A stretch of 64,000 nucleotides of DNA from positions 124,001 through 188,000 of IMG/VR virus record IMGVR_UViG_3300044821_000131. One strand, written 5' to 3'. Positions 1-64,000 of this stretch are shown in pieces. Within the stretch, counting starts at the first letter, position 1; the number at the start of each line of letters is the position of its first letter. The DNA is from a virus. The notes below the pieces were generated by a model. The model made no database searches. It had not been told where the DNA came from and was given only the letters and a program-made list of their open reading frames with translations. A program made the translations under genes and the position numbers.

Positions 1-4
1 GGAA

Positions 5-703
5 GTGAAGTGGGCGCTCATGCTACAGAATCCTGCGTCGTCTATGACTCGATATATGCTGGAGGCGTTGTTGTTAATACCCAGTCAATCGATCGAGGCG
101 GTATCCAGAATATCGGGTATTGATGTCGAGATCATCAACACTTACGAGCAGTTGTTCTTCAACGTTCGGGATCGTCTGAATGATCTGATATACATCAACA
201 AGATTGTGTACCCTGAGACCCGGCATCCGGAGGCCAAGCCGAGTTATTATCTCAATGCTCACCCGGGTCGTCTTATGTTAATCTCGGCCATGCAGCCTGA
301 CGGAGAGAACGTCGAGGCCATTCTCAACATCTACGGCACGCGTACGAATACAGACAAGCTGGCATACGAACTTTTGTCGAAGGCGGTTGAAAATCGTACC
401 CTCTCTGATGCTTATCGGTTGGTATCGTCCGGCGGTGCGAATCAGAGTCACAGTCCGGTATTGAATAGAGCCATGCAACTCTTGGTGGCGGCCAGGTCCA
501 ACCCGATGCTCACGAATGATACGAGCGATGCCATCGCGGGGCTGACGGCATTGGCCTTGAATCCAGGGCAGTCGGCGTTGGCCACGATCAAAGGCATTAC
601 GAACAATGATGCGTATGACGCGGCGTTGGCCCGTCAGACTGTGTCACGACAGGATTGGCTGAAGGTGCAGGAGGTGCAGAAACCCAATCCGTCCCGGAAT
701 TGA
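5..703 (+). CDS. hypothetical protein, possibly 5'-truncated
   Basis: Unrecognised 232-residue protein. The frame is open to the window edge and the first start is a GTG four bases in, so the true start may lie upstream. The N-terminal part is helical and includes the stretch SRISGIDVEIINTYEQLFFN, which could form a helix-turn-helix-like DNA-binding unit; the C-terminal third is Ala/Asn-rich and polar. It precedes head genes by about 10 nt, so a packaging or head role (for example small terminase) is possible but unproven. The portal gene expected before the protease is not seen in this window and probably lies further left. Confidence 0.6.
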   Translation: MKWALMLQNPASSMTRYMLEALLLIPSQSIEAVSRISGIDVEIINTYEQLFFNVRDRLNDLIYINKIVYPETRHPEAKPSYYLNAHPGRLMLISAMQPDGENVEAILNIYGTRTNTDKLAYELLSKAVENRTLSDAYRLVSSGGANQSHSPVLNRAMQLLVAARSNPMLTNDTSDAIAGLTALALNPGQSALATIKGITNNDAYDAALARQTVSRQDWLKVQEVQKPNPSRN

Positions 704-713
704 CTTGTGACGA

Positions 714-2189
714 GTGGCGGATGATTATAAACTCACTTTTATGAGACAGCAATTGATTACCTGGTTGATCGACGAAATCGCACCGGAGATTCGTAAAAAT
801 CGGGATCCCGAAGGCACAATCCTCAAGTTCGCCAACGAAAAGAATTTAGCCCCGGCCTTGGTGCAAAGCCTTGGGCAACTGTTCAACACAGCCAAGACCT
901 TGGCCTTCATGGAGAAGTCCGCCAATCGTGGGGCTTCATTTCCATTACTGGACGTGGACAAGATGGTGGAAAAATATACCGCCGTGCCTCATACGAAGTC
1001 GGCCTCCAAGAATCTGATGGCAGCAACCGAATCAGCGTACGATCACTTCGGCTTCGACACTCCGTCCAAATCCTTGGCTGCCTGTTTCAAGGATGTACCT
1101 GGGTTGAAAATCGAGGATGAGCAGGTGTACAGCGAGGAACCGGTTAAATCGGCCTCGTCTGATACTCGTCAGGCGTTGCGTTCTGAATCTGAGACGCGGC
1201 ATCTGATTGATACTCTAACTCAGGCCAAGGCAGATTTTGAACAGGACGCGCGCGAGTTGCTGATGAAGTCGGCGCAGCAGATCAAACAGGCCGGGCTGAG
1301 TTTCGAAAAGATTGAGCAAGACGCGCTCTGGGTACACGGCGATATAATCAAACCGGCTACGGCGTTGTTGGCGTCTTATTGCTCGGCGGAACACATCAAA
1401 GTGGCCCGGGCACGTGATGCCGGGGAAAATCGTTTGGTTCGGGACAACCTCGATCTCATTAAGAATTTGGAACTGGTGAGTGATTGTTTGTTTAAGATCG
1501 CGGCAACCGATGAGATGATGGCAGCAACCCGCAAGTTGCCAGACAGCGCGAACCCGGTAGACCCCGCTAAAGGCTACAAGTACGAGCGTTCGCCGGATCC
1601 GGAGGAAAGGGTGCGTCCGCTTGATTTACACCAGCCGCCTGACAAACCTCATAAATCCCCAAAAGCTGACCGACCAGAGTCGCGCTCGACTGGTCGATCT
1701 GGAGGACAAAAGAGCGCACCGGCGGCCGAAGACAAGGGCTATTTCGCTCATGTCGGAGGTGCCTTAAATGCTGCGGCCGCACCTTTGACCAACATCCCTA
1801 CTTTCCAGAAGAAGTTCAAAGAGATGCTCGGGCATGGTCGCAATTCGGATCAGCAGCATGTAGATACATCGTTCGAGGATGCAAAGCATCTGGCTGTTTT
1901 ACAGAACTTGTTGACGACAGATGACGTTCTGTCCGAAGCTGATCCGGAAGCTGTCGTAAACATGTACAACACTGTGCGTCGTGCGGCTCCATCTTTGGCT
2001 GGTGACACCAATGTGATGCGAGTGGCGTTGCGCAGTATGATACAGCACGACGGCGTTTCGCCGTTTGACTTGAAAGGTTTTCTTGACACGGAGCAGGCGG
2101 GACAGAAAAATGAATTGAATAGACGCATGTTGAATGATATGGATTATGGCAATGGCAGTGTCGAATCCAAACCGGCAAAACCACAGTAA
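714..2189 (+). CDS. hypothetical head-region protein
   Basis: 491 residues, starting at GTG ten bases after the previous stop; no strong Shine-Dalgarno is visible and an ATG ten codons in (741) is an alternative start. No known fold is recognised. The first half is helical and carries several copies of the motif hydrophobic-Lys-x-Ala (MEKSAN, HTKSAS, PVKSAS, LMKSAQ, FKIAAT) that recurs in the neighbouring head genes. A charged Pro/Ser/Arg-rich linker lies near residues 285-345, followed by a second helical domain. It is probably a virion or head-assembly component, judged from position and the shared motif only. Confidence 0.65.
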   Translation: MADDYKLTFMRQQLITWLIDEIAPEIRKNRDPEGTILKFANEKNLAPALVQSLGQLFNTAKTLAFMEKSANRGASFPLLDVDKMVEKYTAVPHTKSASKNLMAATESAYDHFGFDTPSKSLAACFKDVPGLKIEDEQVYSEEPVKSASSDTRQALRSESETRHLIDTLTQAKADFEQDARELLMKSAQQIKQAGLSFEKIEQDALWVHGDIIKPATALLASYCSAEHIKVARARDAGENRLVRDNLDLIKNLELVSDCLFKIAATDEMMAATRKLPDSANPVDPAKGYKYERSPDPEERVRPLDLHQPPDKPHKSPKADRPESRSTGRSGGQKSAPAAEDKGYFAHVGGALNAAAAPLTNIPTFQKKFKEMLGHGRNSDQQHVDTSFEDAKHLAVLQNLLTTDDVLSEADPEAVVNMYNTVRRAAPSLAGDTNVMRVALRSMIQHDGVSPFDLKGFLDTEQAGQKNELNRRMLNDMDYGNGSVESKPAKPQ

Positions 2190-2192
2190 ATT

Positions 2193-2492
2193 ATGCCCGA
2201 TGTAATAAAAACCGCAGTGGAAGTTCTAAACGATTTCTTGGCCAAGGCTCCGGAAGCCTGCAATCAACTGTGCGTCTACAAGGTGCCGGCGACGAAAGCG
2301 TTGCTGGATCACCCGACGATTCAGGTGGAAGTGGTTAGTGACACAAAATTCAAAGTAGGATTTTTGGGGCTGCTGAACGGCATTGTGGAGCCGCTTACCG
2401 GAAAACGCGTGGCCGCCATGATTGACAACGACAAGGTTGTTGGATTTGCCGAGTACAAAGTGCCGAAAACTGATAGTCAGCCTGAACCTTAA
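2193..2492 (+). CDS. small hypothetical protein in head cluster
   Basis: 99-residue protein starting three bases after the upstream stop and ending one base before the next start. It has a helical N-terminus followed by short alternating beta-type segments (IQVEVVSDTKFKVGFLGLL). No family recognised. Its place inside the head gene run suggests co-expression with capsid genes; no specific job can be assigned. Confidence 0.6.
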   Translation: MPDVIKTAVEVLNDFLAKAPEACNQLCVYKVPATKALLDHPTIQVEVVSDTKFKVGFLGLLNGIVEPLTGKRVAAMIDNDKVVGFAEYKVPKTDSQPEP

Positions 2493-2493
2493 A

Positions 2494-3117
2494 ATGAAAA
2501 TACGATCTTATATTGACAATAACAACGGGCGCTACCGGGTTCAAATTGAAACATTGGGCTTCACCGCGAACGAAGAAGAGAAACTTTTGGAGTTCGGTGA
2601 ACCGCAGATCGACATCGGCTCGACATTCAATGGATCGGCCTCGCGGCCTGGTGAGAACCCAACCATCGTCACCATCCTGCCTGTCGGAGCGGGCGCCGGG
2701 GCCACTGCTACCGCTACGGTTGACGATACTGGCGCCGTTGTGAGCGTGGTCATTACCAATGCTGGCGGCGGTTATACCAGCGGAGCGACCGCGGTAGTGA
2801 CCGGCGACGGTTCGGCCGCGACGTTGACTGTAACGGTGGATCCAAGTTTGCATACGGTTACGGGCATCGCGGTTAGTGCCGGCGGTTCCGGGTACAATCA
2901 AGTACCACTATCGGTTACATTCTCGTTTCCTCCCACACTGCGGCGCATTCGTGCGGATTTCCCGATCGTGCAGGTGTTTGATCTGAACGATACACCGGAA
3001 GCAGATGTGCGGGCTAAGGTATTTTCCGACACTATTACGTCACGGCTGATCGCGGCCAAGACTGGGCTGCTTTTGATGACCTCGAATTTTGAAGGTGAAA
3101 CTTTGACCACTGTTTAA
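2494..3117 (+). CDS. virion protein with GSGY-type beta repeats
   Basis: 207 residues from the ATG directly after the previous stop (MKIRSYIDN). A longer frame opens upstream, but it overlaps the preceding gene and lacks coding character. The centre (about residues 55-150) has two Gly-rich repeats ending in GGGYTSG and GGSGYNQ, separated by Ala/Thr/Val-rich strands. The same repeat family appears in the sheath gene at 11996 and the large protein at 33247. The flanking segments look globular (residues 1-50 and 150-207). Probably a virion surface or connector protein; the repeat looks like a shuffled beta domain with an adhesion or spacer role (inference). Confidence 0.65.
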   Translation: MKIRSYIDNNNGRYRVQIETLGFTANEEEKLLEFGEPQIDIGSTFNGSASRPGENPTIVTILPVGAGAGATATATVDDTGAVVSVVITNAGGGYTSGATAVVTGDGSAATLTVTVDPSLHTVTGIAVSAGGSGYNQVPLSVTFSFPPTLRRIRADFPIVQVFDLNDTPEADVRAKVFSDTITSRLIAAKTGLLLMTSNFEGETLTTV

Positions 3118-3118
3118 A

Positions 3119-4090
3119 ATGTCGCAAGTTCTTAACAATCCACAAGTTCAAGCGGCCACGGCTGGTATCCGCCCGTATTTGATTCCGGCGGCTGTGGGCG
3201 CTGGCATAGGTGGACCACTGATGGCCTACTTCGCGGCTAAGAACCATATCGAAGGCGAGGATCCGAGAATGCGCCGTCATCGAATTCTTCGGAATGCCCT
3301 CTTGGGCTTAACTCTCGGCGGTGCAGCCGGTGGGGGCATCCCGGCGGGTCTGCGTACGATAACGGACCCAGCTCGGGCCATGACTGGGTTTCATCCGATA
3401 GACTCGGCCGCAAATAAAGTCGTACGCAATTGGCTGCCTTCGACAGTTGGTGGTGTTGGCGGCGTGTTGGGGTTGAAACGCCTGGGTCGTAATCGCACGG
3501 AGGCTGCGGACACAATTCATCAAACTCTTGGTTATGAACGTGCGCAGCCTACAGAAGGTGGAAGAGGCTTTCGTCAGCCGTTAAACGAAGTAGAGACTCG
3601 AGACTCATTACTGATGCGCGCCATGGACCCGAAGTCACAGCCTGATGTCATTGGTGGGCTGGCTGCGAAATTGCGACGTGGCGCCGGCAGTGGACCTTGG
3701 CAAGCACGCGAACTTCTCGGTGAGGCCGGCATTCATAATTTCAAACCTATCCACGAGATGCCTTTGTTTACTCCTGAGCAAGGTAGCACTGCGGATTCTT
3801 CGATCGAAGCAATGCGCGGTCTCAAGGCGCATCTTGGTAGTCTCGGGCCAATCAGTCGTTTGATGTCCCGCTTGGTGCCGCATGAATTGCCGGCGATCAA
3901 CGAGGCGGTACAGAATCGGCTCAGTCCTTATCGCGCCGCGGAGTTGTACTCGAAGTACATCAGGCCCAGCGTTTCAAATTCGGTATTGAAGACTGAGGGA
4001 CCACATTGGGGTGTGCCTTGGATTGTTGGAGGTGTCGGTGCCAGCATGCTGGGCGCCAACTATCTTCAAAATAAGTTGGAGGGTAACTGA
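3119..4090 (+). CDS. Gly-rich hypothetical protein with hydrophobic segments
   Basis: 323 residues. Two hydrophobic, glycine-rich stretches near the N-terminus (VGAGIGGPLMAYFAA and LLGLTLGGAAGGGIPAG), a further Gly-rich segment near residue 110 and another near the C-terminus (WGVPWIVGGVGASMLGANYL) could insert into a membrane or pack as glycine-zipper helices. The middle is charged and soluble. It resembles in style the product at 9411, which also ends in Gly/Ala hydrophobic repeats. No family recognised. Its place just before the protease suggests a head or ejected internal protein (inference). Confidence 0.6.
   Translation: MSQVLNNPQVQAATAGIRPYLIPAAVGAGIGGPLMAYFAAKNHIEGEDPRMRRHRILRNALLGLTLGGAAGGGIPAGLRTITDPARAMTGFHPIDSAANKVVRNWLPSTVGGVGGVLGLKRLGRNRTEAADTIHQTLGYERAQPTEGGRGFRQPLNEVETRDSLLMRAMDPKSQPDVIGGLAAKLRRGAGSGPWQARELLGEAGIHNFKPIHEMPLFTPEQGSTADSSIEAMRGLKAHLGSLGPISRLMSRLVPHELPAINEAVQNRLSPYRAAELYSKYIRPSVSNSVLKTEGPHWGVPWIVGGVGASMLGANYLQNKLEGN
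4078..4083 (+). promoter_or_regulatory. strong Shine-Dalgarno for a TTG start
   Basis: GGAGGG lies seven bases before TTG at 4091, immediately after the upstream TGA stop. No in-frame ATG lies nearby, and the strong site decides the choice of the rare TTG start for the protease gene. Confidence 0.6.
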
Positions 4091-5587
4091 TTGAATAAAA
4101 TCATCTATACGGGGGACCAAGATCCGCTGCTTGCAGCTTTGGACGGAGTTGTTGCTACGTACTTCGACAATGATCACAGCATCAAGTCGGCGTCATCGAG
4201 TGCATTCTCAAAGAAGCTGATCGCGGATCACATACCGGATGACAAACATTTCGGCGTACATTACGTGGCCCTCGGAGCCAGTGAATACTTTGGTCCAAAT
4301 CGAAACGGGGACTGGTGGAACGAGCCCAGTCTCAAACACGAAGGTGATGATTACGGCATGCACACCTTTGTTAAGCATGGTCATTATTTTCGCGAGCATC
4401 GTAACCGAGATCCGAAGCAAGCTATTGGATCCATTCGCGCTGCGGCTTACAATCCTGAAATGCATCGTGGCGAGTTGATCATCTGGGGAGACAAGGATAA
4501 GGCCGAGAAAGAATATCGAGAGGCCAAGGCCGGAAAGAATCTCGATGGCAGCATGAGTGCCCGTGTAGCGGGGGATGTATGCTCAATTTGCAATCACTTC
4601 GCTTCGAAGAGCAAAGATTATTGCGTACATGCCAAAGAACACATGACGCAGTGGTGGCCGAAGAAATCGAAGTTCGTTTACGTTGATAACGTGAAGCCGA
4701 AGTTTTTTGATTTCAGCGCGGTGGAGAATCGTGCCGACCGCATCGCCAGGCATCTGGAAATTATGTTCCATCCTGATGACATGAAGAAGGCCGCGTCCTA
4801 TAACGGTTTTCTTTTCAGCGACGTCCAAGCGGCACACGCCGGGATAGTGCTGCCAGATTCCTTGCGTGTCGGTTGCTACTCCCCGGATAACCAAGCTTGG
4901 TTGGAGAAGTTGAGTTCCGTTGAGGCTTATATCGGTCACATTCGAACAGACCCGGATACTGTGGCCAAGGACTCGCGTTACGAATTTTTCAAACAGGCCG
5001 CCACTTATGCTTTCGATGAGTCTGAATTTACGGAACAACAACTCGATGCTCTGCGTAAAGTTGAACCGTCGGTCTTGTTCGGCTACTTGGCGAAGCGCGC
5101 CGCCGTTCTTCCATTTCTTCCGTTCTTCGCCTACTCCACCAATCAAACGTTGAAGCTGGCGTCAGAGGACCCTGCGTACAATTACGCCAAGAAGAATCTG
5201 TTGACCACTTTGTTTCAGGATGCAGCTTCGGCGCCAGCGGATGCAGAAATCGAGCAGATGTTCACGCCGGCCTCGTCGATAAAAGTAGCGGCGTGTCCGA
5301 TTGATGACGCGACTGAAAAACTTTTGGAAAAGGTTTGCGCGGACAACACGATTGAAGTTGGTGTTGTCCGAAATAGAATTTTGCAACTGTGCGCGAAAGG
5401 ACAGCCTGTGCAACAGCAGGAAAAGTCGGCCGCGGAATTCACCGTGGATCAAATCAACAAAGCGAAAGTTGTTGCAAAAGCCTATGCTTTCTTTAAGATT
5501 GCCTTCTGTAACGCGGTTGTGGAAAAACGCGGTGAAGAAAGTATTGACGACGCAGCACTTTTACTCATAAACTCTCAACACAATTAA
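4091..5587 (+). CDS. putative prohead maturation protease
   Basis: 498 residues. The segment at 95-160 matches the pattern of phage prohead serine proteases of the S78/U35 type: a His in a charged loop before an IG dipeptide (H103 in REHRNRDPKQAIG), then strand pairs ending in a Ser in a small-residue context (S154 or S156 in DGSMSARV). Directly after it a Cys/His cluster (C164, C167, H169, C178, H180) could bind zinc, an unusual addition. The C-terminal 250 residues are helical and carry several hydrophobic-Lys-x-Ala motifs, perhaps self-cleavage sites. Position before a scaffold-like gene and the capsid gene agrees. Known of the family: cleaves scaffold and capsid precursors inside the prohead. 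Catalytic residues are inferred by pattern only. Confidence 0.6.
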   Translation: MNKIIYTGDQDPLLAALDGVVATYFDNDHSIKSASSSAFSKKLIADHIPDDKHFGVHYVALGASEYFGPNRNGDWWNEPSLKHEGDDYGMHTFVKHGHYFREHRNRDPKQAIGSIRAAAYNPEMHRGELIIWGDKDKAEKEYREAKAGKNLDGSMSARVAGDVCSICNHFASKSKDYCVHAKEHMTQWWPKKSKFVYVDNVKPKFFDFSAVENRADRIARHLEIMFHPDDMKKAASYNGFLFSDVQAAHAGIVLPDSLRVGCYSPDNQAWLEKLSSVEAYIGHIRTDPDTVAKDSRYEFFKQAATYAFDESEFTEQQLDALRKVEPSVLFGYLAKRAAVLPFLPFFAYSTNQTLKLASEDPAYNYAKKNLLTTLFQDAASAPADAEIEQMFTPASSIKVAACPIDDATEKLLEKVCADNTIEVGVVRNRILQLCAKGQPVQQQEKSAAEFTVDQINKAKVVAKAYAFFKIAFCNAVVEKRGEESIDDAALLLINSQHN

Positions 5588-5594
5588 ATAAATT

Positions 5595-7046
5595 ATGGCC
5601 GTACGAACTTACTCTCAATTGTTGCAGACACTCAATACTCGAGCGGATGCACTCAAACAGGCATCAACCAAATCCGCCGCGGGCGACACCCCGACCGAAA
5701 AAGATCTGCGCGAGAAGGGTACCGTAGAGGTGCCTAAAGATCCGCAGGCCCAGCCGTCCGCGGAACTTCTGCCCGAACGTCCGACAAACACTGAGGTCAC
5801 GCCCGTGCTGTCGGTCGCGCCAGCCAAAGTTGTGGACGGACCGGAAAAACCGGCCAACGCGCTTCTGGCCCAAGCCAAAAAAGTCGCGGGTGCCATCAAC
5901 AGTCTGCGCAACACCAAAGTTGCAGCTCGCGACACTGGTAAAATTTCTCCTGGCCTGGTGAGTGACACCGCGAGTGAAAACAAGAACACCACCGCCCCAA
6001 TCCCCGGATCCACCAGCGATAAGGGTCCTGCCAAAAAGCAGAATCCTGACCCGGTGACGAAGGCCGCCGGCATACCGGAAGTCACGGACGCCACTAACAA
6101 GGGTACCGAACTACCGAAGGGTGATAGCAAAGGCGCGTTGCCTAAACCGGTGGAGAATGAGAACACCACCAAGGTGAACGAACAGAAAGCTCCCGCCGCC
6201 GAAGGTGCCAAAGGCGCTGAAAAGGAAGCCGCATGCGCGTCCGGCTGCACCTGCCCGAAATGCACGGCCAAAATGGCTGCGGCTCTGGAGTTTACACCGG
6301 AATTTCATTACAAGCTGGCCAGTTTGATCTTGGCCACCGATGAAGGTCAACGGTTTGCCCAGCAGATCATTGAGCAGGCCCACGGCGCAGCGGAAGCTGA
6401 AGATATCATCAAGGCTGCGGCCTTCATGGAAGAGGAAAGTGCTCGCCTGCAGGAACTTGAGGCCCAAGGTGCTTTTGCGGCGGAAGAGATGTGGAAAGCC
6501 GCTTCGGAAGAAGAGCGTGTGGCCATTATCAAGTTGGCCAACATTCATGCTTTGGCCAAGGCCGGTTTGAAGACCGACTTTGAGAAGCAGGCTTACGACG
6601 ACGGTGCCGCTGCCGGTGCTGGTATGGCCGACGCTGGTGTTTTGGGTGGTGCCGCTGCTGGTGGGGCTCCTGGTGCGCCTGGTGAAGCTGGTGCCGTTCC
6701 TCCGCCTCCTGGTGCCGAAGCCGGTGCCGCCGGTGCGGATAGCATTTCCGACGAAGACATCGTCGCGGTATTGGAAGAACTCGTGCAGTCCGGAAAAATC
6801 AAGCCGGAAGAGGCACAAGCCATCTTGGAAGCCTTGCAGCAAGGTGGAGGTGGTGAAGCTGGTGCTGACGCGGGTGCGGCTGGTCCCGCTGGTGCAGGTC
6901 CTGCCGGTGCTGATGCTGGTGGCCCTCCGCCGGACGACTCTAACAAATCTCCGGAGGACAAGGAAGCCTCGGCTGTGGTCAAATCCGCGTCGAGCGTTGT
7001 TGACAGCATTATAGCGGCAATGGCCAAGACGGATGCCAAGAAATAA
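5595..7046 (+). CDS. putative scaffold / internal head protein
   Basis: 483 residues of low complexity: a Lys/Pro/Glu/Thr-rich first half, a Cys knuckle C214-x3-C218-x-C220-x2-C223 that may bind zinc, a helical acidic block (about 235-335), and an Ala/Gly-rich tail with an embedded helix (about 375-410). Such charged, disordered composition next to a protease and capsid gene is typical of scaffold or core proteins. Hydrophobic-Lys-x-Ala motifs are dense (LKQAS, TKSAA, TKVAA, VTKAA, IIKAA, MWKAA, VVKSA). The role is inferred from position and composition; no homolog could be checked. Confidence 0.6.
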   Translation: MAVRTYSQLLQTLNTRADALKQASTKSAAGDTPTEKDLREKGTVEVPKDPQAQPSAELLPERPTNTEVTPVLSVAPAKVVDGPEKPANALLAQAKKVAGAINSLRNTKVAARDTGKISPGLVSDTASENKNTTAPIPGSTSDKGPAKKQNPDPVTKAAGIPEVTDATNKGTELPKGDSKGALPKPVENENTTKVNEQKAPAAEGAKGAEKEAACASGCTCPKCTAKMAAALEFTPEFHYKLASLILATDEGQRFAQQIIEQAHGAAEAEDIIKAAAFMEEESARLQELEAQGAFAAEEMWKAASEEERVAIIKLANIHALAKAGLKTDFEKQAYDDGAAAGAGMADAGVLGGAAAGGAPGAPGEAGAVPPPPGAEAGAAGADSISDEDIVAVLEELVQSGKIKPEEAQAILEALQQGGGGEAGADAGAAGPAGAGPAGADAGGPPPDDSNKSPEDKEASAVVKSASSVVDSIIAAMAKTDAKK

Positions 7047-7091
7047 TGGCCTTGTCGCAGCGGTCAAGTGATCGCAGTACGGATTGAATCT

Positions 7092-7523
7092 ATGGCAATC
7101 GAAGAGAGAAATTTGATTCCGGTCCTCGATGAAGTTCTGAGCTTCATGGAGGACTCTCTTTCTGAATATTCTCGATCTCAAGCCCAGATTGACCTGCTTC
7201 AAAATAAGATCGCCCAACATGACCGTGTAGTCTTGGAGAAGGTGGCTGAGTTCAAAAAACATGCCTTCGATGGCGATAAGCTCAAAAATACTCTCAACAA
7301 CATGGTACAGATGCGGCTGTTGTCACCTCATGACAGCGCAAAAATTGCAAGCAAGGTCGACAATGATCCAAATGCTATTTTCGAGCTGTTGACAAAGATG
7401 GCTGAGGCTATGATCGCTCCAAGCGAAGGTAGCGAGCTGATAGAGGATAAGGATTTCGTACTGGACGACCCCGATGGTTGGGACGACATGGCAGAAGGCA
7501 AGGCGGTAAGGGTGCGCCCGTAA
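7092..7523 (+). CDS. small helical head-region protein
   Basis: 143 residues from ATG (MAIEERNLIPVLDEV); a GTG at 7068 would add eight residues and cannot be excluded. The first 60 residues are amphipathic and coiled-coil-like, the C-terminus is acidic (DDPDGWDDMAEG). Motifs LEKVAE, AKIASK and LTKMAE match the recurrent pattern of the head genes. Lies between the scaffold candidate and the promoter of the decoration/capsid pair. Possibly a small scaffold or core component; unrecognised. Confidence 0.55.
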   Translation: MAIEERNLIPVLDEVLSFMEDSLSEYSRSQAQIDLLQNKIAQHDRVVLEKVAEFKKHAFDGDKLKNTLNNMVQMRLLSPHDSAKIASKVDNDPNAIFELLTKMAEAMIAPSEGSELIEDKDFVLDDPDGWDDMAEGKAVRVRP

Positions 7524-7530
7524 TTTTTGG

Positions 7531-7558
7531 TTGCATCACGGCTTAGATGCTTTATACT
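7531..7558 (+). promoter_or_regulatory. sigma-70-like promoter before decoration/capsid genes
   Basis: TTGCAT (7531-7536) and TATACT (7553-7558) with a 16-base spacer, close to the bacterial -35/-10 consensus, in the largest gap of the head region. Transcription would start near 7565 and read the decoration and capsid genes, which need high expression. Confidence 0.55.
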
Positions 7559-7609
7559 TTGTAGGTAATTCAATTTCTCTTGTAGCCAAGTAGGCCAAGA
7601 GAGTCAGAG

Positions 7610-7632
7610 GTAGTCCGACTGTTTCGGATTAC
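7610..7632 (+). promoter_or_regulatory. hairpin in 5' untranslated leader
   Basis: Nine-base-pair stem (7610-7618 with 7624-7632, one G-U pair) and a five-base loop, upstream of the GGAG ribosome site at 7648-7651. It is not followed by a U-tract, so it is not a terminator; it may stabilise the abundant mRNA or tune translation. Confidence 0.4.
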
Positions 7633-7659
7633 TACAGTAAACACAGTGGAGCAAATTAT

Positions 7660-8241
7660 ATGACCTACGGTACATATTCACGTACGGCACCGCGCGTTAA
7701 CATCCTCAGAGGTTACTGGGGTAACGAGCCGTTCAGCCGCACGTACTCCGCTCCAGTTACCGCTGGTGTAACCATCCTGTCCGGCCAAGTCATCTCTCTG
7801 AGCGCAGGCGCTTGGGTTTTGGGTTGTGCTGCGGGTCTTGAACCGTTTATCGCGTTTCATGACTCGACCGACACGGATGTTCAATCCGCGGGACTACTCC
7901 TCGGGCTCTCATGCGCCGGGCAGTTCGAAATCGAAACCCCATGGTTCGACAATACCGTGGTGTACAACGAAAGCTCGTTCCTCATCGCCGCATCTGGTGG
8001 TTCGTCCACCGCCAACGTGTCGCCGGGAACCGCAGCTCTCGGTGCCATCACCTTGGGTGTTGCCAGCGCCAACGCGGACGTCATCGGCTATGCAGCCGCG
8101 GGCGGTCGCCAGAACGCCACAGCCATCAACAGTCAATCAGGCTTCATCGAAAACTCGGCGGGAGGCGTCTCCAATCCGAATTCGATCTACCTGTTGCGCT
8201 TCAGGACGCAGTGGTTCCCCCACGCGGAATACTCGACCTAA
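7660..8241 (+). CDS. putative head decoration protein
   Basis: 193 residues, Gly/Ala/Ser/Thr-rich and beta in character, with almost no lysine. GGAG lies eight bases upstream of ATG. The pattern of a short protein directly before the major capsid gene, with segments like VTAGVTILSGQVISL, is that of capsid decoration (head-stabilising) proteins, which bind the outer lattice as trimers. It shares the promoter at 7531 with the capsid gene and lacks the Lys-x-Ala motif of the internal head proteins, consistent with an external location. Alternative: another small structural protein. Confidence 0.55.
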   Translation: MTYGTYSRTAPRVNILRGYWGNEPFSRTYSAPVTAGVTILSGQVISLSAGAWVLGCAAGLEPFIAFHDSTDTDVQSAGLLLGLSCAGQFEIETPWFDNTVVYNESSFLIAASGGSSTANVSPGTAALGAITLGVASANADVIGYAAAGGRQNATAINSQSGFIENSAGGVSNPNSIYLLRFRTQWFPHAEYST

Positions 8242-8277
8242 ACCTGACGCTTACCCAAAGAAAGGAAATATACTGTT

Positions 8278-9321
8278 ATGGCTACTGAAAATGCTCAAGT
8301 TGAACCCCAGGTCGAAAACATCCAAGCTTTAAACCGTAAGCTGCTCGACCAGATTACGGAAGCTGATAATGGCGAAGTGAAGCAGGCCTCGGCCGCCGGT
8401 ACGAACATGATTCGTCGGCGTATTCGTGAAGAGGGCTTTGCTCGCAGAATCATCCCTCCGGTTCCCGTCACCAATGATGACCTCGACCGTGTTCTTCAAC
8501 ACGACCGGCCTGTCATCATCGAGGACATGGAACCCCTCTCCAAAGGCGCCAAGACCATCCCGTTTGGCGACAGTGCGGACTCGGAACAATACTATGGCAA
8601 CAAGTTTGCCTGTGTGTTCAATCCGATCACCACGCCGGAGTGGACCAAGGACATCAACGAATTGCGCACCTACCGCATGGACCTTCGCCAAGTCATCACT
8701 GACAACAGCCTGAAGGACATCCAGACGGAAGAGGACGGCAAGTTCATTGCTGGCGTCCAGTCCATCGTCGGTCCCGTGGTTACCAGCGGCGCTCCCGGTG
8801 TGGGTGCTGGTGGTGTCACCCAGAACTTCGAATGCGTGCCGTACAATGTGGCGGCGGGCAATTCGACGGGCACGGGTGCATGGGCCTGGAATCGTGCGGA
8901 TTACGTCAAGGTGTTGTCGGTGCTGGAAAACCAGAACCTGAACAACGGCGTGATTCTGATGAACCGGAAGACGGCCAAACAATTCCTCACGTTCGATCGC
9001 TCCGAAATCGGCGGCGACCTGGCGCAGAGCTTGTTCACGGACGGACTGACGGCGTTGCAGGAAGCGAAGATTTTTGGAGTGAAACATTTGTTCACGATCA
9101 AAAGGAATCTGGTGCCGGACAATACGTTGTTCATCTTCGGCGAACCAGGTTTTTTGGGGAGATTCTACACTCTTTCGGAAATCACGCTTTTTGTCGAAAA
9201 AAAGAAGGACATCTTACGGTCGTCTGCTCGCGAAACCATCTCGGTCACGATCGCCAATGTGTTGGCGGTGGCGCAGGTGACTTTCGTGTCGGCAGTGACC
9301 GCAGGTAACGTCACGCTCTAA
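8278..9321 (+). CDS. major capsid protein
   Basis: 347 residues; AAAGGAAA lies about ten bases before the ATG. The N-terminal arm (1-60) is charged and helical and ends in MIRRRIREEGFARRIIPP, followed by the acidic/beta E-loop-like stretch and long axial/peripheral-type segments (KTAKQFLTFDRS near 236), the order seen in HK97-fold capsid proteins. The segment EVKQASAAG near residues 33-41 matches the motif repeated in neighbouring head proteins and is a candidate cleavage point that would release the N-terminal delta region. The short length for a large phage and the strong terminator directly downstream fit an abundantly made capsid subunit. Confidence 0.75.
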   Translation: MATENAQVEPQVENIQALNRKLLDQITEADNGEVKQASAAGTNMIRRRIREEGFARRIIPPVPVTNDDLDRVLQHDRPVIIEDMEPLSKGAKTIPFGDSADSEQYYGNKFACVFNPITTPEWTKDINELRTYRMDLRQVITDNSLKDIQTEEDGKFIAGVQSIVGPVVTSGAPGVGAGGVTQNFECVPYNVAAGNSTGTGAWAWNRADYVKVLSVLENQNLNNGVILMNRKTAKQFLTFDRSEIGGDLAQSLFTDGLTALQEAKIFGVKHLFTIKRNLVPDNTLFIFGEPGFLGRFYTLSEITLFVEKKKDILRSSARETISVTIANVLAVAQVTFVSAVTAGNVTL

Positions 9322-9339
9322 TTTCGACTCTTATCTCAC

Positions 9340-9370
9340 CCGCTCCCGAAGAAATTTGGGAGCGGTTTTT
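9340..9370 (+). terminator. Rho-independent terminator after capsid gene
   Basis: An 11-base-pair stem (9340-9350 with 9355-9365, one G-U pair) closed by a GAAA tetraloop and followed by five T (9366-9370). It lies 18 bases after the capsid stop. Confidence 0.85.
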
Positions 9371-9410
9371 GTTTATTGCACCGGTCAAGTCTTTCAACTA
9401 TATTTCTTCA

Positions 9411-10079
9411 ATGAATGAAAATTTCTCTCCCGCTTTCGTCGAAGGCTTTGTCAAATCCTGCTTGGACCAAGGCTTGAACATGCCTCAAACCGAGGCGCTG
9501 TTCCGCCAGCATTCTTTTAACTATCTGTTGTCCTCGCCCAACATCTACAAAGGATTCCAAACCAAACTGGCCAGTTACACCGGACCACTGACAAAATCTG
9601 CGATGTCTCGTTTTCTCACCCCGGCGATCTTGGCCTTGGCCGCGGAGTGTCGGGTCAAGTATGCCAATGATGCGCTCTCGATTAAATTGCGTAAGGAAAC
9701 CGGGCTGCCGGATCCTTCGTGGGAGACGGTTGACCCGGAACTGCAAAAGATTGCAAACAGTTTATCTGGGGCTTTGTCCAGTTACGCAGGCCTTCCAATG
9801 AATCAGAAAATTCTTTTGGCGGCACTGGCTGGATCCGGCGTTGGTGGATTGTCAAGACTAGCGCGTCCTTCGGAGGAAGATCAGATTGAAGGGCGTGGCG
9901 CCATGAGTCGCACGCTCCGTGGAGCTGGTCGTGGGGCAGTGACCGGGGCCGGCGCCGGCGTAGGTTCTGAAGTTGGTGGTTTATCTGGCTTGGAAGCAGC
10001 AGGTTCAAAAGGCGTACTACCTGGTATGTTACTGGGTGCCGGCGCGGGTGGTTATGCTGCGCATCGTTTGACGTCATAA
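9411..10079 (+). CDS. hypothetical Gly/Ala-rich head-region protein
   Basis: 222 residues from ATG (MNENFSPAFVEGF). An earlier TTG in frame lies inside the terminator, so ATG is preferred; no clear ribosome site is visible. The N-terminal 110 residues are helical and carry LASYTG, LTKSAM, VKYAND and LQKIAN; the C-terminal half is glycine-rich and hydrophobic (LLAALAGSGVGGLSRLA, then GAGRGAVTGAGAGVGSEVGG), like the product at 3119. It lies beyond the capsid terminator, so it may be made at a lower level. Function unknown; an internal or ejected head protein is possible. Confidence 0.6.
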   Translation: MNENFSPAFVEGFVKSCLDQGLNMPQTEALFRQHSFNYLLSSPNIYKGFQTKLASYTGPLTKSAMSRFLTPAILALAAECRVKYANDALSIKLRKETGLPDPSWETVDPELQKIANSLSGALSSYAGLPMNQKILLAALAGSGVGGLSRLARPSEEDQIEGRGAMSRTLRGAGRGAVTGAGAGVGSEVGGLSGLEAAGSKGVLPGMLLGAGAGGYAAHRLTS

Positions 10080-10080
10080 T

Positions 10081-10536
10081 ATGGGTTTTAACAAAGTCCA
10101 TCAGATACCCGGCCGTGACAAGTACGGGCAGATCGACGTGGAAGATGTGCGTCAATTCATGTTCGACCGCACCATTGAAGACAATCCCCTCGAATTGGAT
10201 CTCGTGTTCGACGACGATGAGATCAACCAAGCCTTCCGATTTGCCGCCATGCGCTACAACGAGACGACTCCGTACGTCGACAAGGTTGATGCCGCACATT
10301 TACCCTATGGAATGTTGTTTTTGAATGGTATTGCTTACGGGCTTTATCTGGCCAAGCTTCAGCAATTGGCCCGGCAGGATATTGAGTACAACTCGGGTAA
10401 TATGACGATTGATGCCTTCAAGCGGCGTCTGGATCATTTGCAGAATTTCGTCAAGCTCTTCAAGGAATCATTCGAACAGATGGCCAAGGATCGCAAGATT
10501 AGCATCAACATTGAAAATGCGTTTCGGAGATTTTAG
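10081..10536 (+). CDS. putative neck / head-completion protein
   Basis: 151 residues, largely helical, starting one base after the previous stop. The acidic stretch LDLVFDDDEINQAFRFAAMR followed by YNETTP is a pattern I associate with small proteins of the head-tail joining region in large phages, but this is recollection and not a test. The location between the capsid gene and the sheath supports a neck role. No catalytic motif is seen. Confidence 0.5.
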   Translation: MGFNKVHQIPGRDKYGQIDVEDVRQFMFDRTIEDNPLELDLVFDDDEINQAFRFAAMRYNETTPYVDKVDAAHLPYGMLFLNGIAYGLYLAKLQQLARQDIEYNSGNMTIDAFKRRLDHLQNFVKLFKESFEQMAKDRKISINIENAFRRF

Positions 10537-10538
10537 AT

Positions 10539-11315
10539 ATGGCCGCGCCATTTTTAGACGTAAGTGTCTTGCCGATGTACGGACAACTCCGCGCTAGAAT
10601 CATGTGGCGGCTGCAGATCGGATTTGAGTCCGGACGCGTGTTCGTCTTCGAATCTCCCGACGGGCTTAATAATTGGCGCGAGCTTGGCAATGTGCCAAGC
10701 CGCGAGTCAGAATTTCTGGATGAACATCTTATCGCGCGCGGGCGTTTGGATGAAGCCTATTACCGCGTCGTACTAAGAAACAAGGCCAGGACGTACGAGT
10801 CGGATGTCATCAGCACTTTTGGTAAATTAACCCGGTCTGAATTTGGAATGGCCCGGGTTATAATGATGCACGAGTGGGATACTCTGGTACAGTTTACGGC
10901 GATCAAATTCTTCAAGTTGCGCTCTGATGGAGAACGCTGCGTATTGTGTGTGGACAAAGACACGGGGCAAATGATCGGCACCAGTCTTTGTCCAGTGTGC
11001 TACGGCACTGGCTTCGAGGGTGGATTTTACCCGTCAATCGATTCATTCATGCACATTGGCAACATGAGCACCAAGATTCAGTCGGATAGTCGCGAAGGTG
11101 TTGGCTCCTCGGATATGTCAACCATCAAAGTCCGGACCATGTCGTATCCCTTGATGGAGAAGAACGATCTGATAGTCAATCCTTCTGCCGATAAACGATA
11201 CTTGATTGAATCCATAGACTACGGCATGTTTCACGGCAAGGTGCCAGTCTATGCCGAGATGCAGATTCAATTGCTGCCTCGAAACGACATCCGTTATACA
11301 GTGCCTTTGTCATGA
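10539..11315 (+). CDS. putative neck protein with CxxC zinc site
   Basis: 258 residues. The first 85 resemble an FN3-like beta domain (RVFVFESPDGLNNWRELG, EAYYRVVLRN). A four-cysteine site follows (C134, C137, C151, C154, with CPVCYGTGFEGGF), likely a zinc ribbon. The C-terminal part is beta-rich. It starts two bases after the gene at 10081 and overlaps the next gene by four bases (ATGA), so the three probably assemble together as head-tail connectors. The family is unnamed to me; the zinc site is read directly, the neck role is inferred from position. Confidence 0.55.
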   Translation: MAAPFLDVSVLPMYGQLRARIMWRLQIGFESGRVFVFESPDGLNNWRELGNVPSRESEFLDEHLIARGRLDEAYYRVVLRNKARTYESDVISTFGKLTRSEFGMARVIMMHEWDTLVQFTAIKFFKLRSDGERCVLCVDKDTGQMIGTSLCPVCYGTGFEGGFYPSIDSFMHIGNMSTKIQSDSREGVGSSDMSTIKVRTMSYPLMEKNDLIVNPSADKRYLIESIDYGMFHGKVPVYAEMQIQLLPRNDIRYTVPLS

Positions 11316-11962
11316 CAAACAATTTTGCAATCATTAACGAGATGTCCAAACTGGTACTAACCCCGGTCACCATACGACGCATCTTCTTGCTTCTGACACG
11401 CTTGCACTATTCGGATAATGCCAATTACGGCAAGTTTAAGGAAGTGTTTGCAAATTTTATATGGCACAAGGATGAGAAGCTTCGAAAGTTACAGATCGAT
11501 TACGATTATCATTACGACCCGAAGAATCTCGATCGCCGTCCGGCCATTTTCGTTGGCTTGGATGATATTCGATTTAACAAGGTGGTGATTGGCAATCGTT
11601 CGGGTGATTCTGAAGATAGATCTGGTGAGGAGTTTACCAAGACTGCCAGTACCAATGTAATCATTCGGCACATTGGTAAGACCGCTGACGAGGCGCCGGC
11701 TCTGGCTGATCTTAGCAGCCAGTTTTTTATGGGTATTACTCCGATGATCCATGATTCGCTTCGTGGTAAGATTCTGGAGTATGACGTGATAGGTTTAAAG
11801 TCATCTCGTCCTTTCGAGCGATCGTCGGAGCAAGCGGACCAAAATTTTTGTAGTGACCTGATCATTGCATTGTCCTACAATTCGATCTGGATGACCTCGT
11901 TTGAGAGTCATCGCATTAAAACGATATCGTTTCAAACAAGTCTTGCAGAGCTATCCGCGTAG
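11312..11962 (+). CDS. putative neck / tail-completion protein
   Basis: 216 residues, start overlapping the previous stop by four bases. The N-terminal third is helical and basic; the centre contains RPAIFVGLDDIRFNKVVIGN and a beta-rich C-terminus. The order of capsid, small connectors, this gene and then sheath is where tail-terminator or head-closure proteins sit in contractile-tailed phages. EFTKTAS is a weak match to the head motif. Function inferred from position only. Confidence 0.5.
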   Translation: MTNNFAIINEMSKLVLTPVTIRRIFLLLTRLHYSDNANYGKFKEVFANFIWHKDEKLRKLQIDYDYHYDPKNLDRRPAIFVGLDDIRFNKVVIGNRSGDSEDRSGEEFTKTASTNVIIRHIGKTADEAPALADLSSQFFMGITPMIHDSLRGKILEYDVIGLKSSRPFERSSEQADQNFCSDLIIALSYNSIWMTSFESHRIKTISFQTSLAELSA

Positions 11963-11995
11963 TGATAATCTGCCAGCAACAAATTAAAACATCGT

Positions 11996-14900
11996 ATGAT
12001 TCAAGGCTACATCCGCCCTCAATTGTTGATCCGCGAAGTACTGCAGCAGCTGCCGAATGTTGATGCTCTCAGTCTTCACGCTTTCGTCGTCGGCCCTCAG
12101 TTCGACCTGTTCCGCTACTATGTCCCCGCCGAGCGCGCGAACATGACCGGCGCGGCCTTCGCCTACAACTCGAACACTAATCCCACGGCGCAGCAAATTG
12201 TGCCATTCGAAGGTCTGAAACCGTATCACACCGTCGATTCCAGCTTTGTCAAGTTGTACGCGGAGAATCTGGAAGGCCAGTCTTGGATCGCCGCCAGCCC
12301 GCCCGATGGTGTCAATACCGCAGATCCGAGCAACCCGTTCTCTTTTCGTCTGCCCAGCCTGAGTTCCCCGAACAAGATTCTGGTCACACTGCGTGGAGCC
12401 AATATCACCGTCACTCCCGGCACTGCCACAGCCCCCAATGGTCTGGACAAGCAGATGGCTACGGTGACCGTCAATTATGGTGGCGCCGGCTATCCGGTGA
12501 ACACCACGTTTACTACTCCAGTTCTTAACGCTACATTGGGTTCTGGTGCCGTCGTTCAGTTGACCACGAATGCCAGTGGCGTTGTCACTTCGGGTGTAGC
12601 GATCTCCCCGGGTTTTGGTTATCGCGCGGCAGCTACCTTCGATGTGCCCGGTGCGTCTGCCGGCACGAACGTTGGCACCGACGACGCCACTTTGATCCCG
12701 CAACTGCAAGGTCGTCCAATTCAACCCGGTGATATCTGCTACACCACCGATCCGTTCGGTCACACTATCCGTCGGGTTGTGCAGTCGGTCCAACAGCAGA
12801 ATCAGCCTGCGACGATCGGTGCTGGAAACAACGGTCAATTCGTTGCCGCGGTCACGAATCCTGGTGAGACGGATGCCTTCTCTTTCGCCAATACTTCCGC
12901 CCCGTTCGATTGGAATATCAATTTGGCCAAAACCTCACTGTTGGCAGTCACGGTCACGGCCGCTGGCTCTGGTTATGTCACGGCACCGGTGGTCACGATT
13001 CCGGCTCCCACTGTGGTGAATCCGGTTACCACGGATAACACGAACGCGGGTATTGCACCTTGGGCCGCTGTTCAGGCCGCCGCTACTGCGATTTTGTCCG
13101 GCGCGACTGTCGGTTCTGTGCAGGTCACTGAACCCGGCACCGGTTATTTCACCGGTGGCGTAACGGCAATTACAGTGGGTACCCGGGGAACGAGCGGAAT
13201 GTACTCGGTGGCTAATCCTCCGATTGTTTCGATCGCGGCTCCCAATGACACCGTGAACGGTGTGCAGGCTACGGCCGTTGCGATCATTTCTCCTGGCGGC
13301 GGGTCACTGCCCTTGGCTGGTGAATTGCTGGCTATTGCGGTCATCAATCCTGGCGCTGGGTATTCTGCGCCTCCGACCGTCACCATCAACGGCGGTACGG
13401 CTACCGCCACGGCTACCGTGACTGCGGCTCCGTCGATCACGGTAGCTGGCACAGCCACAGTGGCGCCGGTGATCCAATCGCTGCCTTCCAATTGGAATGG
13501 TCTGGTTCAAGGTTCAACCTACCAAGGCAAGTACGGCGAACGTTATACTTTGACCTGTACTCAATCCGGCACGACCAACGCCTTGTTTCGGGTGCGTTCA
13601 TCCTCTGGTGGATTCACCGCGGACAATGTCGTACCGACTGTGCGTGGTAATTACTTTTACATCACCGACGCCTCGCTTGGCGGTCTGGCAGTTGAATTGA
13701 ATGCCATCGGCGGTCAAGGTCTCAATTTGGGTGATCAATTCAGCTTCGTAGTGCTGGGCAAGTATTTGCCGCTGATCGTTGCTCCGTCAGGCCAAGTTGT
13801 TACCGTTAACATCATTTCGGCGGGTAGTGGTTATTCCGCCGGCAGTTTAACTTTCACTGCGCCGCCGGCAGGTGGTCGCATTGCAGCCGGTAAATATACG
13901 ATCTCTGCTGGTGCTATTGCCACGATCGTGATCACCGATCCCGGTGCAGGATACATTTATCCCCCGGTGGTGACCGCGTCCGTTGGTACCGGTGCCATGC
14001 TTCAAGCCGTAATCGGGACACCGCAGAATAGTTGCGACATCGCTGTCGTAGCCGGGTCTACGTACAATGGTCCGGTGAACAATCGCTACGTGGTTACCGT
14101 GACTCAGGGCGATACCACCGGTGGTCAGAACAGCTTTGCCAATGCTGTTGTGCGTGTTCAAGATACGGCCGGCATTGACGCAATCAAGTCGATCACGGTG
14201 CAGCAAGGCGTGAACTACAATTTGGGATCCTACGGGCTGCAGTTTATTTTCCCGAACAATCAAGTGTCGCCCAGCGGATTGTCGCCTGGCACTACGGCTA
14301 CGGCCACGCTCACACAGGTTGGCGGTGTAATCACTGCCGTAACTGTTACCAACCCGGGTATCGGCTATGTGGTGCCTCCGGTTATCACTATTACTACGAG
14401 CGGCGGCACCAATGCCGTGCTCGAACCTATCCTCAACAACGGCACGATCGAATCAATTCTGGTGATCAGCGGCGGCAGCGGTTACAGCGGCGCCGACACA
14501 TTAGCCGTTGCAGCCCCGACGACCTATCAACAGGGCTTGCGCACCGGTGACACATATTATATTGACGTCACCGCGCCTACTGCCGGTGGTGCTTACAACA
14601 CAGTTTTGCTGAATGGTCCGGCGGTTGACATCACAGGCTGGGCTCCGACCGATGTCTTGGTGAATCTGTTGAATGTCGAATTTCGAGTTCCGTACACCGG
14701 GGCCATCGCGCAACAGCTCGATCCGGCTGACGCTCCGAATCTGGCGTGGACCGTTGGTGCGTCCGGCATCTCGGTCAAGAGTTATCTGAAGATTTACGCA
14801 CCCGACCGCAATGTTGGATATCAGTATCTCGTCTGTCAGAATGCACCTTATGCCCGGCTCTACGCCAGCTGGCGCGGGCTGGTGCCGTCAACCGGCACGT

Positions 14901-16261
14901 TTGCGGCCAACGGCAGTGTTACACGCTATTCGTCCTCGGCCGCGATCATCGCAGCTTTTGGTGCAAACGACATGGATAATCCGGTGTCCTACGCCGCGAA
15001 TATCGCCTTCAATGGTTCGCAAGGAAAATCGATCTTCGTCTCCAGTGTCGCGACCAACGACTTGGCCGGCTATTCTGCGATTCTGCAGCAGGCGTCCCGT
15101 GTTCAAGGCCCATATGCATTGGTGCCAACCACGACTGATCCGGCCATCGTCGCGCTGTTCAAGACGCATGTGGACTCCTGTTCCGAGTACAACATCCGCC
15201 TCTGGCGCCGAGTATACATCGGTACTACGAGCCCGGGTAAATACGCGGTGTATCAGGCCGACAGCAATGGCAACTCGCTGCAGGCACAAGTGCTTACGAA
15301 TGGCACGGGCAATGTGCGAGTGGTGGCGCCGTTGGCAAAATTCATCACGGAAGAAGTGCAGCCTGGTGATCTGTTCCGCACATATTTCGTTCAGGATGTC
15401 TGGGGCAATTCGGCGTATCAAGAATTTCCGATTCTGTCGGTGCTTGAGAACAACGAGTTGATCTTGTCATCCGGTCCCGCTGTTCCGATTTCGCCGGCTA
15501 TACGGTTCGAGATCTGGAGGAGTGACACGAGCAATTCTCAATGTGTATACGTTGGCAACATCTCGGAAGGTCTTGACGACCGCCGCGTCGTTAACGTCTG
15601 GATCGACAATCCCACGGTGCTCAACTCGGCGGGCCAGTACGTTGTGACTCCGATCTGGAATGTCGCCGCGGAAATCGCCGGTTTGCGCTCGGCGCTTTTG
15701 CCGCAGCAGGGTCTCACTTATACTCAATTGCAGTACTCGGTGACGGCGGCGCCCACGATGTACACCAAGTATCTTGATTCTGATCTGGATCTGGCGGCAT
15801 CGAACGGCGTGTTGATCGCCACACAGGAAACAGTGGGCGGACCGGTGTTCATTCGGCACCAGCTCACCACCGATTCGAATGACGGCAGCCTGTATTATGA
15901 GGATTCGGTCGGCACGAATATCGACAACATTGCGTACACGATTAAGACGGTGTTTCAACCGTATATCGGGCAACGCAATGCCACTCCGGCCGTCGTCGAA
16001 GAATTGGATGTGCGGCTGCGAAACATTCTGAATGGATTCAAAGGCCGTCCGGCCAACCTGTCCATCGTTGGCCCGGCTATCATCGACTACAGCAACCTGA
16101 CGGTGCAGATCGATCCGAATTTCCGGGATCGTATCAACGTCCAAGTCACGGTTCAGATCCCGCTGCCTCTGAATGTCATCGATATCACGTTGACCGCAAC
16201 CACAATTCAAGGCGACGTCTCGATCACCACGACGATTTCAACTCCAACCGTCTCAACCTAA
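11996..16261 (+). CDS. tail sheath protein with large GSGY-repeat insertion
   Basis: 1421 residues, more than twice the size of T4 gp18 (659). The C-terminal part is sheath-like: a core with AFNGSQGKSIFVSSVATND (near 1000), then the final domain with EIAGLRSALLPQQGLTY near residues 1225-1241, GPVFIRHQLTTD near 1282-1293, and a terminal beta strand region. The N-terminal 135 residues look like the sheath entry arm. Between about residues 135 and 845 lie many Gly-rich repeats, each closing in a GYxxxP element (for example VTEPGTGYFTGG, NPGAGYSAPPTV, ISAGSGYSAGS). The tube gene follows directly, as usual. The sheath contracts during infection; the insert probably projects from the tail surface (inference). 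Confidence 0.75.
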   Translation: MIQGYIRPQLLIREVLQQLPNVDALSLHAFVVGPQFDLFRYYVPAERANMTGAAFAYNSNTNPTAQQIVPFEGLKPYHTVDSSFVKLYAENLEGQSWIAASPPDGVNTADPSNPFSFRLPSLSSPNKILVTLRGANITVTPGTATAPNGLDKQMATVTVNYGGAGYPVNTTFTTPVLNATLGSGAVVQLTTNASGVVTSGVAISPGFGYRAAATFDVPGASAGTNVGTDDATLIPQLQGRPIQPGDICYTTDPFGHTIRRVVQSVQQQNQPATIGAGNNGQFVAAVTNPGETDAFSFANTSAPFDWNINLAKTSLLAVTVTAAGSGYVTAPVVTIPAPTVVNPVTTDNTNAGIAPWAAVQAAATAILSGATVGSVQVTEPGTGYFTGGVTAITVGTRGTSGMYSVANPPIVSIAAPNDTVNGVQATAVAIISPGGGSLPLAGELLAIAVINPGAGYSAPPTVTINGGTATATATVTAAPSITVAGTATVAPVIQSLPSNWNGLVQGSTYQGKYGERYTLTCTQSGTTNALFRVRSSSGGFTADNVVPTVRGNYFYITDASLGGLAVELNAIGGQGLNLGDQFSFVVLGKYLPLIVAPSGQVVTVNIISAGSGYSAGSLTFTAPPAGGRIAAGKYTISAGAIATIVITDPGAGYIYPPVVTASVGTGAMLQAVIGTPQNSCDIAVVAGSTYNGPVNNRYVVTVTQGDTTGGQNSFANAVVRVQDTAGIDAIKSITVQQGVNYNLGSYGLQFIFPNNQVSPSGLSPGTTATATLTQVGGVITAVTVTNPGIGYVVPPVITITTSGGTNAVLEPILNNGTIESILVISGGSGYSGADTLAVAAPTTYQQGLRTGDTYYIDVTAPTAGGAYNTVLLNGPAVDITGWAPTDVLVNLLNVEFRVPYTGAIAQQLDPADAPNLAWTVGASGISVKSYLKIYAPDRNVGYQYLVCQNAPYARLYASWRGLVPSTGTFAANGSVTRYSSSAAIIAAFGANDMDNPVSYAANIAFNGSQGKSIFVSSVATNDLAGYSAILQQASRVQGPYALVPTTTDPAIVALFKTHVDSCSEYNIRLWRRVYIGTTSPGKYAVYQADSNGNSLQAQVLTNGTGNVRVVAPLAKFITEEVQPGDLFRTYFVQDVWGNSAYQEFPILSVLENNELILSSGPAVPISPAIRFEIWRSDTSNSQCVYVGNISEGLDDRRVVNVWIDNPTVLNSAGQYVVTPIWNVAAEIAGLRSALLPQQGLTYTQLQYSVTAAPTMYTKYLDSDLDLAASNGVLIATQETVGGPVFIRHQLTTDSNDGSLYYEDSVGTNIDNIAYTIKTVFQPYIGQRNATPAVVEELDVRLRNILNGFKGRPANLSIVGPAIIDYSNLTVQIDPNFRDRINVQVTVQIPLPLNVIDITLTATTIQGDVSITTTISTPTVST

Positions 16262-16268
16262 ACTAATT

Positions 16269-16994
16269 ATGCCCGACATTGATTTCTACGGCTACGAGCG
16301 CGATTACGCGGGAACTTATTTATACTCCAGCGACGTCGCTGCGATCTATTTCGACAACAATGGCGCCGGCACTCCGCAGCGAGCGGGTCTCGTTCAGAAC
16401 GTGTCCGCCAGCTATCAGCACTCGGTGCTGCCCAGGTTCGAAGCCGGCAGCTCCGAGCTGTACTGGGTGACCGGTCAAGCTCAAGGCAGTGTCGGCATGG
16501 GCCGCTTGGTCAGTTACGGCGGATTGCTGTCTGGAATTCAAGTCGGTCAGGGTAGTTCCGATCTCCGCAACGGCATCCTTGGTGGCGTGAACATCAAGAT
16601 CGGCAAACTGGCCGGTCAACTGCGTCAAGTTGCATTGCCGCAGAGTCAGCTGGTTATGACCGGTTGCGTTTTGGAGAGCTATTCCACATCGTTTACTACA
16701 GGCGCCTTGGAGGTGTCCGAAATGACGGCCATTCGAGTGGCCCTGATGAAGAAGGTTGCGGCGGGCGGCAGTTCTGCCTTTGGCGGCGGTTCCGCGCTGA
16801 ACGGCTCCGGTTTCGTTCCGGCTGGTGGTAACACTGGCGTTGGTGCTGGTGGGGGTCTGGGCAGTGCCTTGGCGGCCGCGGCTGAGAATCAGCTTATTGC
16901 ACCGGTGGCGCAAGGCGCTTCGATCTTGGCTAATCAGGTGGCGTCCAATGCCACCGGCATTATCTCTTCGGGTCTGGACGCGATTGGGCTGTAA
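16269..16994 (+). CDS. putative tail tube protein
   Basis: 241 residues, seven bases after the sheath stop, the standard tube position. The first 165 residues are beta-rich (AAIYFDNNG, VSASYQHSVLPRF, LVMTGCVLESYSTSFTTG) with a helix near the end (EVSEMTAIRVALMKKV), consistent with the tube fold. The C-terminal 75 residues are a Gly/Ala/Ser-rich tail not usual in T4 gp19 (163 residues); this extension may be flexible. Forms the inner pipe through which DNA passes. The call rests on position and beta character. Confidence 0.6.
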   Translation: MPDIDFYGYERDYAGTYLYSSDVAAIYFDNNGAGTPQRAGLVQNVSASYQHSVLPRFEAGSSELYWVTGQAQGSVGMGRLVSYGGLLSGIQVGQGSSDLRNGILGGVNIKIGKLAGQLRQVALPQSQLVMTGCVLESYSTSFTTGALEVSEMTAIRVALMKKVAAGGSSAFGGGSALNGSGFVPAGGNTGVGAGGGLGSALAAAAENQLIAPVAQGASILANQVASNATGIISSGLDAIGL

Positions 16995-17046
16995 CTGGTT
17001 CGTTTTTAGTATTGACGTGACGGCGATTTGAGGCTTTGCTCTTTGC

Positions 17047-19005
17047 ATGCCGGTCGCCGTCAAACTCACTCCAGGTCTATACGAAGGTATAGTCAAAGCC
17101 TACTACCCGCCCAACAACACGATCAAAGTAAAGCTGAAGGCCGACGGTGCCGTTATACCATGCATTTGGGCCGTCGGTGTAGTGTCAGCCATGGTAGGTT
17201 TCAAGACGTCTTACTACCCGCCGATGAAGACCGAGGTGGTTGTTTTCTGGCCTGGCACCAGTCAATTCGGTTGGGTCATCGGATCCAAACCTTCGAACTC
17301 CGTTGACGCTAAACGCCAACGCCGCACCATGACCGGAGATGACGCATACAATTACGCGGCGCAGCAAACTTTTCACGTGCAGAATTCGAACAAGAACGAG
17401 GTATTCGTAGGACACAAACCTCCGGTGGATTTGGCCGAAGGTGAGATCAACATGGAGAATTGGATGGGCGTCGGTCTATCTCTGCTTCGAAATCTTTCCT
17501 CCTTACAAGCCGGAGACTTGGCTCGGATCGAATGTCATCTGCTCGACGACATGGTGCGCATCATCAGTGACACTTTTCGGCATTACACGGCCTTCGGAGA
17601 TTTCAAGGTGTCGAACGATGGCGGCAAGCTCAATGTGATCTGGAATGGCACCAAGAGTGATTTCGAGGCCCTGGGCAACCAGCACGCCACGGATCTGAAA
17701 GCCAAGATGTCCTCCCCGACCAGCATCACCGAGGATTTGAATAGCATCAATCAGATGGATGATGGGCGCTGGAGATTCAGTCAGTTTCTCGGATGGTTGG
17801 GTAACTTCATAAACGTGTTCGTCACCGATCCAGTGAACAGTCTGGGACAGATCGCCGAAGGTCAATTTCGAAGCGGCAAGGCCCGTATCCACATAAATGA
17901 CGACGGTGCTGTGCTGGTACAGTCAGTGACGGATATAGTGTTGGAGAAGGTCGTGCGGATACCGGTTCCGAATCAGTTGCGAAAAGAAGATGATCCGAAA
18001 GGAGATCTGTCAGACGCCGAGTTTCCAAATTCCGAGTATCTGAAAAATTGGACGCCGAGCAACACTAGCAATGTGTTCGAGATGGCCTATCAACTGCGCG
18101 AATACGCACGTTGGTTGAACAACACACACTCATTGTCCCGGTTTTATCAGATGACCCGGGATTGGGAGGTACCATCCGAAGCGCAGACTCCGACTCCCGA
18201 TATCAATAGTGACGAGACTGACAAATTGGCGGTGAATGCAAGGGTATCTTCTGGCTGGCGCATCGCTTATGCCACTATCCGGATATACCGGGACGGTTCG
18301 ATTCAAACGGTGGATGCTTATGGTAACGCCATAACCACCACGGCAACGGGCATTCAGATTTCCACTCCGAAGAGCTTGTTGTTGCAGGCCGGCGCCTCCG
18401 TGAATATCGTGGCGGGCACGGATGTCAACATCTTGGCGCATAATAACGTGGGCATCACTGCAGTAACTTCAGCCATTCGATTGAAGGCACAATCGGCTTT
18501 CATGCTGTGTTGTACCGCTGGAAATTTCGTGTACGAAGCAGCGCTAGATGCTTGGCACAACTTCATTGGCGGCCTGTCGGTAAACAACAACGTACAAATC
18601 TCGCCTGTGGGCATCGTGAATGTCACCACGGGTCTAAATGTGCCGCTCATAAATACTGACATAATAAACACACAGAACTCAGTTATCGTAACGGGGTCTC
18701 CTGCGACCATCGTGACGATTCCAATTCCGGATATATTTCTCTTCCAGACGGCCTATGATTCCGGAAACTTGTATCAGACCTTCACTCAACAGATGCTGGC
18801 TGACGGAGACATTCGATCCAGCGGGCAAGTCTGGCATTTCTCCGACAATGCTGTCGCCGGCAAAGGTTCACCATGGCCTGGTGCTGGTGCACAGGAGTTG
18901 ACGACGAAAGCCGGCGATAAACTAAACAAGCCGTCGAGCAACAAGAAGTTCACATCGACTCCCGCGACGATGACCCAACAAGATCCACAGATGATAACGG
19001 ATTAA
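17047..19005 (+). CDS. baseplate central spike / gp5-like protein
   Basis: 652 residues. Residues 1-85 look like the OB-fold domain of gp5/gpV spikes (LYEGIVKAYYPPNNTIKVKL, and TEVVVFWPGTSQFGWVIG). A long helical middle follows (about 120-270). Toward the C-terminus a run of short strands typical of a triple beta-helix appears (GIQISTPKSLLLQAGASVNI, VNILAHNNVGITA). No lysozyme domain is evident, unlike T4 gp5. It would form the needle that pierces the outer membrane at the tail tip. A 52-base gap precedes it, without a clear promoter. Confidence 0.65.
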   Translation: MPVAVKLTPGLYEGIVKAYYPPNNTIKVKLKADGAVIPCIWAVGVVSAMVGFKTSYYPPMKTEVVVFWPGTSQFGWVIGSKPSNSVDAKRQRRTMTGDDAYNYAAQQTFHVQNSNKNEVFVGHKPPVDLAEGEINMENWMGVGLSLLRNLSSLQAGDLARIECHLLDDMVRIISDTFRHYTAFGDFKVSNDGGKLNVIWNGTKSDFEALGNQHATDLKAKMSSPTSITEDLNSINQMDDGRWRFSQFLGWLGNFINVFVTDPVNSLGQIAEGQFRSGKARIHINDDGAVLVQSVTDIVLEKVVRIPVPNQLRKEDDPKGDLSDAEFPNSEYLKNWTPSNTSNVFEMAYQLREYARWLNNTHSLSRFYQMTRDWEVPSEAQTPTPDINSDETDKLAVNARVSSGWRIAYATIRIYRDGSIQTVDAYGNAITTTATGIQISTPKSLLLQAGASVNIVAGTDVNILAHNNVGITAVTSAIRLKAQSAFMLCCTAGNFVYEAALDAWHNFIGGLSVNNNVQISPVGIVNVTTGLNVPLINTDIINTQNSVIVTGSPATIVTIPIPDIFLFQTAYDSGNLYQTFTQQMLADGDIRSSGQVWHFSDNAVAGKGSPWPGAGAQELTTKAGDKLNKPSSNKKFTSTPATMTQQDPQMITD

Positions 19006-19008
19006 TTT

Positions 19009-19731
19009 ATGCTAAACAAACCTACACCACCGACAAATGTACACACAGCGCCCGGAAGTGCCGGGACTGAAACCCCGACGGTCACGGCGAAGTTCAATCA
19101 AGACGATCCCATACTTCGTCAAAAGGTGGAAGCTTTCGTGCAGGATGCCGGAGGTCGCCCCGCCGATAAAACTCCGGTAGAAGTGAAACCCAATGATGAC
19201 TTCAATCTACCAAATCCGAATGACACGATGCTCACCGAAGCCTTGATCAACACTGAGCAGCAGGATGTCACCGACACCGAGAAGGCTGTCTTCGTAAAGG
19301 CTCTCCTGAACGATGAACCGGTGCGATTCTCGGTCAGCCTGTATGACGGGAAGTTCGTGGTAGATCTTCGGTCACGTTCATTGCACGAACAGCGGCGTAT
19401 ATTCGATGTGCTGGAGAAGGATCATAAGGACAAGCTGGTCGATGTCAACGACATGGCCTACTTCGTTACCCGTCTGCAACAGTACTGTATGGCGATCATG
19501 GTGGAACGTGTGAACGGCAAATCGTTCTCGGAGATTTCGATCCCCAGCAGCATGACCCTCGACGACACCCAAGCTCTACTTCACAAGGCCGTTGCTGCGC
19601 ACGTCGAGGGTGTGCAGGGTATACGGTGGACGTCGTTAAACAATGCGCTGCGAATCTTCGAGGCAAAGTGTGCCAAGATGAACACGGAGGCAGCGAATCA
19701 GGATTTTTGGAAGCCCCGCGGGTCAGGTTAA
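19009..19731 (+). CDS. putative tail assembly chaperone, upstream frame
   Basis: 240 residues: a disordered Pro/Thr-rich N-terminus (1-75), then a globular domain with FVVDLRSRSLHEQRRIFDVL, a phrase common in tail-assembly chaperones that precede tape-measure genes. It ends in TAA overlapping an ATG in the -1 frame. A run of five T (19704-19708), nine codons before the stop, would let ribosomes shift into the -1 frame and make a fused longer product, as in the lambda G/GT pair. Which form is made is undetermined. A role in loading the tape measure is inferred from order and frame arrangement. Confidence 0.5.
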   Translation: MLNKPTPPTNVHTAPGSAGTETPTVTAKFNQDDPILRQKVEAFVQDAGGRPADKTPVEVKPNDDFNLPNPNDTMLTEALINTEQQDVTDTEKAVFVKALLNDEPVRFSVSLYDGKFVVDLRSRSLHEQRRIFDVLEKDHKDKLVDVNDMAYFVTRLQQYCMAIMVERVNGKSFSEISIPSSMTLDDTQALLHKAVAAHVEGVQGIRWTSLNNALRIFEAKCAKMNTEAANQDFWKPRGSG

Positions 19732-20111
19732 TGATTTTGGCGCATCTGCGTGGGCTCTTAAAGCCAGGATACAGTCAGGGTGTGGCCTCCGTAATTCGTG
19801 AAGAGCTGGTCCTACAGGCGCTCTCACAAGAGACGGAAGCGCATAATCTGCTCAGTCAGGCTCAGATGACTTCCAGTATGCTGGCGGCCTACGATCCATC
19901 ACAGCGTCCGAAGATGTTGCGACAGGCTATTGATAATCTACGAATGGGCAGTTCCTTGCTTAGGATGGAGTCCTATGATAAGATCGTCCGGCAAGTTAAA
20001 GCACACAGCGTCGAGGCCAATATAGCCGCGTTTAAGTTGTTGGAACATACGAATGTGTTCGAACTGTTGAAAAAAACTTTAGATAAGGAAACACAGAATG
20101 CCGGCGTTTAA
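19731..20111 (+). CDS. putative tail assembly chaperone, downstream frame
   Basis: 126 residues if started at the ATG that overlaps the previous TAA (TAATG); the same frame is open further upstream to before 19626, so it could also be read as a C-terminal extension of the preceding protein by -1 frameshifting. All-helical in character (ASVIREELVLQALSQETEAH, MLRQAIDNLRMGSSLLRM). It overlaps the next gene by 14 bases. The pair lies directly before the tape-measure candidate, the usual chaperone position. Confidence 0.5.
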   Translation: MILAHLRGLLKPGYSQGVASVIREELVLQALSQETEAHNLLSQAQMTSSMLAAYDPSQRPKMLRQAIDNLRMGSSLLRMESYDKIVRQVKAHSVEANIAAFKLLEHTNVFELLKKTLDKETQNAGV

Positions 20112-22905
20112 TACACCGAACCCATACGGAAGTTATTTCAACTTTAACTCCGCCTATGGTGGTGACCCCACGCCCTCACTATGGCGCAATCCCAATTATC
20201 CCAACATGGGTGCCCCCGTATCGCAAGGTGTAGCCTCGGCCATGGGAAGCCCTTCCGGCGGTATAAACCCGACCGAGACAGAGTTCCTCAATACCCGGCG
20301 CCGGGACATTGCCTTCCAATCCTTCATTGACCGCGCCATCAAGGAAGACCCCCGTACCCGTACAATGGGCAATATGCTGCTGGACAGCATTTACGGTAAT
20401 GACACCAGAGCGAAGACCTTGGCCATGGCGCGCGTAGGTGGCGCTGATGCCTATCAAGGCATCATTGGCACCGTGATGAACACGCCGGGTCTGAGCGGTT
20501 ATTTCGGCGGGTCGGCCCGATCGTTGGCTGTTGGTTCGCTTGCAATTGGCACCAGCGGTCTGACCATGAATGGTTACGGTGTGTTTGGTGACAAGTCCAT
20601 GAACCTGCGTTTTGCTGATGAGATGATGCGTCAAGTGAACAGTCGGTTTTACGCGCCCAATGGCAATCCGATACTCTCGATGACGAATGGTCTCAACCGT
20701 GATCAGATGGGTGGTGTAATGGTGCAGGCGGCGTCGCAAGGAGCCTTCACCGGTCTGGACATGGGTATGTTTCAAAAGTTGGATGCCGCCGGACGCACGT
20801 CTAAATTTATTGCCAATGGCAGCACCGTTCAGAAGATCACTGAATTCATGAAGGACACGACCAAGGCTCTTGGTAGCCTGATCGACGTCTATGGCAACAT
20901 CAGTTCGGGCGAGCTCTTACAAAAGGCTCAACAGATCACTGGTCTGGACCTGAGTCGATTGGGAAATGCTAAGCTGATGTCGGAACGCCTGCAACGTTTG
21001 CGTGATATATCTGGATCCACTGGGATCGACGTGCAGTCGGCTTTCGATTTTTCGGCGCGGGCTGTGGATTACGGAACGGCTATCGGACTGCGACCGGAAA
21101 TGGCTGGCTCCATCGGCGGATACGCCACTCGTCAGGGTTGGATGAATTATCGGGCGCGGCAGCTTAATACCAGTGGGTTCTATACGAACACGGTCAGCCC
21201 GATGGAGATGATTCAATCCAGTGTGCGGGATCAGACGGCTATGAGCCAAGATCCTCTCGGAGCCAGGTTCTACGCTTTGCAGATGGCCATAACGAACAGC
21301 GGCATGGACGCGACCAGTGCTGCTAATCTGCGTAATCGTGCTTCAGGCTTCAGTGCGAATGCGGCCGGAGTAAGTGCTTTCGATCAGATGTTCCAATCAA
21401 ACTTCGGTATGTCAGCGCCTGGTCTAATTCGCGCTATGGGTGGAACTGCTGGTTTGCAACAACAATTGAGCCCAAGAGACCAAGAACTGGCAGCTGAAGC
21501 TGGGAATCGTAACCTAATGGCCCGACAAGGTCGGCTGATTGGTTACAATTTGTCTCGTGGGGGCATTATGCCGATGGGCAGCACTCGTGCTCAGATTGCT
21601 GCGATGCATGGATTGGTGACCACCTTTGACGACCAAACGATCTCGAAATTACTCGACAGTGGTAGTTCTGCTGGCGACATCGCTGGCATCGTAGGTAAGA
21701 TACTGGGACCGAATGCCTCTGGGGCTCTGAGCGACATCAACACAATTCGCGGTATGGGTGCTGGTGGGGTATTGGCCTATCACAACACGCGTTCGGCCAT
21801 TCAGGCGAACGAGCTTACGAAAGGATTTCGATCTCAGGAAAGCTGGATCAAGAATGCCTACATGAACATGACGCAGATATCCACGGAGGCACGGGGGCAA
21901 TTGCTTGGGGGTGGGTTCATGGCTGGCATGATGGACAAATATTCCGGCAATGATCCGATGGGTCAATTGATGTGGCTGCAGAAGAATCGTCCTGATGTTG
22001 TGGCCGGGCTTGGCCGAGGTCAGTCGATCAGCATGGATTTTGCCAGTTTCATGAACGCAGACGGTTCGCTTAACATGGGAGCCTGGCAAAACGCCGCTAA
22101 GCAGTGGAGATCAGGTTTAGAACGCACACCGGAAGGCGCGGCGATTTCTCGTCGGTTCAAGCTTAACGGAATTGGCGGGCCAAACAATGCCAGTATACTG
22201 ACCGATTTTTACAACACCGTCCGGGATCCCGGTAAACTGCAAGACTTGATGTCCGGATTTAACATGTACGGGCTTGATAGTGGAAAAGGTGTAGCCTTCG
22301 CACGCTCTTCGGATTTGGCCCAGAAGGGTTTATATGGAGATACTGCCTCTGACATGTTGGCAGTGGCCAACGACCTGAGTCGCGCGGGTGGTTCCGAAAC
22401 AGAGGTGGCTAATTTCAGAATGTACGCTGCGGCATTACAATCCGGAGGATTGATGTTCAGAGTTGGTAAGAACGGGGTTATGTCACGATCAGCTTTCGGT
22501 CGCGCGAGCGCTGACGCTATGGCCACCATGAGCAAGCAGTTCGAGACTTCCGTGATGAGTCATGTGTTGTCGGGCGGAAGCATTAGCAATACAACGCTGG
22601 TACAAATAGCCAAGCACGGTTACGCTGGTCACATGTTATCTGAGTGGCAGGATAAAGAAGACATGTTGAAATCGTTGATTAATATTGATCCCAAGAAGCA
22701 TTGGTGGAATTCTGATCCGAGACAGGATCAGATCAACAGTCTGGAGAAGGCGAAGAATTTGCTGAAGGCTGCTGGCGTGCAATCAGATTCCAAATTGGAC
22801 AATGCAACTGGTGGTGGCAGAATTACCGGTAATTTAACAATTGAAGGAAGAAACGACTTGGTGATGAAACTAAACGCGATCTTGGACGCGCCAACAACTC
22901 AATAA
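20098..22905 (+). CDS. large tail protein, tape-measure candidate
   Basis: 935 residues, AAGGAA six bases before the ATG. Rich in Gly, Ser, Met and Asn with alternating helical blocks; contains AKTLAMARVGGADAYQGIIG and many Gly-hydrophobic turns, but no strong coiled coil. It follows the chaperone pair and precedes hub genes, the tape-measure position, and is the only very long gene of the central tail cluster that lacks another assignment. At roughly 0.15 nm per residue it would set a tail of about 140 nm (family rule of thumb). Alternative: a baseplate or internal tail protein, with the tape measure outside this window. Confidence 0.45.
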   Translation: MPAFNTPNPYGSYFNFNSAYGGDPTPSLWRNPNYPNMGAPVSQGVASAMGSPSGGINPTETEFLNTRRRDIAFQSFIDRAIKEDPRTRTMGNMLLDSIYGNDTRAKTLAMARVGGADAYQGIIGTVMNTPGLSGYFGGSARSLAVGSLAIGTSGLTMNGYGVFGDKSMNLRFADEMMRQVNSRFYAPNGNPILSMTNGLNRDQMGGVMVQAASQGAFTGLDMGMFQKLDAAGRTSKFIANGSTVQKITEFMKDTTKALGSLIDVYGNISSGELLQKAQQITGLDLSRLGNAKLMSERLQRLRDISGSTGIDVQSAFDFSARAVDYGTAIGLRPEMAGSIGGYATRQGWMNYRARQLNTSGFYTNTVSPMEMIQSSVRDQTAMSQDPLGARFYALQMAITNSGMDATSAANLRNRASGFSANAAGVSAFDQMFQSNFGMSAPGLIRAMGGTAGLQQQLSPRDQELAAEAGNRNLMARQGRLIGYNLSRGGIMPMGSTRAQIAAMHGLVTTFDDQTISKLLDSGSSAGDIAGIVGKILGPNASGALSDINTIRGMGAGGVLAYHNTRSAIQANELTKGFRSQESWIKNAYMNMTQISTEARGQLLGGGFMAGMMDKYSGNDPMGQLMWLQKNRPDVVAGLGRGQSISMDFASFMNADGSLNMGAWQNAAKQWRSGLERTPEGAAISRRFKLNGIGGPNNASILTDFYNTVRDPGKLQDLMSGFNMYGLDSGKGVAFARSSDLAQKGLYGDTASDMLAVANDLSRAGGSETEVANFRMYAAALQSGGLMFRVGKNGVMSRSAFGRASADAMATMSKQFETSVMSHVLSGGSISNTTLVQIAKHGYAGHMLSEWQDKEDMLKSLINIDPKKHWWNSDPRQDQINSLEKAKNLLKAAGVQSDSKLDNATGGGRITGNLTIEGRNDLVMKLNAILDAPTTQ

Positions 22906-22908
22906 TGT

Positions 22909-24573
22909 ATGTCAAGTGCTTACAGCATGCCGGCGCTCTCAGATCTGACTGGAATGTCCACTCAGGACAAAGTTGTCTTGGCCAAGCAGATAAAGGCGGC
23001 GAACGATGCTGCGCCCCCGTTCAGTTCGCAAGCCGATAAGACTGAAAAAGATTTGGATACGGTCTTGGATTCCGATCCGAATGTGGCGAAGCAAGTTTAC
23101 GCCGACACGGCATCTACTCCTTCAGCATCTTCGAATGCCGTACAAATGGCAGCCACCAGCCCGACCCCGGCCAATCTGGATTCAAATCCCAATGCTAGGG
23201 CTTCTGATGATTTCACTGCAGCATCGGACCCTAACGTCGTGCCCCTGGATTATATCACTGGAGACGCCGCGAAACAGGATCAATTAAATGCTATAGTGCA
23301 AGCCAATGCTCCGGTAACCGGACAGATTGATGCCACGATACCCGGAAATTTGAGTCCGCCTCCCGCATCGTCCTCGGCGTTGTTGGGTGTGACTGCACCT
23401 AATGCCAACGATGCTGCCGCAGCTGCCGCGGGTTGGGAGATTCAGCCAGCGCCGAAAGCGCCTCCACCATCGCCTACGACCGGAGTGGCTATCCTTTGTG
23501 CCCGGGGAACCACCATGGTCACGGAGCTGAATTCGAATTCGAATACCCACAACACTGGATATTACGCAATTGAGGAGTGGTCCAGGTATCCGGACACATT
23601 GCGCCAACAGAATACCAACTCGAAGCAGGTACAGAACGCCAATCTATCGAAGAGCATATCGACGCAGGTGAAATTGGCGCCGATACTGATCACGGGTTGT
23701 ACCTTTTCGCACCGTGATGTGATCAGTCAGACGTTGTGTATGAACAACGTAAAGGTACTCTATTCGTTCGGCCAGAATTACGGCGACGTAACCATAGCCG
23801 GTGAAATACTTCTCGGCAACTTCGGTGATTTACTATTGGCTAACAACACGGTCAAAACTTTTGTAGATTTCTTTTGGAAATACCGTGTATCGAACTATTT
23901 GGCACCGGTTACAGTGTCCGCGGTGAACGAGAAATTTCTTACATATCTGGTTGGCATGGATTTCGGTGACATCATTCCCGACGTTCATATCCTGCCGTTT
24001 CTACTACATGGGATTCTTTTGGACGTGTCGAGAAACAAAAAGGCGGTTATTAATCCTCCCAGTGTGGTGCTGTCGACTGCGGATATATTTAACAGTTCGA
24101 TCGCTGCGGCACTGTCCAAGACCACGAGTGTGAACACATCGTTGACGGGTGTGGGAACTACGACGTCGGCAAGCACATCGGCTGCGAACACAACCAATGC
24201 CGCGAATGCTGCTGCAGCACAAATACAGATATTCAATAAGGACAATATACCAAGTACGTTGCCAACTAAGGAAGCCGCGGCGCTACCGTCAGCAGAAGCC
24301 GCGGCTCCGGATACCGGTGCTTGTACGGACCCTGTGGCAATTTGTGCTAAGAATGCTGGCAGTCTTACGCCGACACAGAAATCTTTTCATGATGCCTACG
24401 TTGCCGACCTTAATAAAGGTCTGAAAGATCCTCTGTCTCAAGATCGAGACTTGGCGGACTTGGGCGACGCGGTAACCGACGAGGAATCAACTCGATATAA
24501 AGCTGTGCAAAACGAACGCGCGGTGCAGGCATCCACTATCAACACACAGGCGTCCTTACAGGCACTACAGTGA
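22909..24573 (+). CDS. putative baseplate hub-associated protein
   Basis: 554 residues. The first 200 and last 150 residues are Ala/Ser/Thr/Asp-rich and look disordered. The core (about 200-400) is a compact beta-containing domain (APILITGCTFSHRDVISQTL, GDVTIAGEILLGNFGDLLLA, and a hydrophobic PDVHILPFLLHGILLDVSRN). Starts three bases after the previous stop and lies two bases before the next gene. The family is not recognised; a place between the tape-measure candidate and the hub gene suggests a hub or tail-tip role. Confidence 0.5.
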   Translation: MSSAYSMPALSDLTGMSTQDKVVLAKQIKAANDAAPPFSSQADKTEKDLDTVLDSDPNVAKQVYADTASTPSASSNAVQMAATSPTPANLDSNPNARASDDFTAASDPNVVPLDYITGDAAKQDQLNAIVQANAPVTGQIDATIPGNLSPPPASSSALLGVTAPNANDAAAAAAGWEIQPAPKAPPPSPTTGVAILCARGTTMVTELNSNSNTHNTGYYAIEEWSRYPDTLRQQNTNSKQVQNANLSKSISTQVKLAPILITGCTFSHRDVISQTLCMNNVKVLYSFGQNYGDVTIAGEILLGNFGDLLLANNTVKTFVDFFWKYRVSNYLAPVTVSAVNEKFLTYLVGMDFGDIIPDVHILPFLLHGILLDVSRNKKAVINPPSVVLSTADIFNSSIAAALSKTTSVNTSLTGVGTTTSASTSAANTTNAANAAAAQIQIFNKDNIPSTLPTKEAAALPSAEAAAPDTGACTDPVAICAKNAGSLTPTQKSFHDAYVADLNKGLKDPLSQDRDLADLGDAVTDEESTRYKAVQNERAVQASTINTQASLQALQ

Positions 24574-24574
24574 T

Positions 24575-25366
24575 ATGATCAACAAATTTTTACATGCGTT
24601 GACGAACCGACAGATAATATCTGGCGATCCAATGTTCGCTAGTGATCCTACCTTCGTGCCGGCGAAGTTGACGTCGAACGACTTGGCCATCAGGTCAGCA
24701 CTGTGTTTGGACTATACAACGTCTGATTACTATCTCCGGGCCTACGTAGCCTTAATGGACACTTATCCGGACATTTTGTCCGCATTGAATGACAAGGTTA
24801 TCAGCTATTCCGTGAAGGATTTCCTGCCACGCGGAGTTCGGATTCAAGGAGCTACACTGTTTAGCAATCCGGGCACCTCTGGATTCTTCTCCGATCTGCG
24901 TCCATTGTCCATGCCTGTAGGTTTATCCTACACGATCGATCTGCCTTCGGTCAGCAACACGATCAATAATTCCATGTGTACGATCAAGCAGGTGGAAACC
25001 GGGATTGTGCGCCAAGCTTCCTGTATTCTCTCGACCGATCCCAATGACACACTGTTGCGCATCGATTGGCCAGACGGCATTCCATTCCAAGGTCCAATGC
25101 GCCTCACTCAACCATGGGTCAGCGGCGCGCACATCTATATCCAGACTGAACCCAGTCGTTTCCCTTATTATGCCGCCGTACAGGGCGTGCGACAACAACC
25201 TTATCTGTCACAGCTGTTGTCGAACTATGGCGTGTTAGAGGCTTTCAAGAACACTCAGGATAGTCGAGACCAGTTGGCTATCGTGCTGTTGGTCGTGGCT
25301 TTGAGCAATCCGGCAGTGTACAAACCGATTAATCCCGGATCGTTTACTCCGATTTCGGCTGGTTGA
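24575..25366 (+). CDS. hypothetical baseplate-region protein
   Basis: 263 residues starting one base after the previous stop. Mixed alpha/beta content (NDLAIRSALCLDYTTSDYYL, then beta stretches). Ends overlapping the next frame by four bases if that gene uses its TTG start. No motif recognised. Probably a baseplate component from operon context. Confidence 0.5.
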   Translation: MINKFLHALTNRQIISGDPMFASDPTFVPAKLTSNDLAIRSALCLDYTTSDYYLRAYVALMDTYPDILSALNDKVISYSVKDFLPRGVRIQGATLFSNPGTSGFFSDLRPLSMPVGLSYTIDLPSVSNTINNSMCTIKQVETGIVRQASCILSTDPNDTLLRIDWPDGIPFQGPMRLTQPWVSGAHIYIQTEPSRFPYYAAVQGVRQQPYLSQLLSNYGVLEAFKNTQDSRDQLAIVLLVVALSNPAVYKPINPGSFTPISAG

Positions 25367-25371
25367 CCACC

Positions 25372-27381
25372 ATGAGCAATCCTGTAAACAAAGTCCGCGC
25401 GCCCTCGGTCACGGCAAAGATTGGCGACGTAGTTGTGCCAGTGTTGTCGATCAGCCTGTATCACACTATCAATTCCCTGCCGTACGTCGAATTTGCTGTA
25501 GCATTGGATAACTCTCCGAATGGTAGTGGAATTGCCAGCATCGGTGGTGTCCAGATCGATATCACAAAGATCCGACAGCTGGGCAAGTTGATACAGGAAA
25601 AGATATATAACAACTTTTCGTTGCAGCCTGATGTAGAGATCGTCATCACGGACGATACGTCGACCAATATAAATACGAATACGCTTACGTTCGTGGGCTT
25701 TCTTTGCAACCCTGAATTTCAGGCCGCTGCAGGTGGTCAATTTCAACTGGTCTTCACCGCGCTCCACAGCATGGTTCGCCTGCAAGCCTTCAACGCTCAG
25801 ATATACTACTGGTCGGCATACTACGCCACCAATCAAGATGCTTTTCAGAATGTGTTCGAGGCGTATTTCGGAACCAATTATGTCAAGGACGATAGTATTA
25901 CCAATCGAACTCTGGCAGGTCTGAATGGCTTGATGAAAGATTTCACCTCGATGCGGGAGGCAGTGAACAGCCCGACTGCCGGCGTAACCTTCCAAGCCGA
26001 GAATAATTCTCCGACGTTGTTCGAGCCGGTACAGTGGAATGTCCATGTGTTAAACCAACTGGTGCTGCCCGCCGTAAATCAGGTGTTGAGTGAAAGCTCC
26101 AAACTGACCGAGATCGAGGGTCTGACTTCAGCCAATACGGCGGCATTGTTCTCAGACGCTCCGTTACACCGTACCATATTTGACACATTAACTGGCAGCA
26201 TGAACATGCTCGATGCGTTGACGAATCTGTGTTCTCCGTTCATGTTCCAGATGAACGCCACGTGGAGTGATCATCTGTGGCTGGAGCATCTACAGACCAT
26301 GGAGGTACCACAGAGCATGATTATAGCGCCCACCGAGAGTATATCATTCAATCTGTCGTCGGCCTTCGAGATACCAATCCTACAGGTTATTGTCCGAGGC
26401 CCCGGCAGTAATTTTTACGACGGCATGCCGGTCAGTCAAGGTAGTGATGTGGCACCGGTCTCTCCCTCATTATTAGTTCCCGAAGTACAGGACTCCGTGG
26501 TGTTGTCCGATCAGAGTCTACGTATCCTCGGCCGGTATCCCTCCAGTGTGCCAACGGTGCCGGCAGGCGTAAATTCCGACGTAGCTGAAGCTGTGTCACA
26601 GGCGAGTAACCTGTTGCAGTTGACCATAACGAATTCGACCGGCAATTTTGGCACCCCTACAACGAATTCCATATTGTCCAACAAGCAGTTGGCCCCGATG
26701 CCTGGGCGTTACGTATATATCGATGCACCGTCTTGGATCGCTGCGGATTTCAATCTGCTGACTCCGGATGTGACCGACGCGCTTACTACGGCGACCGATA
26801 TGGCATTGGATTTGGTGGCCGGTCTGCCGTCTGATCAGGATCGTTACGCGGCCATGTCCACCGCGAAGGTGCCGTTCCTGAATTACATGGCTCGTTCCTA
26901 TTTTAATGATCTGTTCCTGAACCGATCCACCGCGCGTGTAACCGTGCCGTTGGTGTTAACCCCGCAAGTTGGACGGACATACTTCTTGAAGGCTACCGGT
27001 CAGGATGCGTCCCTGTATATCGGGTATTTGCAGTCAGTAAAACATACGATCGTGGTGGGAGATCAGGCAATTGCCTCGACCGAGCTAGTATTCACTCACG
27101 TCCAGTCCCGGGATGCTACGTTGACCCCGGTTGTGCTCGGTAACGCATCCTATGGTGTCACGGCGCAACAACTGCTGGATTCTATAAACAACTCGGAGTC
27201 ACGGCTGAATGCCATAGCCGCAAAGGGCACCACCTACAACGTGCTTTCGCCGGATGACTTGGCGCAGATACAATTACAAGCCAACCAGGTGGCCCAAGGT
27301 GTATTGAACACCATAAAGAAAGTTAAGCAATCACCGACGTTTACCAATGTTGCTTCCAAAATCCGTAAATTCCTGCCATAA
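25372..27381 (+). CDS. putative baseplate hub protein
   Basis: 669 residues from ATG; an in-frame TTG three codons earlier overlaps the previous stop and is an alternative. N-terminal beta domain with VTAKIGDVVVPVLSISLYHT and TNTLTFVGFLCNPEFQ resembles the first tube-like domain of hub proteins of the gp27/D class. A helical middle follows, then a beta-rich region with VTVPLVLTPQVGRTYFLKA, and a C-terminal helix. Hub proteins form the trimeric ring that joins spike and tube. Length and position (between the tape-measure candidate and the wedge genes) fit; the homology was not tested. Confidence 0.5.
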   Translation: MSNPVNKVRAPSVTAKIGDVVVPVLSISLYHTINSLPYVEFAVALDNSPNGSGIASIGGVQIDITKIRQLGKLIQEKIYNNFSLQPDVEIVITDDTSTNINTNTLTFVGFLCNPEFQAAAGGQFQLVFTALHSMVRLQAFNAQIYYWSAYYATNQDAFQNVFEAYFGTNYVKDDSITNRTLAGLNGLMKDFTSMREAVNSPTAGVTFQAENNSPTLFEPVQWNVHVLNQLVLPAVNQVLSESSKLTEIEGLTSANTAALFSDAPLHRTIFDTLTGSMNMLDALTNLCSPFMFQMNATWSDHLWLEHLQTMEVPQSMIIAPTESISFNLSSAFEIPILQVIVRGPGSNFYDGMPVSQGSDVAPVSPSLLVPEVQDSVVLSDQSLRILGRYPSSVPTVPAGVNSDVAEAVSQASNLLQLTITNSTGNFGTPTTNSILSNKQLAPMPGRYVYIDAPSWIAADFNLLTPDVTDALTTATDMALDLVAGLPSDQDRYAAMSTAKVPFLNYMARSYFNDLFLNRSTARVTVPLVLTPQVGRTYFLKATGQDASLYIGYLQSVKHTIVVGDQAIASTELVFTHVQSRDATLTPVVLGNASYGVTAQQLLDSINNSESRLNAIAAKGTTYNVLSPDDLAQIQLQANQVAQGVLNTIKKVKQSPTFTNVASKIRKFLP

Positions 27382-27390
27382 TTCAAGCCG

Positions 27391-28092
27391 ATGACCGCAA
27401 CTGACACAGACAGCGCCTACGCAGCCTACAGAGCCAACCCGGCGCCGGATACGTTACACGGTGTCGTCAAGACCTTGGCTCCGACGATCAATTATGCCTT
27501 GGCCTCGGTGAATGCTGTCGATGATCCTCTAGTGCGCAGCAAGGCTCAGATATACGCGGCTCAAGCTGTGGCGAAGTATGATCCGGTTTACGGCGCCAAT
27601 CTGGCTACGCACGTTGGACATCAGCTTCGGCAGTTGACACGTACGGCGCGACAGTCGCGAGCTCCGGTTAAGATTCCGGAACGCGTACAGTTGGATTCCT
27701 TCAAGTTAAGTGAAGCGAAGAAAAGTTTTATGGACGAGTTCGGGCACGAACCAGATATTCTGGAACTGGCGGACCACACCGGAATGCCGGTCAAACATAT
27801 TGAAAAACTCAACCGTTATCAGTTCAGTATTCCGTCGGAAGAAGGCTACGGAGCTGATATCGAACACGAAGGTCCAGACTTTGCTAAGGATGCACTCGAA
27901 TACATTCATCATGACTCTGATCACACCGACCGAAGGATTCTCGAGTTAAAGCTGGGGTATGGAGGTCACGCTCCGCTAAATCCGCAGGAGGTCGGGGCCA
28001 AGTTGAAGCTGACGCCATCACAGCTAAGTCGTCGGTCAATGCGTCTGGCCAAACGTATTCATGAGGTCCAGTCAGCGCTGGAGACACAATAA
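27391..28092 (+). CDS. sigma-70-like transcription factor
   Basis: 233 residues. Residues 47-99 read like sigma region 2 to 3.0: AAQAVAKYDPVYGANLATHV, then QLRQLTRTARQ and the VKIPERV that normally follows region 2. Residues 107-145 match region 3 (FMDEFGHEPDILELADHTG). Residues 176-226 match region 4: DRRILELKLGYGG, then the helix-turn-helix LNPQEVGAKLKLTPSQLSRR. No other family explains this order. It should redirect host RNA polymerase, most likely to late phage promoters, a role analogous to T4 gp55. It is embedded between the hub and wedge genes, starting ten bases after one gene and ending two before the next. Region 2 is shorter than in housekeeping factors. Confidence 0.75.
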   Translation: MTATDTDSAYAAYRANPAPDTLHGVVKTLAPTINYALASVNAVDDPLVRSKAQIYAAQAVAKYDPVYGANLATHVGHQLRQLTRTARQSRAPVKIPERVQLDSFKLSEAKKSFMDEFGHEPDILELADHTGMPVKHIEKLNRYQFSIPSEEGYGADIEHEGPDFAKDALEYIHHDSDHTDRRILELKLGYGGHAPLNPQEVGAKLKLTPSQLSRRSMRLAKRIHEVQSALETQ

Positions 28093-28093
28093 C

Positions 28094-28561
28094 ATGATTC
28101 AAACGGCTCAAGTCACGGGCGCCCGGGCGTTGCAGGCTTTGCACACGATCCGACAGTATGTGCAGTCACACGACACCAAGTACTGGACGGCGGAAGAGAT
28201 GGGTAGTCTCGATGCGTCGTCTTTGGGTTCGCTTCTGGATGATATTGATCACCGAGCGGCACAGGAGCTGTCGTCACAGCTGATGCTCGAATTGTCGGAT
28301 CTGTTTTGTCTGATTCGAGACCGGGCCTACGCGAACAGATCTCGACGCTGGTTGTACACCAAGGCGTACAAGACGAAGATTCTGTCGGCTTACGAACTAT
28401 GGGCAGCGTTCGTAAAGGAGAACCGGTCACAAGATCTAAAGAAGAATTTCTTGGATGTGGACCCGCTAGCTTTGGTGAATATCGACTTTGCTACAGCGTT
28501 GACCCTGCCCGAGAATTCAACCAAACTAACGGAAGCGTTGGCCAATTTGAACAAGTCCTGA
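28094..28561 (+). CDS. hypothetical helical baseplate-region protein
   Basis: 155 residues from ATG one base after the previous stop; the frame extends back into the sigma gene but without coding character. Strongly helical (SSQLMLELSDLFCLIRDRAY), a motif-poor sequence. Located between the sigma factor and the gp25-like gene. It may be a baseplate part or a partner of the sigma factor; neither is shown. Confidence 0.5.
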   Translation: MIQTAQVTGARALQALHTIRQYVQSHDTKYWTAEEMGSLDASSLGSLLDDIDHRAAQELSSQLMLELSDLFCLIRDRAYANRSRRWLYTKAYKTKILSAYELWAAFVKENRSQDLKKNFLDVDPLALVNIDFATALTLPENSTKLTEALANLNKS

Positions 28562-28562
28562 T

Positions 28563-28967
28563 ATGCGTGGTGTAAAAATAGATTTTACCGGTGCTGCCCC
28601 AGTGTTTGATTTTTCAAACACAGTGCAAGACTTCAACACCACCGTCCAAAACTCCATGGTCAACCTGGCCACACAGATTGGCAGCGATACCCTGTACCCG
28701 GATAAGGGTACCAATCTGTTAATGGATGCCGTACAAGGATTGATGATAAACCAGCAGTGGGCTAACAACTCTGCCAACTTCGCGGCCATCAAGACCATTG
28801 TGTTCAGTCAGAATAATGATCTACCGGGAGATCCGTTTAGTCTGCAGACACTTTCTCTGACGGCGGACGTGTTTAACATTTACAATCTTAATTTCTCGGT
28901 GACCGCCGTGTGCGTGGATGGAACAGTGGTTGGGGCCACGGCAAACATTCAAACACAAAGCTCATGA
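28563..28967 (+). CDS. putative gp25-like baseplate wedge protein
   Basis: 134 residues. The central pattern LATQIGSDTLYPDKGTNLLM recalls the gp25/W family (small proteins with a conserved turn after a Gly-x-x-x-x-x-Pro stretch and a beta-rich C-terminus). The C-terminal half has FNIYNLNFSVTAVCVDG. It overlaps the baseplate-J-like gene by four bases (ATGA), the usual partner order in contractile tails. It would be part of the wedge that triggers sheath contraction. Moderate certainty. Confidence 0.55.
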   Translation: MRGVKIDFTGAAPVFDFSNTVQDFNTTVQNSMVNLATQIGSDTLYPDKGTNLLMDAVQGLMINQQWANNSANFAAIKTIVFSQNNDLPGDPFSLQTLSLTADVFNIYNLNFSVTAVCVDGTVVGATANIQTQSS

Positions 28968-30952
28968 GCAATTTACTCAGCGACTATTTTCCGAATCTGG
29001 ACCAACTATCTTTGACCCAGATCCAAACGATTCGCCAACGCATTGTCGATACCTTGGCATCCGCGTGGCCCCAGTTGGACACCAGGCCTAACTCGGTCGT
29101 CGGCGACCTGCTCGTGACTCCGAAGGCAATAGTCGACGCACAGTCGGAAGCGGCAATGGCCATGTTGTTATCCGATCTGGATATGAGCAACGTGGCGAAA
29201 GGTATAGTCTATAACTCAGATTTCGTGACGGCATTCTTGGCCAATTTCGGTGTGACTCCTCTAAATTCGGTTCCGTCATCCGGGGTGATTGCCCTGACCT
29301 TCAGCACGAACAAAAATTATGTGCTGGATCCGAACGCGCAGATCACCCTCGGATCAAACGTGTTTCAGCTGGATCCAAGCGCTGGAAACCCGGTAGTGAT
29401 CTATAGCAACGATAGTTCGAATACTCAAAATGGAGCTAATCCTTGGGTGCTCACTCAAACTGATGTAAATCAGTATGTGGTATATCTGCCGGTGATTGGT
29501 CCTTCAGGGGCTTCGGTGGGTAACGGGGACGTGGCCACCTATACTTTGACGCAGCCTGAACTTATAAGCATCAGCGCCGCGGGCGATTTCGATTCAGGTT
29601 CGGTAGCGGAGACATTACCGCAAATGGCTGTCCGTGCACAACAGACATTTGCGGCAGCCAGTCTAAATAATCGTAGCGGGGCCATTACGTTTCTGAACCA
29701 GCGGTGGCCGCAGATGCTCGGCAGCGCAGTTACGCTCACTGGCGATCCGGAGATGCTGCGCGCGGGCGTCAATCCGTTGGGCATATCGGACGGGGCGATG
29801 GACGTGTTCGTCAAGTCGCAATCCCAATATGTGTCCGGATCATCGGTCATACAGTTGACCTATGACGCCACCAATGGCGGATGGGTAGGTTCTTTGAATC
29901 TGCCAGTTACTGCCGCGTTCTATTCACCGGCTCAAGGCATATTTCAGACCAGCAATTTTCAAAACTCGAAGAGCCTGAACGTGGTGTATTCCGAATCGAA
30001 GCATCCCAGCGTGGACAGTGTTAGCGTGGCCTTTTCCAAATACGAGAAGCTGGGAATCTTTATCGTTGACACCAGTCCTCAGAACTTTCAACCGTCATCG
30101 GTAAGTGCGATCAATGAAATCGCCGGCACCGGAGTCGAGTTACAGGTAATCGGAGAATATGCCAGTTATTACTTTAACGGAGGTACTTCGCGCTCAGTTA
30201 CACTTCGGCTGGAGTCACAGACGACTTTGAACGGTGCTCCGGCGATAAGCGCGAGTGTGATCGACAGTCTGACTGGAGATACTGGAACGGTATACTTCGT
30301 AGCTAACAGTTCGGTGAATCCAACCGGTGGAACGATTGTTACTGGAACCTACGACTACGATCGACTTCTGCGCGGGCTGCAACTGACGGCGGTATCTCCG
30401 GCGGAGACCTTCAATATTGGTGATTATTTGGGTTCGACTTTCGTTTTCAGTTATACCGGACGCAGCGCTAGTTTTAACGTGAACTATCTGTACGATCCGT
30501 CATTGATTCAAGTCGACAGTGTGCTACAAGATCCAGACAATCATCCGATCGGAGTTGATGTGATTGTGCGGTCTTTCATGCCGTGTTACATTTCGAAGAT
30601 GGTGGTCAATTATCGCATCGGTTATGGCAACACATTGGATGTAGCCACCGCGCAGGCAAACATATTTAACTATATCAATTCGATCGTGCCACCGAATCTT
30701 TATGAAGAGTCGGTTATAGGCCAGATTATGCTGTCGGCTGGAGCCTTGGGTCTGACCAGCGTTTCCATCAATGGCATATACTATCCAAGTCTGGCTAGTA
30801 ATTTCGTGGACAAGTCTGGGAACATAAGTGCTGTAGCGAAATTTCCGACGACCACGTTGCAGGTTCCTGCCAACGACTTGGGTGTAAGTGCAAACAATGT
30901 GACGTATATAATCAATCAAGCTACTATCCAGTTCAATGCCACCGTTGTTTAA
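28964..30952 (+). CDS. baseplate J-like / gp6-like wedge protein
   Basis: 662 residues from the ATG overlapping the previous stop. N-terminal helical part (LTQIQTIRQRIVDTLASAWP, then RPNSVVGDLLVTPKAIVDAQ) and the central region with a long beta domain followed by RAQQTFAAASLNNRSGAITF, matching the arrangement of baseplate J/gp6 proteins (helical start, beta middle, arm with AxxxL...R). The C-terminal part has IGYGNTLDVATAQANIFNYI, like the terminal wedge domain of the family. J-type proteins form the baseplate ring linking hub to fibres. Overlaps the next gene by 17 bases. Confidence 0.65.
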   Translation: MSNLLSDYFPNLDQLSLTQIQTIRQRIVDTLASAWPQLDTRPNSVVGDLLVTPKAIVDAQSEAAMAMLLSDLDMSNVAKGIVYNSDFVTAFLANFGVTPLNSVPSSGVIALTFSTNKNYVLDPNAQITLGSNVFQLDPSAGNPVVIYSNDSSNTQNGANPWVLTQTDVNQYVVYLPVIGPSGASVGNGDVATYTLTQPELISISAAGDFDSGSVAETLPQMAVRAQQTFAAASLNNRSGAITFLNQRWPQMLGSAVTLTGDPEMLRAGVNPLGISDGAMDVFVKSQSQYVSGSSVIQLTYDATNGGWVGSLNLPVTAAFYSPAQGIFQTSNFQNSKSLNVVYSESKHPSVDSVSVAFSKYEKLGIFIVDTSPQNFQPSSVSAINEIAGTGVELQVIGEYASYYFNGGTSRSVTLRLESQTTLNGAPAISASVIDSLTGDTGTVYFVANSSVNPTGGTIVTGTYDYDRLLRGLQLTAVSPAETFNIGDYLGSTFVFSYTGRSASFNVNYLYDPSLIQVDSVLQDPDNHPIGVDVIVRSFMPCYISKMVVNYRIGYGNTLDVATAQANIFNYINSIVPPNLYEESVIGQIMLSAGALGLTSVSINGIYYPSLASNFVDKSGNISAVAKFPTTTLQVPANDLGVSANNVTYIINQATIQFNATVV

Positions 30953-32663
30953 CATTGATGCCAACTTCTATGGAGAGTTGACGCCTTATCTTGGATCATT
31001 CTGGACGTCCAAGTTCGGACAGCCTGTCCAGGTCAACATCTTGTTGAATCTGGCGCAACTTACTAACCAGAACGGGGCTTTCAGATCTGCCGTGGCGAAT
31101 TTAAACGGAGATCTTGAAACCGCCAAACTGGAGAAGTTCGCAGTTATACCATTCGACCCCGACTCCGTGTCAAAGTCCGGGCAGCTGATCTACGATGACC
31201 CGGACTATGCCAAGTTCTACGAAGCAGGCCAGACCGACATCGAGGCTTACAATGACGACAGTGTACAGTATTTTGTACTGCCGGTTACCACGCATATACC
31301 GAAGGTGTTGCAGACTCCGCAGATTAAATTGTTTCTCGGAATTGATTTTTTTGCGGTAAAGGAAAGATGGTTGTTTTTCCGTCAGGATCCGCGTCTTTTA
31401 TTTCCGGAATCGCAGCTTACGGCTCCGTTGGCTGAGCGTGTGAAATTCAAGCCGATTAATACTTTCCTGCTGCGAGCTGACGTGCGCGAGAATAATCAGT
31501 ATCTCACCCAGTATTACCGGGGTAAACAAACACCTGGTGCTTTTAAATTGGCACTGGCCGCCGTAGCTGGTTTAAAGATCATTCATTACGATCAGAAGCT
31601 CTTGAGTGTGCGAGACTATCTCGGGACCAAAGTTTACACCTTCGAGCAAGAAACGATTCGCGTTGAATACGAGCACACGGAACTAATCGTTGGCCAGGTC
31701 TATTCTGCAGACCAGATCATCGGCGATGGTTTGCAGATCTATTACGATCAGGGCACCGGTGATGCCTGGTGGAAACAGATAGATTGGGGTGCGGGTATTT
31801 CGTTGGATCCGATCCTTAGATCGTTCTCGGGACTGCCATTACTAAATCAGGACACAATCGCTTACGGTGCAGGTAGCGACCTCGGATCAGTGAATGGTAG
31901 CAAGTTGCACGCTCGCATCAAATTGTCCGACGACTTCTACGGAGAAAAGGTATATTGGGATTGGGTCGCAGCACGTGAAACCAATAGTGGTTATTACGTC
32001 AACGGCCTCATTGGGTTGCCGGACGAACCATCAGCGTTTGTACCCCAACAATTTGGACGGAATTACCCGTCCCTGCCGTCACTTGCTGTTACCATTGAGG
32101 ATTGGCTTAACATCACGATCGTTCCGAGCACCGATCTGGACTACGGATTAATCACTGACACGATCACAGAATTCGATGATTACGGTCCACTGGTGGCAAC
32201 CGCTTTGCCCGGTACGAGCACCATACCTATATTCGAGAGCATATCGAACACTTTTGAATTGCTGTTGGCGCAATATGCAGAAGCCAATGCCCTGAATCAG
32301 CAACTGGGGTGGCCTATCGAAGCACCAGACTTACAATCGTTGCCTGATCGACGGATCGTGAACGCGTTGGACTTCTTTTTCCAAGCCGTGTTGCAGAAGA
32401 CCGGCATGGTGATCGTCGTGGATCGGAGTCAGATAAAGAATTTGGCCTTCTTTTACCGGTTCATGCAGCGGGAGATGCTGGCCGGGGTGGTGCCGGTTAT
32501 CCTGAGTCACGGTGACGATTTGGAGATTGAATCTATGGCCGTAGGCACTACAATGATCGTCGACGACCGCGCTGTAAACATAATGCCATCCACTCCGATT
32601 TCGCTGCTGGAGGCCGTGGATTTGACCGCGATTATGACCGATTCGGTTACACTAAATGTATGA
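30936..32663 (+). CDS. putative baseplate wedge / fibre-attachment protein
   Basis: 575 residues. No clear family; mixed alpha/beta with aromatic-rich segments (WLFFRQDPRLLFPESQL, DAWWKQIDWGAGISLDP). Follows the J-like gene directly, where a wedge partner such as gp7-like or I-like proteins is found. The C-terminus has a helical domain (NALDFFFQAVLQKTGMVIVV). Overlaps the next gene by four bases (ATGA). The wedge role is inferred from order. Confidence 0.5.
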   Translation: MPPLFNIDANFYGELTPYLGSFWTSKFGQPVQVNILLNLAQLTNQNGAFRSAVANLNGDLETAKLEKFAVIPFDPDSVSKSGQLIYDDPDYAKFYEAGQTDIEAYNDDSVQYFVLPVTTHIPKVLQTPQIKLFLGIDFFAVKERWLFFRQDPRLLFPESQLTAPLAERVKFKPINTFLLRADVRENNQYLTQYYRGKQTPGAFKLALAAVAGLKIIHYDQKLLSVRDYLGTKVYTFEQETIRVEYEHTELIVGQVYSADQIIGDGLQIYYDQGTGDAWWKQIDWGAGISLDPILRSFSGLPLLNQDTIAYGAGSDLGSVNGSKLHARIKLSDDFYGEKVYWDWVAARETNSGYYVNGLIGLPDEPSAFVPQQFGRNYPSLPSLAVTIEDWLNITIVPSTDLDYGLITDTITEFDDYGPLVATALPGTSTIPIFESISNTFELLLAQYAEANALNQQLGWPIEAPDLQSLPDRRIVNALDFFFQAVLQKTGMVIVVDRSQIKNLAFFYRFMQREMLAGVVPVILSHGDDLEIESMAVGTTMIVDDRAVNIMPSTPISLLEAVDLTAIMTDSVTLNV

Positions 32664-33244
32664 ACAACAACTTTAAGTTTTGGAACGAAGTTCGTATCCG
32701 CGGGCACAACCGTGACGGAACGCCGCGGGAGCAAATCGTTCATAACACGTTAACCTACGCGGCCGCAGATATAATGATCGCGGCGCTGTTGAGGTCTGGA
32801 CCGTCACAAGTGTCGTATCTGTATGCCCAACATGGTGGCTCAACGAACACGGCGCCGATCACACTGCCGAATCCGATGCAGACGGCTACAATAACCAGCT
32901 TTACCCGAACCATAGGGGGTTACGACAACGGAGGGCTATGGATACCCATTCTGGCAGCGCCGGCTGTCGATACGACCGATGCACTTCTGTACGCTGGAAA
33001 CTTGGCCACCTATTTCTTCCGCATCCCAGGCACATTGGCGTCCAATCAGTTTACAGGCAACTTCGTGGCCGGTACTAGCCTGATCTATTCGCTGGGCTTG
33101 GCCGTAGCGAAGAATGCCAATGACCGTTCAACGGACGTAGTCATTTCCGCGCTCGGCAACGGCGCGTTCACACCTTTCGTTATCTCGCCCACGGGTCAGG
33201 AAGCGATCGACTATCCGCTGCAGATCACGATTCCATCTTCTTAA
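32660..33244 (+). CDS. hypothetical tail / fibre-region protein
   Basis: 194 residues, beta-rich, with polar surface composition (RIRGHNRDGTPREQIVHNTL, TFTRTIGGYDNGG style turns). Start overlaps the preceding stop by four bases. Unrecognised; place between wedge and fibre genes suggests a baseplate-to-fibre adaptor or a short tail fibre. Confidence 0.5.
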   Translation: MNNNFKFWNEVRIRGHNRDGTPREQIVHNTLTYAAADIMIAALLRSGPSQVSYLYAQHGGSTNTAPITLPNPMQTATITSFTRTIGGYDNGGLWIPILAAPAVDTTDALLYAGNLATYFFRIPGTLASNQFTGNFVAGTSLIYSLGLAVAKNANDRSTDVVISALGNGAFTPFVISPTGQEAIDYPLQITIPSS

Positions 33245-33246
33245 AT

Positions 33247-36200
33247 ATGATACAAGATCTTAGCAAAATAAGACATGTACAGCCGAACGATCCAGTCGAT
33301 GCTGGTGTAACGTCTCAGCCAACCCGGGCGATTGAGTTGCGGCTTCAAGAGTTGGAAGCGCTTGTTTATGGCACAGGCGCGGCCAATCTCAATAATCAGT
33401 TGATCCTGTACAACATGCCGATCAATACCCAATCGCCGAATCAGGTGGGCTTGTACAACACCGTGTTCTACAATCCGAACACGAATCAATATGAGCTGGC
33501 GATTGCCGACGTGACCTTGGTTGCCGGTACATTCACGAATAACCCTTCAGCATTGGCCGTTGGTGTGGTCATTGCCATTAATGGAGGCATGGCTAACATT
33601 TTGATCGGTGGCGCCAATTCTTGGGGTGTGGGCGGGGCCAGAACCGACATGCTGAACGCGCTGATCGTGGAAGGTGCCTCCGGGTATACGCCCGGGGTGG
33701 TGTATTATTTGAGTGCTACGGTCCCTGGCAAGGTGACTCAGTATCCTCCGTCGCTGAAGATTCAAGTACTGGTGGATTCCAATAACAATTTCATCGTCGC
33801 GCCTATCTACGCCACGCCTGACGCGATTCAAAACATTTATTCATTGCCGGTAGGTATGCGACCGGTCGGTTCTGTGCGTACGATCCCGCCGGATCAAGAT
33901 CAATCTATCGTCGTAGGATTCGATGCGCTGGAGCAGTACGACTCAGTGAACAATTTATGGCGCCTGTCTTCCGAAGGAACTGTGGCCGCAATCTCGAACT
34001 TTGGCTATATGGTGGCCGATGCTCGTGTGACCACTGAACCCGCGAATCCAATCTATGTTCGCATCCAAGTGGACGGATCTGGACATCTCAATATCTTCAG
34101 TGCCAACAAATTAGCTGACCTGTATGATGGAGGACCAAACGTATTCAATCAGTTCAAAGGTGTATCGGCGCTGTTGGCTCTATCGTCAGGAAATCAAGGC
34201 ACGGTTCGTTATTATACAGTGGTAGACAATACCAATGTCACACTCGGAACCTTGGCTTTCAAGTTCACCTCGGCCGACATCAGTCTGGTCCGGCACGTGA
34301 TCTTTAAATTTCCGGATCATTTTCAAGGCTGGAAGATGGTCAATGCTCCGATTCCTCCTACCGCCGCCGCCGTCATAAACTCTTCCGGCGTGATCACGAA
34401 CATAAACGTAACCGAAGGAAGTGTCGGATACACCACGCCGCCTACGGTGGTTATTGTTGATGGTTCTGGTCCTGGGTTTGGCGCTACGGCGACCGCGGTG
34501 CTCAACGAGTTTGGAATGATTACCTCGATCACCGTCAACAACGGTGGTTCTGGTTATATCGCGCCGGTTGTGTCTTTCGATTCAAGACTGACAAACGTTC
34601 AGGTGTTAAATGGTGGCAGCGGAGCTACTGCGACGGCCACCGTGATTGGTGGCAGCATAACCAGTGTTACTGTGACCAATGGGGGATCCGGCTACTATGC
34701 CAATCCAACTGTAAGCATTGTCGATCCGTTGGGTGTTGGATTGGGAGCGCAACTCGCTACTGAAGTTTTGAACGGGGCGGTTATCAGTGTCGCGGTCATC
34801 AATGGCGGCTCCGGTTACAATACGTCGCCGCTACCGATCTTGAAGTTGAACAACCCATTCAACAGCAACTACGATCCCGGTATAAACTATGCGGCACCGC
34901 TGTTGAAGTTGGTGGGACAGACGCCGACCACGAATCCCGTACTGGCGCCAAGTTTTTCAGCGGCTGGCATCGTGCGGGTCGATGTGTTGAGCTCGGGAAT
35001 CGGTTATAGTCCGCTCACAACGATTACGATTACTCCGAATTTGAATGGCGCCGTCGTGCATCCAGTCGTGGATTCGGATGGACGAATCATTCGGGTGGAT
35101 GTCCTAAATGCTGGATCGAACTTTTCTGCCACACCCACATTGACGATTGTCAATTATTCCGGGTTCAATGGTAACGGTGCGAGCCTGCAGGCAGTCTTGG
35201 GGTCTTCGTTGCAGAGCGTGGTAATTTCAAACGCTGGCAAAGGTTTGACTGATCCCGCTGCCGTGTTGCTCGGCACTCCGGTACGCGCTATCGAAATCGA
35301 GGCCAGCGGCAGTGGCTACGTGTCGGCGCCGGCCGTTACAATAGATCCGCCGGACACCGCTGGCATTCCTGTGGCAAGTGGTGGCGTTCAGGCGACGGCT
35401 GTGGCGCTCATGGGTGGAACCATTGCCCGGGTGGAGATCACCAATGCCGGCACCGGCTATTCTCAAACGTCACCGCCGGCTATAACTCTGACCGGCACTG
35501 GTGGTACTGGTGCCGCGTTATCATTGTCGGTTGGTGCAGATGGCACTATCTGGGCAGTCGAGGTCTTGAATCCTGGTTCAGGCTACACGGCATTGTCAGC
35601 TACCATCGCGGCACCGATAAGCGGCACGACGGCCACGGTTAACATCTATTTGGAAGGTGCTGGATCAGTTATTGGGTTCACCATCACGAATCCAGGAAAT
35701 GGATACGTTGGGTTGCCCAACGTGGTCATCGCAGCATCGCCGACCCTCGATAATGCTCTGGCGTCGTCCAAGCTGGTTGGTGGTACGGCACAGTTTCAGG
35801 TAACGATGAGTGGCGCGGGTGGAACACGAATTCCGCAGACGTTGACTTTGTCACAGGGTAACAATTTGCAGATATGGGATTACAACGATGATTTTCCGGA
35901 TATCGTTCGTCCTCTCAATGCCTGTTGGTACTACAACATGAACGCAGATCCAAATCTGAAAGCGCTCTACCCGGCCGTACCGATCGACAAAGTTTCGTTC
36001 TTGCTGAATGGCGTGGAACAGAACGTGACTACGTTTAATGAATCTACCCAACTGTTGAGTAATCCGGACGCTGACTTTGCGGTGAGCCGTCGCACATTAT
36101 TGTGGACCACATTCGACACCGACGGATGCCCTTGGGATGCGTCTGTCCAACAGTATGCGAATGACACCGGTGCCTTGGGTCGTGACTGTCAAATACCATT

Positions 36201-36858
36201 GACCGGCCCGGTTGGTCTGAACATTATTTTCTGGAATCTGTGGGACCAGATGTTCAAGTACGAGCCGCAGAGGAATCAGGCTTGGATCGATTTGAACAAA
36301 GCCAGTCGCTTCTATCAGACTGGGCGTGTCGAGAGCTTGGCGGCCCTGTCACCTCTGGTCCTGATCGATACGGTGACTGGTAATTTATCCTCCAACGACG
36401 GTACGCCGATGACAGGACAGTTACTGATCACACTCGATTCGGCGGCGAACTTAACAGGCAAACCAAGCGTTCAAATTAATCTAACGAATCCCGGGGAGAT
36501 TCAACCGATCTACACAAACAATACCGGTCGGCTGGTAGCGATCAGTTCGATTGTCTTGGTCATTGTTTTTCAGAACAATTCTGCGGGTTCTGGAGTTCCG
36601 GATGCTTCGTATTGTGCGAACATCACGATCGGCACCCAAGCCGGCAATTATCGGGACATTGTGGGATCATCGACGGCTGACGTTTATCCTACGCGGCTAT
36701 TTGCCGTGAACCAGGTCAAGGAGGTATTTCCTGACCCAGATCAGCCGGCGCCGTTGATTCAGCCGCATCAGTCGGTATATATTCAGGTTGTTCAGCCTGC
36801 TGGATCTCCGATTACGACGCAACTGGCCGTGGCAAGAATCAAAGGTGCGGTACTTTGA
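33247..36858 (+). CDS. large tail protein with GSGY repeats
   Basis: 1203 residues. N-terminal region (1-370) has a short coiled stretch (RAIELRLQELEALVYG) and globular beta domains. Residues about 375-860 are repeats each closing in a Gly-Ser-Gly-Tyr-type turn (NNGGSGYIAP, TNGGSGYYANP, INGGSGYNTSP, EASGSGYVSAP, NPGSGYTAL), with Val/Thr strands between; the same family as in the sheath insert. The C-terminal domain (from about 865) has WYYNMNADPNLKALYPAVPI, paralleled in the next gene. Likely a long baseplate-attached appendage or fibre. The repeats probably form a stacked beta array, perhaps binding surface glycans (inference). Confidence 0.6.
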   Translation: MIQDLSKIRHVQPNDPVDAGVTSQPTRAIELRLQELEALVYGTGAANLNNQLILYNMPINTQSPNQVGLYNTVFYNPNTNQYELAIADVTLVAGTFTNNPSALAVGVVIAINGGMANILIGGANSWGVGGARTDMLNALIVEGASGYTPGVVYYLSATVPGKVTQYPPSLKIQVLVDSNNNFIVAPIYATPDAIQNIYSLPVGMRPVGSVRTIPPDQDQSIVVGFDALEQYDSVNNLWRLSSEGTVAAISNFGYMVADARVTTEPANPIYVRIQVDGSGHLNIFSANKLADLYDGGPNVFNQFKGVSALLALSSGNQGTVRYYTVVDNTNVTLGTLAFKFTSADISLVRHVIFKFPDHFQGWKMVNAPIPPTAAAVINSSGVITNINVTEGSVGYTTPPTVVIVDGSGPGFGATATAVLNEFGMITSITVNNGGSGYIAPVVSFDSRLTNVQVLNGGSGATATATVIGGSITSVTVTNGGSGYYANPTVSIVDPLGVGLGAQLATEVLNGAVISVAVINGGSGYNTSPLPILKLNNPFNSNYDPGINYAAPLLKLVGQTPTTNPVLAPSFSAAGIVRVDVLSSGIGYSPLTTITITPNLNGAVVHPVVDSDGRIIRVDVLNAGSNFSATPTLTIVNYSGFNGNGASLQAVLGSSLQSVVISNAGKGLTDPAAVLLGTPVRAIEIEASGSGYVSAPAVTIDPPDTAGIPVASGGVQATAVALMGGTIARVEITNAGTGYSQTSPPAITLTGTGGTGAALSLSVGADGTIWAVEVLNPGSGYTALSATIAAPISGTTATVNIYLEGAGSVIGFTITNPGNGYVGLPNVVIAASPTLDNALASSKLVGGTAQFQVTMSGAGGTRIPQTLTLSQGNNLQIWDYNDDFPDIVRPLNACWYYNMNADPNLKALYPAVPIDKVSFLLNGVEQNVTTFNESTQLLSNPDADFAVSRRTLLWTTFDTDGCPWDASVQQYANDTGALGRDCQIPLTGPVGLNIIFWNLWDQMFKYEPQRNQAWIDLNKASRFYQTGRVESLAALSPLVLIDTVTGNLSSNDGTPMTGQLLITLDSAANLTGKPSVQINLTNPGEIQPIYTNNTGRLVAISSIVLVIVFQNNSAGSGVPDASYCANITIGTQAGNYRDIVGSSTADVYPTRLFAVNQVKEVFPDPDQPAPLIQPHQSVYIQVVQPAGSPITTQLAVARIKGAVL

Positions 36859-36860
36859 CC

Positions 36861-37739
36861 ATGCAAGCACAAGTACAATTGACCAGGTTTCAGGCTGATC
36901 CGGGCGCGCTGCCAGGTCAACGTCAGGGCTATCCGATCACCATACAGGCGTCGGGTACGAATATACCGTCGGAGATTTTTGTGTATCGCGTCGGAAAGCT
37001 TGGCGACGCGTTTCCAGGGGATCAGTTCTCTTGTGTTGCCTCTGTGGTTCAACTGGATGAGATACCAGCTATCAAGGCTGTGACACTCACCCGGGAAGTT
37101 CAGATACCGTTCTATCGTACGTCGCAAATGGAGCTTATCTGTCGCACGGCGGCGGAAGCCGATCAAGTGTGGAACATTGTGCAAGAGGATGTGGCCGCGC
37201 TGGTGGCCAATTATGAATTGGCTTACTGTCTCAAAGGGAACGTGACAGCGACGATTTCCAACGGTACGATAAGCACCAGCACAAATGATATGACACCGCC
37301 CACACGCATTCAACTTGAATACCAACCTGCCGGCACCGCCACCTACGTCAGCAGCGTGCAAGGTATTACGTCTCCCGATATCTCGTTGCCTGGATGGTTA
37401 CCCGTGTCTCAGGCTTTCTCGGGCTGGTCCGTGCCTCCCGGAGCTCTTTTCTTTTACAACATAGCACAGGACGCAAATCTGCAATCCATATGGCCACTTC
37501 CGCAACCATATTCAGGACAGGAGCTTTACCGAAATGGTGTTTTGCTTCCGTATGGCATCGTGTACGTTATCGATCAGAACACGATCTGGTGGTTGAATTT
37601 CGATCCCACGACCATACCGAATTATGCGCGGATCGCGGGTCAGGTCGCAGACGGAAATGCACCTTGGCCGACGGATTATGTCAGTCCGGCGAGTCCGGGT
37701 GCTGTGTCATCGCAGATCATTCTGATGGCTTTCGCATGA
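36861..37739 (+). CDS. tail protein sharing a domain with its neighbour
   Basis: 292 residues from ATG; an in-frame TTG two codons earlier overlaps the previous stop. The C-terminal half (about 190-292) matches the end domain of the preceding protein: FFYNIAQDANLQSIWPLPQP parallels WYYNMNADPNLKALYPAVPI, each followed by a GV/NG turn and a Trp-rich stretch (TIWWLNFDPTT here, TLLWTTFDTDG there). The N-terminal half is beta-rich. Probably another tail appendage part, perhaps interacting with or duplicated from the neighbour. Confidence 0.55.
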   Translation: MQAQVQLTRFQADPGALPGQRQGYPITIQASGTNIPSEIFVYRVGKLGDAFPGDQFSCVASVVQLDEIPAIKAVTLTREVQIPFYRTSQMELICRTAAEADQVWNIVQEDVAALVANYELAYCLKGNVTATISNGTISTSTNDMTPPTRIQLEYQPAGTATYVSSVQGITSPDISLPGWLPVSQAFSGWSVPPGALFFYNIAQDANLQSIWPLPQPYSGQELYRNGVLLPYGIVYVIDQNTIWWLNFDPTTIPNYARIAGQVADGNAPWPTDYVSPASPGAVSSQIILMAFA

Positions 37740-38386
37740 GATACGCAATTCCAGGTTTTCAGACGCCGGATCATCCCAAGCATGACACTCGGGTATTCGC
37801 GAAGGCTGACGGCACGGTACATTTCATGTTCATGGATGATCGTCCGCTGGATGAAAAATTGCCGCCGTTTTTGATTTTCATCAGCATCGAACATGGACGG
37901 GAAATTGAATTGCAGGCGTTCACACAATCCACACGTTTCGTATATCAAAGAAAACACGAGGACCGAGCCAGCAAGTCTTACTGGTTTAAACTTCGCACTG
38001 ATGAGTTGATAATTCTTCCGGGTACCTATCAAGTTCGGTTTGTAGTAAAAGGTGACGAGTGGGTGAAAAAGTCATTGACCGTACGCAATCACCCGGCGTT
38101 GCCTCGCAACCCAAAACCCGGAGTAGGTGTCGGCCATCGCATGGTGTTAAGTTTCGGTGACCCGAAAGTGGTGGTAGTTCAAGGTGACATGCGGCATCAA
38201 GCTGACAACCTGCCGAAGCCTAACAATTTTGCCTACAACATGGGTACTACCTATTTCGGTAGTCCGCCTCCGAATGACTATCAGACGGGCAGTGTGGGTG
38301 ACGCCTATATTCAGATTATTGGAAATGAGTTTATAGCCGAGTGGATAAAGGTTTCAGGTTATGACACAAATACAGGCTGGGAGTAA
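37736..38386 (+). CDS. hypothetical fibre-region protein
   Basis: 216 residues from the ATG overlapping the previous stop (ATGA); the frame is open upstream but the upstream part is a shadow of the preceding gene. A beta-rich N-terminal domain ([20 protein letters not shown], then [18 protein letters not shown]) with many basic residues. Ends in TAATG with the first collagen-like fibre. Perhaps an adaptor or chaperone of the fibre; unrecognised. Confidence 0.5.
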
Positions 38387-41300
38387 TGCCGCACATCTAT
38401 CCATCTTCAGAATGGTTTGCAGACCAGTTGCAGTTGCAGACAACCGCTTCCGGCGTTAAACGTGTTTTAGATGTACAGGATGGAGAGCCTGGCCCGACTG
38501 GACCAACCGGTCCTACTGGTCCTGCTGGCGGCCCGACAGGTCCAACTGGTGCCGATTCTACAGTGCCAGGTCCCACGGGACCGACTGGTCCAACTGGATC
38601 TACCGGTCCCACTGGACCGACAGGACCTACAGGACCAACTGGTGCAGCATCTACCGTTGCTGGGCCAACTGGACCTACAGGGGCGCATGGGACAATTAAA
38701 TTTTATGTTACACTTGACCCGGCGTATACTTCAACCGGTCATGCTGGAACAAGCATAGATCAATTTTCGTATGAGGATTTTATAGCATCGGCAAACGCTA
38801 CTGAAAATAATACTTATTTGCTTGCCGGAGAGCGGACCTTAACTGATGCAGATGCTCAGTTCGTTATTAATCCATTTTCTCATATAATTACTGCACAGTA
38901 TCCTTCGACTCCGTGGAGATTAAATTTAACGATATCAACATACAATCCCATAACGGATAGTCCTCTTGAACAGGGGATTATTTTTGCTCCTACTGTGTTG
39001 GTGGGGGTTTTTGCTTTAACTGAAATGTATTTGAGCGCCTTTATTTGTATATTGTGCGACAACATTGACAAGTCAGTAATAATATCCCCGAACATAAATT
39101 TTCAGCCGGGATCACTGTCTTCGTTTTTTCAGTTAGCTGTAACTAATTCAATTATTTCCAGTTCTACCGGCTCTCCGCCTAATGCCTCTTATGGAGGTAT
39201 AACGGCTTCAAATAGTATATTTACTGCGGCCTTTGCTGCTATGTCCGGTCTGATTGATGGCGGGCAAAATACATTCAGTTGGAATGACTCTTCGGTAACT
39301 TATCCCCTTTGGAATGATGGAATTTTAGCTCATTATAATTTATACAGACGCTACGGGGTTGGGTATGTTGGAAGTTGGGCCTGCATAATAGATTCTGGTG
39401 GCGTTGGTCCAACTGGACCTACCGGCCCTACGGGACCGACTGGCGCTTCAGGAGCAGCTTCAACAGTCGCTGGTCCGACTGGACCTACGGGTCCTACAGG
39501 CGCTTCAGGAGCAGCAAGTACGGTTGCTGGCCCTACCGGTCCAACAGGTCCTACAGGCGCATCTGGAGCGGCTAGTACCGTGGCCGGACCGACTGGTCCC
39601 ACCGGACCTACAGGAGCAAGTGGTGCTGCCTCTACTGTTGCTGGACCAACCGGCCCTACGGGACCAACAGGGGCCAGTGGTGCTACTGGCCCGGGATACA
39701 AAGCGACATCGACGTCGTCTCTGGCTGTCGCTACCGGATCTAAGACATTTGTTTCGCAAACTGGGTTAGCGTATTCGGCTGGAGACCGGATGCGCGCTAC
39801 AAGTAGTGGTACGCCTGCCAGTTATATGGAGGGATTGATCTCGTCATATATTACCGGTAGTTTTGTGACGACGGTTGACACGATTGGGGCGACGGGTACG
39901 TTTGCAGATTGGAATATAAATTTATCGGGCAATGTAGGATTGACCGGACCAACCGGCCCAACTGGTCCCACCGGCGTATCCGGCGCAGCGAGTACTGTAG
40001 CGGGACCTACGGGTCCGACTGGGCCGACAGGAGCTACAGGAGCAGCCTCGACTGTAGCAGGCCCTACCGGGCCGACAGGCCCAACAGGTGCGTCAGGAGC
40101 AGCGAGTACTGTGGCGGGTCCGACAGGCCCAACTGGGCCCACAGGTGCGTCAGGAGCAGCCTCGACTGTAGCAGGCCCAACTGGACCTACGGGTCCGACA
40201 GGGGCCAGTGGTGTTGCTTCCACAGTGGCTGGCCCTACCGGGCCGACAGGCCCAACAGGGGCGAGTGGGGCTGCCTCTACGGTCGCGGGTCCGACAGGTC
40301 CGACTGGACCGACAGGAGCAAGTGGAGCCGCGTCAACAGTGGCTGGACCAACTGGTCCTACCGGACCTACCGGTGCGGGTTATAAAGCCACGTCAACATC
40401 GTCACTCGCGGTCGCGACCGGATCCAAGACGTTTGCCTCGCAGACTAACCTTGCATATTCGGCCGGCGATCGGATGCGTGCTACAAGCAGCGGCACACCC
40501 ACCAGCTATATGGAAGGGGTGATCTCATCGTATGGTTCGGGAAATTTTGTGACGACGGTTGACACGATTGGAGCGACCGGTACGTTTGCAGATTGGAATA
40601 TAAATCTGGCTGGTAACGTCGGTTTTACTGGACCAACAGGCCCAACTGGACCAACAGGGGCCAGTGGCGCCGCCTCGACTGTAGCAGGTCCGACTGGACC
40701 TACGGGTCCGACAGGCGCATCCGGTGCAGCAAGCACTGTAGCAGGCCCTACCGGTCCGACAGGCCCAACGGGCGCTTCAGGAGCAGCTTCAACAGTCGCT
40801 GGTCCGACTGGACCTACGGGTCCTACAGGCGCTTCAGGAGCAGCAAGTACGGTTGCTGGCCCTACCGGTCCAACAGGTCCTACAGGGGCCAGTGGTGCTG
40901 CAAGTACCGTGGCTGGTCCAACTGGACCTACGGGTCCGACCGGGGCTAGCGGAGCAACCGGGCCGGGTTATAAAGCCACATCAACTTCGTCGTTAGCAGT
41001 CGCAACCGGGTCCAAGACATTTGCTTCGCAGACGAACCTTGCATATTCAGCTGGAGATCGGATGCGTGCTACAAGTAGCGGCACACCCGCCAGCTATATG
41101 GAAGGGGTGATCTCGTCATACATTACAGGCAGTTTTGTAACGACGGTAGACACGATTGGGGCTACAGGCACGTTTGCAGATTGGAATATAAATTTAGCGG
41201 GCAATGTAGGATTAACCGGACCTACAGGTCCGACTGGACCGACTGGTCCCACCGGCGTATCCGGCGCAGCGAGTACTGTAGCGGGACCTACGGGTCCGAC

Positions 41301-41835
41301 TGGGCCGACAGGAGCTACAGGAGCAGCCTCGACTGTAGCAGGCCCTACCGGGCCGACAGGCCCAACCGGGGCGAGTGGGGCTGCTTCCACCGTGGCTGGA
41401 CCAACTGGACCTACAGGTCCGACAGGCGCGTCAGGAGCAGCGAGTACTGTAGCGGGTCCGACAGGTCCGACAGGCCCAACGGGCGCTTCTGGTGCTGCAA
41501 GTACGGTTGCCGGACCAACCGGCCCTACGGGACCAACAGGTGCTTCTGGTGCTGCTTCAACAGTTGCTGGCCCTACCGGTCCGACAGGCCCAACGGGCGC
41601 TTCTGGTGCTGCAAGTACCGTGGCTGGCCCTACCGGGCCGACAGGTGCGTCAGGAGCAGCGAGTACTGTGGCGGGTCCGACAGGCCCAACTGGGCCGACA
41701 GGTGCGTCAGGAGCAGCAAGTACTGTTGCTGGACCAACTGGTCCTACCGGACCTACCGGTGCAACAGGGCCGACCGGCCCCGGCGGCGGCGCATCTTCAA
41801 ACTCAATGGCATATCCTTGGTTTTTAGACTTATGA
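38386..41835 (+). CDS. collagen-like tail fibre 1
   Basis: 1149 residues. A short leader (1-32) is followed by Gly-Pro-Thr collagen triplets (33-102), a globular beta domain (103-339), and then long GPT tracts broken three times by a near-identical 82-residue module ([19 protein letters not shown]...). The end is a short non-collagen tail ([13 protein letters not shown]). GPT repeats form trimeric collagen rods in phage fibres and bacterial spore filaments, and the Thr residues are frequent O-glycosylation sites in the latter (established for BclA-type proteins). The globular region is AT-rich and uses codons unlike the neighbours, suggesting transfer. It probably binds the host surface. Confidence 0.8.
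39694..39939 (+). repeat. 82-codon fibre module, copy 1
   Basis: 246 bases encoding a beta-type module from GYKATSTSS to ISGN-type end (NINLSGNVG). Copies 2 and 3 have exactly the same length and differ at a few residues only. Confidence 0.75.
40378..40623 (+). repeat. 82-codon fibre module, copy 2
   Basis: 246 bases. Protein nearly identical to copy 1 with changes such as SYITGSF to SYGSGNF; many third-position differences from copy 1. Confidence 0.75.
40966..41211 (+). repeat. 82-codon fibre module, copy 3
   Basis: 246 bases. Combines residues of copies 1 and 2 (SYITGSF as in copy 1, [10 protein letters not shown] as in copy 2), which suggests exchange between copies. Confidence 0.75.
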
Positions 41836-44800
41836 CAATCATACTCGACACAACCTCAAAATACATAGACGTGGTAATGACCGCACCGCCGGCCACGACC
41901 AACCCGTCGTTCTTCTCCAGCTACGCCGACAACAACGGCACGACTTTTACGGAAGGAGGCAACGATGGTGTGCTCAATGGAACTACGCTGGTAACACTGG
42001 TTGCCGCACCGGCATCGAGCACGCGCCGGACGGTAAAGAAGCTTGGAATTTATAATGCTGATACCGCGCCCGTCACAATTACAGTTGCAATAAATGACTC
42101 AGCCACTCGTCGTATTTTTGCCAAGGTTACGCTGCAACAAAATGAAACGTGGTTGGGTGATGTGCAGATGGACGCGAATGGAAACGTGAAGGGGATTGGA
42201 CCTACTGGCCCTACTGGACCAACTGGTCCAACTGGACCAACTGGTCCTACAGGAGGCACGGGTGCAGTTTCAACGGTCGCGGGTCCGACTGGTCCTACTG
42301 GTCCGACAGGTCCCACTGGTGCTGCTAGTACCGTGGCGGGACCTACTGGTCCAACTGGACCTACAGGTCCCACTGGTGCTGCTTCTACTGTTGCGGGTCC
42401 GACTGGTCCTACTGGTCCGACAGGCCCAACTGGAGCAGCAAGTACCGTAGCAGGTCCGACTGGTCCAACCGGACCTACTGGTGCAGCTAGTACCGTAGCC
42501 GGCCCAACTGGTCCGACGGGAGCCACTGGACCTACCGGGCCGACTGGATCAGCCGCAGTCGTAACTGTACAGGTCATTGCCACAGCGGGAAGTACGACCA
42601 CGCTAACATCTGGAAGTCCTTATCAAACAGATTTTACGGGGACGCTTAATCAGACTTGTGTTTTACCGAATGCTACGACTTTATCAGTGGGGCAGCGTTA
42701 CCAAGTAAACAACAATTCTACTGGACTGATTACAGTACAGGTAAATGGTGGAACATTCTTGGCAACCATAGCTACTGGAATGTCATGGCTAGTTACATTG
42801 TTGACCAATGGTACTACTGCTGGTACGTGGGATTTTGATTGGATAGGTAACGTCCAAGGACGCGGGACTCAAAGTATAGCCACTTCCGGTGGGAGCACAC
42901 AATTGACAGCGACGAGTCATAGACAGCTTATCTTAACGGGTACGGCTACGCATACCATAATACTTCCCGATTGTACTACGCTACCTTTCACGGATTGGTC
43001 TTTTGAAATAGACAATCAATCTCCGCTAACCATTGCTGTGCAGTATTTTGGAGGGGCGGCACTAACGCTTATTACGGGCTACGGGCAGTTAATTTTAAGC
43101 TGTAACTCTATCGCCACACAAGCAGGCACTTGGCAATATCAGACGGACCAGCAGATTTCGGCGGATATTCCGCCAACGCCACAGGTTCTCAACGGACTGG
43201 ATGTTTGGGGGCATAGTTGGCTGGAGAATCCTTTAACGTCACCAACATTTTCAAGCTTGGGCACGAATAGTAACGAATTGTTTGGGCGCATATTTGCAAC
43301 ATCGTGTGGTATCCCAGCATCAAGATATATTCAGCACGCCCGTACAGGAGCCATGCTGGTGGGTGGAACTCGGGCCGCGACAACTGGCGGCGGTAATTTT
43401 GCAAAGATGTTGAACGAACTTGTACGTTCAAGGCAAACTCCGCCGTACGTTCGATCAGGAAATGCGCATCTTATTTGTTGGGGCATTAACGACATTGGGA
43501 ATAACACGGCGGCGAATCAGGCCAATCTCAGAGTTAGCGCGCAGAACATCTTAACGGTGCTAATTTCCAAGGCACGTTCGGCAGCGATCTATAACGCCAA
43601 CCCGACGGGAGCAAACCTTGCATTCGGTGCCAACTGGGTGGCCGCAACTGGTGCCAACGATTTTACGTCGGGCTTCGCCCGTCAATGCACGGTGGTAGAT
43701 TCCGCCGGATCGTCTACTATCACGTTTACAATCCCCATCGGCTATCAAGGCGAACCGATTTGTTTCTGCTTGGGCACGCTTTCAGGCGGATCAATCGTGG
43801 TTACTTGGGGCGGTGGTGCTGGTATTACTGGCACCACAACCTTGAGCGGTATTGGTTTGGCAGCAAACGGCGTCATTCTCAAGAGGATCACAACTCTGAC
43901 CAAGGCGAACGCCGGTCAAACCATAACCTGCGCGGTGACGACCATATCCGCTTCGACGGCCTATTTTGACGGGGTATGGATTGAGGCGTTCAAGGCTGTG
44001 CCTATCTTAGTGTGTAACTGTCCTCGCCTGCCGGAGCATTTAATTACTTGGGCGAGCGGAGCAGGCGTCACTACGGGTGTCAACACCAGTTTTACCGACG
44101 CTAACGTGCAATTCTCAAACACGGGCGGTTGGTATGACGTAGGAGCCACCCTAAACGAAACCGATGCGCAAGGCGCGTTTACTGGAGCGACAAATACCAT
44201 CTCATCCGTCACCAATGCAACCACGGTTGTACTGGGTACGAATGCGGCGGCGGCAAAAACAAATATCCAATACACAATCCAACGTCGAATTCGAGGTTAC
44301 TCCTCAAGTCTATATTGGACAACGAATACCAATTTCACCAGCGCGACGAATCTTAGCCATGCGGCGGCGGATACGGACATCACGAATTGGAACTCGATGA
44401 TAGCAACTGTCGTGGCTCAGTTCGACTCAATGGTTCAAGTTGTTGATCTGGATGCGGCTATTGGAGCAGACGCCACCGTGCCTTCAAACGTTTACACATG
44501 GTTCTCCATGGATGGAGGTCATCTCAACGCACTTGGGCACATGCGCTGCGCTCAAGCGGTTATGCTGGCTGCGATTAACTTGATTGCGCCAACAACCGAT
44601 CCGCAACCATTCGCGAACCTTCAAGAGCAGTCTGTTCCGGTTTATGAGCCGGCAGAGTACCGGCGCGTGATTCGTACGGGCCAGATTTACCTGCCTGATG
44701 GAGCAATCCTTGGTCCGGTGGCAAATTTATACACAGCCGTTCTGGGAGATTGTTTTGCATTTCCGTTTTTTGTGACGGAAGCCGCAGAGTTTTGGACAAC

Positions 44801-45263
44801 CGTGTTCATGGATCAGTCAAACGCTGGAACCTCGCAAATGCGTGTAGCGGTATATGATGATGTGGGCGGTGGAAATGGGCCGCTGGGTTACCCTAGTTGC
44901 GTTCTCATCGACACAGGAGTCGTGGCCATGAACGGTTCGGCGTCGGTAACAAATATAGCCCCGGCTGGAATAGCTCGAACGATCTATCCGGGACTGAACT
45001 GGCTGGTAATCAAATGCGACGTGTTGGGTACAGCATCCACGTTTTACACCATGTTCGGCACTTCTCTACAATTACCGGGATGGAACGGAGCACACTTGGG
45101 CACATCCACAAACTTTCTTCAGCCCATAGCCTACAAGGTAACGGGCGTGGCCGCGGGTGCATTTCCGGGCGTGTTCCCGACTGGCGGATTACTTGTTGGT
45201 TGTAACGTGGGCGCAACTGGCCAGTTTGCTCCCGTTGTAGGCGTAACCCGGACTATTCAATAA
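41832..45263 (+). CDS. collagen-like tail fibre 2 with SGNH esterase domain
   Basis: 1143 residues from the ATG overlapping the stop of fibre 1 (ATGA); the frame is open upstream only as a shadow of the collagen array. N-terminal beta domain (1-122), GPT collagen (123-239), two similar beta modules (about 240-450), then an SGNH/GDSL hydrolase. Seen residues: nucleophile S462 in VWGHSW, N553 in CWGINDIGN (block III GxND), and D894/H897 in [10 protein letters not shown] (block V DxxH). A beta-sandwich-like insert (about 590-710) lies between blocks. The C-terminus (about 930-1143) is another beta domain. Known of the family: sugar-acetyl esterases; here probably removes acetyl groups from host capsule or O-antigen. 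Confidence 0.8.
42198..42548 (+). repeat. Gly-Pro-Thr collagen-like repeat of fibre 2
   Basis: Continuous GPT triplets with the same GAAST-VAG spacer as fibre 1, shorter and without inserted modules. Shared units with fibre 1 make recombination between the two genes possible. Confidence 0.75.
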
Positions 45264-45267
45264 TAAC

Positions 45268-45296
45268 TTGACAGTTCTTACACCATACAATAGAAC
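45268..45296 (+). promoter_or_regulatory. possible promoter before the methyltransferase
   Basis: A perfect TTGACA (45268-45273), 17 bases, then TAGAAC (45291-45296). The start point would fall on or next to the ATG at 45303, which also lacks a ribosome site, so the transcript would be nearly leaderless. Weak -10; treat as a candidate. Confidence 0.3.
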
Positions 45297-45302
45297 CAAA
45301 CC

Positions 45303-46010
45303 ATGTCTACGACCAACGATCTTATTCGCACAAAAATGGGTTTTTATGTCCTGCAAAACGATACACATTTATCGCGCTGGATCGAAAATTCAAATCAGTT
45401 GGTGATCCCTTACAACGTGGCGGAGATCGCCAGTTACGCGCACGTTATTCCTGAAGGTGGTGTGGTAATAAACGCTGGTGCCTGTCTGGGAGATCACACC
45501 GCGGCCTATGCCCATATCGTGGGCAGCCAAGGGCATGTATACGCTTTTGAGCCTCGTCCTGATACCTTTGCAGCCCTCGAAAAGAACATGAGCGTGTTCA
45601 AAAACGTACACGTGCTCAATTGTGCACTGTCCGATACCAACGGTACTGTAAATCTAGTGTTGGACCCTAACGTAGGCGCGTCTTACACTACGTCTGCGGA
45701 GGGTGACGTGAAAATAGAGCCAGCAAAGCTGGACGACTTGTTCCTGACTACATTTACACGTTGCGATTTTATCCACTTGGATGCCGAAGGCTATGAACCG
45801 AGGATACTCTTAGGAGCACAAGAGTTGATCCGGAAATTCCGACCGGCATTGGTCCTTGAACTGTGCGACCACCATCTCAAACGCGCGGGATCGTCCGAAA
45901 CAGAGCTTCTAAGCTTACTGAAAAAATGGGGATACATTGTATTCCCGATTCCCGGTCAGGTGTGTCCTGAGCAACGCGACGTTTTGGCGCTTCCGAGGAT
46001 GGCCCAATGA
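45303..46010 (+). CDS. FkbM-type SAM-dependent methyltransferase
   Basis: 235 residues. SAM-binding motif I is VVINAGACLGDHT (54-66), the acidic ribose-binding strand is VYAFEPRPDTF (79-89), and the FkbM signature DFIHLDAEGYEPRILLGA lies at 155-172, followed by PALVLELCD. FkbM enzymes O-methylate sugars or other hydroxyl groups. The gene lies 39 bases after fibre 2 and overlaps a glycosyltransferase by four bases (ATGA), so the likely target is a sugar attached to phage fibres or to host surface glycan. Full length for the family; no signal peptide. Confidence 0.8.
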   Translation: MSTTNDLIRTKMGFYVLQNDTHLSRWIENSNQLVIPYNVAEIASYAHVIPEGGVVINAGACLGDHTAAYAHIVGSQGHVYAFEPRPDTFAALEKNMSVFKNVHVLNCALSDTNGTVNLVLDPNVGASYTTSAEGDVKIEPAKLDDLFLTTFTRCDFIHLDAEGYEPRILLGAQELIRKFRPALVLELCDHHLKRAGSSETELLSLLKKWGYIVFPIPGQVCPEQRDVLALPRMAQ

Positions 46011-47107
46011 GACTGCACCTGCTGGCGCTTCCGAATGTTCAGACGACAAAAGCTTATTCGTTGGATGGGTTCTGTGTCGCCACCATACGCTTTGCCAAGA
46101 TGATGAAAGATATTGGTCACACGGTTATCCTCTACGCTTCGGAAGAAAATGAGGCACCGTGTGATGAACTGGTTACTGTGATCACCAAGGCTGAACAGAA
46201 GGCGCTGAGTCGTGGAGAGTATCAATACGAGGCCATGAATGAGAACTACCCGCTGTGGTCCGTGGCAAACCCACGTATCATCGAAGCAATCAGGGAGCGT
46301 AAACAGCCGCGAGATTTGCTTCTCACAATCGGCGGTGCCTCCCAAAAGGTCATAGCCGATGCCCATCCCGACTTGCCCTGTGTTGAATATTCGATCGGAT
46401 ACATTGCAAGTTTCGCGCCTTACCGCATCTACGAGAGCTGCGCCTGGCAACACTGGTCACACGGACAGCAGCAGAATCAGTTCGGAAGATTCTTCGACGA
46501 AGTCATACCCTATTTTTTCGACGAGCAAGAATTTATACCCCGGGTGAACAAGGAGAATTTCACACTGTATGTGGGTCGGCTGACTCAAAATAAAGGACTT
46601 ACCATCGCCTGTCGCGCGGCGAAACTAGCCGGAGTGCCACTGAAGGTTATAGGGCATGGAGATCCTGCCTTGGTGACGGATGGCGCCGAATATCTGGGAG
46701 TCTTGCCAGACGCGGAACGAAACGATTGGATGTCCCGAGCTTCGTCTGTATTGTGCCCTACTCTGTATTTAGAACCCTTCGGCGCGGTCGCAGTTGAGGC
46801 ACAGCTTTCTGGAACTCCGGTAATAAGCACCAACTTTGGTGGCTTCACGGAGACTGTCGAGCATGGCAAGACCGGATTTCGTTGCGCCTATTTGGGGCAG
46901 TTCGCACAGGCTTTAAAAGAGGTGTACAGCTTGGATCCAAACTACATACGACAACGCGCGGTGGAAAAATATTCCATGCACCGATTGAAGTACTCCTACG
47001 AACGTTACTTCGACAAGCTGTCGATGCTCTGGGATAAGGGCTGGGATACCACTTCAGTCAACGTGTCAGATTTCGCACCGTCGCCGATCGGTAGCGCGCA
47101 ACCGTAG
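46007..47107 (+). CDS. GT4-type glycosyltransferase
   Basis: 366 residues, Rossmann-type N-terminal half and a C-terminal nucleotide-sugar half. Motifs seen: LYVGRLTQNKG (187-197) and the GT4 E-x7-E site EPFGAVAVEAQ (E256 and E264) followed by SGTPVISTNFGGFTE. Retaining glycosyltransferases of this type transfer sugars from nucleotide donors. Translationally coupled to the FkbM gene and directly behind two Thr-rich collagen fibres. The likely job is sugar addition to fibre threonines (inference); modification of host glycans is the alternative. Its 3' end overlaps the opposite-strand gene by 103 bases. Confidence 0.8.
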   Translation: MRLHLLALPNVQTTKAYSLDGFCVATIRFAKMMKDIGHTVILYASEENEAPCDELVTVITKAEQKALSRGEYQYEAMNENYPLWSVANPRIIEAIRERKQPRDLLLTIGGASQKVIADAHPDLPCVEYSIGYIASFAPYRIYESCAWQHWSHGQQQNQFGRFFDEVIPYFFDEQEFIPRVNKENFTLYVGRLTQNKGLTIACRAAKLAGVPLKVIGHGDPALVTDGAEYLGVLPDAERNDWMSRASSVLCPTLYLEPFGAVAVEAQLSGTPVISTNFGGFTETVEHGKTGFRCAYLGQFAQALKEVYSLDPNYIRQRAVEKYSMHRLKYSYERYFDKLSMLWDKGWDTTSVNVSDFAPSPIGSAQP

Positions 47108-49545
47108 AACTTTCGTAGCAGTTCGAGCAGGGCCTCTGCATTCATTAGGATCTCCCGGAACTTGTACATTGAAGCAGAAGCGTGCTTTGTCACCAACTCC
47201 TTATGTACGTCTTGGCGCCGATGGCTGGACAGATTGGCGAAACTCAACACCATTGTACCAGAGGTTGTATCCAATTTGAAATGCTTGGGCAGGTCCTCTA
47301 AGGGTATACCGGTCAGCAGGTCACGAAAAACTGGCATGTCATCATCGAAGACCTCAAATTTCTGATATTGAGTAAAGCGCTCGATCAGCCTGCGGCCCTC
47401 AAGGATATAGTCCACCATAACCGAAGCCTGGTCATCCATCATAGGACTTACTCCGCCACTTCCTTCGCGTACCAGTCGCAGCGTGATCTGGGTGTAGATG
47501 TTGTAGGCCACGGTGTAGATTTGATCATACAGTGGCTTGTCGATCTCTACGCTAAACGGTAGTCCTAATTTACTGAGTGCCATGATGTAGCCGGACCGAC
47601 CTTGGCATCCTTCAGGGTCATGGTATAAGCCGAATACGGGATATGCGGCAAACTCGGATGGAACGAGACTTGTCTCTCGGCGTTTATTTGAGTTGAGATC
47701 GAATGGATGCACCTGGCCGAAAGGGAGAAATAACGCACCCAGCAGTTTAAGGCTGTTGTCATTGTTCGCCAACGAGAGCACAGGAAAGGTGCGCTTAAGG
47801 AAAAGTCGAGCGCACATCGAAGCCATCAGGGCCAGAAACGATTTTATCTGGGGCGTCACCAGATCGGTGGAATTGGATTGGGCGAACTTCTGAAATTTAT
47901 AATGATCCTGCAGGAGGCTGAAAAAAGGATGTCCAACACGCAGAGTTTCATCCAAGCCGGAGATCGAAACCTTCCATGTGGGCGTGTTAAAAATACTGCG
48001 ATTCGAAGTCCAGCCGAGATGTTTGAGGCCTAGTGTACTCGCGTAATTTTGACTCTGAAAGTGAGCACTCAAACTCTGCATGATGTAGGTCCTGGCCGAA
48101 GCATCATAGATGATGGGCTGGAATGCACTCTTGCCTTGGGTGTGTACCAACACCGCGGTTCGGAGCGTAGTTAGAAGATTGGCAGCCTTTTCGGCGGATT
48201 TACGATCAAGACAGAAGGGATATTCTGTGCCATCGACCATCATGGTGCCGTAGTGATAAAGATCGCCATTTTCTTGGAACCACACGCTGGAGAACAAGCG
48301 CAGTGTGAAGTTAGAACCGAGCACAGGCTGCGATGTTTTATTCTTTCGGTACACGTACCCGGCGTTGGTCTCTTCCAGTTCGACGTCGGATACGAAAAAC
48401 GTTTTTGGAGTAATCGTGTGTTTTTTGATTTTCTGTACTATATCGTCGCGCCCAAGATCATGCATCCATCCGATGATGCTATCAATAACGACACGGTCGA
48501 AACGAAGATCATCCAGCACCCGACCCACCTTCGGTGTGATATCGTTCTCGATTGCGACGGACGCTTGGAATTCAGAAACGGCAAATTCCAACCAAGTCTT
48601 ACGTTTGGGTTTCTCCGATCCTTGTAGGATATCATGTTCGACCGACACGTGATAATCGACGAAGCCTCCTCTAAAGCGAGCTATCAATGAAAGGTCGTAG
48701 TCATTGCCGGCGATGAACGTGCCGGTGCGTAATTGCATTTGATGCACTTTGCTGGAAACGTTGAAGTGCGGATGCACTACACCGAAATCGAGGTTGCCAT
48801 AATAGACACCTTGCGAGAATAACTTGGCCGACTGTAACGCGTTACCGGTCACTCGTACATCATCAGTGTCTGGGGCGATTGTGTGTAAGCCAAAGAAAGA
48901 ATGACGCGCATGGTTTATATCGACTACGACAGGGCCACCGTCGTTCAGCGGATATATCACCAACCGGGAGAATGTGTGGTAATTGCTGAAGTAGGGTAAG
49001 ACGATGTAAGTATCACAGGGCTGAAATTTTTCACTGGCGCTGTAGGGTGTCAGAAGTCCATTCAGATCAAGACCTTTGGCCACATAAAGAAAACGAGCTA
49101 CATGGGGAGCTCGAATATTTCGCCGCTCCAACCACATCAAAGCTTCCGGATAAAGTGGGGCACGATCGCGAAGGTTGAGATTCAGTTCGTAGAGCTTCAA
49201 GAACTGTGCTCGTTGAGATTCCAGCTGGCTAACGAAGACCACGCGAGAGGTGTCGGGTTGAACGTTTGCAGACGGCTCGACCATGTCCCCATAGCGGCTC
49301 ATAACGTGGTTTACGGCAAGATCATAGCCTCCCATATGAAAAGCCAGAAAATCGAACACATCCCCGGCTACAAACGAACACTTAGGATCTAGGCTGATGA
49401 ACTCATCGCCTACGAGCCAAATACGAGCATCGGCCAAGTGCGGGTGCTGGATATAGCTATAACCCGAGGCGTCCTTGATATTTAGGCCGAGATCGCGTAC
49501 GACCCGGTAAGGTTCGACGGCCTTAAAAATGTCTTGAATACGCAT
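47005..49545 (-). CDS. primase-like protein with degenerate zinc domain
   Basis: 846 residues on the minus strand. The N-terminus (1-90) has the shape of a DnaG-type zinc-binding domain: YRVVRDLGLNIKDASGYSY, then PHLADARIW, a Lys-Cys spacing and GDVFDFLAFHMGG with AVNHVMSRYG. However, only one of the expected metal-binding cysteines remains (near residue 56). Residues 175-260 (TYIVLPYFSNYHTFSRLVIY and later) recall the linker before a TOPRIM domain, but no clear catalytic acidic set is seen. The rest is unrecognised, mostly alpha/beta. It may be a replication or packaging protein derived from a primase-helicase. Convergent with the glycosyltransferase, overlapping it by 103 bases. Confidence 0.6.
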   Translation of the reverse strand: MRIQDIFKAVEPYRVVRDLGLNIKDASGYSYIQHPHLADARIWLVGDEFISLDPKCSFVAGDVFDFLAFHMGGYDLAVNHVMSRYGDMVEPSANVQPDTSRVVFVSQLESQRAQFLKLYELNLNLRDRAPLYPEALMWLERRNIRAPHVARFLYVAKGLDLNGLLTPYSASEKFQPCDTYIVLPYFSNYHTFSRLVIYPLNDGGPVVVDINHARHSFFGLHTIAPDTDDVRVTGNALQSAKLFSQGVYYGNLDFGVVHPHFNVSSKVHQMQLRTGTFIAGNDYDLSLIARFRGGFVDYHVSVEHDILQGSEKPKRKTWLEFAVSEFQASVAIENDITPKVGRVLDDLRFDRVVIDSIIGWMHDLGRDDIVQKIKKHTITPKTFFVSDVELEETNAGYVYRKNKTSQPVLGSNFTLRLFSSVWFQENGDLYHYGTMMVDGTEYPFCLDRKSAEKAANLLTTLRTAVLVHTQGKSAFQPIIYDASARTYIMQSLSAHFQSQNYASTLGLKHLGWTSNRSIFNTPTWKVSISGLDETLRVGHPFFSLLQDHYKFQKFAQSNSTDLVTPQIKSFLALMASMCARLFLKRTFPVLSLANNDNSLKLLGALFLPFGQVHPFDLNSNKRRETSLVPSEFAAYPVFGLYHDPEGCQGRSGYIMALSKLGLPFSVEIDKPLYDQIYTVAYNIYTQITLRLVREGSGGVSPMMDDQASVMVDYILEGRRLIERFTQYQKFEVFDDDMPVFRDLLTGIPLEDLPKHFKLDTTSGTMVLSFANLSSHRRQDVHKELVTKHASASMYKFREILMNAEALLELLRKFYGCALPIGDGAKSDTLTEVVSQPLSQSIDSLSK

Positions 49546-49567
49546 TGGGGTTTAATATGATTGGTAC

Positions 49568-50629
49568 ATGGATTTTGTAAAAGACTGCTCTGGCCGACAT
49601 TTGCTTCGGATCAACAACTTGGTGACCGTACCGGAATACGTCAAACAAGCCTCGATCCCAGACGACGGCCTCGGTGATCTGCCCGAACACTTGTTCGCAG
49701 ATCCTGTCCGTCGTGAGTTTCCCATTGACAGCGCCGGTCATACGTATCTCAGTCAGGCTTACTGTATGTCTGCCGGAATCGATAGCAAGTCAATTCTAGG
49801 AAACATCAAATCGGCCATGTCCCGCTTTCCCGAGGTGCCGGCGGATATCGCAAAACTGGAGGCGGCCATGGATGCCAGCGTCAAATCCAGTTCTGTTGGT
49901 AATCAGCCACAGTTCGCCGTTTACGTCGATTTCGGTGCCGGCAATCCGGACTCTGAAATCGAGTACGTGAAGTCCGGCGGCGTGAAAGGTTTCTATCCCA
50001 TCAATGATGTAGACCAAGTGGTGGATTCTGCCATTCAGATCGGCAACGAGTCGCATCGCATCCCACTGGAACTCTTTGTTGAAGGTTGTCAGGCGATCTA
50101 CAAATCGGCCAAAGATATGGGTTGCACCGAGCAACTACCGAAGACCATTGTTCAATACGGCGTGGAACGCGTGCCGGATTACGAGTTCGTGAAACAACAG
50201 GCTGAGATCCGAGCGCGTGAGACGAATGACCCGATTTACATCGAACTGGCAGCTTCGGCTGAAGACGACACAGAACACGACTCCAATTTGTGGTCCGAAC
50301 TCTGGGGCAAGGCCGATGCGAGTCACGGCGTCAAGTATGCTCGGCACACGTTGAACCCCTATCAGATATTTCATTCCGGCATGCCCAAATCGGCCTTTGA
50401 AGCGGCTATCAATAAATGGACACTCTTGCATGGCGCCGCCATTCCGGTTCCTGCGCTGCAGGCTCTGAAAGAGGACAGCATCAGCCGTGTGATGTCGAAG
50501 GAAGCCGCGGACAAGGTGCAGGAGGTCCTGAACAAGTCAGCCTCAGTTACCGGGGCGGAATTGGCCAACGAGTTGTCAAAGCTCGATAAACCGATCCAGT
50601 TGGCACTGTTGAAACTGGTCGCCCAGTAA
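49568..50629 (+). CDS. head-like protein with Lys-x-Ala motifs
   Basis: 353 residues, divergent from the primase-like gene. The N-terminal region has LPEHLFADPVRREFPIDSAG followed by YLSQAYC, a form I know from internal head or capsid-associated proteins of large phages (a short beta hairpin with FxDPxxxxxPI). Motifs YVKQAS, IYKSAK and LNKSAS match the set in the head cluster at 0-12 kb, even though this gene is some 38 kb away. The final third is helical. Likely a virion head component cleaved by the same protease (inference). The next gene starts one base after its stop. Confidence 0.55.
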   Translation: MDFVKDCSGRHLLRINNLVTVPEYVKQASIPDDGLGDLPEHLFADPVRREFPIDSAGHTYLSQAYCMSAGIDSKSILGNIKSAMSRFPEVPADIAKLEAAMDASVKSSSVGNQPQFAVYVDFGAGNPDSEIEYVKSGGVKGFYPINDVDQVVDSAIQIGNESHRIPLELFVEGCQAIYKSAKDMGCTEQLPKTIVQYGVERVPDYEFVKQQAEIRARETNDPIYIELAASAEDDTEHDSNLWSELWGKADASHGVKYARHTLNPYQIFHSGMPKSAFEAAINKWTLLHGAAIPVPALQALKEDSISRVMSKEAADKVQEVLNKSASVTGAELANELSKLDKPIQLALLKLVAQ

Positions 50630-50630
50630 A

Positions 50631-51236
50631 ATGGCTGTCAAACCACAGGCGTTGAATCCCAAAGGGGTTTTCCTGGCCCTCACCGATCCGAACACCTTCG
50701 CAACGGTAATCCATATAGTGCTGATTTCCCGTTACGGCGAAGAGATTTACAACGAGGACCCAATAGAACTCTTTCTTCGGCTGGAGGAGGACTTTGGATC
50801 GAAACCCTGTGAAGAGGTCGAGAACAAGATAAATGCCATACTGCTTGCCACCAGTACGGATCTGTTTTACGAGGACCCGCATGCGTTCACGACCATCTGC
50901 CAGACGCTCACAACCGGAGACCCGGGAATTGACATGCTGGACCCGCTTACCTTGCCCGAGGTGATGTGGGGCGTGTACGAAGTAGAGTTGAACCATGGCT
51001 CGGGCAAAATGTCCAAACATGTGGAAAAGGTTATTCAGCAGGTCGTCGAGGAAGAGTCAAACGAGGTGGATCACGAGGCCATGTTGAACGAGGATCCCTA
51101 CGACTACTTGATGCACTTTTTGGAGGACCAGCGGGAAGTTCTGCAACGTCAGATGGAAGCCGTAGGATTGACCGGTACCGACCTGCCGCCAGTACAGACC
51201 TTGGCCGACCCCAAGACCCATCCTGCCCTGCAATAG
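50631..51236 (+). CDS. hypothetical acidic protein after head-like gene
   Basis: 201 residues, acidic and helical (IELFLRLEEDFGSKPCEEVE, KVIQQVVEEESNEVDHEAML). Starts one base after the previous stop, so co-transcribed with the head-like gene at 49568. Unrecognised. Position in a pair with a virion protein suggests a chaperone or tail/head accessory protein. Confidence 0.55.
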   Translation: MAVKPQALNPKGVFLALTDPNTFATVIHIVLISRYGEEIYNEDPIELFLRLEEDFGSKPCEEVENKINAILLATSTDLFYEDPHAFTTICQTLTTGDPGIDMLDPLTLPEVMWGVYEVELNHGSGKMSKHVEKVIQQVVEEESNEVDHEAMLNEDPYDYLMHFLEDQREVLQRQMEAVGLTGTDLPPVQTLADPKTHPALQ

Positions 51237-51291
51237 AGCGGTATTCTGTGTTATAAGTATTTGAACAGGATATGTTTAGATATTGACCTAT

Positions 51292-51315
51292 TTGCCCTAT
51301 TTTAACCTAGGGCAA
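51292..51315 (+). promoter_or_regulatory. short inverted repeat
   Basis: Perfect eight-base arms TTGCCCTA (51292-51299) and TAGGGCAA (51308-51315) around an AT-rich eight-base loop, 55 bases after the previous stop. No U-tract follows. Could be a protein-binding operator or a weak terminator stem. Confidence 0.4.
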
Positions 51316-51328
51316 TTGGGTTAGTTCT

Positions 51329-51368
51329 TTGAGTGCTGCTGTCGGGTACGACTGACGGCAGCACTCAA
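51329..51368 (+). promoter_or_regulatory. 15-bp hairpin next to a ribosome site
   Basis: Arms 51329-51343 and 51354-51368 pair over 15 bases with one G-U pair and a ten-base loop. The last two bases of the stem are the first two of AAGGAG (51367-51372), the ribosome site for a TTG start at 51381. A structure here would control access to that site. No T-run follows, so termination is less likely. The 144-base stretch before 51381 otherwise holds only the smaller inverted repeat. Confidence 0.55.
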
Positions 51369-51380
51369 GGAGTTACTTCC

Positions 51381-51503
51381 TTGTCAACAAACCAACAAAA
51401 CAAAAACAACGGCAACCGCGCGGCCGACAACAGTGCGATAGAAAACCTATGGCTAAAGCTCAACAATCAAAATCGAGTAATCGTGCAACTGGCAAACACA
51501 TAG
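51381..51503 (+). CDS. small 40-residue protein, TTG start
   Basis: 40 residues beginning MSTNQQNKNNGNRAADN, ending VIVQLANT. Supported by an optimal AAGGAG eight bases before the TTG and by the adjoining hairpin. Asn/Gln/Lys-rich N-terminus and a short amphipathic C-terminal part (ENLWLKLNNQNRVIVQL). No family recognised. Overlaps the next frame by 55 bases. It could be a true small protein or a leader peptide. Confidence 0.45.
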   Translation: MSTNQQNKNNGNRAADNSAIENLWLKLNNQNRVIVQLANT

Positions 51504-51655
51504 TGAAGCAGGCGACTTCACCGCACTGGGTTGAACCCTGCAAATTACCCTCGTTAGCCGAAGACCTGTCAACACGGGTTTCGCTGTTCGAGTATGTAGT
51601 CGCCAACGTTCAAAACAGCTGCACATTAACCGGAATAGCAGGGTACAGCGAATAA
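51449..51655 (+). CDS. small hypothetical protein
   Basis: 68 residues starting MAKAQQSKSSNRATG, with a more globular C-terminus (SLAEDLSTRVSLFEYVVANV). The ribosome site is weak. Its start is oddly similar in composition to the 40-residue frame upstream. Ends six bases before the gene at 51662. It may be translated by coupling to the frame at 51381. Confidence 0.35.
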   Translation: MAKAQQSKSSNRATGKHIVKQATSPHWVEPCKLPSLAEDLSTRVSLFEYVVANVQNSCTLTGIAGYSE

Positions 51656-51661
51656 AATACT

Positions 51662-52267
51662 ATGCGAACAATAACCGCGGTCGTTCCCATTTCCGGAGTT
51701 CCCAAGAATGGGGTGTTCTCAGTCGAAGGCGCGGAGAGACTTAAAAATGGTCTCGTGCATATATTGATTGACGTGGGACCTACTCCGGAAGCTTGGAGAA
51801 CTTGGAAAGTGAATGCCACAGTGTCAATCGCTTCACGGCTCTTGACACTACGTGCACCAGCTACCATCAACGACATACTGTTTGAGATCTGGTCGGACGA
51901 TTTGGTCAAAGCCGACGTCGGCGTCACTATCGAAGTTGAGGACTCAGTTTTCAACAATCTGCAAAAACGGCTGGCCGTTGAAAGCAAAGTGCCAGACTGG
52001 GTGATCGGGTACTTGAATGCGTCCTTTCGTTTCAACGAGAATCCTTTAAGGTTCTTACGCAAGATATTCGGTGGTGTATGGAAGTTCGAACACGGCAAGG
52101 ACCAGGGACACTTCTCGTCGGTGTATTGGAATGATGTGAAAATTTGGTCCGGGCTTACGAACTCGGCCGTCGTTCCGATAACGACGTCTACGATTGAGTC
52201 CGACAAGACCATGCGACGAATCGAATACACCAGCATGGGTCCGACTTTGGTTGATAATAACCGCTGA
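51662..52267 (+). CDS. hypothetical protein
   Basis: 201 residues, beta-rich first part (AVVPISGVPKNGVFSVEGAE, LVHILIDVGPTPEAW) and a helical middle (DSVFNNLQKRLAVESK). A long opposite-strand frame covers the same bases but crosses the terminator and lacks protein character. No family recognised. It is the last gene before a strong terminator. Confidence 0.5.
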   Translation: MRTITAVVPISGVPKNGVFSVEGAERLKNGLVHILIDVGPTPEAWRTWKVNATVSIASRLLTLRAPATINDILFEIWSDDLVKADVGVTIEVEDSVFNNLQKRLAVESKVPDWVIGYLNASFRFNENPLRFLRKIFGGVWKFEHGKDQGHFSSVYWNDVKIWSGLTNSAVVPITTSTIESDKTMRRIEYTSMGPTLVDNNR

Positions 52268-52301
52268 CATCGGATCGGACAGTTAAGATCAAACTTACAA
52301 C

Positions 52302-52335
52302 CGGCAGGAGGCTTACAACCTCCTGCCGAACTTTT
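52302..52335 (+). terminator. Rho-independent terminator
   Basis: Perfect ten-base stem (52302-52311 with 52319-52328), seven-base loop, and CTTTT shortly after the stem. Ends the plus-strand unit before 52267. The remaining bases to 52432 hold no supported gene. Confidence 0.75.
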
Positions 52336-52432
52336 AATTAAATGCCGAGCAGACTGGTTCTGGTTCGGCCGAGCTTCTACGCAAAGAATTTCAAATTTTT
52401 TATCTATTGGGTCTTCCAACTGAAAGGGATAC

Positions 52433-52714
52433 ATGAAGTTGACCAGAAAGCAACTCAACAAAATTCTAAAGCACACAGACATGTTTACAGTCGATGGCAT
52501 AATGCACTTGGCTACATACAAGTACATACCGAAGGACAGTTATGACCGGGCACTTGTAGGATCGCCAATAATGCCAACTCAGCGCTCTCACAACGAGAGC
52601 TTTGCTCTACGGTTATTACTTGACGCGTACGTCGTAGCAGAGAACACACTGGACGTGTGCGGAACTAAAATCAAATTTTTCACATGGCAAGAATTATCAT
52701 TAGCACCAAGTTAA
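52433..52714 (+). CDS. small hypothetical protein
   Basis: 93 residues, AAAGGG about five bases before the ATG. Basic N-terminus (MKLTRKQLNKILKHTDMFTV), then a helical central part (ESFALRLLLDAYVVAENT). First gene after the terminator. Its end overlaps the next gene by 31 bases. Unrecognised. Confidence 0.55.
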   Translation: MKLTRKQLNKILKHTDMFTVDGIMHLATYKYIPKDSYDRALVGSPIMPTQRSHNESFALRLLLDAYVVAENTLDVCGTKIKFFTWQELSLAPS

Positions 52715-53088
52715 AGGCTCGTCGCGCAAGCTTTATGCCGGCAGGAGTGCCGAAGTATGTGCGATGTTATGATAATGGAGGTGAGACATGGGATCGGTAC
52801 ACTGTGGTGTATACGGGGAAATACAGAACGACGCTGCCTGCGCCGCTACGAAGAGACTACGGCCCAAAGCGTTGGTTCCAATATGTCGGCATGTCGGAGT
52901 CCCCCTTTCATCCGCAGGGGTTCGGTCAACACGGGGAAAGCGTCAATCAAATAGACTTGAACAAATGGGGTTTCGCTCCGGCCATCGGTCGCAAGAACCA
53001 TCTCGGCACGAGGATACCGTTTAAGAAGTTGCCCGAAGATTGTAGAAAACTCGTAATACAAGATTACCGAGATATTTGGTCGCTATGA
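52684..53088 (+). CDS. conserved-type phage protein of unknown function
   Basis: 134 residues. The pattern CYDNGGETWDRYTVVYTGKY, GMSESPFHPQGFGQHGES and LPEDCRKLVIQDYRDIW is one I recognise from small proteins in many phages and prophages, whose role is not known. A later ATG at 52735 (MPAGVPKYVRCYDN) would remove 17 residues and the overlap with the gene before it; no good ribosome site decides. Overlaps the next gene by four bases. Confidence 0.6.
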   Translation: MARIIISTKLKARRASFMPAGVPKYVRCYDNGGETWDRYTVVYTGKYRTTLPAPLRRDYGPKRWFQYVGMSESPFHPQGFGQHGESVNQIDLNKWGFAPAIGRKNHLGTRIPFKKLPEDCRKLVIQDYRDIWSL

Positions 53089-53693
53089 AAACGTTCGTTA
53101 ATAAGAAGACTGGAAATCGTTACCCGGAAAGCGGCGTGGTCTCTTGGTTCCATCCAGCTTGGAGTCAAAAATTGAGGGGGGACTCGGCGCAGGTCTCCAG
53201 CAAGGTACGTTGGGAGCATCACATTAAGCCAGGATATCCGGAATGTACGCATGGCTGGAAGACGCTAAAGAAAAAAGAGTGGTCCGAGGAAGACATTCCG
53301 GATTTGGAGGAACCCTTTACAAAAGAACAATGGCTGGCCTATGCTGACAAGTATGGAGACATGTGCGCGATGCAGTTCTTGAATACTTGCGCTTACATGA
53401 AACCACGTGAAGCATTTCGGCTGCGCCATCCACCTAAGAATGAGGAGAAGTGGTACGATCCTGACACAACAGCTTGGTTTAAAAGAATATTTAAACGAGA
53501 ACATAATGATTTTCTGGACGGTTATTTAATGTGGTACGGCAACACGTACAGCCTGGACATACTAAAATTTGAAAATCATCTAGCCAGAGAATTTGGCTAT
53601 CCGATGCACGAAGACGGCAGCATGAAAGACTTTATGATAAAAACATTCGGCGAAGCCGAGACCGACAAATTTGAACTTCTGTTTCTTACATAA
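53085..53693 (+). CDS. hypothetical protein
   Basis: 202 residues from the ATG overlapping the previous stop (ATGA). Aromatic- and Lys-rich (VSWFHPAWSQKLRG, NEEKWYDPDTTAWFKRIFKR). No catalytic motif stands out. Part of a run of co-directed small genes before the terminase. Confidence 0.55.
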   Translation: MKTFVNKKTGNRYPESGVVSWFHPAWSQKLRGDSAQVSSKVRWEHHIKPGYPECTHGWKTLKKKEWSEEDIPDLEEPFTKEQWLAYADKYGDMCAMQFLNTCAYMKPREAFRLRHPPKNEEKWYDPDTTAWFKRIFKREHNDFLDGYLMWYGNTYSLDILKFENHLAREFGYPMHEDGSMKDFMIKTFGEAETDKFELLFLT

Positions 53694-53695
53694 CA

Positions 53696-54082
53696 ATGAG
53701 CCTTAACACTGATGAGATTGAACCGGCGATTCGAGATATGCACTTTAACGGTCCTAGTACCATGCCGGGAGGAATTGACCTGCTGTGTCCCAATTGCACA
53801 TCGGTCAGTTTCGGAGCATTCGAGATATGGTATTCATACAAGACGCCGGTCGCCTTTAGAATAGGTGAGAATTGGAGAGTGGTGTCACAGAACTACTGGA
53901 GTAGTACCACCGGCAGACACTTAACGTTGATTGACGGTGGATCCAAAGAGGCCAAGAAATCCAGGGTGGATGATGCCACGTTCAACCGGCTGTGGAATGA
54001 GCAATTCGGAAAAGTGGTGCCGAAGGGCCAGGTTGTACCAAAGATAGATTCGTTCATGAGCCGAAATTTAGGGCTTGATTAA
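53696..54082 (+). CDS. hypothetical protein with CxxC
   Basis: 128 residues. A single CPNC site (LLCPNCTSVSF) followed by beta stretches and a basic segment (LIDGGSKEAKKSRVDDATFN). Could bind metal or nucleic acid. Two bases separate it from the gene before. Unrecognised. Confidence 0.55.
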   Translation: MSLNTDEIEPAIRDMHFNGPSTMPGGIDLLCPNCTSVSFGAFEIWYSYKTPVAFRIGENWRVVSQNYWSSTTGRHLTLIDGGSKEAKKSRVDDATFNRLWNEQFGKVVPKGQVVPKIDSFMSRNLGLD

Positions 54083-54111
54083 ATGAGAACCAGTCGGCTA
54101 AAGTTCGGCCG

Positions 54112-54345
54112 ATGCAGCCCCGATACCAAGTCAAGTTCATTCAGAACAAAAAGCGCGAGCGCATCTGTATCATCATTCACCGTAACGGCCACGTGGTGCT
54201 GCAATCTGCCAGCGGCTACCGCCGACTCAACAAGGCGGTGCGAAGCGTGAAGCGATTCCTGAATGCCCTGGCTAAAGGGGACTATGTGTTCGATGTAGAA
54301 CGAGTTCCGCTGGGAAGACCGGTTGGAACCAAGAAGAAGCGGTAG
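54112..54345 (+). CDS. small basic protein, DUF1508-like
   Basis: 77 residues, highly basic. The core RICIIIHRNGHVVLQSASGY and the following KAVRSVKRFL resemble the DUF1508/YegP repeat (strand, NGxVxxxSxGY turn, helix with regular spacing). Such proteins have no firm role. It is convergent with the terminase gene; only 31 bases separate the two stops and contain a short palindrome but no clear terminator. Confidence 0.5.
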   Translation: MQPRYQVKFIQNKKRERICIIIHRNGHVVLQSASGYRRLNKAVRSVKRFLNALAKGDYVFDVERVPLGRPVGTKKKR

Positions 54346-54376
54346 ATCACCTATTTCCTTTAGCCATCAGCCGCGG

Positions 54377-56212
54377 CTATCCTGAATACGCTCCCGGGAG
54401 ATTGTAGTTGAAGTTTCCTCGTAACATCGACTCCAGCCGTAGCTTCATGCTGAGATCACTGAACATCGGCTCGCCAATCATAATCTTGCCAAGCATGTAA
54501 GCGTAGTTGAGGGCCTGCAGCGTGTCGTTCGGACGACTGGCACTAGCGCGATAAATAAACGTGTTAGTGCCAGCGTTCCCCGCCTTCTCACCCGGCGCGC
54601 GATACATGTTGAGACAGTCCGTCAAATACTCCTCAGCGTACTCCCAAGAGAAACAGCGTATACGCTTCTGGCGTATAGCATCGAAGGTGAAAGACAATGA
54701 TTCTGTTTTGTTGAGCGACCATTGATTATAGATGTGCGGTCCTTTTGGTTCAGATATGAGGGCTGTAGCGGGACCGACGTAGTTAAAGATAAGATGTTTC
54801 TCCGGCTGAATAAATTCTCGCAATTTGCTATTGTAGACTGCGCCAACACCGAAATCTGAGGCCAAGGCAAATCCCATGTGCTGCTTCCATTCCCGTATGA
54901 TGGTACCAATGATGTCGTCGTAGTTCATACCGGTAAAGCGACTCATATGCAGAATGTCAAAGAGTCCGTTTGAAGTGATACCAAGTACGACATGTACGGT
55001 CGTACTGATCTTAGTGTGAGACATAGGTTGGTAGTCACTGCCACCCCAGTCACAACCAGACACGATGTATTGATATTTTTTTGCTTGGGCGTTACGCTTG
55101 AGCAGCCCAACGTCCTTACCGAGCGTGCAGATGTCTTGTAGTTGTTGCCGAGTTATTTCACGCTCACCTTCTTCGGTTGGGACACCAAGAATTTCCTGCA
55201 GGAACTTTCGATAATCGCCTTTGTTCTTCCGCTCATAGATCTTGGACCAGCGATAAGGATTCTGGATAACGGACGGTACGATCAACTGAGGAATGTGAAA
55301 GCCATACTTCTTGGCTTCAAACGCCTGCATGTTGGAATGAAGAAATCTACCAGCGCGAACGTTCAGGAGCTTTCCACATTTGGCACAGCAAGGTCCCTCC
55401 GGTTGAATCATGTCCATCACGCCATGTTCCGGGAGTGGAATGTTCTCGTGACCGGACGGGCAGGTCATGACCCATACGCCACCTGAAGACTCTCCGTACT
55501 TCTTCTCAAGAAACGTGTCGGTGGTGAGCGAGGTGCCGGCGTAAAAAGTGATCGGGTATTCCGAGGCCGATTGTACCTGCTCGACTTCGATTTCCAGATC
55601 GGGATCGAAGTCCTGACTTTCATCGAATAAGATTTCATCGGAACTTTTGCCGCGTACATTAGACGCACTACTGAGCACGTAGGCGAGTTCGATCTTCGAT
55701 CCGTTCGCAAATTCTTTCAAGTGAAGATTCTGTCGGAGTTTGTAGTCCGGCTTGTAGTCCAGCTGCGCGCGCACCATTTCTTGTAAACGGTTGGCATAGG
55801 TCTCAAGCTGTTGACTGCGAGGACTGATGTACAGACTGGAGAATCCTGGGAACAGGCGTGTCAATAGGAGTTGACGCGCGGCGAAACTTGTGGATTTACT
55901 GATCTGTCGAGACCCCCGCAACACGGTGAACCCGCCGAGATGAATATTAAAGATTTGAAACGAAAAACCGTAATCACTAAACAGGAGCGGACGGTCTTTC
56001 GGGTAGCGCGGCCAGTAAAAACCGGTTAAGAACACCATGTTGAAATTGCAGAATTTCAAGAAATCCATCAAGGCGTCATTGAACTCCCGGGCGCCGGCAG
56101 CACTTATTTTTGATCGTTCGTAGAGGCCGGACAGTTCATTGCTGCGCGTGACGAGCTGGTGCCGAAACTCACCATCAGTGCGAAGTTTATAATCGAGGTC
56201 GAGATAAGGCAT
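54377..56212 (-). CDS. terminase large subunit
   Basis: 611 residues on the minus strand. ATPase: a Walker A-type loop RGSRQISKST (99-108; the residue before Lys is Ser where Gly is usual), Walker B ILFDESQ (194-200). Between ATPase and nuclease there is a zinc-type cluster (C251, C275, C276, C279). RNase H-like nuclease: GCDWGGSD (D388), ASDFGVG (D453), and PNDTLQALNYAY late in the protein. This order (ATPase, then nuclease) and the length match large terminases that cut and pump DNA into the prohead. No small subunit is seen next to it. It is transcribed opposite to the structural genes, and diverges from the gene at 56262. Confidence 0.85.
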   Translation of the reverse strand: MPYLDLDYKLRTDGEFRHQLVTRSNELSGLYERSKISAAGAREFNDALMDFLKFCNFNMVFLTGFYWPRYPKDRPLLFSDYGFSFQIFNIHLGGFTVLRGSRQISKSTSFAARQLLLTRLFPGFSSLYISPRSQQLETYANRLQEMVRAQLDYKPDYKLRQNLHLKEFANGSKIELAYVLSSASNVRGKSSDEILFDESQDFDPDLEIEVEQVQSASEYPITFYAGTSLTTDTFLEKKYGESSGGVWVMTCPSGHENIPLPEHGVMDMIQPEGPCCAKCGKLLNVRAGRFLHSNMQAFEAKKYGFHIPQLIVPSVIQNPYRWSKIYERKNKGDYRKFLQEILGVPTEEGEREITRQQLQDICTLGKDVGLLKRNAQAKKYQYIVSGCDWGGSDYQPMSHTKISTTVHVVLGITSNGLFDILHMSRFTGMNYDDIIGTIIREWKQHMGFALASDFGVGAVYNSKLREFIQPEKHLIFNYVGPATALISEPKGPHIYNQWSLNKTESLSFTFDAIRQKRIRCFSWEYAEEYLTDCLNMYRAPGEKAGNAGTNTFIYRASASRPNDTLQALNYAYMLGKIMIGEPMFSDLSMKLRLESMLRGNFNYNLPGAYSG

Positions 56213-56261
56213 TGCCCAAATTTTTGTTGATAAATGCGAACCAGCGTGTTAAACACATCTC

Positions 56262-56795
56262 ATGGCCGATACAGATAATGCGACCCAGTCGCCGACACCG
56301 CAAGTCCAAACTGAGACACCGGCACCCGCCTTACCTGAAACGCCAGACCCCGCCGACCTCCGTCCGCCACCTAAAATAAACATAAGGCTTAGACGCCAAT
56401 GCCCAGTGGAACCTCCGACTAATGTCACAAACGTCGTCGACGAGTCTTTGACCTCAGACGAACTTCATGCCCGTGTCACCATCGAAATTTGGAGTCGAAA
56501 CGAGAAGATCTACAGTGCACCACCCAGAAAATTTGATCATCCATACGGGGCGCGCCAAGACATGAAACAGGTGAGTTACGAAGAATTTCGAGACTGGTTG
56601 AAAGGTGTGGTCAAGACAGCGCAGACGATTTACTACGAATGGTGTGGCAAGGCACCGGTGGTTCCAACACCAGAAGTGAAGCCTCCAGCGGGCGCAGCAC
56701 CACAAGATCAGTATTCACTGAGCGCTATTACCAAGAACCCACCGAATATGTCTGCCGCCGTACCGCCTGTTGTACCAGAAGCCTTACCTAAATAG
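56262..56795 (+). CDS. hypothetical Pro-rich protein
   Basis: 177 residues: Pro/Thr-rich ends (TPAPALPETPDPADLRPPP at the N-terminus, similar at the C-terminus) around a folded core (about 60-130: HARVTIEIWSRNEKIYSAPP, FRDWLKGVVKTAQTIYYEW). Diverges from the terminase; 49 bases lie between and no convincing promoter was seen. Unrecognised. Confidence 0.55.
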   Translation: MADTDNATQSPTPQVQTETPAPALPETPDPADLRPPPKINIRLRRQCPVEPPTNVTNVVDESLTSDELHARVTIEIWSRNEKIYSAPPRKFDHPYGARQDMKQVSYEEFRDWLKGVVKTAQTIYYEWCGKAPVVPTPEVKPPAGAAPQDQYSLSAITKNPPNMSAAVPPVVPEALPK

Positions 56796-56830
56796 TAGTT
56801 CCGACAAATAATTAACGAGCAAAATAATCA

Positions 56831-57085
56831 ATGAAAGTTTTCGTGACGAAATATGCCTTGACCCAAGGCATCACAGAAGCAGAAGTCGATCGATCGCCCT
56901 TGCATCCGGACATGGTGTGCTCAAGTGCTACAAAAACATGGGATCGGTCTTATTATCACGGCGAGGGTAAAGAATGGCACCAGACGCGCAGTGCCGCGGT
57001 CGAACAGGCCGAGAAGCTTCGACTGAATAAAATCCGCTTGCTGAAACAGCGCATCAAACAATTGGAGACTATGGAATTCAAATGA
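56831..57085 (+). CDS. small conserved-type phage protein
   Basis: 84 residues. The form VFVTKYALTQGITEAEV, YYHGEGKEWHQTRSAAVEQA and a C-terminal helix ending in KQLETMEFK is one I know from many phages and prophages, of unknown role. Overlaps the next gene by four bases (ATGA). Confidence 0.6.
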   Translation: MKVFVTKYALTQGITEAEVDRSPLHPDMVCSSATKTWDRSYYHGEGKEWHQTRSAAVEQAEKLRLNKIRLLKQRIKQLETMEFK

Positions 57086-57393
57086 CAGGCAAAAAATCTG
57101 ACCGCCGGTACAAAACTGATTACCGCTTCGGTCTAATAGGTTCGCAGCTAGGTCTCTTCTTCACTCTGACACTCGACGGTAAAAAGGATTTTGAGCGTGC
57201 CGTCACCACGGCGCGAGAAATGTTGAGCCAGTATAACGTTGGCAGTCTAAATCTGAGCGACACGTCTATTGGTGTCGGCTCTGGATTCCAACAGGTGGAA
57301 CTTCACATCCACGAGAAAAATGTGAATCATGAACACATAATCGATTCGAAAACTTATGTCGATAAAAGCACCGAACCTCCTGCTGTTCACTGA
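57082..57393 (+). CDS. hypothetical protein
   Basis: 103 residues, with an alternating beta/helix content (GLFFTLTLDGKKDFERAVTT, GSGFQQVELHIHEKN). Coupled to the gene before it by ATGA and overlapping the RNase H-like gene by 38 bases. Unrecognised. Confidence 0.5.
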   Translation: MTGKKSDRRYKTDYRFGLIGSQLGLFFTLTLDGKKDFERAVTTAREMLSQYNVGSLNLSDTSIGVGSGFQQVELHIHEKNVNHEHIIDSKTYVDKSTEPPAVH

Positions 57394-57904
57394 CGGCTCA
57401 GGACACGCCGACGGCTTTGGTGGTTACGCCGCCTACGTAAAGACTGCCGACGACCTGGTGAAGCATTTCTGCATGGGTTCATGTTCGGACACGAGCGTCG
57501 ACAGAATGGAGTTCACGGCCTTGATCGAGGGTCTTAGGATGGCCATGGAGATGTGGATGCGATTCCCCGAAGCTTGGGAGAATGCCATGTCTGATAATCC
57601 TGTGCTGCGAAAACCAAGAGTGCTATGGCACAGTGATCGAGAATCACTAGTGCTATCTGTGAAGAATGTGTATGCGCGCGACAATTGTCCTGATCTATGG
57701 GCAGCGTTTGCGCATTTCGAGTCTGTGATGGAGATCGAGGCCAGGCATGTGACGGAGCCATTTACGGACACGGTGTCCGAGTTTGTCGAGGTCGACCTGC
57801 AATCAAGTACTGGACGTGATATGATGAAGAACTACTATCGTCAGACGCCGTTGAGGTGTGACGAGGAGCTACTCAAAAAACGAATTAAGAAAACAAAAAC
57901 ATGA
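57356..57904 (+). CDS. RNase H-like protein
   Basis: 182 residues. Pattern of RNase HI: first strand LLLFTDGSGHADGFGGY (catalytic-type D13), helix with MEFTALIEGLRMAM (E52), strand VLWHSDRESLV (D94), and a late EARHVTEPFTDTVSEFVEVD where the fourth acidic residue (D138 or nearby) would lie. All four expected positions are occupied. RNase H removes RNA primers or cuts RNA-DNA hybrids during phage replication; a structural derivative without activity is possible. It overlaps both neighbours (38 and 4 bases). Confidence 0.65.
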   Translation: MSIKAPNLLLFTDGSGHADGFGGYAAYVKTADDLVKHFCMGSCSDTSVDRMEFTALIEGLRMAMEMWMRFPEAWENAMSDNPVLRKPRVLWHSDRESLVLSVKNVYARDNCPDLWAAFAHFESVMEIEARHVTEPFTDTVSEFVEVDLQSSTGRDMMKNYYRQTPLRCDEELLKKRIKKTKT

Positions 57905-58197
57905 GAAGAATCGAGTGGAAACTGGTACAGCACCGCCGACCACACCTTGGGTTTGGAGTCCATGTTACGCTACCTAATGGCGGTCAAAGTGACGAAATCG
58001 CATTCGTTTGTTGCCCAGGAAACGAAGAAGCCACGGTGGCGTATGCCAAACTGATCGTCGCGGCGCCGGAGCTGTTGGCGGCGTGCAAGGCGTTGCTGGA
58101 CTGTCCGGCGATGAACTTGGACAACGTGGAGCCGGCAGACTGTGCGGCGTTTAATTGCGCCCAGGCAGTCGTTGCCAAAGTGGAAGGAAAAGTATGA
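57901..58197 (+). CDS. small protein with APELL motif
   Basis: 98 residues. Contains AKLIVAAPELLAACKALLD, a phrase found in many small phage and prophage proteins of unknown role, and a beta N-terminus (IEWKLVQHRRP). The next gene carries a related phrase, so the two may be paralogs. ATGA overlaps at both ends. Confidence 0.6.
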   Translation: MRRIEWKLVQHRRPHLGFGVHVTLPNGGQSDEIAFVCCPGNEEATVAYAKLIVAAPELLAACKALLDCPAMNLDNVEPADCAAFNCAQAVVAKVEGKV

Positions 58198-58511
58198 GCG
58201 CAAAACACACACCGGGCGATTGGTTGGTGGCCTATAACCGCAACACTGGCCGCGCAAAATTAGAAGTTTTGGGGCGCAATGGCCAGATCTGCGTTGCTGC
58301 TGAATTGGGCGATGGACCTGAAGCTGAAGCGAACGCCAAGCTGATCGCCGCCGCGCCTAAGTTGCTGAAAGCGCTTAATGCTATTATTAAAACTTGCAAT
58401 GCCGGAGTTATCATCCGGTACGAAACCGAAAAACCACAATGGTCCGCGTTGGATCACATAGAGTCGGTTGCTCGCGGCGCCATTGCCAAAGCTGTAGGTG
58501 AAAAACCATGA
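58194..58511 (+). CDS. small protein, HTPGDW / APKLL family
   Basis: 105 residues from the ATG overlapping the previous stop. The N-terminus KHTPGDWLVAYNRNTG and centre AKLIAAAPKLLKALNAI match a widespread small phage protein type of unknown function. The shared LIxAAPxLL phrase suggests common descent with the previous gene. Confidence 0.6.
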   Translation: MSAKHTPGDWLVAYNRNTGRAKLEVLGRNGQICVAAELGDGPEAEANAKLIAAAPKLLKALNAIIKTCNAGVIIRYETEKPQWSALDHIESVARGAIAKAVGEKP

Positions 58512-58741
58512 GTCCAAAAGACATCAAGGTTGGAAAAACCTATTACAATCGCGGACAGGGCAAAACCACACGCACCGTCTTGGAAATAGCAGACAAACAC
58601 CGGCCAGAATATTGGTACGGAGAAAGGGCTCCTACCGACCCGGGAGTGTTGTATAAGCAAGGATCTCGTGAGCGAACCTTGTACCTATCCAGCTTTGCTA
58701 AATGGGCCGGAGGAGTATCATCGGAGGTAGTGACGTCATGA
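58508..58741 (+). CDS. small hypothetical protein
   Basis: 77 residues with IKVGKTYYNRGQGKTTRTVL, a form I have seen in small phage proteins that may bind nucleic acid (unproven). Coupled by ATGA at both ends. Confidence 0.55.
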   Translation: MSPKDIKVGKTYYNRGQGKTTRTVLEIADKHRPEYWYGERAPTDPGVLYKQGSRERTLYLSSFAKWAGGVSSEVVTS

Positions 58742-58992
58742 GACCTAACTGTAGTTGCCCGGTAACCCATGACGGAGTGAACCCGGATTCAAGATACACG
58801 ATTAGCCCAGAGTCTTGTGGGTTTGTTGTGCGATTCAATGGGAGGCAGATAGGCGAGTCCAAGTTTTATGCTTCGGCCGCCATACTGGCGATCGGTCACA
58901 ATTCGGCCCGCAAAGGAAATAACATAATCGTTGAAAAATCTCGACAAGCACAACTCACTCAACAGATGGGTTGTGGAAAGGAGACTATATGA
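58738..58992 (+). CDS. small hypothetical protein
   Basis: 84 residues from the ATG overlapping the preceding stop. N-terminus has CSCPVTHDG, the rest shows RYTISPESCGFVVRFNGRQI. Unrecognised. ATGA overlap with the next gene, whose ribosome site AAGGAG (58978-58983) lies within this gene. Confidence 0.5.
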   Translation: MRPNCSCPVTHDGVNPDSRYTISPESCGFVVRFNGRQIGESKFYASAAILAIGHNSARKGNNIIVEKSRQAQLTQQMGCGKETI

Positions 58993-59237
58993 CTGAATTA
59001 ACCACCCGCATCGGTGAATTACTGCCCAATCTGGACGCGATGGATATTGATGACATGCCAGTGATGCGGCAGGAGTTGATCGTGTTGTCGGTCGGCATCC
59101 GCGCTCTGGCCAGCTATGCCGAGGCGAAGCAAGAAGCGATGGTTTATCGGCTGGCTGGCAACATCGACTTGGCCCAGCGTATCGAAACCCACTGCGAATC
59201 ACTCTATCACAAACTGCCCGATTGGGCGAAATGGTAA
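58989..59237 (+). CDS. small helical protein
   Basis: 82 residues, start chosen by AAGGAG five bases upstream and the ATGA overlap; an earlier in-frame start adds six residues. Helical throughout (VMRQELIVLSVGIRALASYA, QEAMVYRLAGNIDLAQRIET). No family recognised. Confidence 0.55.
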   Translation: MTELTTRIGELLPNLDAMDIDDMPVMRQELIVLSVGIRALASYAEAKQEAMVYRLAGNIDLAQRIETHCESLYHKLPDWAKW

Positions 59238-59246
59238 GCACAAGAT

Positions 59247-59537
59247 ATGAAACAAATAGAGGCTACACCAGACCGTCCGTTTTTCAGTGTAGGATACCAG
59301 TACGCTCGTAATCCAAGCACGGTTTATTCTTTCAACAGTTACTTTGAAGTTACCGGGGATAAGCGTCGAGCCACGATGTCTGGAACCGACGATGCAGCCT
59401 TGGCCAAGCGGTGCGCTGATTATTGCGTAACGCAACCCGGTGTGAAATTCGCTTGGGTACATAAAACAGAGGATTGCTACAACCACAAAGAAGTCTACAA
59501 GACTGAGCGACAGAATGAGTTCAACGCAACAACCTGA
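59247..59537 (+). CDS. small hypothetical protein
   Basis: 96 residues, mixed alpha/beta (FFSVGYQYARNPSTVYSFNS, DAALAKRCADYCVTQPGVKF). Nine bases after the previous stop; overlaps the next gene by 23 bases. Unrecognised. Confidence 0.5.
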   Translation: MKQIEATPDRPFFSVGYQYARNPSTVYSFNSYFEVTGDKRRATMSGTDDAALAKRCADYCVTQPGVKFAWVHKTEDCYNHKEVYKTERQNEFNATT

Positions 59538-59967
59538 ATGGAAATTAGTGGCGCAGCTCGGCGATGTTAATCCAATCGAGCACGGTGGTTACTTCGTGTT
59601 CGAAGATCTGACCGGCGTCTATGCACCAGAAGGTGAAACGGTGCGACGCACATTTGAAGACAAATTTGAGATACATAGGTTCATACTAGAGCCCTGTACC
59701 TATATTAACGGAGTGCTGTCTGATAATAAATATCATCCGGAGACCCCGGTTTGGTTCGCTGACTCAATAGGCGCTGTTTCAAGTTGGGCCGGCGTGGTAC
59801 CGGTTGAATTTATAGCCGCGCTAACCGGAGACAACATAGTGGATAAAGCCAGGGCTTGGTATGATGTTGGGTCGTACTTTGGTTTTTTCGAATTGGACTC
59901 ATATCCCCTCATCATGAGCCGGGAGGAAGTGGAGGCTCGTTACGCGAAGGCAAAATATAATCTCTAG
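59515..59967 (+). CDS. conserved-type phage protein of unknown function
   Basis: 150 residues. Pattern EHGGYFVFEDLTGVYAPEGE, then ARAWYDVGSYFGFFELDSYP, recalls a widespread phage and prophage protein of unknown role with the same closing YP-Leu turn. Overlaps the previous gene by 23 bases. The 94 bases after it contain an open frame without a usable start (see findings). Confidence 0.55.
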   Translation: MSSTQQPEWKLVAQLGDVNPIEHGGYFVFEDLTGVYAPEGETVRRTFEDKFEIHRFILEPCTYINGVLSDNKYHPETPVWFADSIGAVSSWAGVVPVEFIAALTGDNIVDKARAWYDVGSYFGFFELDSYPLIMSREEVEARYAKAKYNL

Positions 59968-60061
59968 TCCGAACGGTCAGATTCTCACAGATTGGCAGCG
60001 GCTGGAATATTTACATTGGCGAACGCAAATTGATTATTGCAACAATCAACATAAATCTGAC

Positions 60062-60283
60062 ATGAAGCTAAATGCTAAAGTTGTAGCGACGTCCATTCTT
60101 TCTCAGCGATGGACAAAATCAACGGAAGCCAAACCCACGAAAGACAAGGCTTTTACCGTAGCGATCTTCGGCACGGGTATAGGTATTCGTCCGTGTAACG
60201 CGATCGGACGTACTGGTACAGAAGCGCATCAGGTGGCTCAACATATTATTGATCTGCACAATGACAATTTAACGCATGAATGA
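60062..60283 (+). CDS. small hypothetical protein
   Basis: 73 residues. Begins at ATG overlapping the stop of an open frame (ATGA) and has a basic N-terminus and a helical end (HQVAQHIIDLHNDNL). Overlaps the next gene by eight bases. Unrecognised. Confidence 0.5.
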   Translation: MKLNAKVVATSILSQRWTKSTEAKPTKDKAFTVAIFGTGIGIRPCNAIGRTGTEAHQVAQHIIDLHNDNLTHE

Positions 60284-60587
60284 CAAAGACTTGGCCGAAG
60301 TTTTAAGACTGAAAGCGGTAGTTGAATTTGAAACCCCGATCGACGGACCTTGGAACGGCGGACGTAAATCCGTGTTCGAATTCAAACCGAAAGTTGATCC
60401 CACCAAAGGCAAACCAGCCATCCGTTGGGGAAGTTTCGGGGCGAATTATTGGTTCTCGCTTAATCAAGGTAAAAACCTAAAATCCCATTTGACCGGGGTT
60501 CGCCGAAAACTTCGAGGCGCTCCGAAACGAAGAATTGAATTTCAGACAATGACACCAGATGAAATCTATGCCGTCCGATACTGCTAA
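60276..60587 (+). CDS. small basic hypothetical protein
   Basis: 103 residues, basic, with GPWNGGRKSVFEFKPKVDPT and IRWGSFGANYWFSL. Overlaps the next gene. No family recognised. Confidence 0.5.
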   Translation: MNDKDLAEVLRLKAVVEFETPIDGPWNGGRKSVFEFKPKVDPTKGKPAIRWGSFGANYWFSLNQGKNLKSHLTGVRRKLRGAPKRRIEFQTMTPDEIYAVRYC

Positions 60588-60768
60588 ACAAAACGACACA
60601 GCCAAGGCCAGGATATTCTGGCCCGATGGCAGGATTGAACACTTCGACGATCAGCAAATGGCTTATCGTCTTTACATCGGCCTTCCACCTAAATTTCGTT
60701 GCGCCTTTCGAGGCAAGCACGACGCGCGTCCGGTGCACCCGGGTGACATGGTGGCTGGAGTTCCGTGA
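60559..60768 (+). CDS. small hypothetical protein
   Basis: 69 residues; an ATG three codons in (60568, MPSDTAKQ) is an alternative start. RIFWPDGRIEHFDDQQMAYR and FRGKHDARPVHPGDMV. Unrecognised. Overlaps the preceding gene by 29 bases (or 20). Confidence 0.45.
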   Translation: MKSMPSDTAKQNDTAKARIFWPDGRIEHFDDQQMAYRLYIGLPPKFRCAFRGKHDARPVHPGDMVAGVP

Positions 60769-60780
60769 AACTTTACAAAT

Positions 60781-61065
60781 ATGACTAGACAAGAATCGAC
60801 GGCCGTCCAGACACTAAGTTTACCGGAATCTTGGCCTAATATATTCGCAGATGGTCGTGAAGTAAGGAAGTTTTCGAAACCGTGCTGGTACATATTAGCC
60901 GGCGAGTTTGGAGCTTTCGTGGCCAAATCCAAGTGCGGAAAATTTGAAGCCATTGCCGAACCAAGAGATTCAGGATGGCAATTCTGGCTAGTGCGTACCA
61001 TCGATGGCGAGACCATACAGGAACTATTTTTGTCATCGACCATACCATATAAGCAACGACTTTGA
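60781..61065 (+). CDS. small hypothetical protein
   Basis: 94 residues, with WYILAGEFGAFVAKSKCGKF and GWQFWLVRTIDGETIQEL, probably a compact beta protein. Twelve bases after the preceding gene; no promoter seen. Unrecognised. Confidence 0.5.
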   Translation: MTRQESTAVQTLSLPESWPNIFADGREVRKFSKPCWYILAGEFGAFVAKSKCGKFEAIAEPRDSGWQFWLVRTIDGETIQELFLSSTIPYKQRL

Positions 61066-61080
61066 AGCAAAGACCTAAAA

Positions 61081-61362
61081 ATGAATATGGAACAAAAACA
61101 CTTTGAAAAACCTAGTCAGCTAACGGAACTCGTCCTACGCCTTGAGCGTATCGCCAAGAAAAATCGCGATGAGTTCTGTTATAATATTGAAGTCGAGCCG
61201 AAATTAAGCGGTCGCCTTCAGTATCGTTTTGTATGTAACGAGAAGGCCGAAGATCATGGCTTCGTGGGTGGAGAAGGCGACACCTTGGAAGCCGCGGTAG
61301 AGGCGGCGACGGCAGAGATCGAAGAAGCTTGTGAAATTTGGGGCTATAAGCCAGTACAATAA
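61081..61362 (+). CDS. small hypothetical protein
   Basis: 93 residues; a second in-frame ATG at 61087 is possible. Helical N-terminus (LTELVLRLERIAKKNRDEF), a beta middle and an acidic helical C-terminus (EAAVEAATAEIEEACEIW). Immediately precedes the ligase. Unrecognised. Confidence 0.5.
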   Translation: MNMEQKHFEKPSQLTELVLRLERIAKKNRDEFCYNIEVEPKLSGRLQYRFVCNEKAEDHGFVGGEGDTLEAAVEAATAEIEEACEIWGYKPVQ

Positions 61363-61365
61363 TGT

Positions 61366-63399
61366 ATGAACATTGCCACACTTTATTCCGCTATGGTCGA
61401 CCGAATTAACCTGCTCGACCACGCTTACTGGGTGCAGAACGAACCTTTAGTCAGCGACCAGCAGTATGACCGAGAAATGCAGTCACTTATAGCGTTCGAA
61501 AAGGATCACCCCGATCTCGTATCTGTCAGAAGCCCGACCCAAAGAATTGGTGGCGGACTAGCATCTGGTTTCGTGTCCCGACCCCACGTGTTGCCTTGCC
61601 TGTCGCTGGATAACGTATTCAAGCCGTCCGATCTGGAACAAAAGATATTGGGCTGGCACACAGAATTGGGAATACGCGAAGATATTAAGATGCAGTGCAT
61701 TGTCGAGCCGAAGATCGACGGCCTGTCTCTGGATCTCAAATATAAGCACGGGGATCTGGTGCAAGCATTAACCCGAGGCAATGGCACCGAAGGTGATGAC
61801 GTCACTACGAATGCCAAGACCATCCACAGTATACCGTTTTATGTGCCAGGATTCGGTAAGGACTCGGACATCCATGTTCGTGGAGAGGTGTTCCTGACTT
61901 TCGAGGATTTCAAATTGATTAACGAGCGCCAAGAAACTTTGGGACGCGAGAAGTTCGCGAATCCAAGAAACGCCGCGTCAGGTTCGATGAAACTACTGGA
62001 TTCGTTCGAAGTAGCTCAGCGGCGGCTCAGCTTTATGCCGTATCACGTGTTGAACGGGTGCCATACATTAGTGCCCGTATATCAGGATGAGCTGCATGGA
62101 TGGTTCAAAGACATGGGATTCAAGGCAGTGCCTTGGTTCAAGGTCGGAGACAACGTTGAAGATGTAGTGGACTGGGTAATGAAGTTTGAAGCACTACGGC
62201 CTACGATGACCTTCCCGGTTGACGGGGCAGTCATCAAACTGAACTATCGTCCTTGTTGGGACCAATTAACCAATTCGACCCGTGCTGTGCGATGGGGCTA
62301 TGCCTACAAGTATGCACCTTCGGAAGTTGAAACCGTGTTGAATTCCATAACCGTTCAGGTAGGACGTACCGGGGCGTTGGCGCCAGTGGCTGAATTGGAA
62401 CCTGTGGAGATCGATGGCAGCGTCATTGGTCGGGCGTCGTTACATAACTTCGATGAGATCGACAGGCTGGACGTTCGTGTGGGCGATACAGTTGTTATAG
62501 CGAAACAGGGGGAGATTATTCCTAATGTTGTTCGGGTGGTAAAAGCGAAGCGTAACAAAAACTGTACAGTTTTTGTTCCACCAGAAGCCTGTCCAATTTG
62601 TCAGTCCCCAGTTGAGAAAAAGACACTCAGTGACGGCAAGACACAAAGCGTGGCTATTTATTGCAACAATAAACAATGTCCGGCGATTCGCATCGGATCA
62701 ATTATACACTGGGCGGCCAAGGCTCAGATGGACATTGAGGGCTTAGGAGAATCGTCCGCAGAGAGCCTCTTCAATCTGTTGCACGTCGACAGCATTGACA
62801 AGCTATATGAGCTGACCGTCAAGAGTCTTCGTGGAGTATCTGGCAATGTCTTCGGCGCCAAGGAGGCTGAGAACCTCTACAACGCGATCCAGGCCAGCAA
62901 GGACCGAGGCATGGAAGCAGTACTGGCGGGATTGGGAATCGATCACATTGGTAACACGTTGGCCCGAAAGCTTGCTCTTCGCTACGAGGACCTGTGGGCC
63001 TTTTTGAATACCGATACTCCGGAATTGCAGAAGCAGGTAGGACCTGTAGTTTTGAAATCGCTTGAAGACAATGACGAGTGGATACGCATTATGGTAATGA
63101 AACTTGAGAAACACGGTGTCAATTTAAAATCGAAAACGTTTAACCCTGCGGCGGCTTCTGGAGCGTTGGCCGGAAAATCGATATGCTTTACCGGAACATT
63201 AAGCATGGATCGCGATGAGGCGGCACGACTGGCAGAAGCGAAAGGAGCCAAGGTGGTCAACAGTATAAGCAAGAAACTGTCTTATTTGGTAGTGGGTGAC
63301 AGCGCTGGCTCCAAGTTGGACAAGGCCAAGGCTTTGGGAACGGTACAGATCATTGGAGAAGAAGACTTCTTGAAACTAATAGGCAAAACGGATGAGTAA
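61366..63399 (+). CDS. ligA: NAD-dependent DNA ligase
   Basis: 677 residues, the full length of bacterial LigA. Domains in order: Ia NMN-binding region with YDREMQSL (34-41), adenylation domain with the nucleophile K116 in EPKIDGLSL and later VRGEVFLTFEDF and FANPRNAASGSM, an OB domain (about 320-400), a four-Cys zinc finger (CPICQSP and YCNNKQCPA, about 408-433), helix-hairpin-helix repeats (about 450-590), and a C-terminal BRCT domain (from about 595, KSICFTGTLSMDRDEAARLA). It seals nicks in DNA using NAD+. All catalytic parts appear intact; the BRCT and zinc finger, often lost in phage copies, are retained. It overlaps the next gene by eight bases. Confidence 0.92.
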   Translation: MNIATLYSAMVDRINLLDHAYWVQNEPLVSDQQYDREMQSLIAFEKDHPDLVSVRSPTQRIGGGLASGFVSRPHVLPCLSLDNVFKPSDLEQKILGWHTELGIREDIKMQCIVEPKIDGLSLDLKYKHGDLVQALTRGNGTEGDDVTTNAKTIHSIPFYVPGFGKDSDIHVRGEVFLTFEDFKLINERQETLGREKFANPRNAASGSMKLLDSFEVAQRRLSFMPYHVLNGCHTLVPVYQDELHGWFKDMGFKAVPWFKVGDNVEDVVDWVMKFEALRPTMTFPVDGAVIKLNYRPCWDQLTNSTRAVRWGYAYKYAPSEVETVLNSITVQVGRTGALAPVAELEPVEIDGSVIGRASLHNFDEIDRLDVRVGDTVVIAKQGEIIPNVVRVVKAKRNKNCTVFVPPEACPICQSPVEKKTLSDGKTQSVAIYCNNKQCPAIRIGSIIHWAAKAQMDIEGLGESSAESLFNLLHVDSIDKLYELTVKSLRGVSGNVFGAKEAENLYNAIQASKDRGMEAVLAGLGIDHIGNTLARKLALRYEDLWAFLNTDTPELQKQVGPVVLKSLEDNDEWIRIMVMKLEKHGVNLKSKTFNPAAASGALAGKSICFTGTLSMDRDEAARLAEAKGAKVVNSISKKLSYLVVGDSAGSKLDKAKALGTVQIIGEEDFLKLIGKTDE

Positions 63400-63883
63400 G
63401 AAACCAACCATTACTTCGGTGATAGATCCATTGTGTGAATGCGACAATTGTGGGCATCGCTGTGGTTGTAGCAAGCTGGCTCAAATTCACAATCTGTTGG
63501 ATCGACTCGACGTGGGTGGGGAGATGCCGGCAGGTGATTGTCCCAAGTGCGGATGTTTCAGTTATTTGGTCAAGCCAGAGGTTGTTGTTAGCTTCACACG
63601 TCAAGCTGGAGAAGATATTAAAAAACTTGATGGCTGCGTTACCCACTATACCAAAGATCTTCGTGGTCTCTTGGAAGAACAGCTGGTAAAGGAGATCAAT
63701 AAAAATCCTATCTTGGCACGAATGAACAAGATGCCGAGATGCTCCAGCGCAATCGATAGATTTGGTACCTACAAAACGACGGTGGTGTTCGAAACGGACT
63801 TAGATTGGATCACCATGCAGCAAGTGCTGCAGTGGACTTATGACACATTTGGCATGACCGGGTCGTTTGAAAAATATGAGTGA
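63392..63883 (+). CDS. zinc-ribbon-containing hypothetical protein
   Basis: 163 residues. N-terminal cysteines CECDNCGHRCGC and a CPKCGCFSYL pair (about residues 50-60, after EMPAGDCP) form one or two zinc sites. The C-terminal half is helical, followed by a beta stretch (TYKTTVVFETDLDWITM). Overlaps both ligase and the next gene by eight bases. The N-terminal half resembles zinc-ribbon proteins common in phages; function unknown. Confidence 0.55.
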   Translation: MSKKPTITSVIDPLCECDNCGHRCGCSKLAQIHNLLDRLDVGGEMPAGDCPKCGCFSYLVKPEVVVSFTRQAGEDIKKLDGCVTHYTKDLRGLLEEQLVKEINKNPILARMNKMPRCSSAIDRFGTYKTTVVFETDLDWITMQQVLQWTYDTFGMTGSFEKYE

Positions 63884-64000
63884 CAGACCTCACATTGAAC
63901 CCAATATGAAGATTAAACTAGGATGGGTGTCCGATAGTCATCTGGGCTATTCGCAGTACGGGTCGTCGAAACGTAGACGTGACTTCGCGTTGGGGCTGAA
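63876..64000 (+). CDS. SbcD/Mre11-type nuclease, N-terminal fragment
   Basis: Runs off the window end; 41 complete codons are visible. From residue 14 the sequence KLGWVSDSHLGYSQYG, followed by RRRDFALG, matches the first metal-binding motif (D-x-H) of SbcD/Mre11 metallophosphoesterases, equivalent to T4 gp47. The start overlaps the previous gene by eight bases. Such nucleases with an SbcC/gp46 partner process DNA ends in recombination-dependent replication; the partner would be expected beyond the window. Confidence 0.65.
   Translation, partial: MSDRPHIEPNMKIKLGWVSDSHLGYSQYGSSKRRRDFALGL

Follow-up and report, generated by a model that had tools for sequence, protein, structure and literature searches.

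Head genes of the window

The analysed window of 64,000 nucleotides corresponds to bases 124001-188000 of the 204,257-base IMG/VR record of a ~204-kb phage. The head module is located at the left end of the window and is followed by the tail genes (Table 1; gene calls underlying all ORFs were mechanical). Its gene order is a core-type gene (ORF 714), the protease gene (ORF 4091), a scaffold-like gene (ORF 5595), a small gene (ORF 7068), the capsid gene (ORF 8278) and then ORF 9369. The protease gene is thus found between the portal-side genes and the scaffold and capsid genes, which is the position of a prohead serine protease of the herpesvirus/T4 type, and it lies 5' of the capsid gene, with genes in between, in all of the 71 related loci described below. 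ORF 714 is the positional counterpart of gp220 of Salmonella phage Arash, annotated as a structural protein. The portal gene was not identified by family search, and no useful PHROG match was obtained for the portal-side, scaffold and distant proteins.

Table 1. Coordinates of the head genes and motif sites in the window (↓, predicted cut)
Feature	Coordinates	Strand	Basis
Head/core protein, 491 aa, 9 sites	714..2189	+	9 vs 2.7 expected
Head maturation protease, 498 aa	4091..5587	+	matches phrog_2774 (1.6e-5)
N-terminal autocleavage motif K32-S33-A34 (SIKSA↓S), predicted cut A34↓S35	4184..4192	+	conservation, pLDDT
Core/extension boundary motif K233-A234-A235 (MKKAA↓S), predicted release cut A235↓S236	4787..4795	+	conservation, pLDDT
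Scaffold-like Ala/Pro-rich protein, 483 aa, 13 relaxed-motif sites	5595..7046	+	13 vs 4.6 expected; between protease and capsid
Small scaffold-zone protein with LEKVAEF, FKKHAF, LTKMAE	7068..7523	+	3 vs 0.6 expected
Major capsid protein, 347 aa, HK97 fold	8278..9321	+	Foldseek, profile match
Capsid N-terminal cleavage motif K35-Q36-A37 (EVKQA↓SA), predicted cut A37↓S38	8380..8388	+	conservation, linker position
Protein 3' of capsid gene with QTKLAS, LTKSAM, RVKYAN	9369..10079	+	4 vs 0.9 expected
Distant head-type protein, 7 sites, YVKQASI near N-terminus	49568..50629	+	7 vs 1.6 expected

The product of ORF 4091 comprises a propeptide (residues ~1-34), a core (~54-230) and a helical, scaffold-like C-terminal extension (236-498). 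Most members of its family (57 of 66) matched phrog_18299, 'head maturation protease', and residues H103, N105, S154 and M155 are invariant in the 66 sequences; no Pfam peptidase family was found for any of them. Foldseek aligned the modelled core to T4 gp21 (5jbl) with a TM-score of 0.52-0.54 by target at non-significant E-values (0.85-0.90), and gave weak matches, likewise with non-significant E-values, to the herpesvirus proteases 1nju and 8bq1. By sequence, an hhalign comparison with T4 gp21 alone was not significant (probability 2.6), and a PDB profile search with the protease returned chance matches only, with no herpesvirus protease among them. Just after the catalytic-type Ser154 lies a conserved CxxC...CxH group (C164, C167, C178 and H180), possibly a metal site. 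In three related loci (L089, L110 and L117) the protease ORFs are about twice as long (1113-1172 aa) and resemble a protease and a scaffold in a single gene.

The capsid protein has an HK97 fold, as judged from its Foldseek match to HK97 Head II (2ft1; E 2.6e-11, TM-score 0.63 by target), and among solved structures gp27 of phage G (6wkk; profile match, E 5.6e-26) is closest to it in sequence. Two repeat families were also observed in the window. GxGY-type units are common to a head-region protein (2422-3117) and a large tail-region protein (11996-16261), and the adjacent tail-region proteins at 38386-41835 and 41832-45263 contain long collagen-like repeats with 103 and 25 GPTG units, respectively.

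Lys-x-Ala motifs in head proteins

The initial annotation had described a recurrent hydrophobic-Lys-x-Ala motif in head proteins between positions 714 and 12000. All the motifs that it quoted were found: VKQAS at capsid residues 34-38, SIKSA at residue 31 of the protease, TKSAA and IIKAA in ORF 5595, LMKSA in ORF 714, LTKSA in ORF 9369, FTKTA in ORF 11312, and YVKQAS, IYKSA and LNKSA in the distant ORF 49568. It had also proposed counting the motif in head and tail proteins, and this count showed a frequency well above chance in the head only. Against composition-preserving shuffles, [VILMFYT]KxA occurs 39 times in the head proteins for 9.4 expected (z 9.6), and 20 times for 1.8 expected when S or A follows (z 14.3), with no excess in the tail proteins (9 vs 12.3) or in the remaining genome (73 vs 64.9). 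Control motifs, in which K was replaced by R or E, the final A by V or L, or the pattern shifted by one residue or reversed, gave ratios near 1. An N-terminal targeting propeptide in non-head proteins was considered and rejected; the small excess there falls mostly within residues 1-15 and is plausibly due to the start-codon Met followed by an early Lys.

The range given for the motif needed adjustment. The excess in it is real but uneven, as ORFs 2422, 3119 and 7660 and, downstream of the capsid gene, ORFs 10081 and 10539 contain no site and ORF 11312 contains two. It also continues beyond the 5' end of the window, where G000:C1:121561-123735 has 7 sites for 1.6 expected. The product of ORF 49568, for which the gene caller favours a start at 49622, is likely an internal head protein. 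Similarly placed proteins in three other phages, G001, Arash (gp242, 'structural protein') and Vibrio phage D69, hold 6-9 relaxed sites each, and the four-way alignment is weak. Outside the window and far from the head module, a 441-aa protein (G000:C1:27856-29181; L006:7856-9181) has 8 such sites vs 1.3 expected and no PHROG match; it is predicted to be a further substrate or an ejected head protein.

Because the head set had been picked with the motif already known, weight was placed on blind scans and on other genomes. As the motif came from these same proteins, the scan was run without a preselected pattern, over 158,184 gapped three-position patterns. A K-x-A-type pattern ranked top for the head genes of four phages, namely this one (log10 p -17), G001 (-15; capsid identity 71%), Arash and D69 (-18 each; ~30%), these Poisson p-values being overstated where sequences repeat. 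Among known systems, SPN3US gave A.ES, V..ES and VA.E, in agreement with the motif published from mass spectrometry (A-X-E with V at P4 and S at P1'; PMC10052503), and T4 gave L.E/I.E patterns; in Yoloswag the same scan returned acidic runs only.

A protease search with a single-sequence query did not find the relatives, and an alignment-driven search of IMG/VR yielded 80 protease loci and 65 capsid loci. The single best head pattern was of the K-x-A type in 71 of the 71 deduplicated loci holding both protease and capsid, which are not 71 independent events because the relatives share ancestry. Such a pattern was among the top three in one of 48 tail-side sets and in one of 71 shuffled sets. 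Enrichment in the relatives is highest in the scaffold zone between protease and capsid (3.6x, a count raised by internal duplications in scaffolds), followed by the proteases (3.1x) and the upstream proteins (2.7x), and is 1.17x downstream of the capsid. The counterparts of ORF 714 in Arash and D69 contain 10 sites each. Searches of the open-access literature found no earlier description of a prohead motif of the Lys-x-Ala type.

Motif sites in the protease and capsid and their predicted cleavage

Motifs consistent with self-processing are conserved on either side of the protease core. At the N-terminal edge, ~20 residues ahead of the core, K32 is invariant in the 66 sequences, like H103 and S154, and is conserved in 98% of 89 deduplicated proteases including ORF 4091; A34 is conserved in 95% of the latter. 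At the boundary with the extension, the corresponding Lys and Ala are conserved in 89% and 85% of the 89, and the offset of this Lys from the core end is exactly +11 in 64 relatives and +19/+20 in the subgroup of ORF 4091. The only internal segments with pLDDT < 50 in the AlphaFold model, residues 19-33 and 233-242, are both motif regions. K-x-A density is 0.69 per 100 aa in the core and 2.65 and 4.25 in the two flanks. Among 67 deduplicated capsids, K35 is conserved in 60 and A37 in 64, and in the capsid model this motif lies in a low-confidence linker behind helix 11-28. The corresponding capsid sequences are GLVKEAGAA in Arash and GLTKEAGAA in D69.

A profile built from all 1538 K-x-A sites of the scaffold zone showed a preference for L/M/F at P5, for E/V/T at P4 and for Ser/Ala/Glu at P1', with Gly and Ala disfavoured at P2 and V/K/L at P1'. 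The profile spans P5 to P2', as [LMFI]-[EVT]-K-x-A↓[SAE], and its information content drops almost to background at P3' and past P6-P7; the surroundings of K-x-A in proteins downstream of the capsid gave a nearly flat profile. The original wording, hydrophobic-Lys-x-Ala, is better replaced by h-x-K-x-A-[S/A]. The extent of the profile fits the groove of a protease cutting after Ala.

The proposal of the initial annotation that the protease at 4091 recognizes the motif is supported by the motif's location, flanking the protease core and at capsid linker residues 35-37, and by its distribution, which is densest in the protease-to-capsid interval and sparse in the folded core, with the tail not enriched. 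We consider it very probable (about 0.88), judging from the sequences, that the motif is recognized by the phage's own herpesvirus/T4-type prohead protease, encoded by ORF 4091. From these patterns we infer the cutting itself, ORF 4091 as the enzyme, the bond after Ala and the order of events.

The protease would be synthesized as a zymogen fused to its scaffold-like extension and packed in the prohead core, with the N-terminal propeptide keeping it inactive. Once activated, it would cut itself at K32-S-A34↓S35 and K233-A-A235↓S236, which would free the catalytic core. Self-cleavage has been described at the N-terminus of T4 gp21 (PMC9958956) and at the C-terminus of SPN3US gp245 (PMC5694885), and the release site of herpesvirus pUL26 is YLQA-T (PMC4498786). 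Scaffold and core proteins, among them the products of ORFs 5595, 714 and 7068, would then be shredded at numerous positions by the freed protease. The protease would also trim the capsid protein at K35-Q-A37↓S38 and so remove the 37-residue propeptide helix, which would tether the capsid protein to the scaffold. The prohead could then expand. A few internal proteins, e.g. the product of ORF 49568, may also be trimmed, and some motif sites will stay uncut.

A protease site with the scissile bond after Lys (or after x), leaving Ala-Ser on the primed side, is an unlikely arrangement. The Lys is as conserved as the Ala, and the scissile bond is beyond the reach of bioinformatics. However, in the known SPN3US cut, A-x-E↓S, the conserved run stops at P1 and Ser is favoured at P1' (PMC10052503), and here the run stops in the same way at Ala, with Ser/Ala next, and fades by the third position beyond; the same Ala-Ser/Thr junction is described for the herpesvirus assemblin (YLQA-T, VQA-S; PMC4498786).

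We regard as improbable that the motif is an uncut docking or targeting peptide, i.e. a contact with the capsid protein or scaffold or a core-targeting signal. The many copies in scaffold-zone proteins are what binding repeats would give, and a capsid targeting sequence is present in the core proteins of T4 (PMC9958956), but the motif here flanks the catalytic core of the protease itself at two fixed points and lies in flexible linkers with a short P5-P2' profile. The two roles may also coexist, as gp21 likewise removes short N-terminal peptides from IPI-III and Alt of T4 (PMC9958956). There is very little room for an excess created by Ala/Lys-rich helical scaffold composition or by internal duplication: the scaffolds are indeed Ala-rich, and that of Arash contains duplicated blocks, but the excess was scored against composition-preserving shuffles, the altered-motif controls lack it, and proteins without homology to one another share the pattern, which is also present at the conserved single sites of capsid and protease.

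Lineage and comparison with known systems

More tentatively, at somewhat less than even odds, a large and mostly uncultured lineage of phages may use a prohead protease that cuts after Ala (L-x-K-x-A↓S) and has a conserved, possibly zinc-binding CxxC...CxH insertion adjoining the catalytic Ser. This protease would be freed from the scaffold fused to it at a site of the Ala-Ser type, as happens in herpesviruses. It would represent the assemblin-scaffold design in phages, and its specificity would place it in a class separate from the phage enzymes that cut after Glu. It would add an Ala-cutting class alongside the T4 and phiKZ proteases, and the herpesvirus-phage link would be testable in the cultured phages Arash and D69. 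It would also supply a cleavage rule for widespread phages of ~100-230 kb, whose head proteins are mostly unannotated, so that scaffold, core and ejected-protein substrates could be predicted from sequence alone. The blind scan, which recovers a known site, could be applied to other phage groups.

The likeness to T4 and phiKZ drawn in the initial annotation holds for the principle of a short conserved motif but not for specificity: the prohead proteases of T4, phiKZ, 201phi2-1 and SPN3US all cut after Glu (PMC5694885), whereas the head patterns here end in Ala with Lys two residues earlier. With Lys at P3 and Ala at P1, the motif falls outside the Glu-cutting class, and x-E patterns ranked top only in the T4 and SPN3US controls. 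SPN3US gp245 and phiKZ gp175 (A/S-x-E) share with the present system a short tri-residue core and a small P1' residue, as well as many propeptide sites, autocleavage and the processing of internal head proteins, which are predicted here (PMC5694885, PMC10052503); compared at motif level, they differ in cutting after Glu, with Lys at P3 and Ala as the presumed P1 here. T4 gp21 is similar in that its gene lies directly ahead of the scaffold and capsid genes and in its N-terminal self-cleavage (PMC9958956), which is predicted for the ORF 4091 product; the resemblance of the modelled core (TM-score 0.52-0.54 to 5jbl) is suggestive but not significant by E-value. The ORF 4091 product differs in its long C-terminal extension, which contains motif sites, and in the conserved CxxC...CxH group.

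The proteases of Bacillus phage G (gp19) and of actinophages (I3, E3 and Pupper) have cores homologous to that of ORF 4091, and gp19 carries LVKTAA and LEKVAS at its two core edges. Unlike the present capsid, the capsid arms of phage G and I3 lack K-x-A, and the I3 head genes gave no K-x-A excess in the blind scan. The deposited chain sequence of the phage G capsid (6wkk) starts at Met1, as that of an uncleaved capsid protein would, though this may simply reflect the entered sequence. In the actinophage loci L047, L193 and L196-L199, which also have homologous proteases, [KRH]-x-A-small is in weak excess (131 vs 57, a count that pools homologous sequences), with no site in the capsid arm.

In the herpesvirus assemblins (pUL26/UL80), too, a release site separates the protease from a scaffold-like part to which it is joined, and the cut falls after Ala and before Ser/Thr (YLQA-T, VQA-S; PMC4498786), as presumed for the ORF 4091 protease. 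Unlike in the assemblin systems, the phage motif has a conserved Lys at P3, and the capsid protein itself has a predicted cut site.
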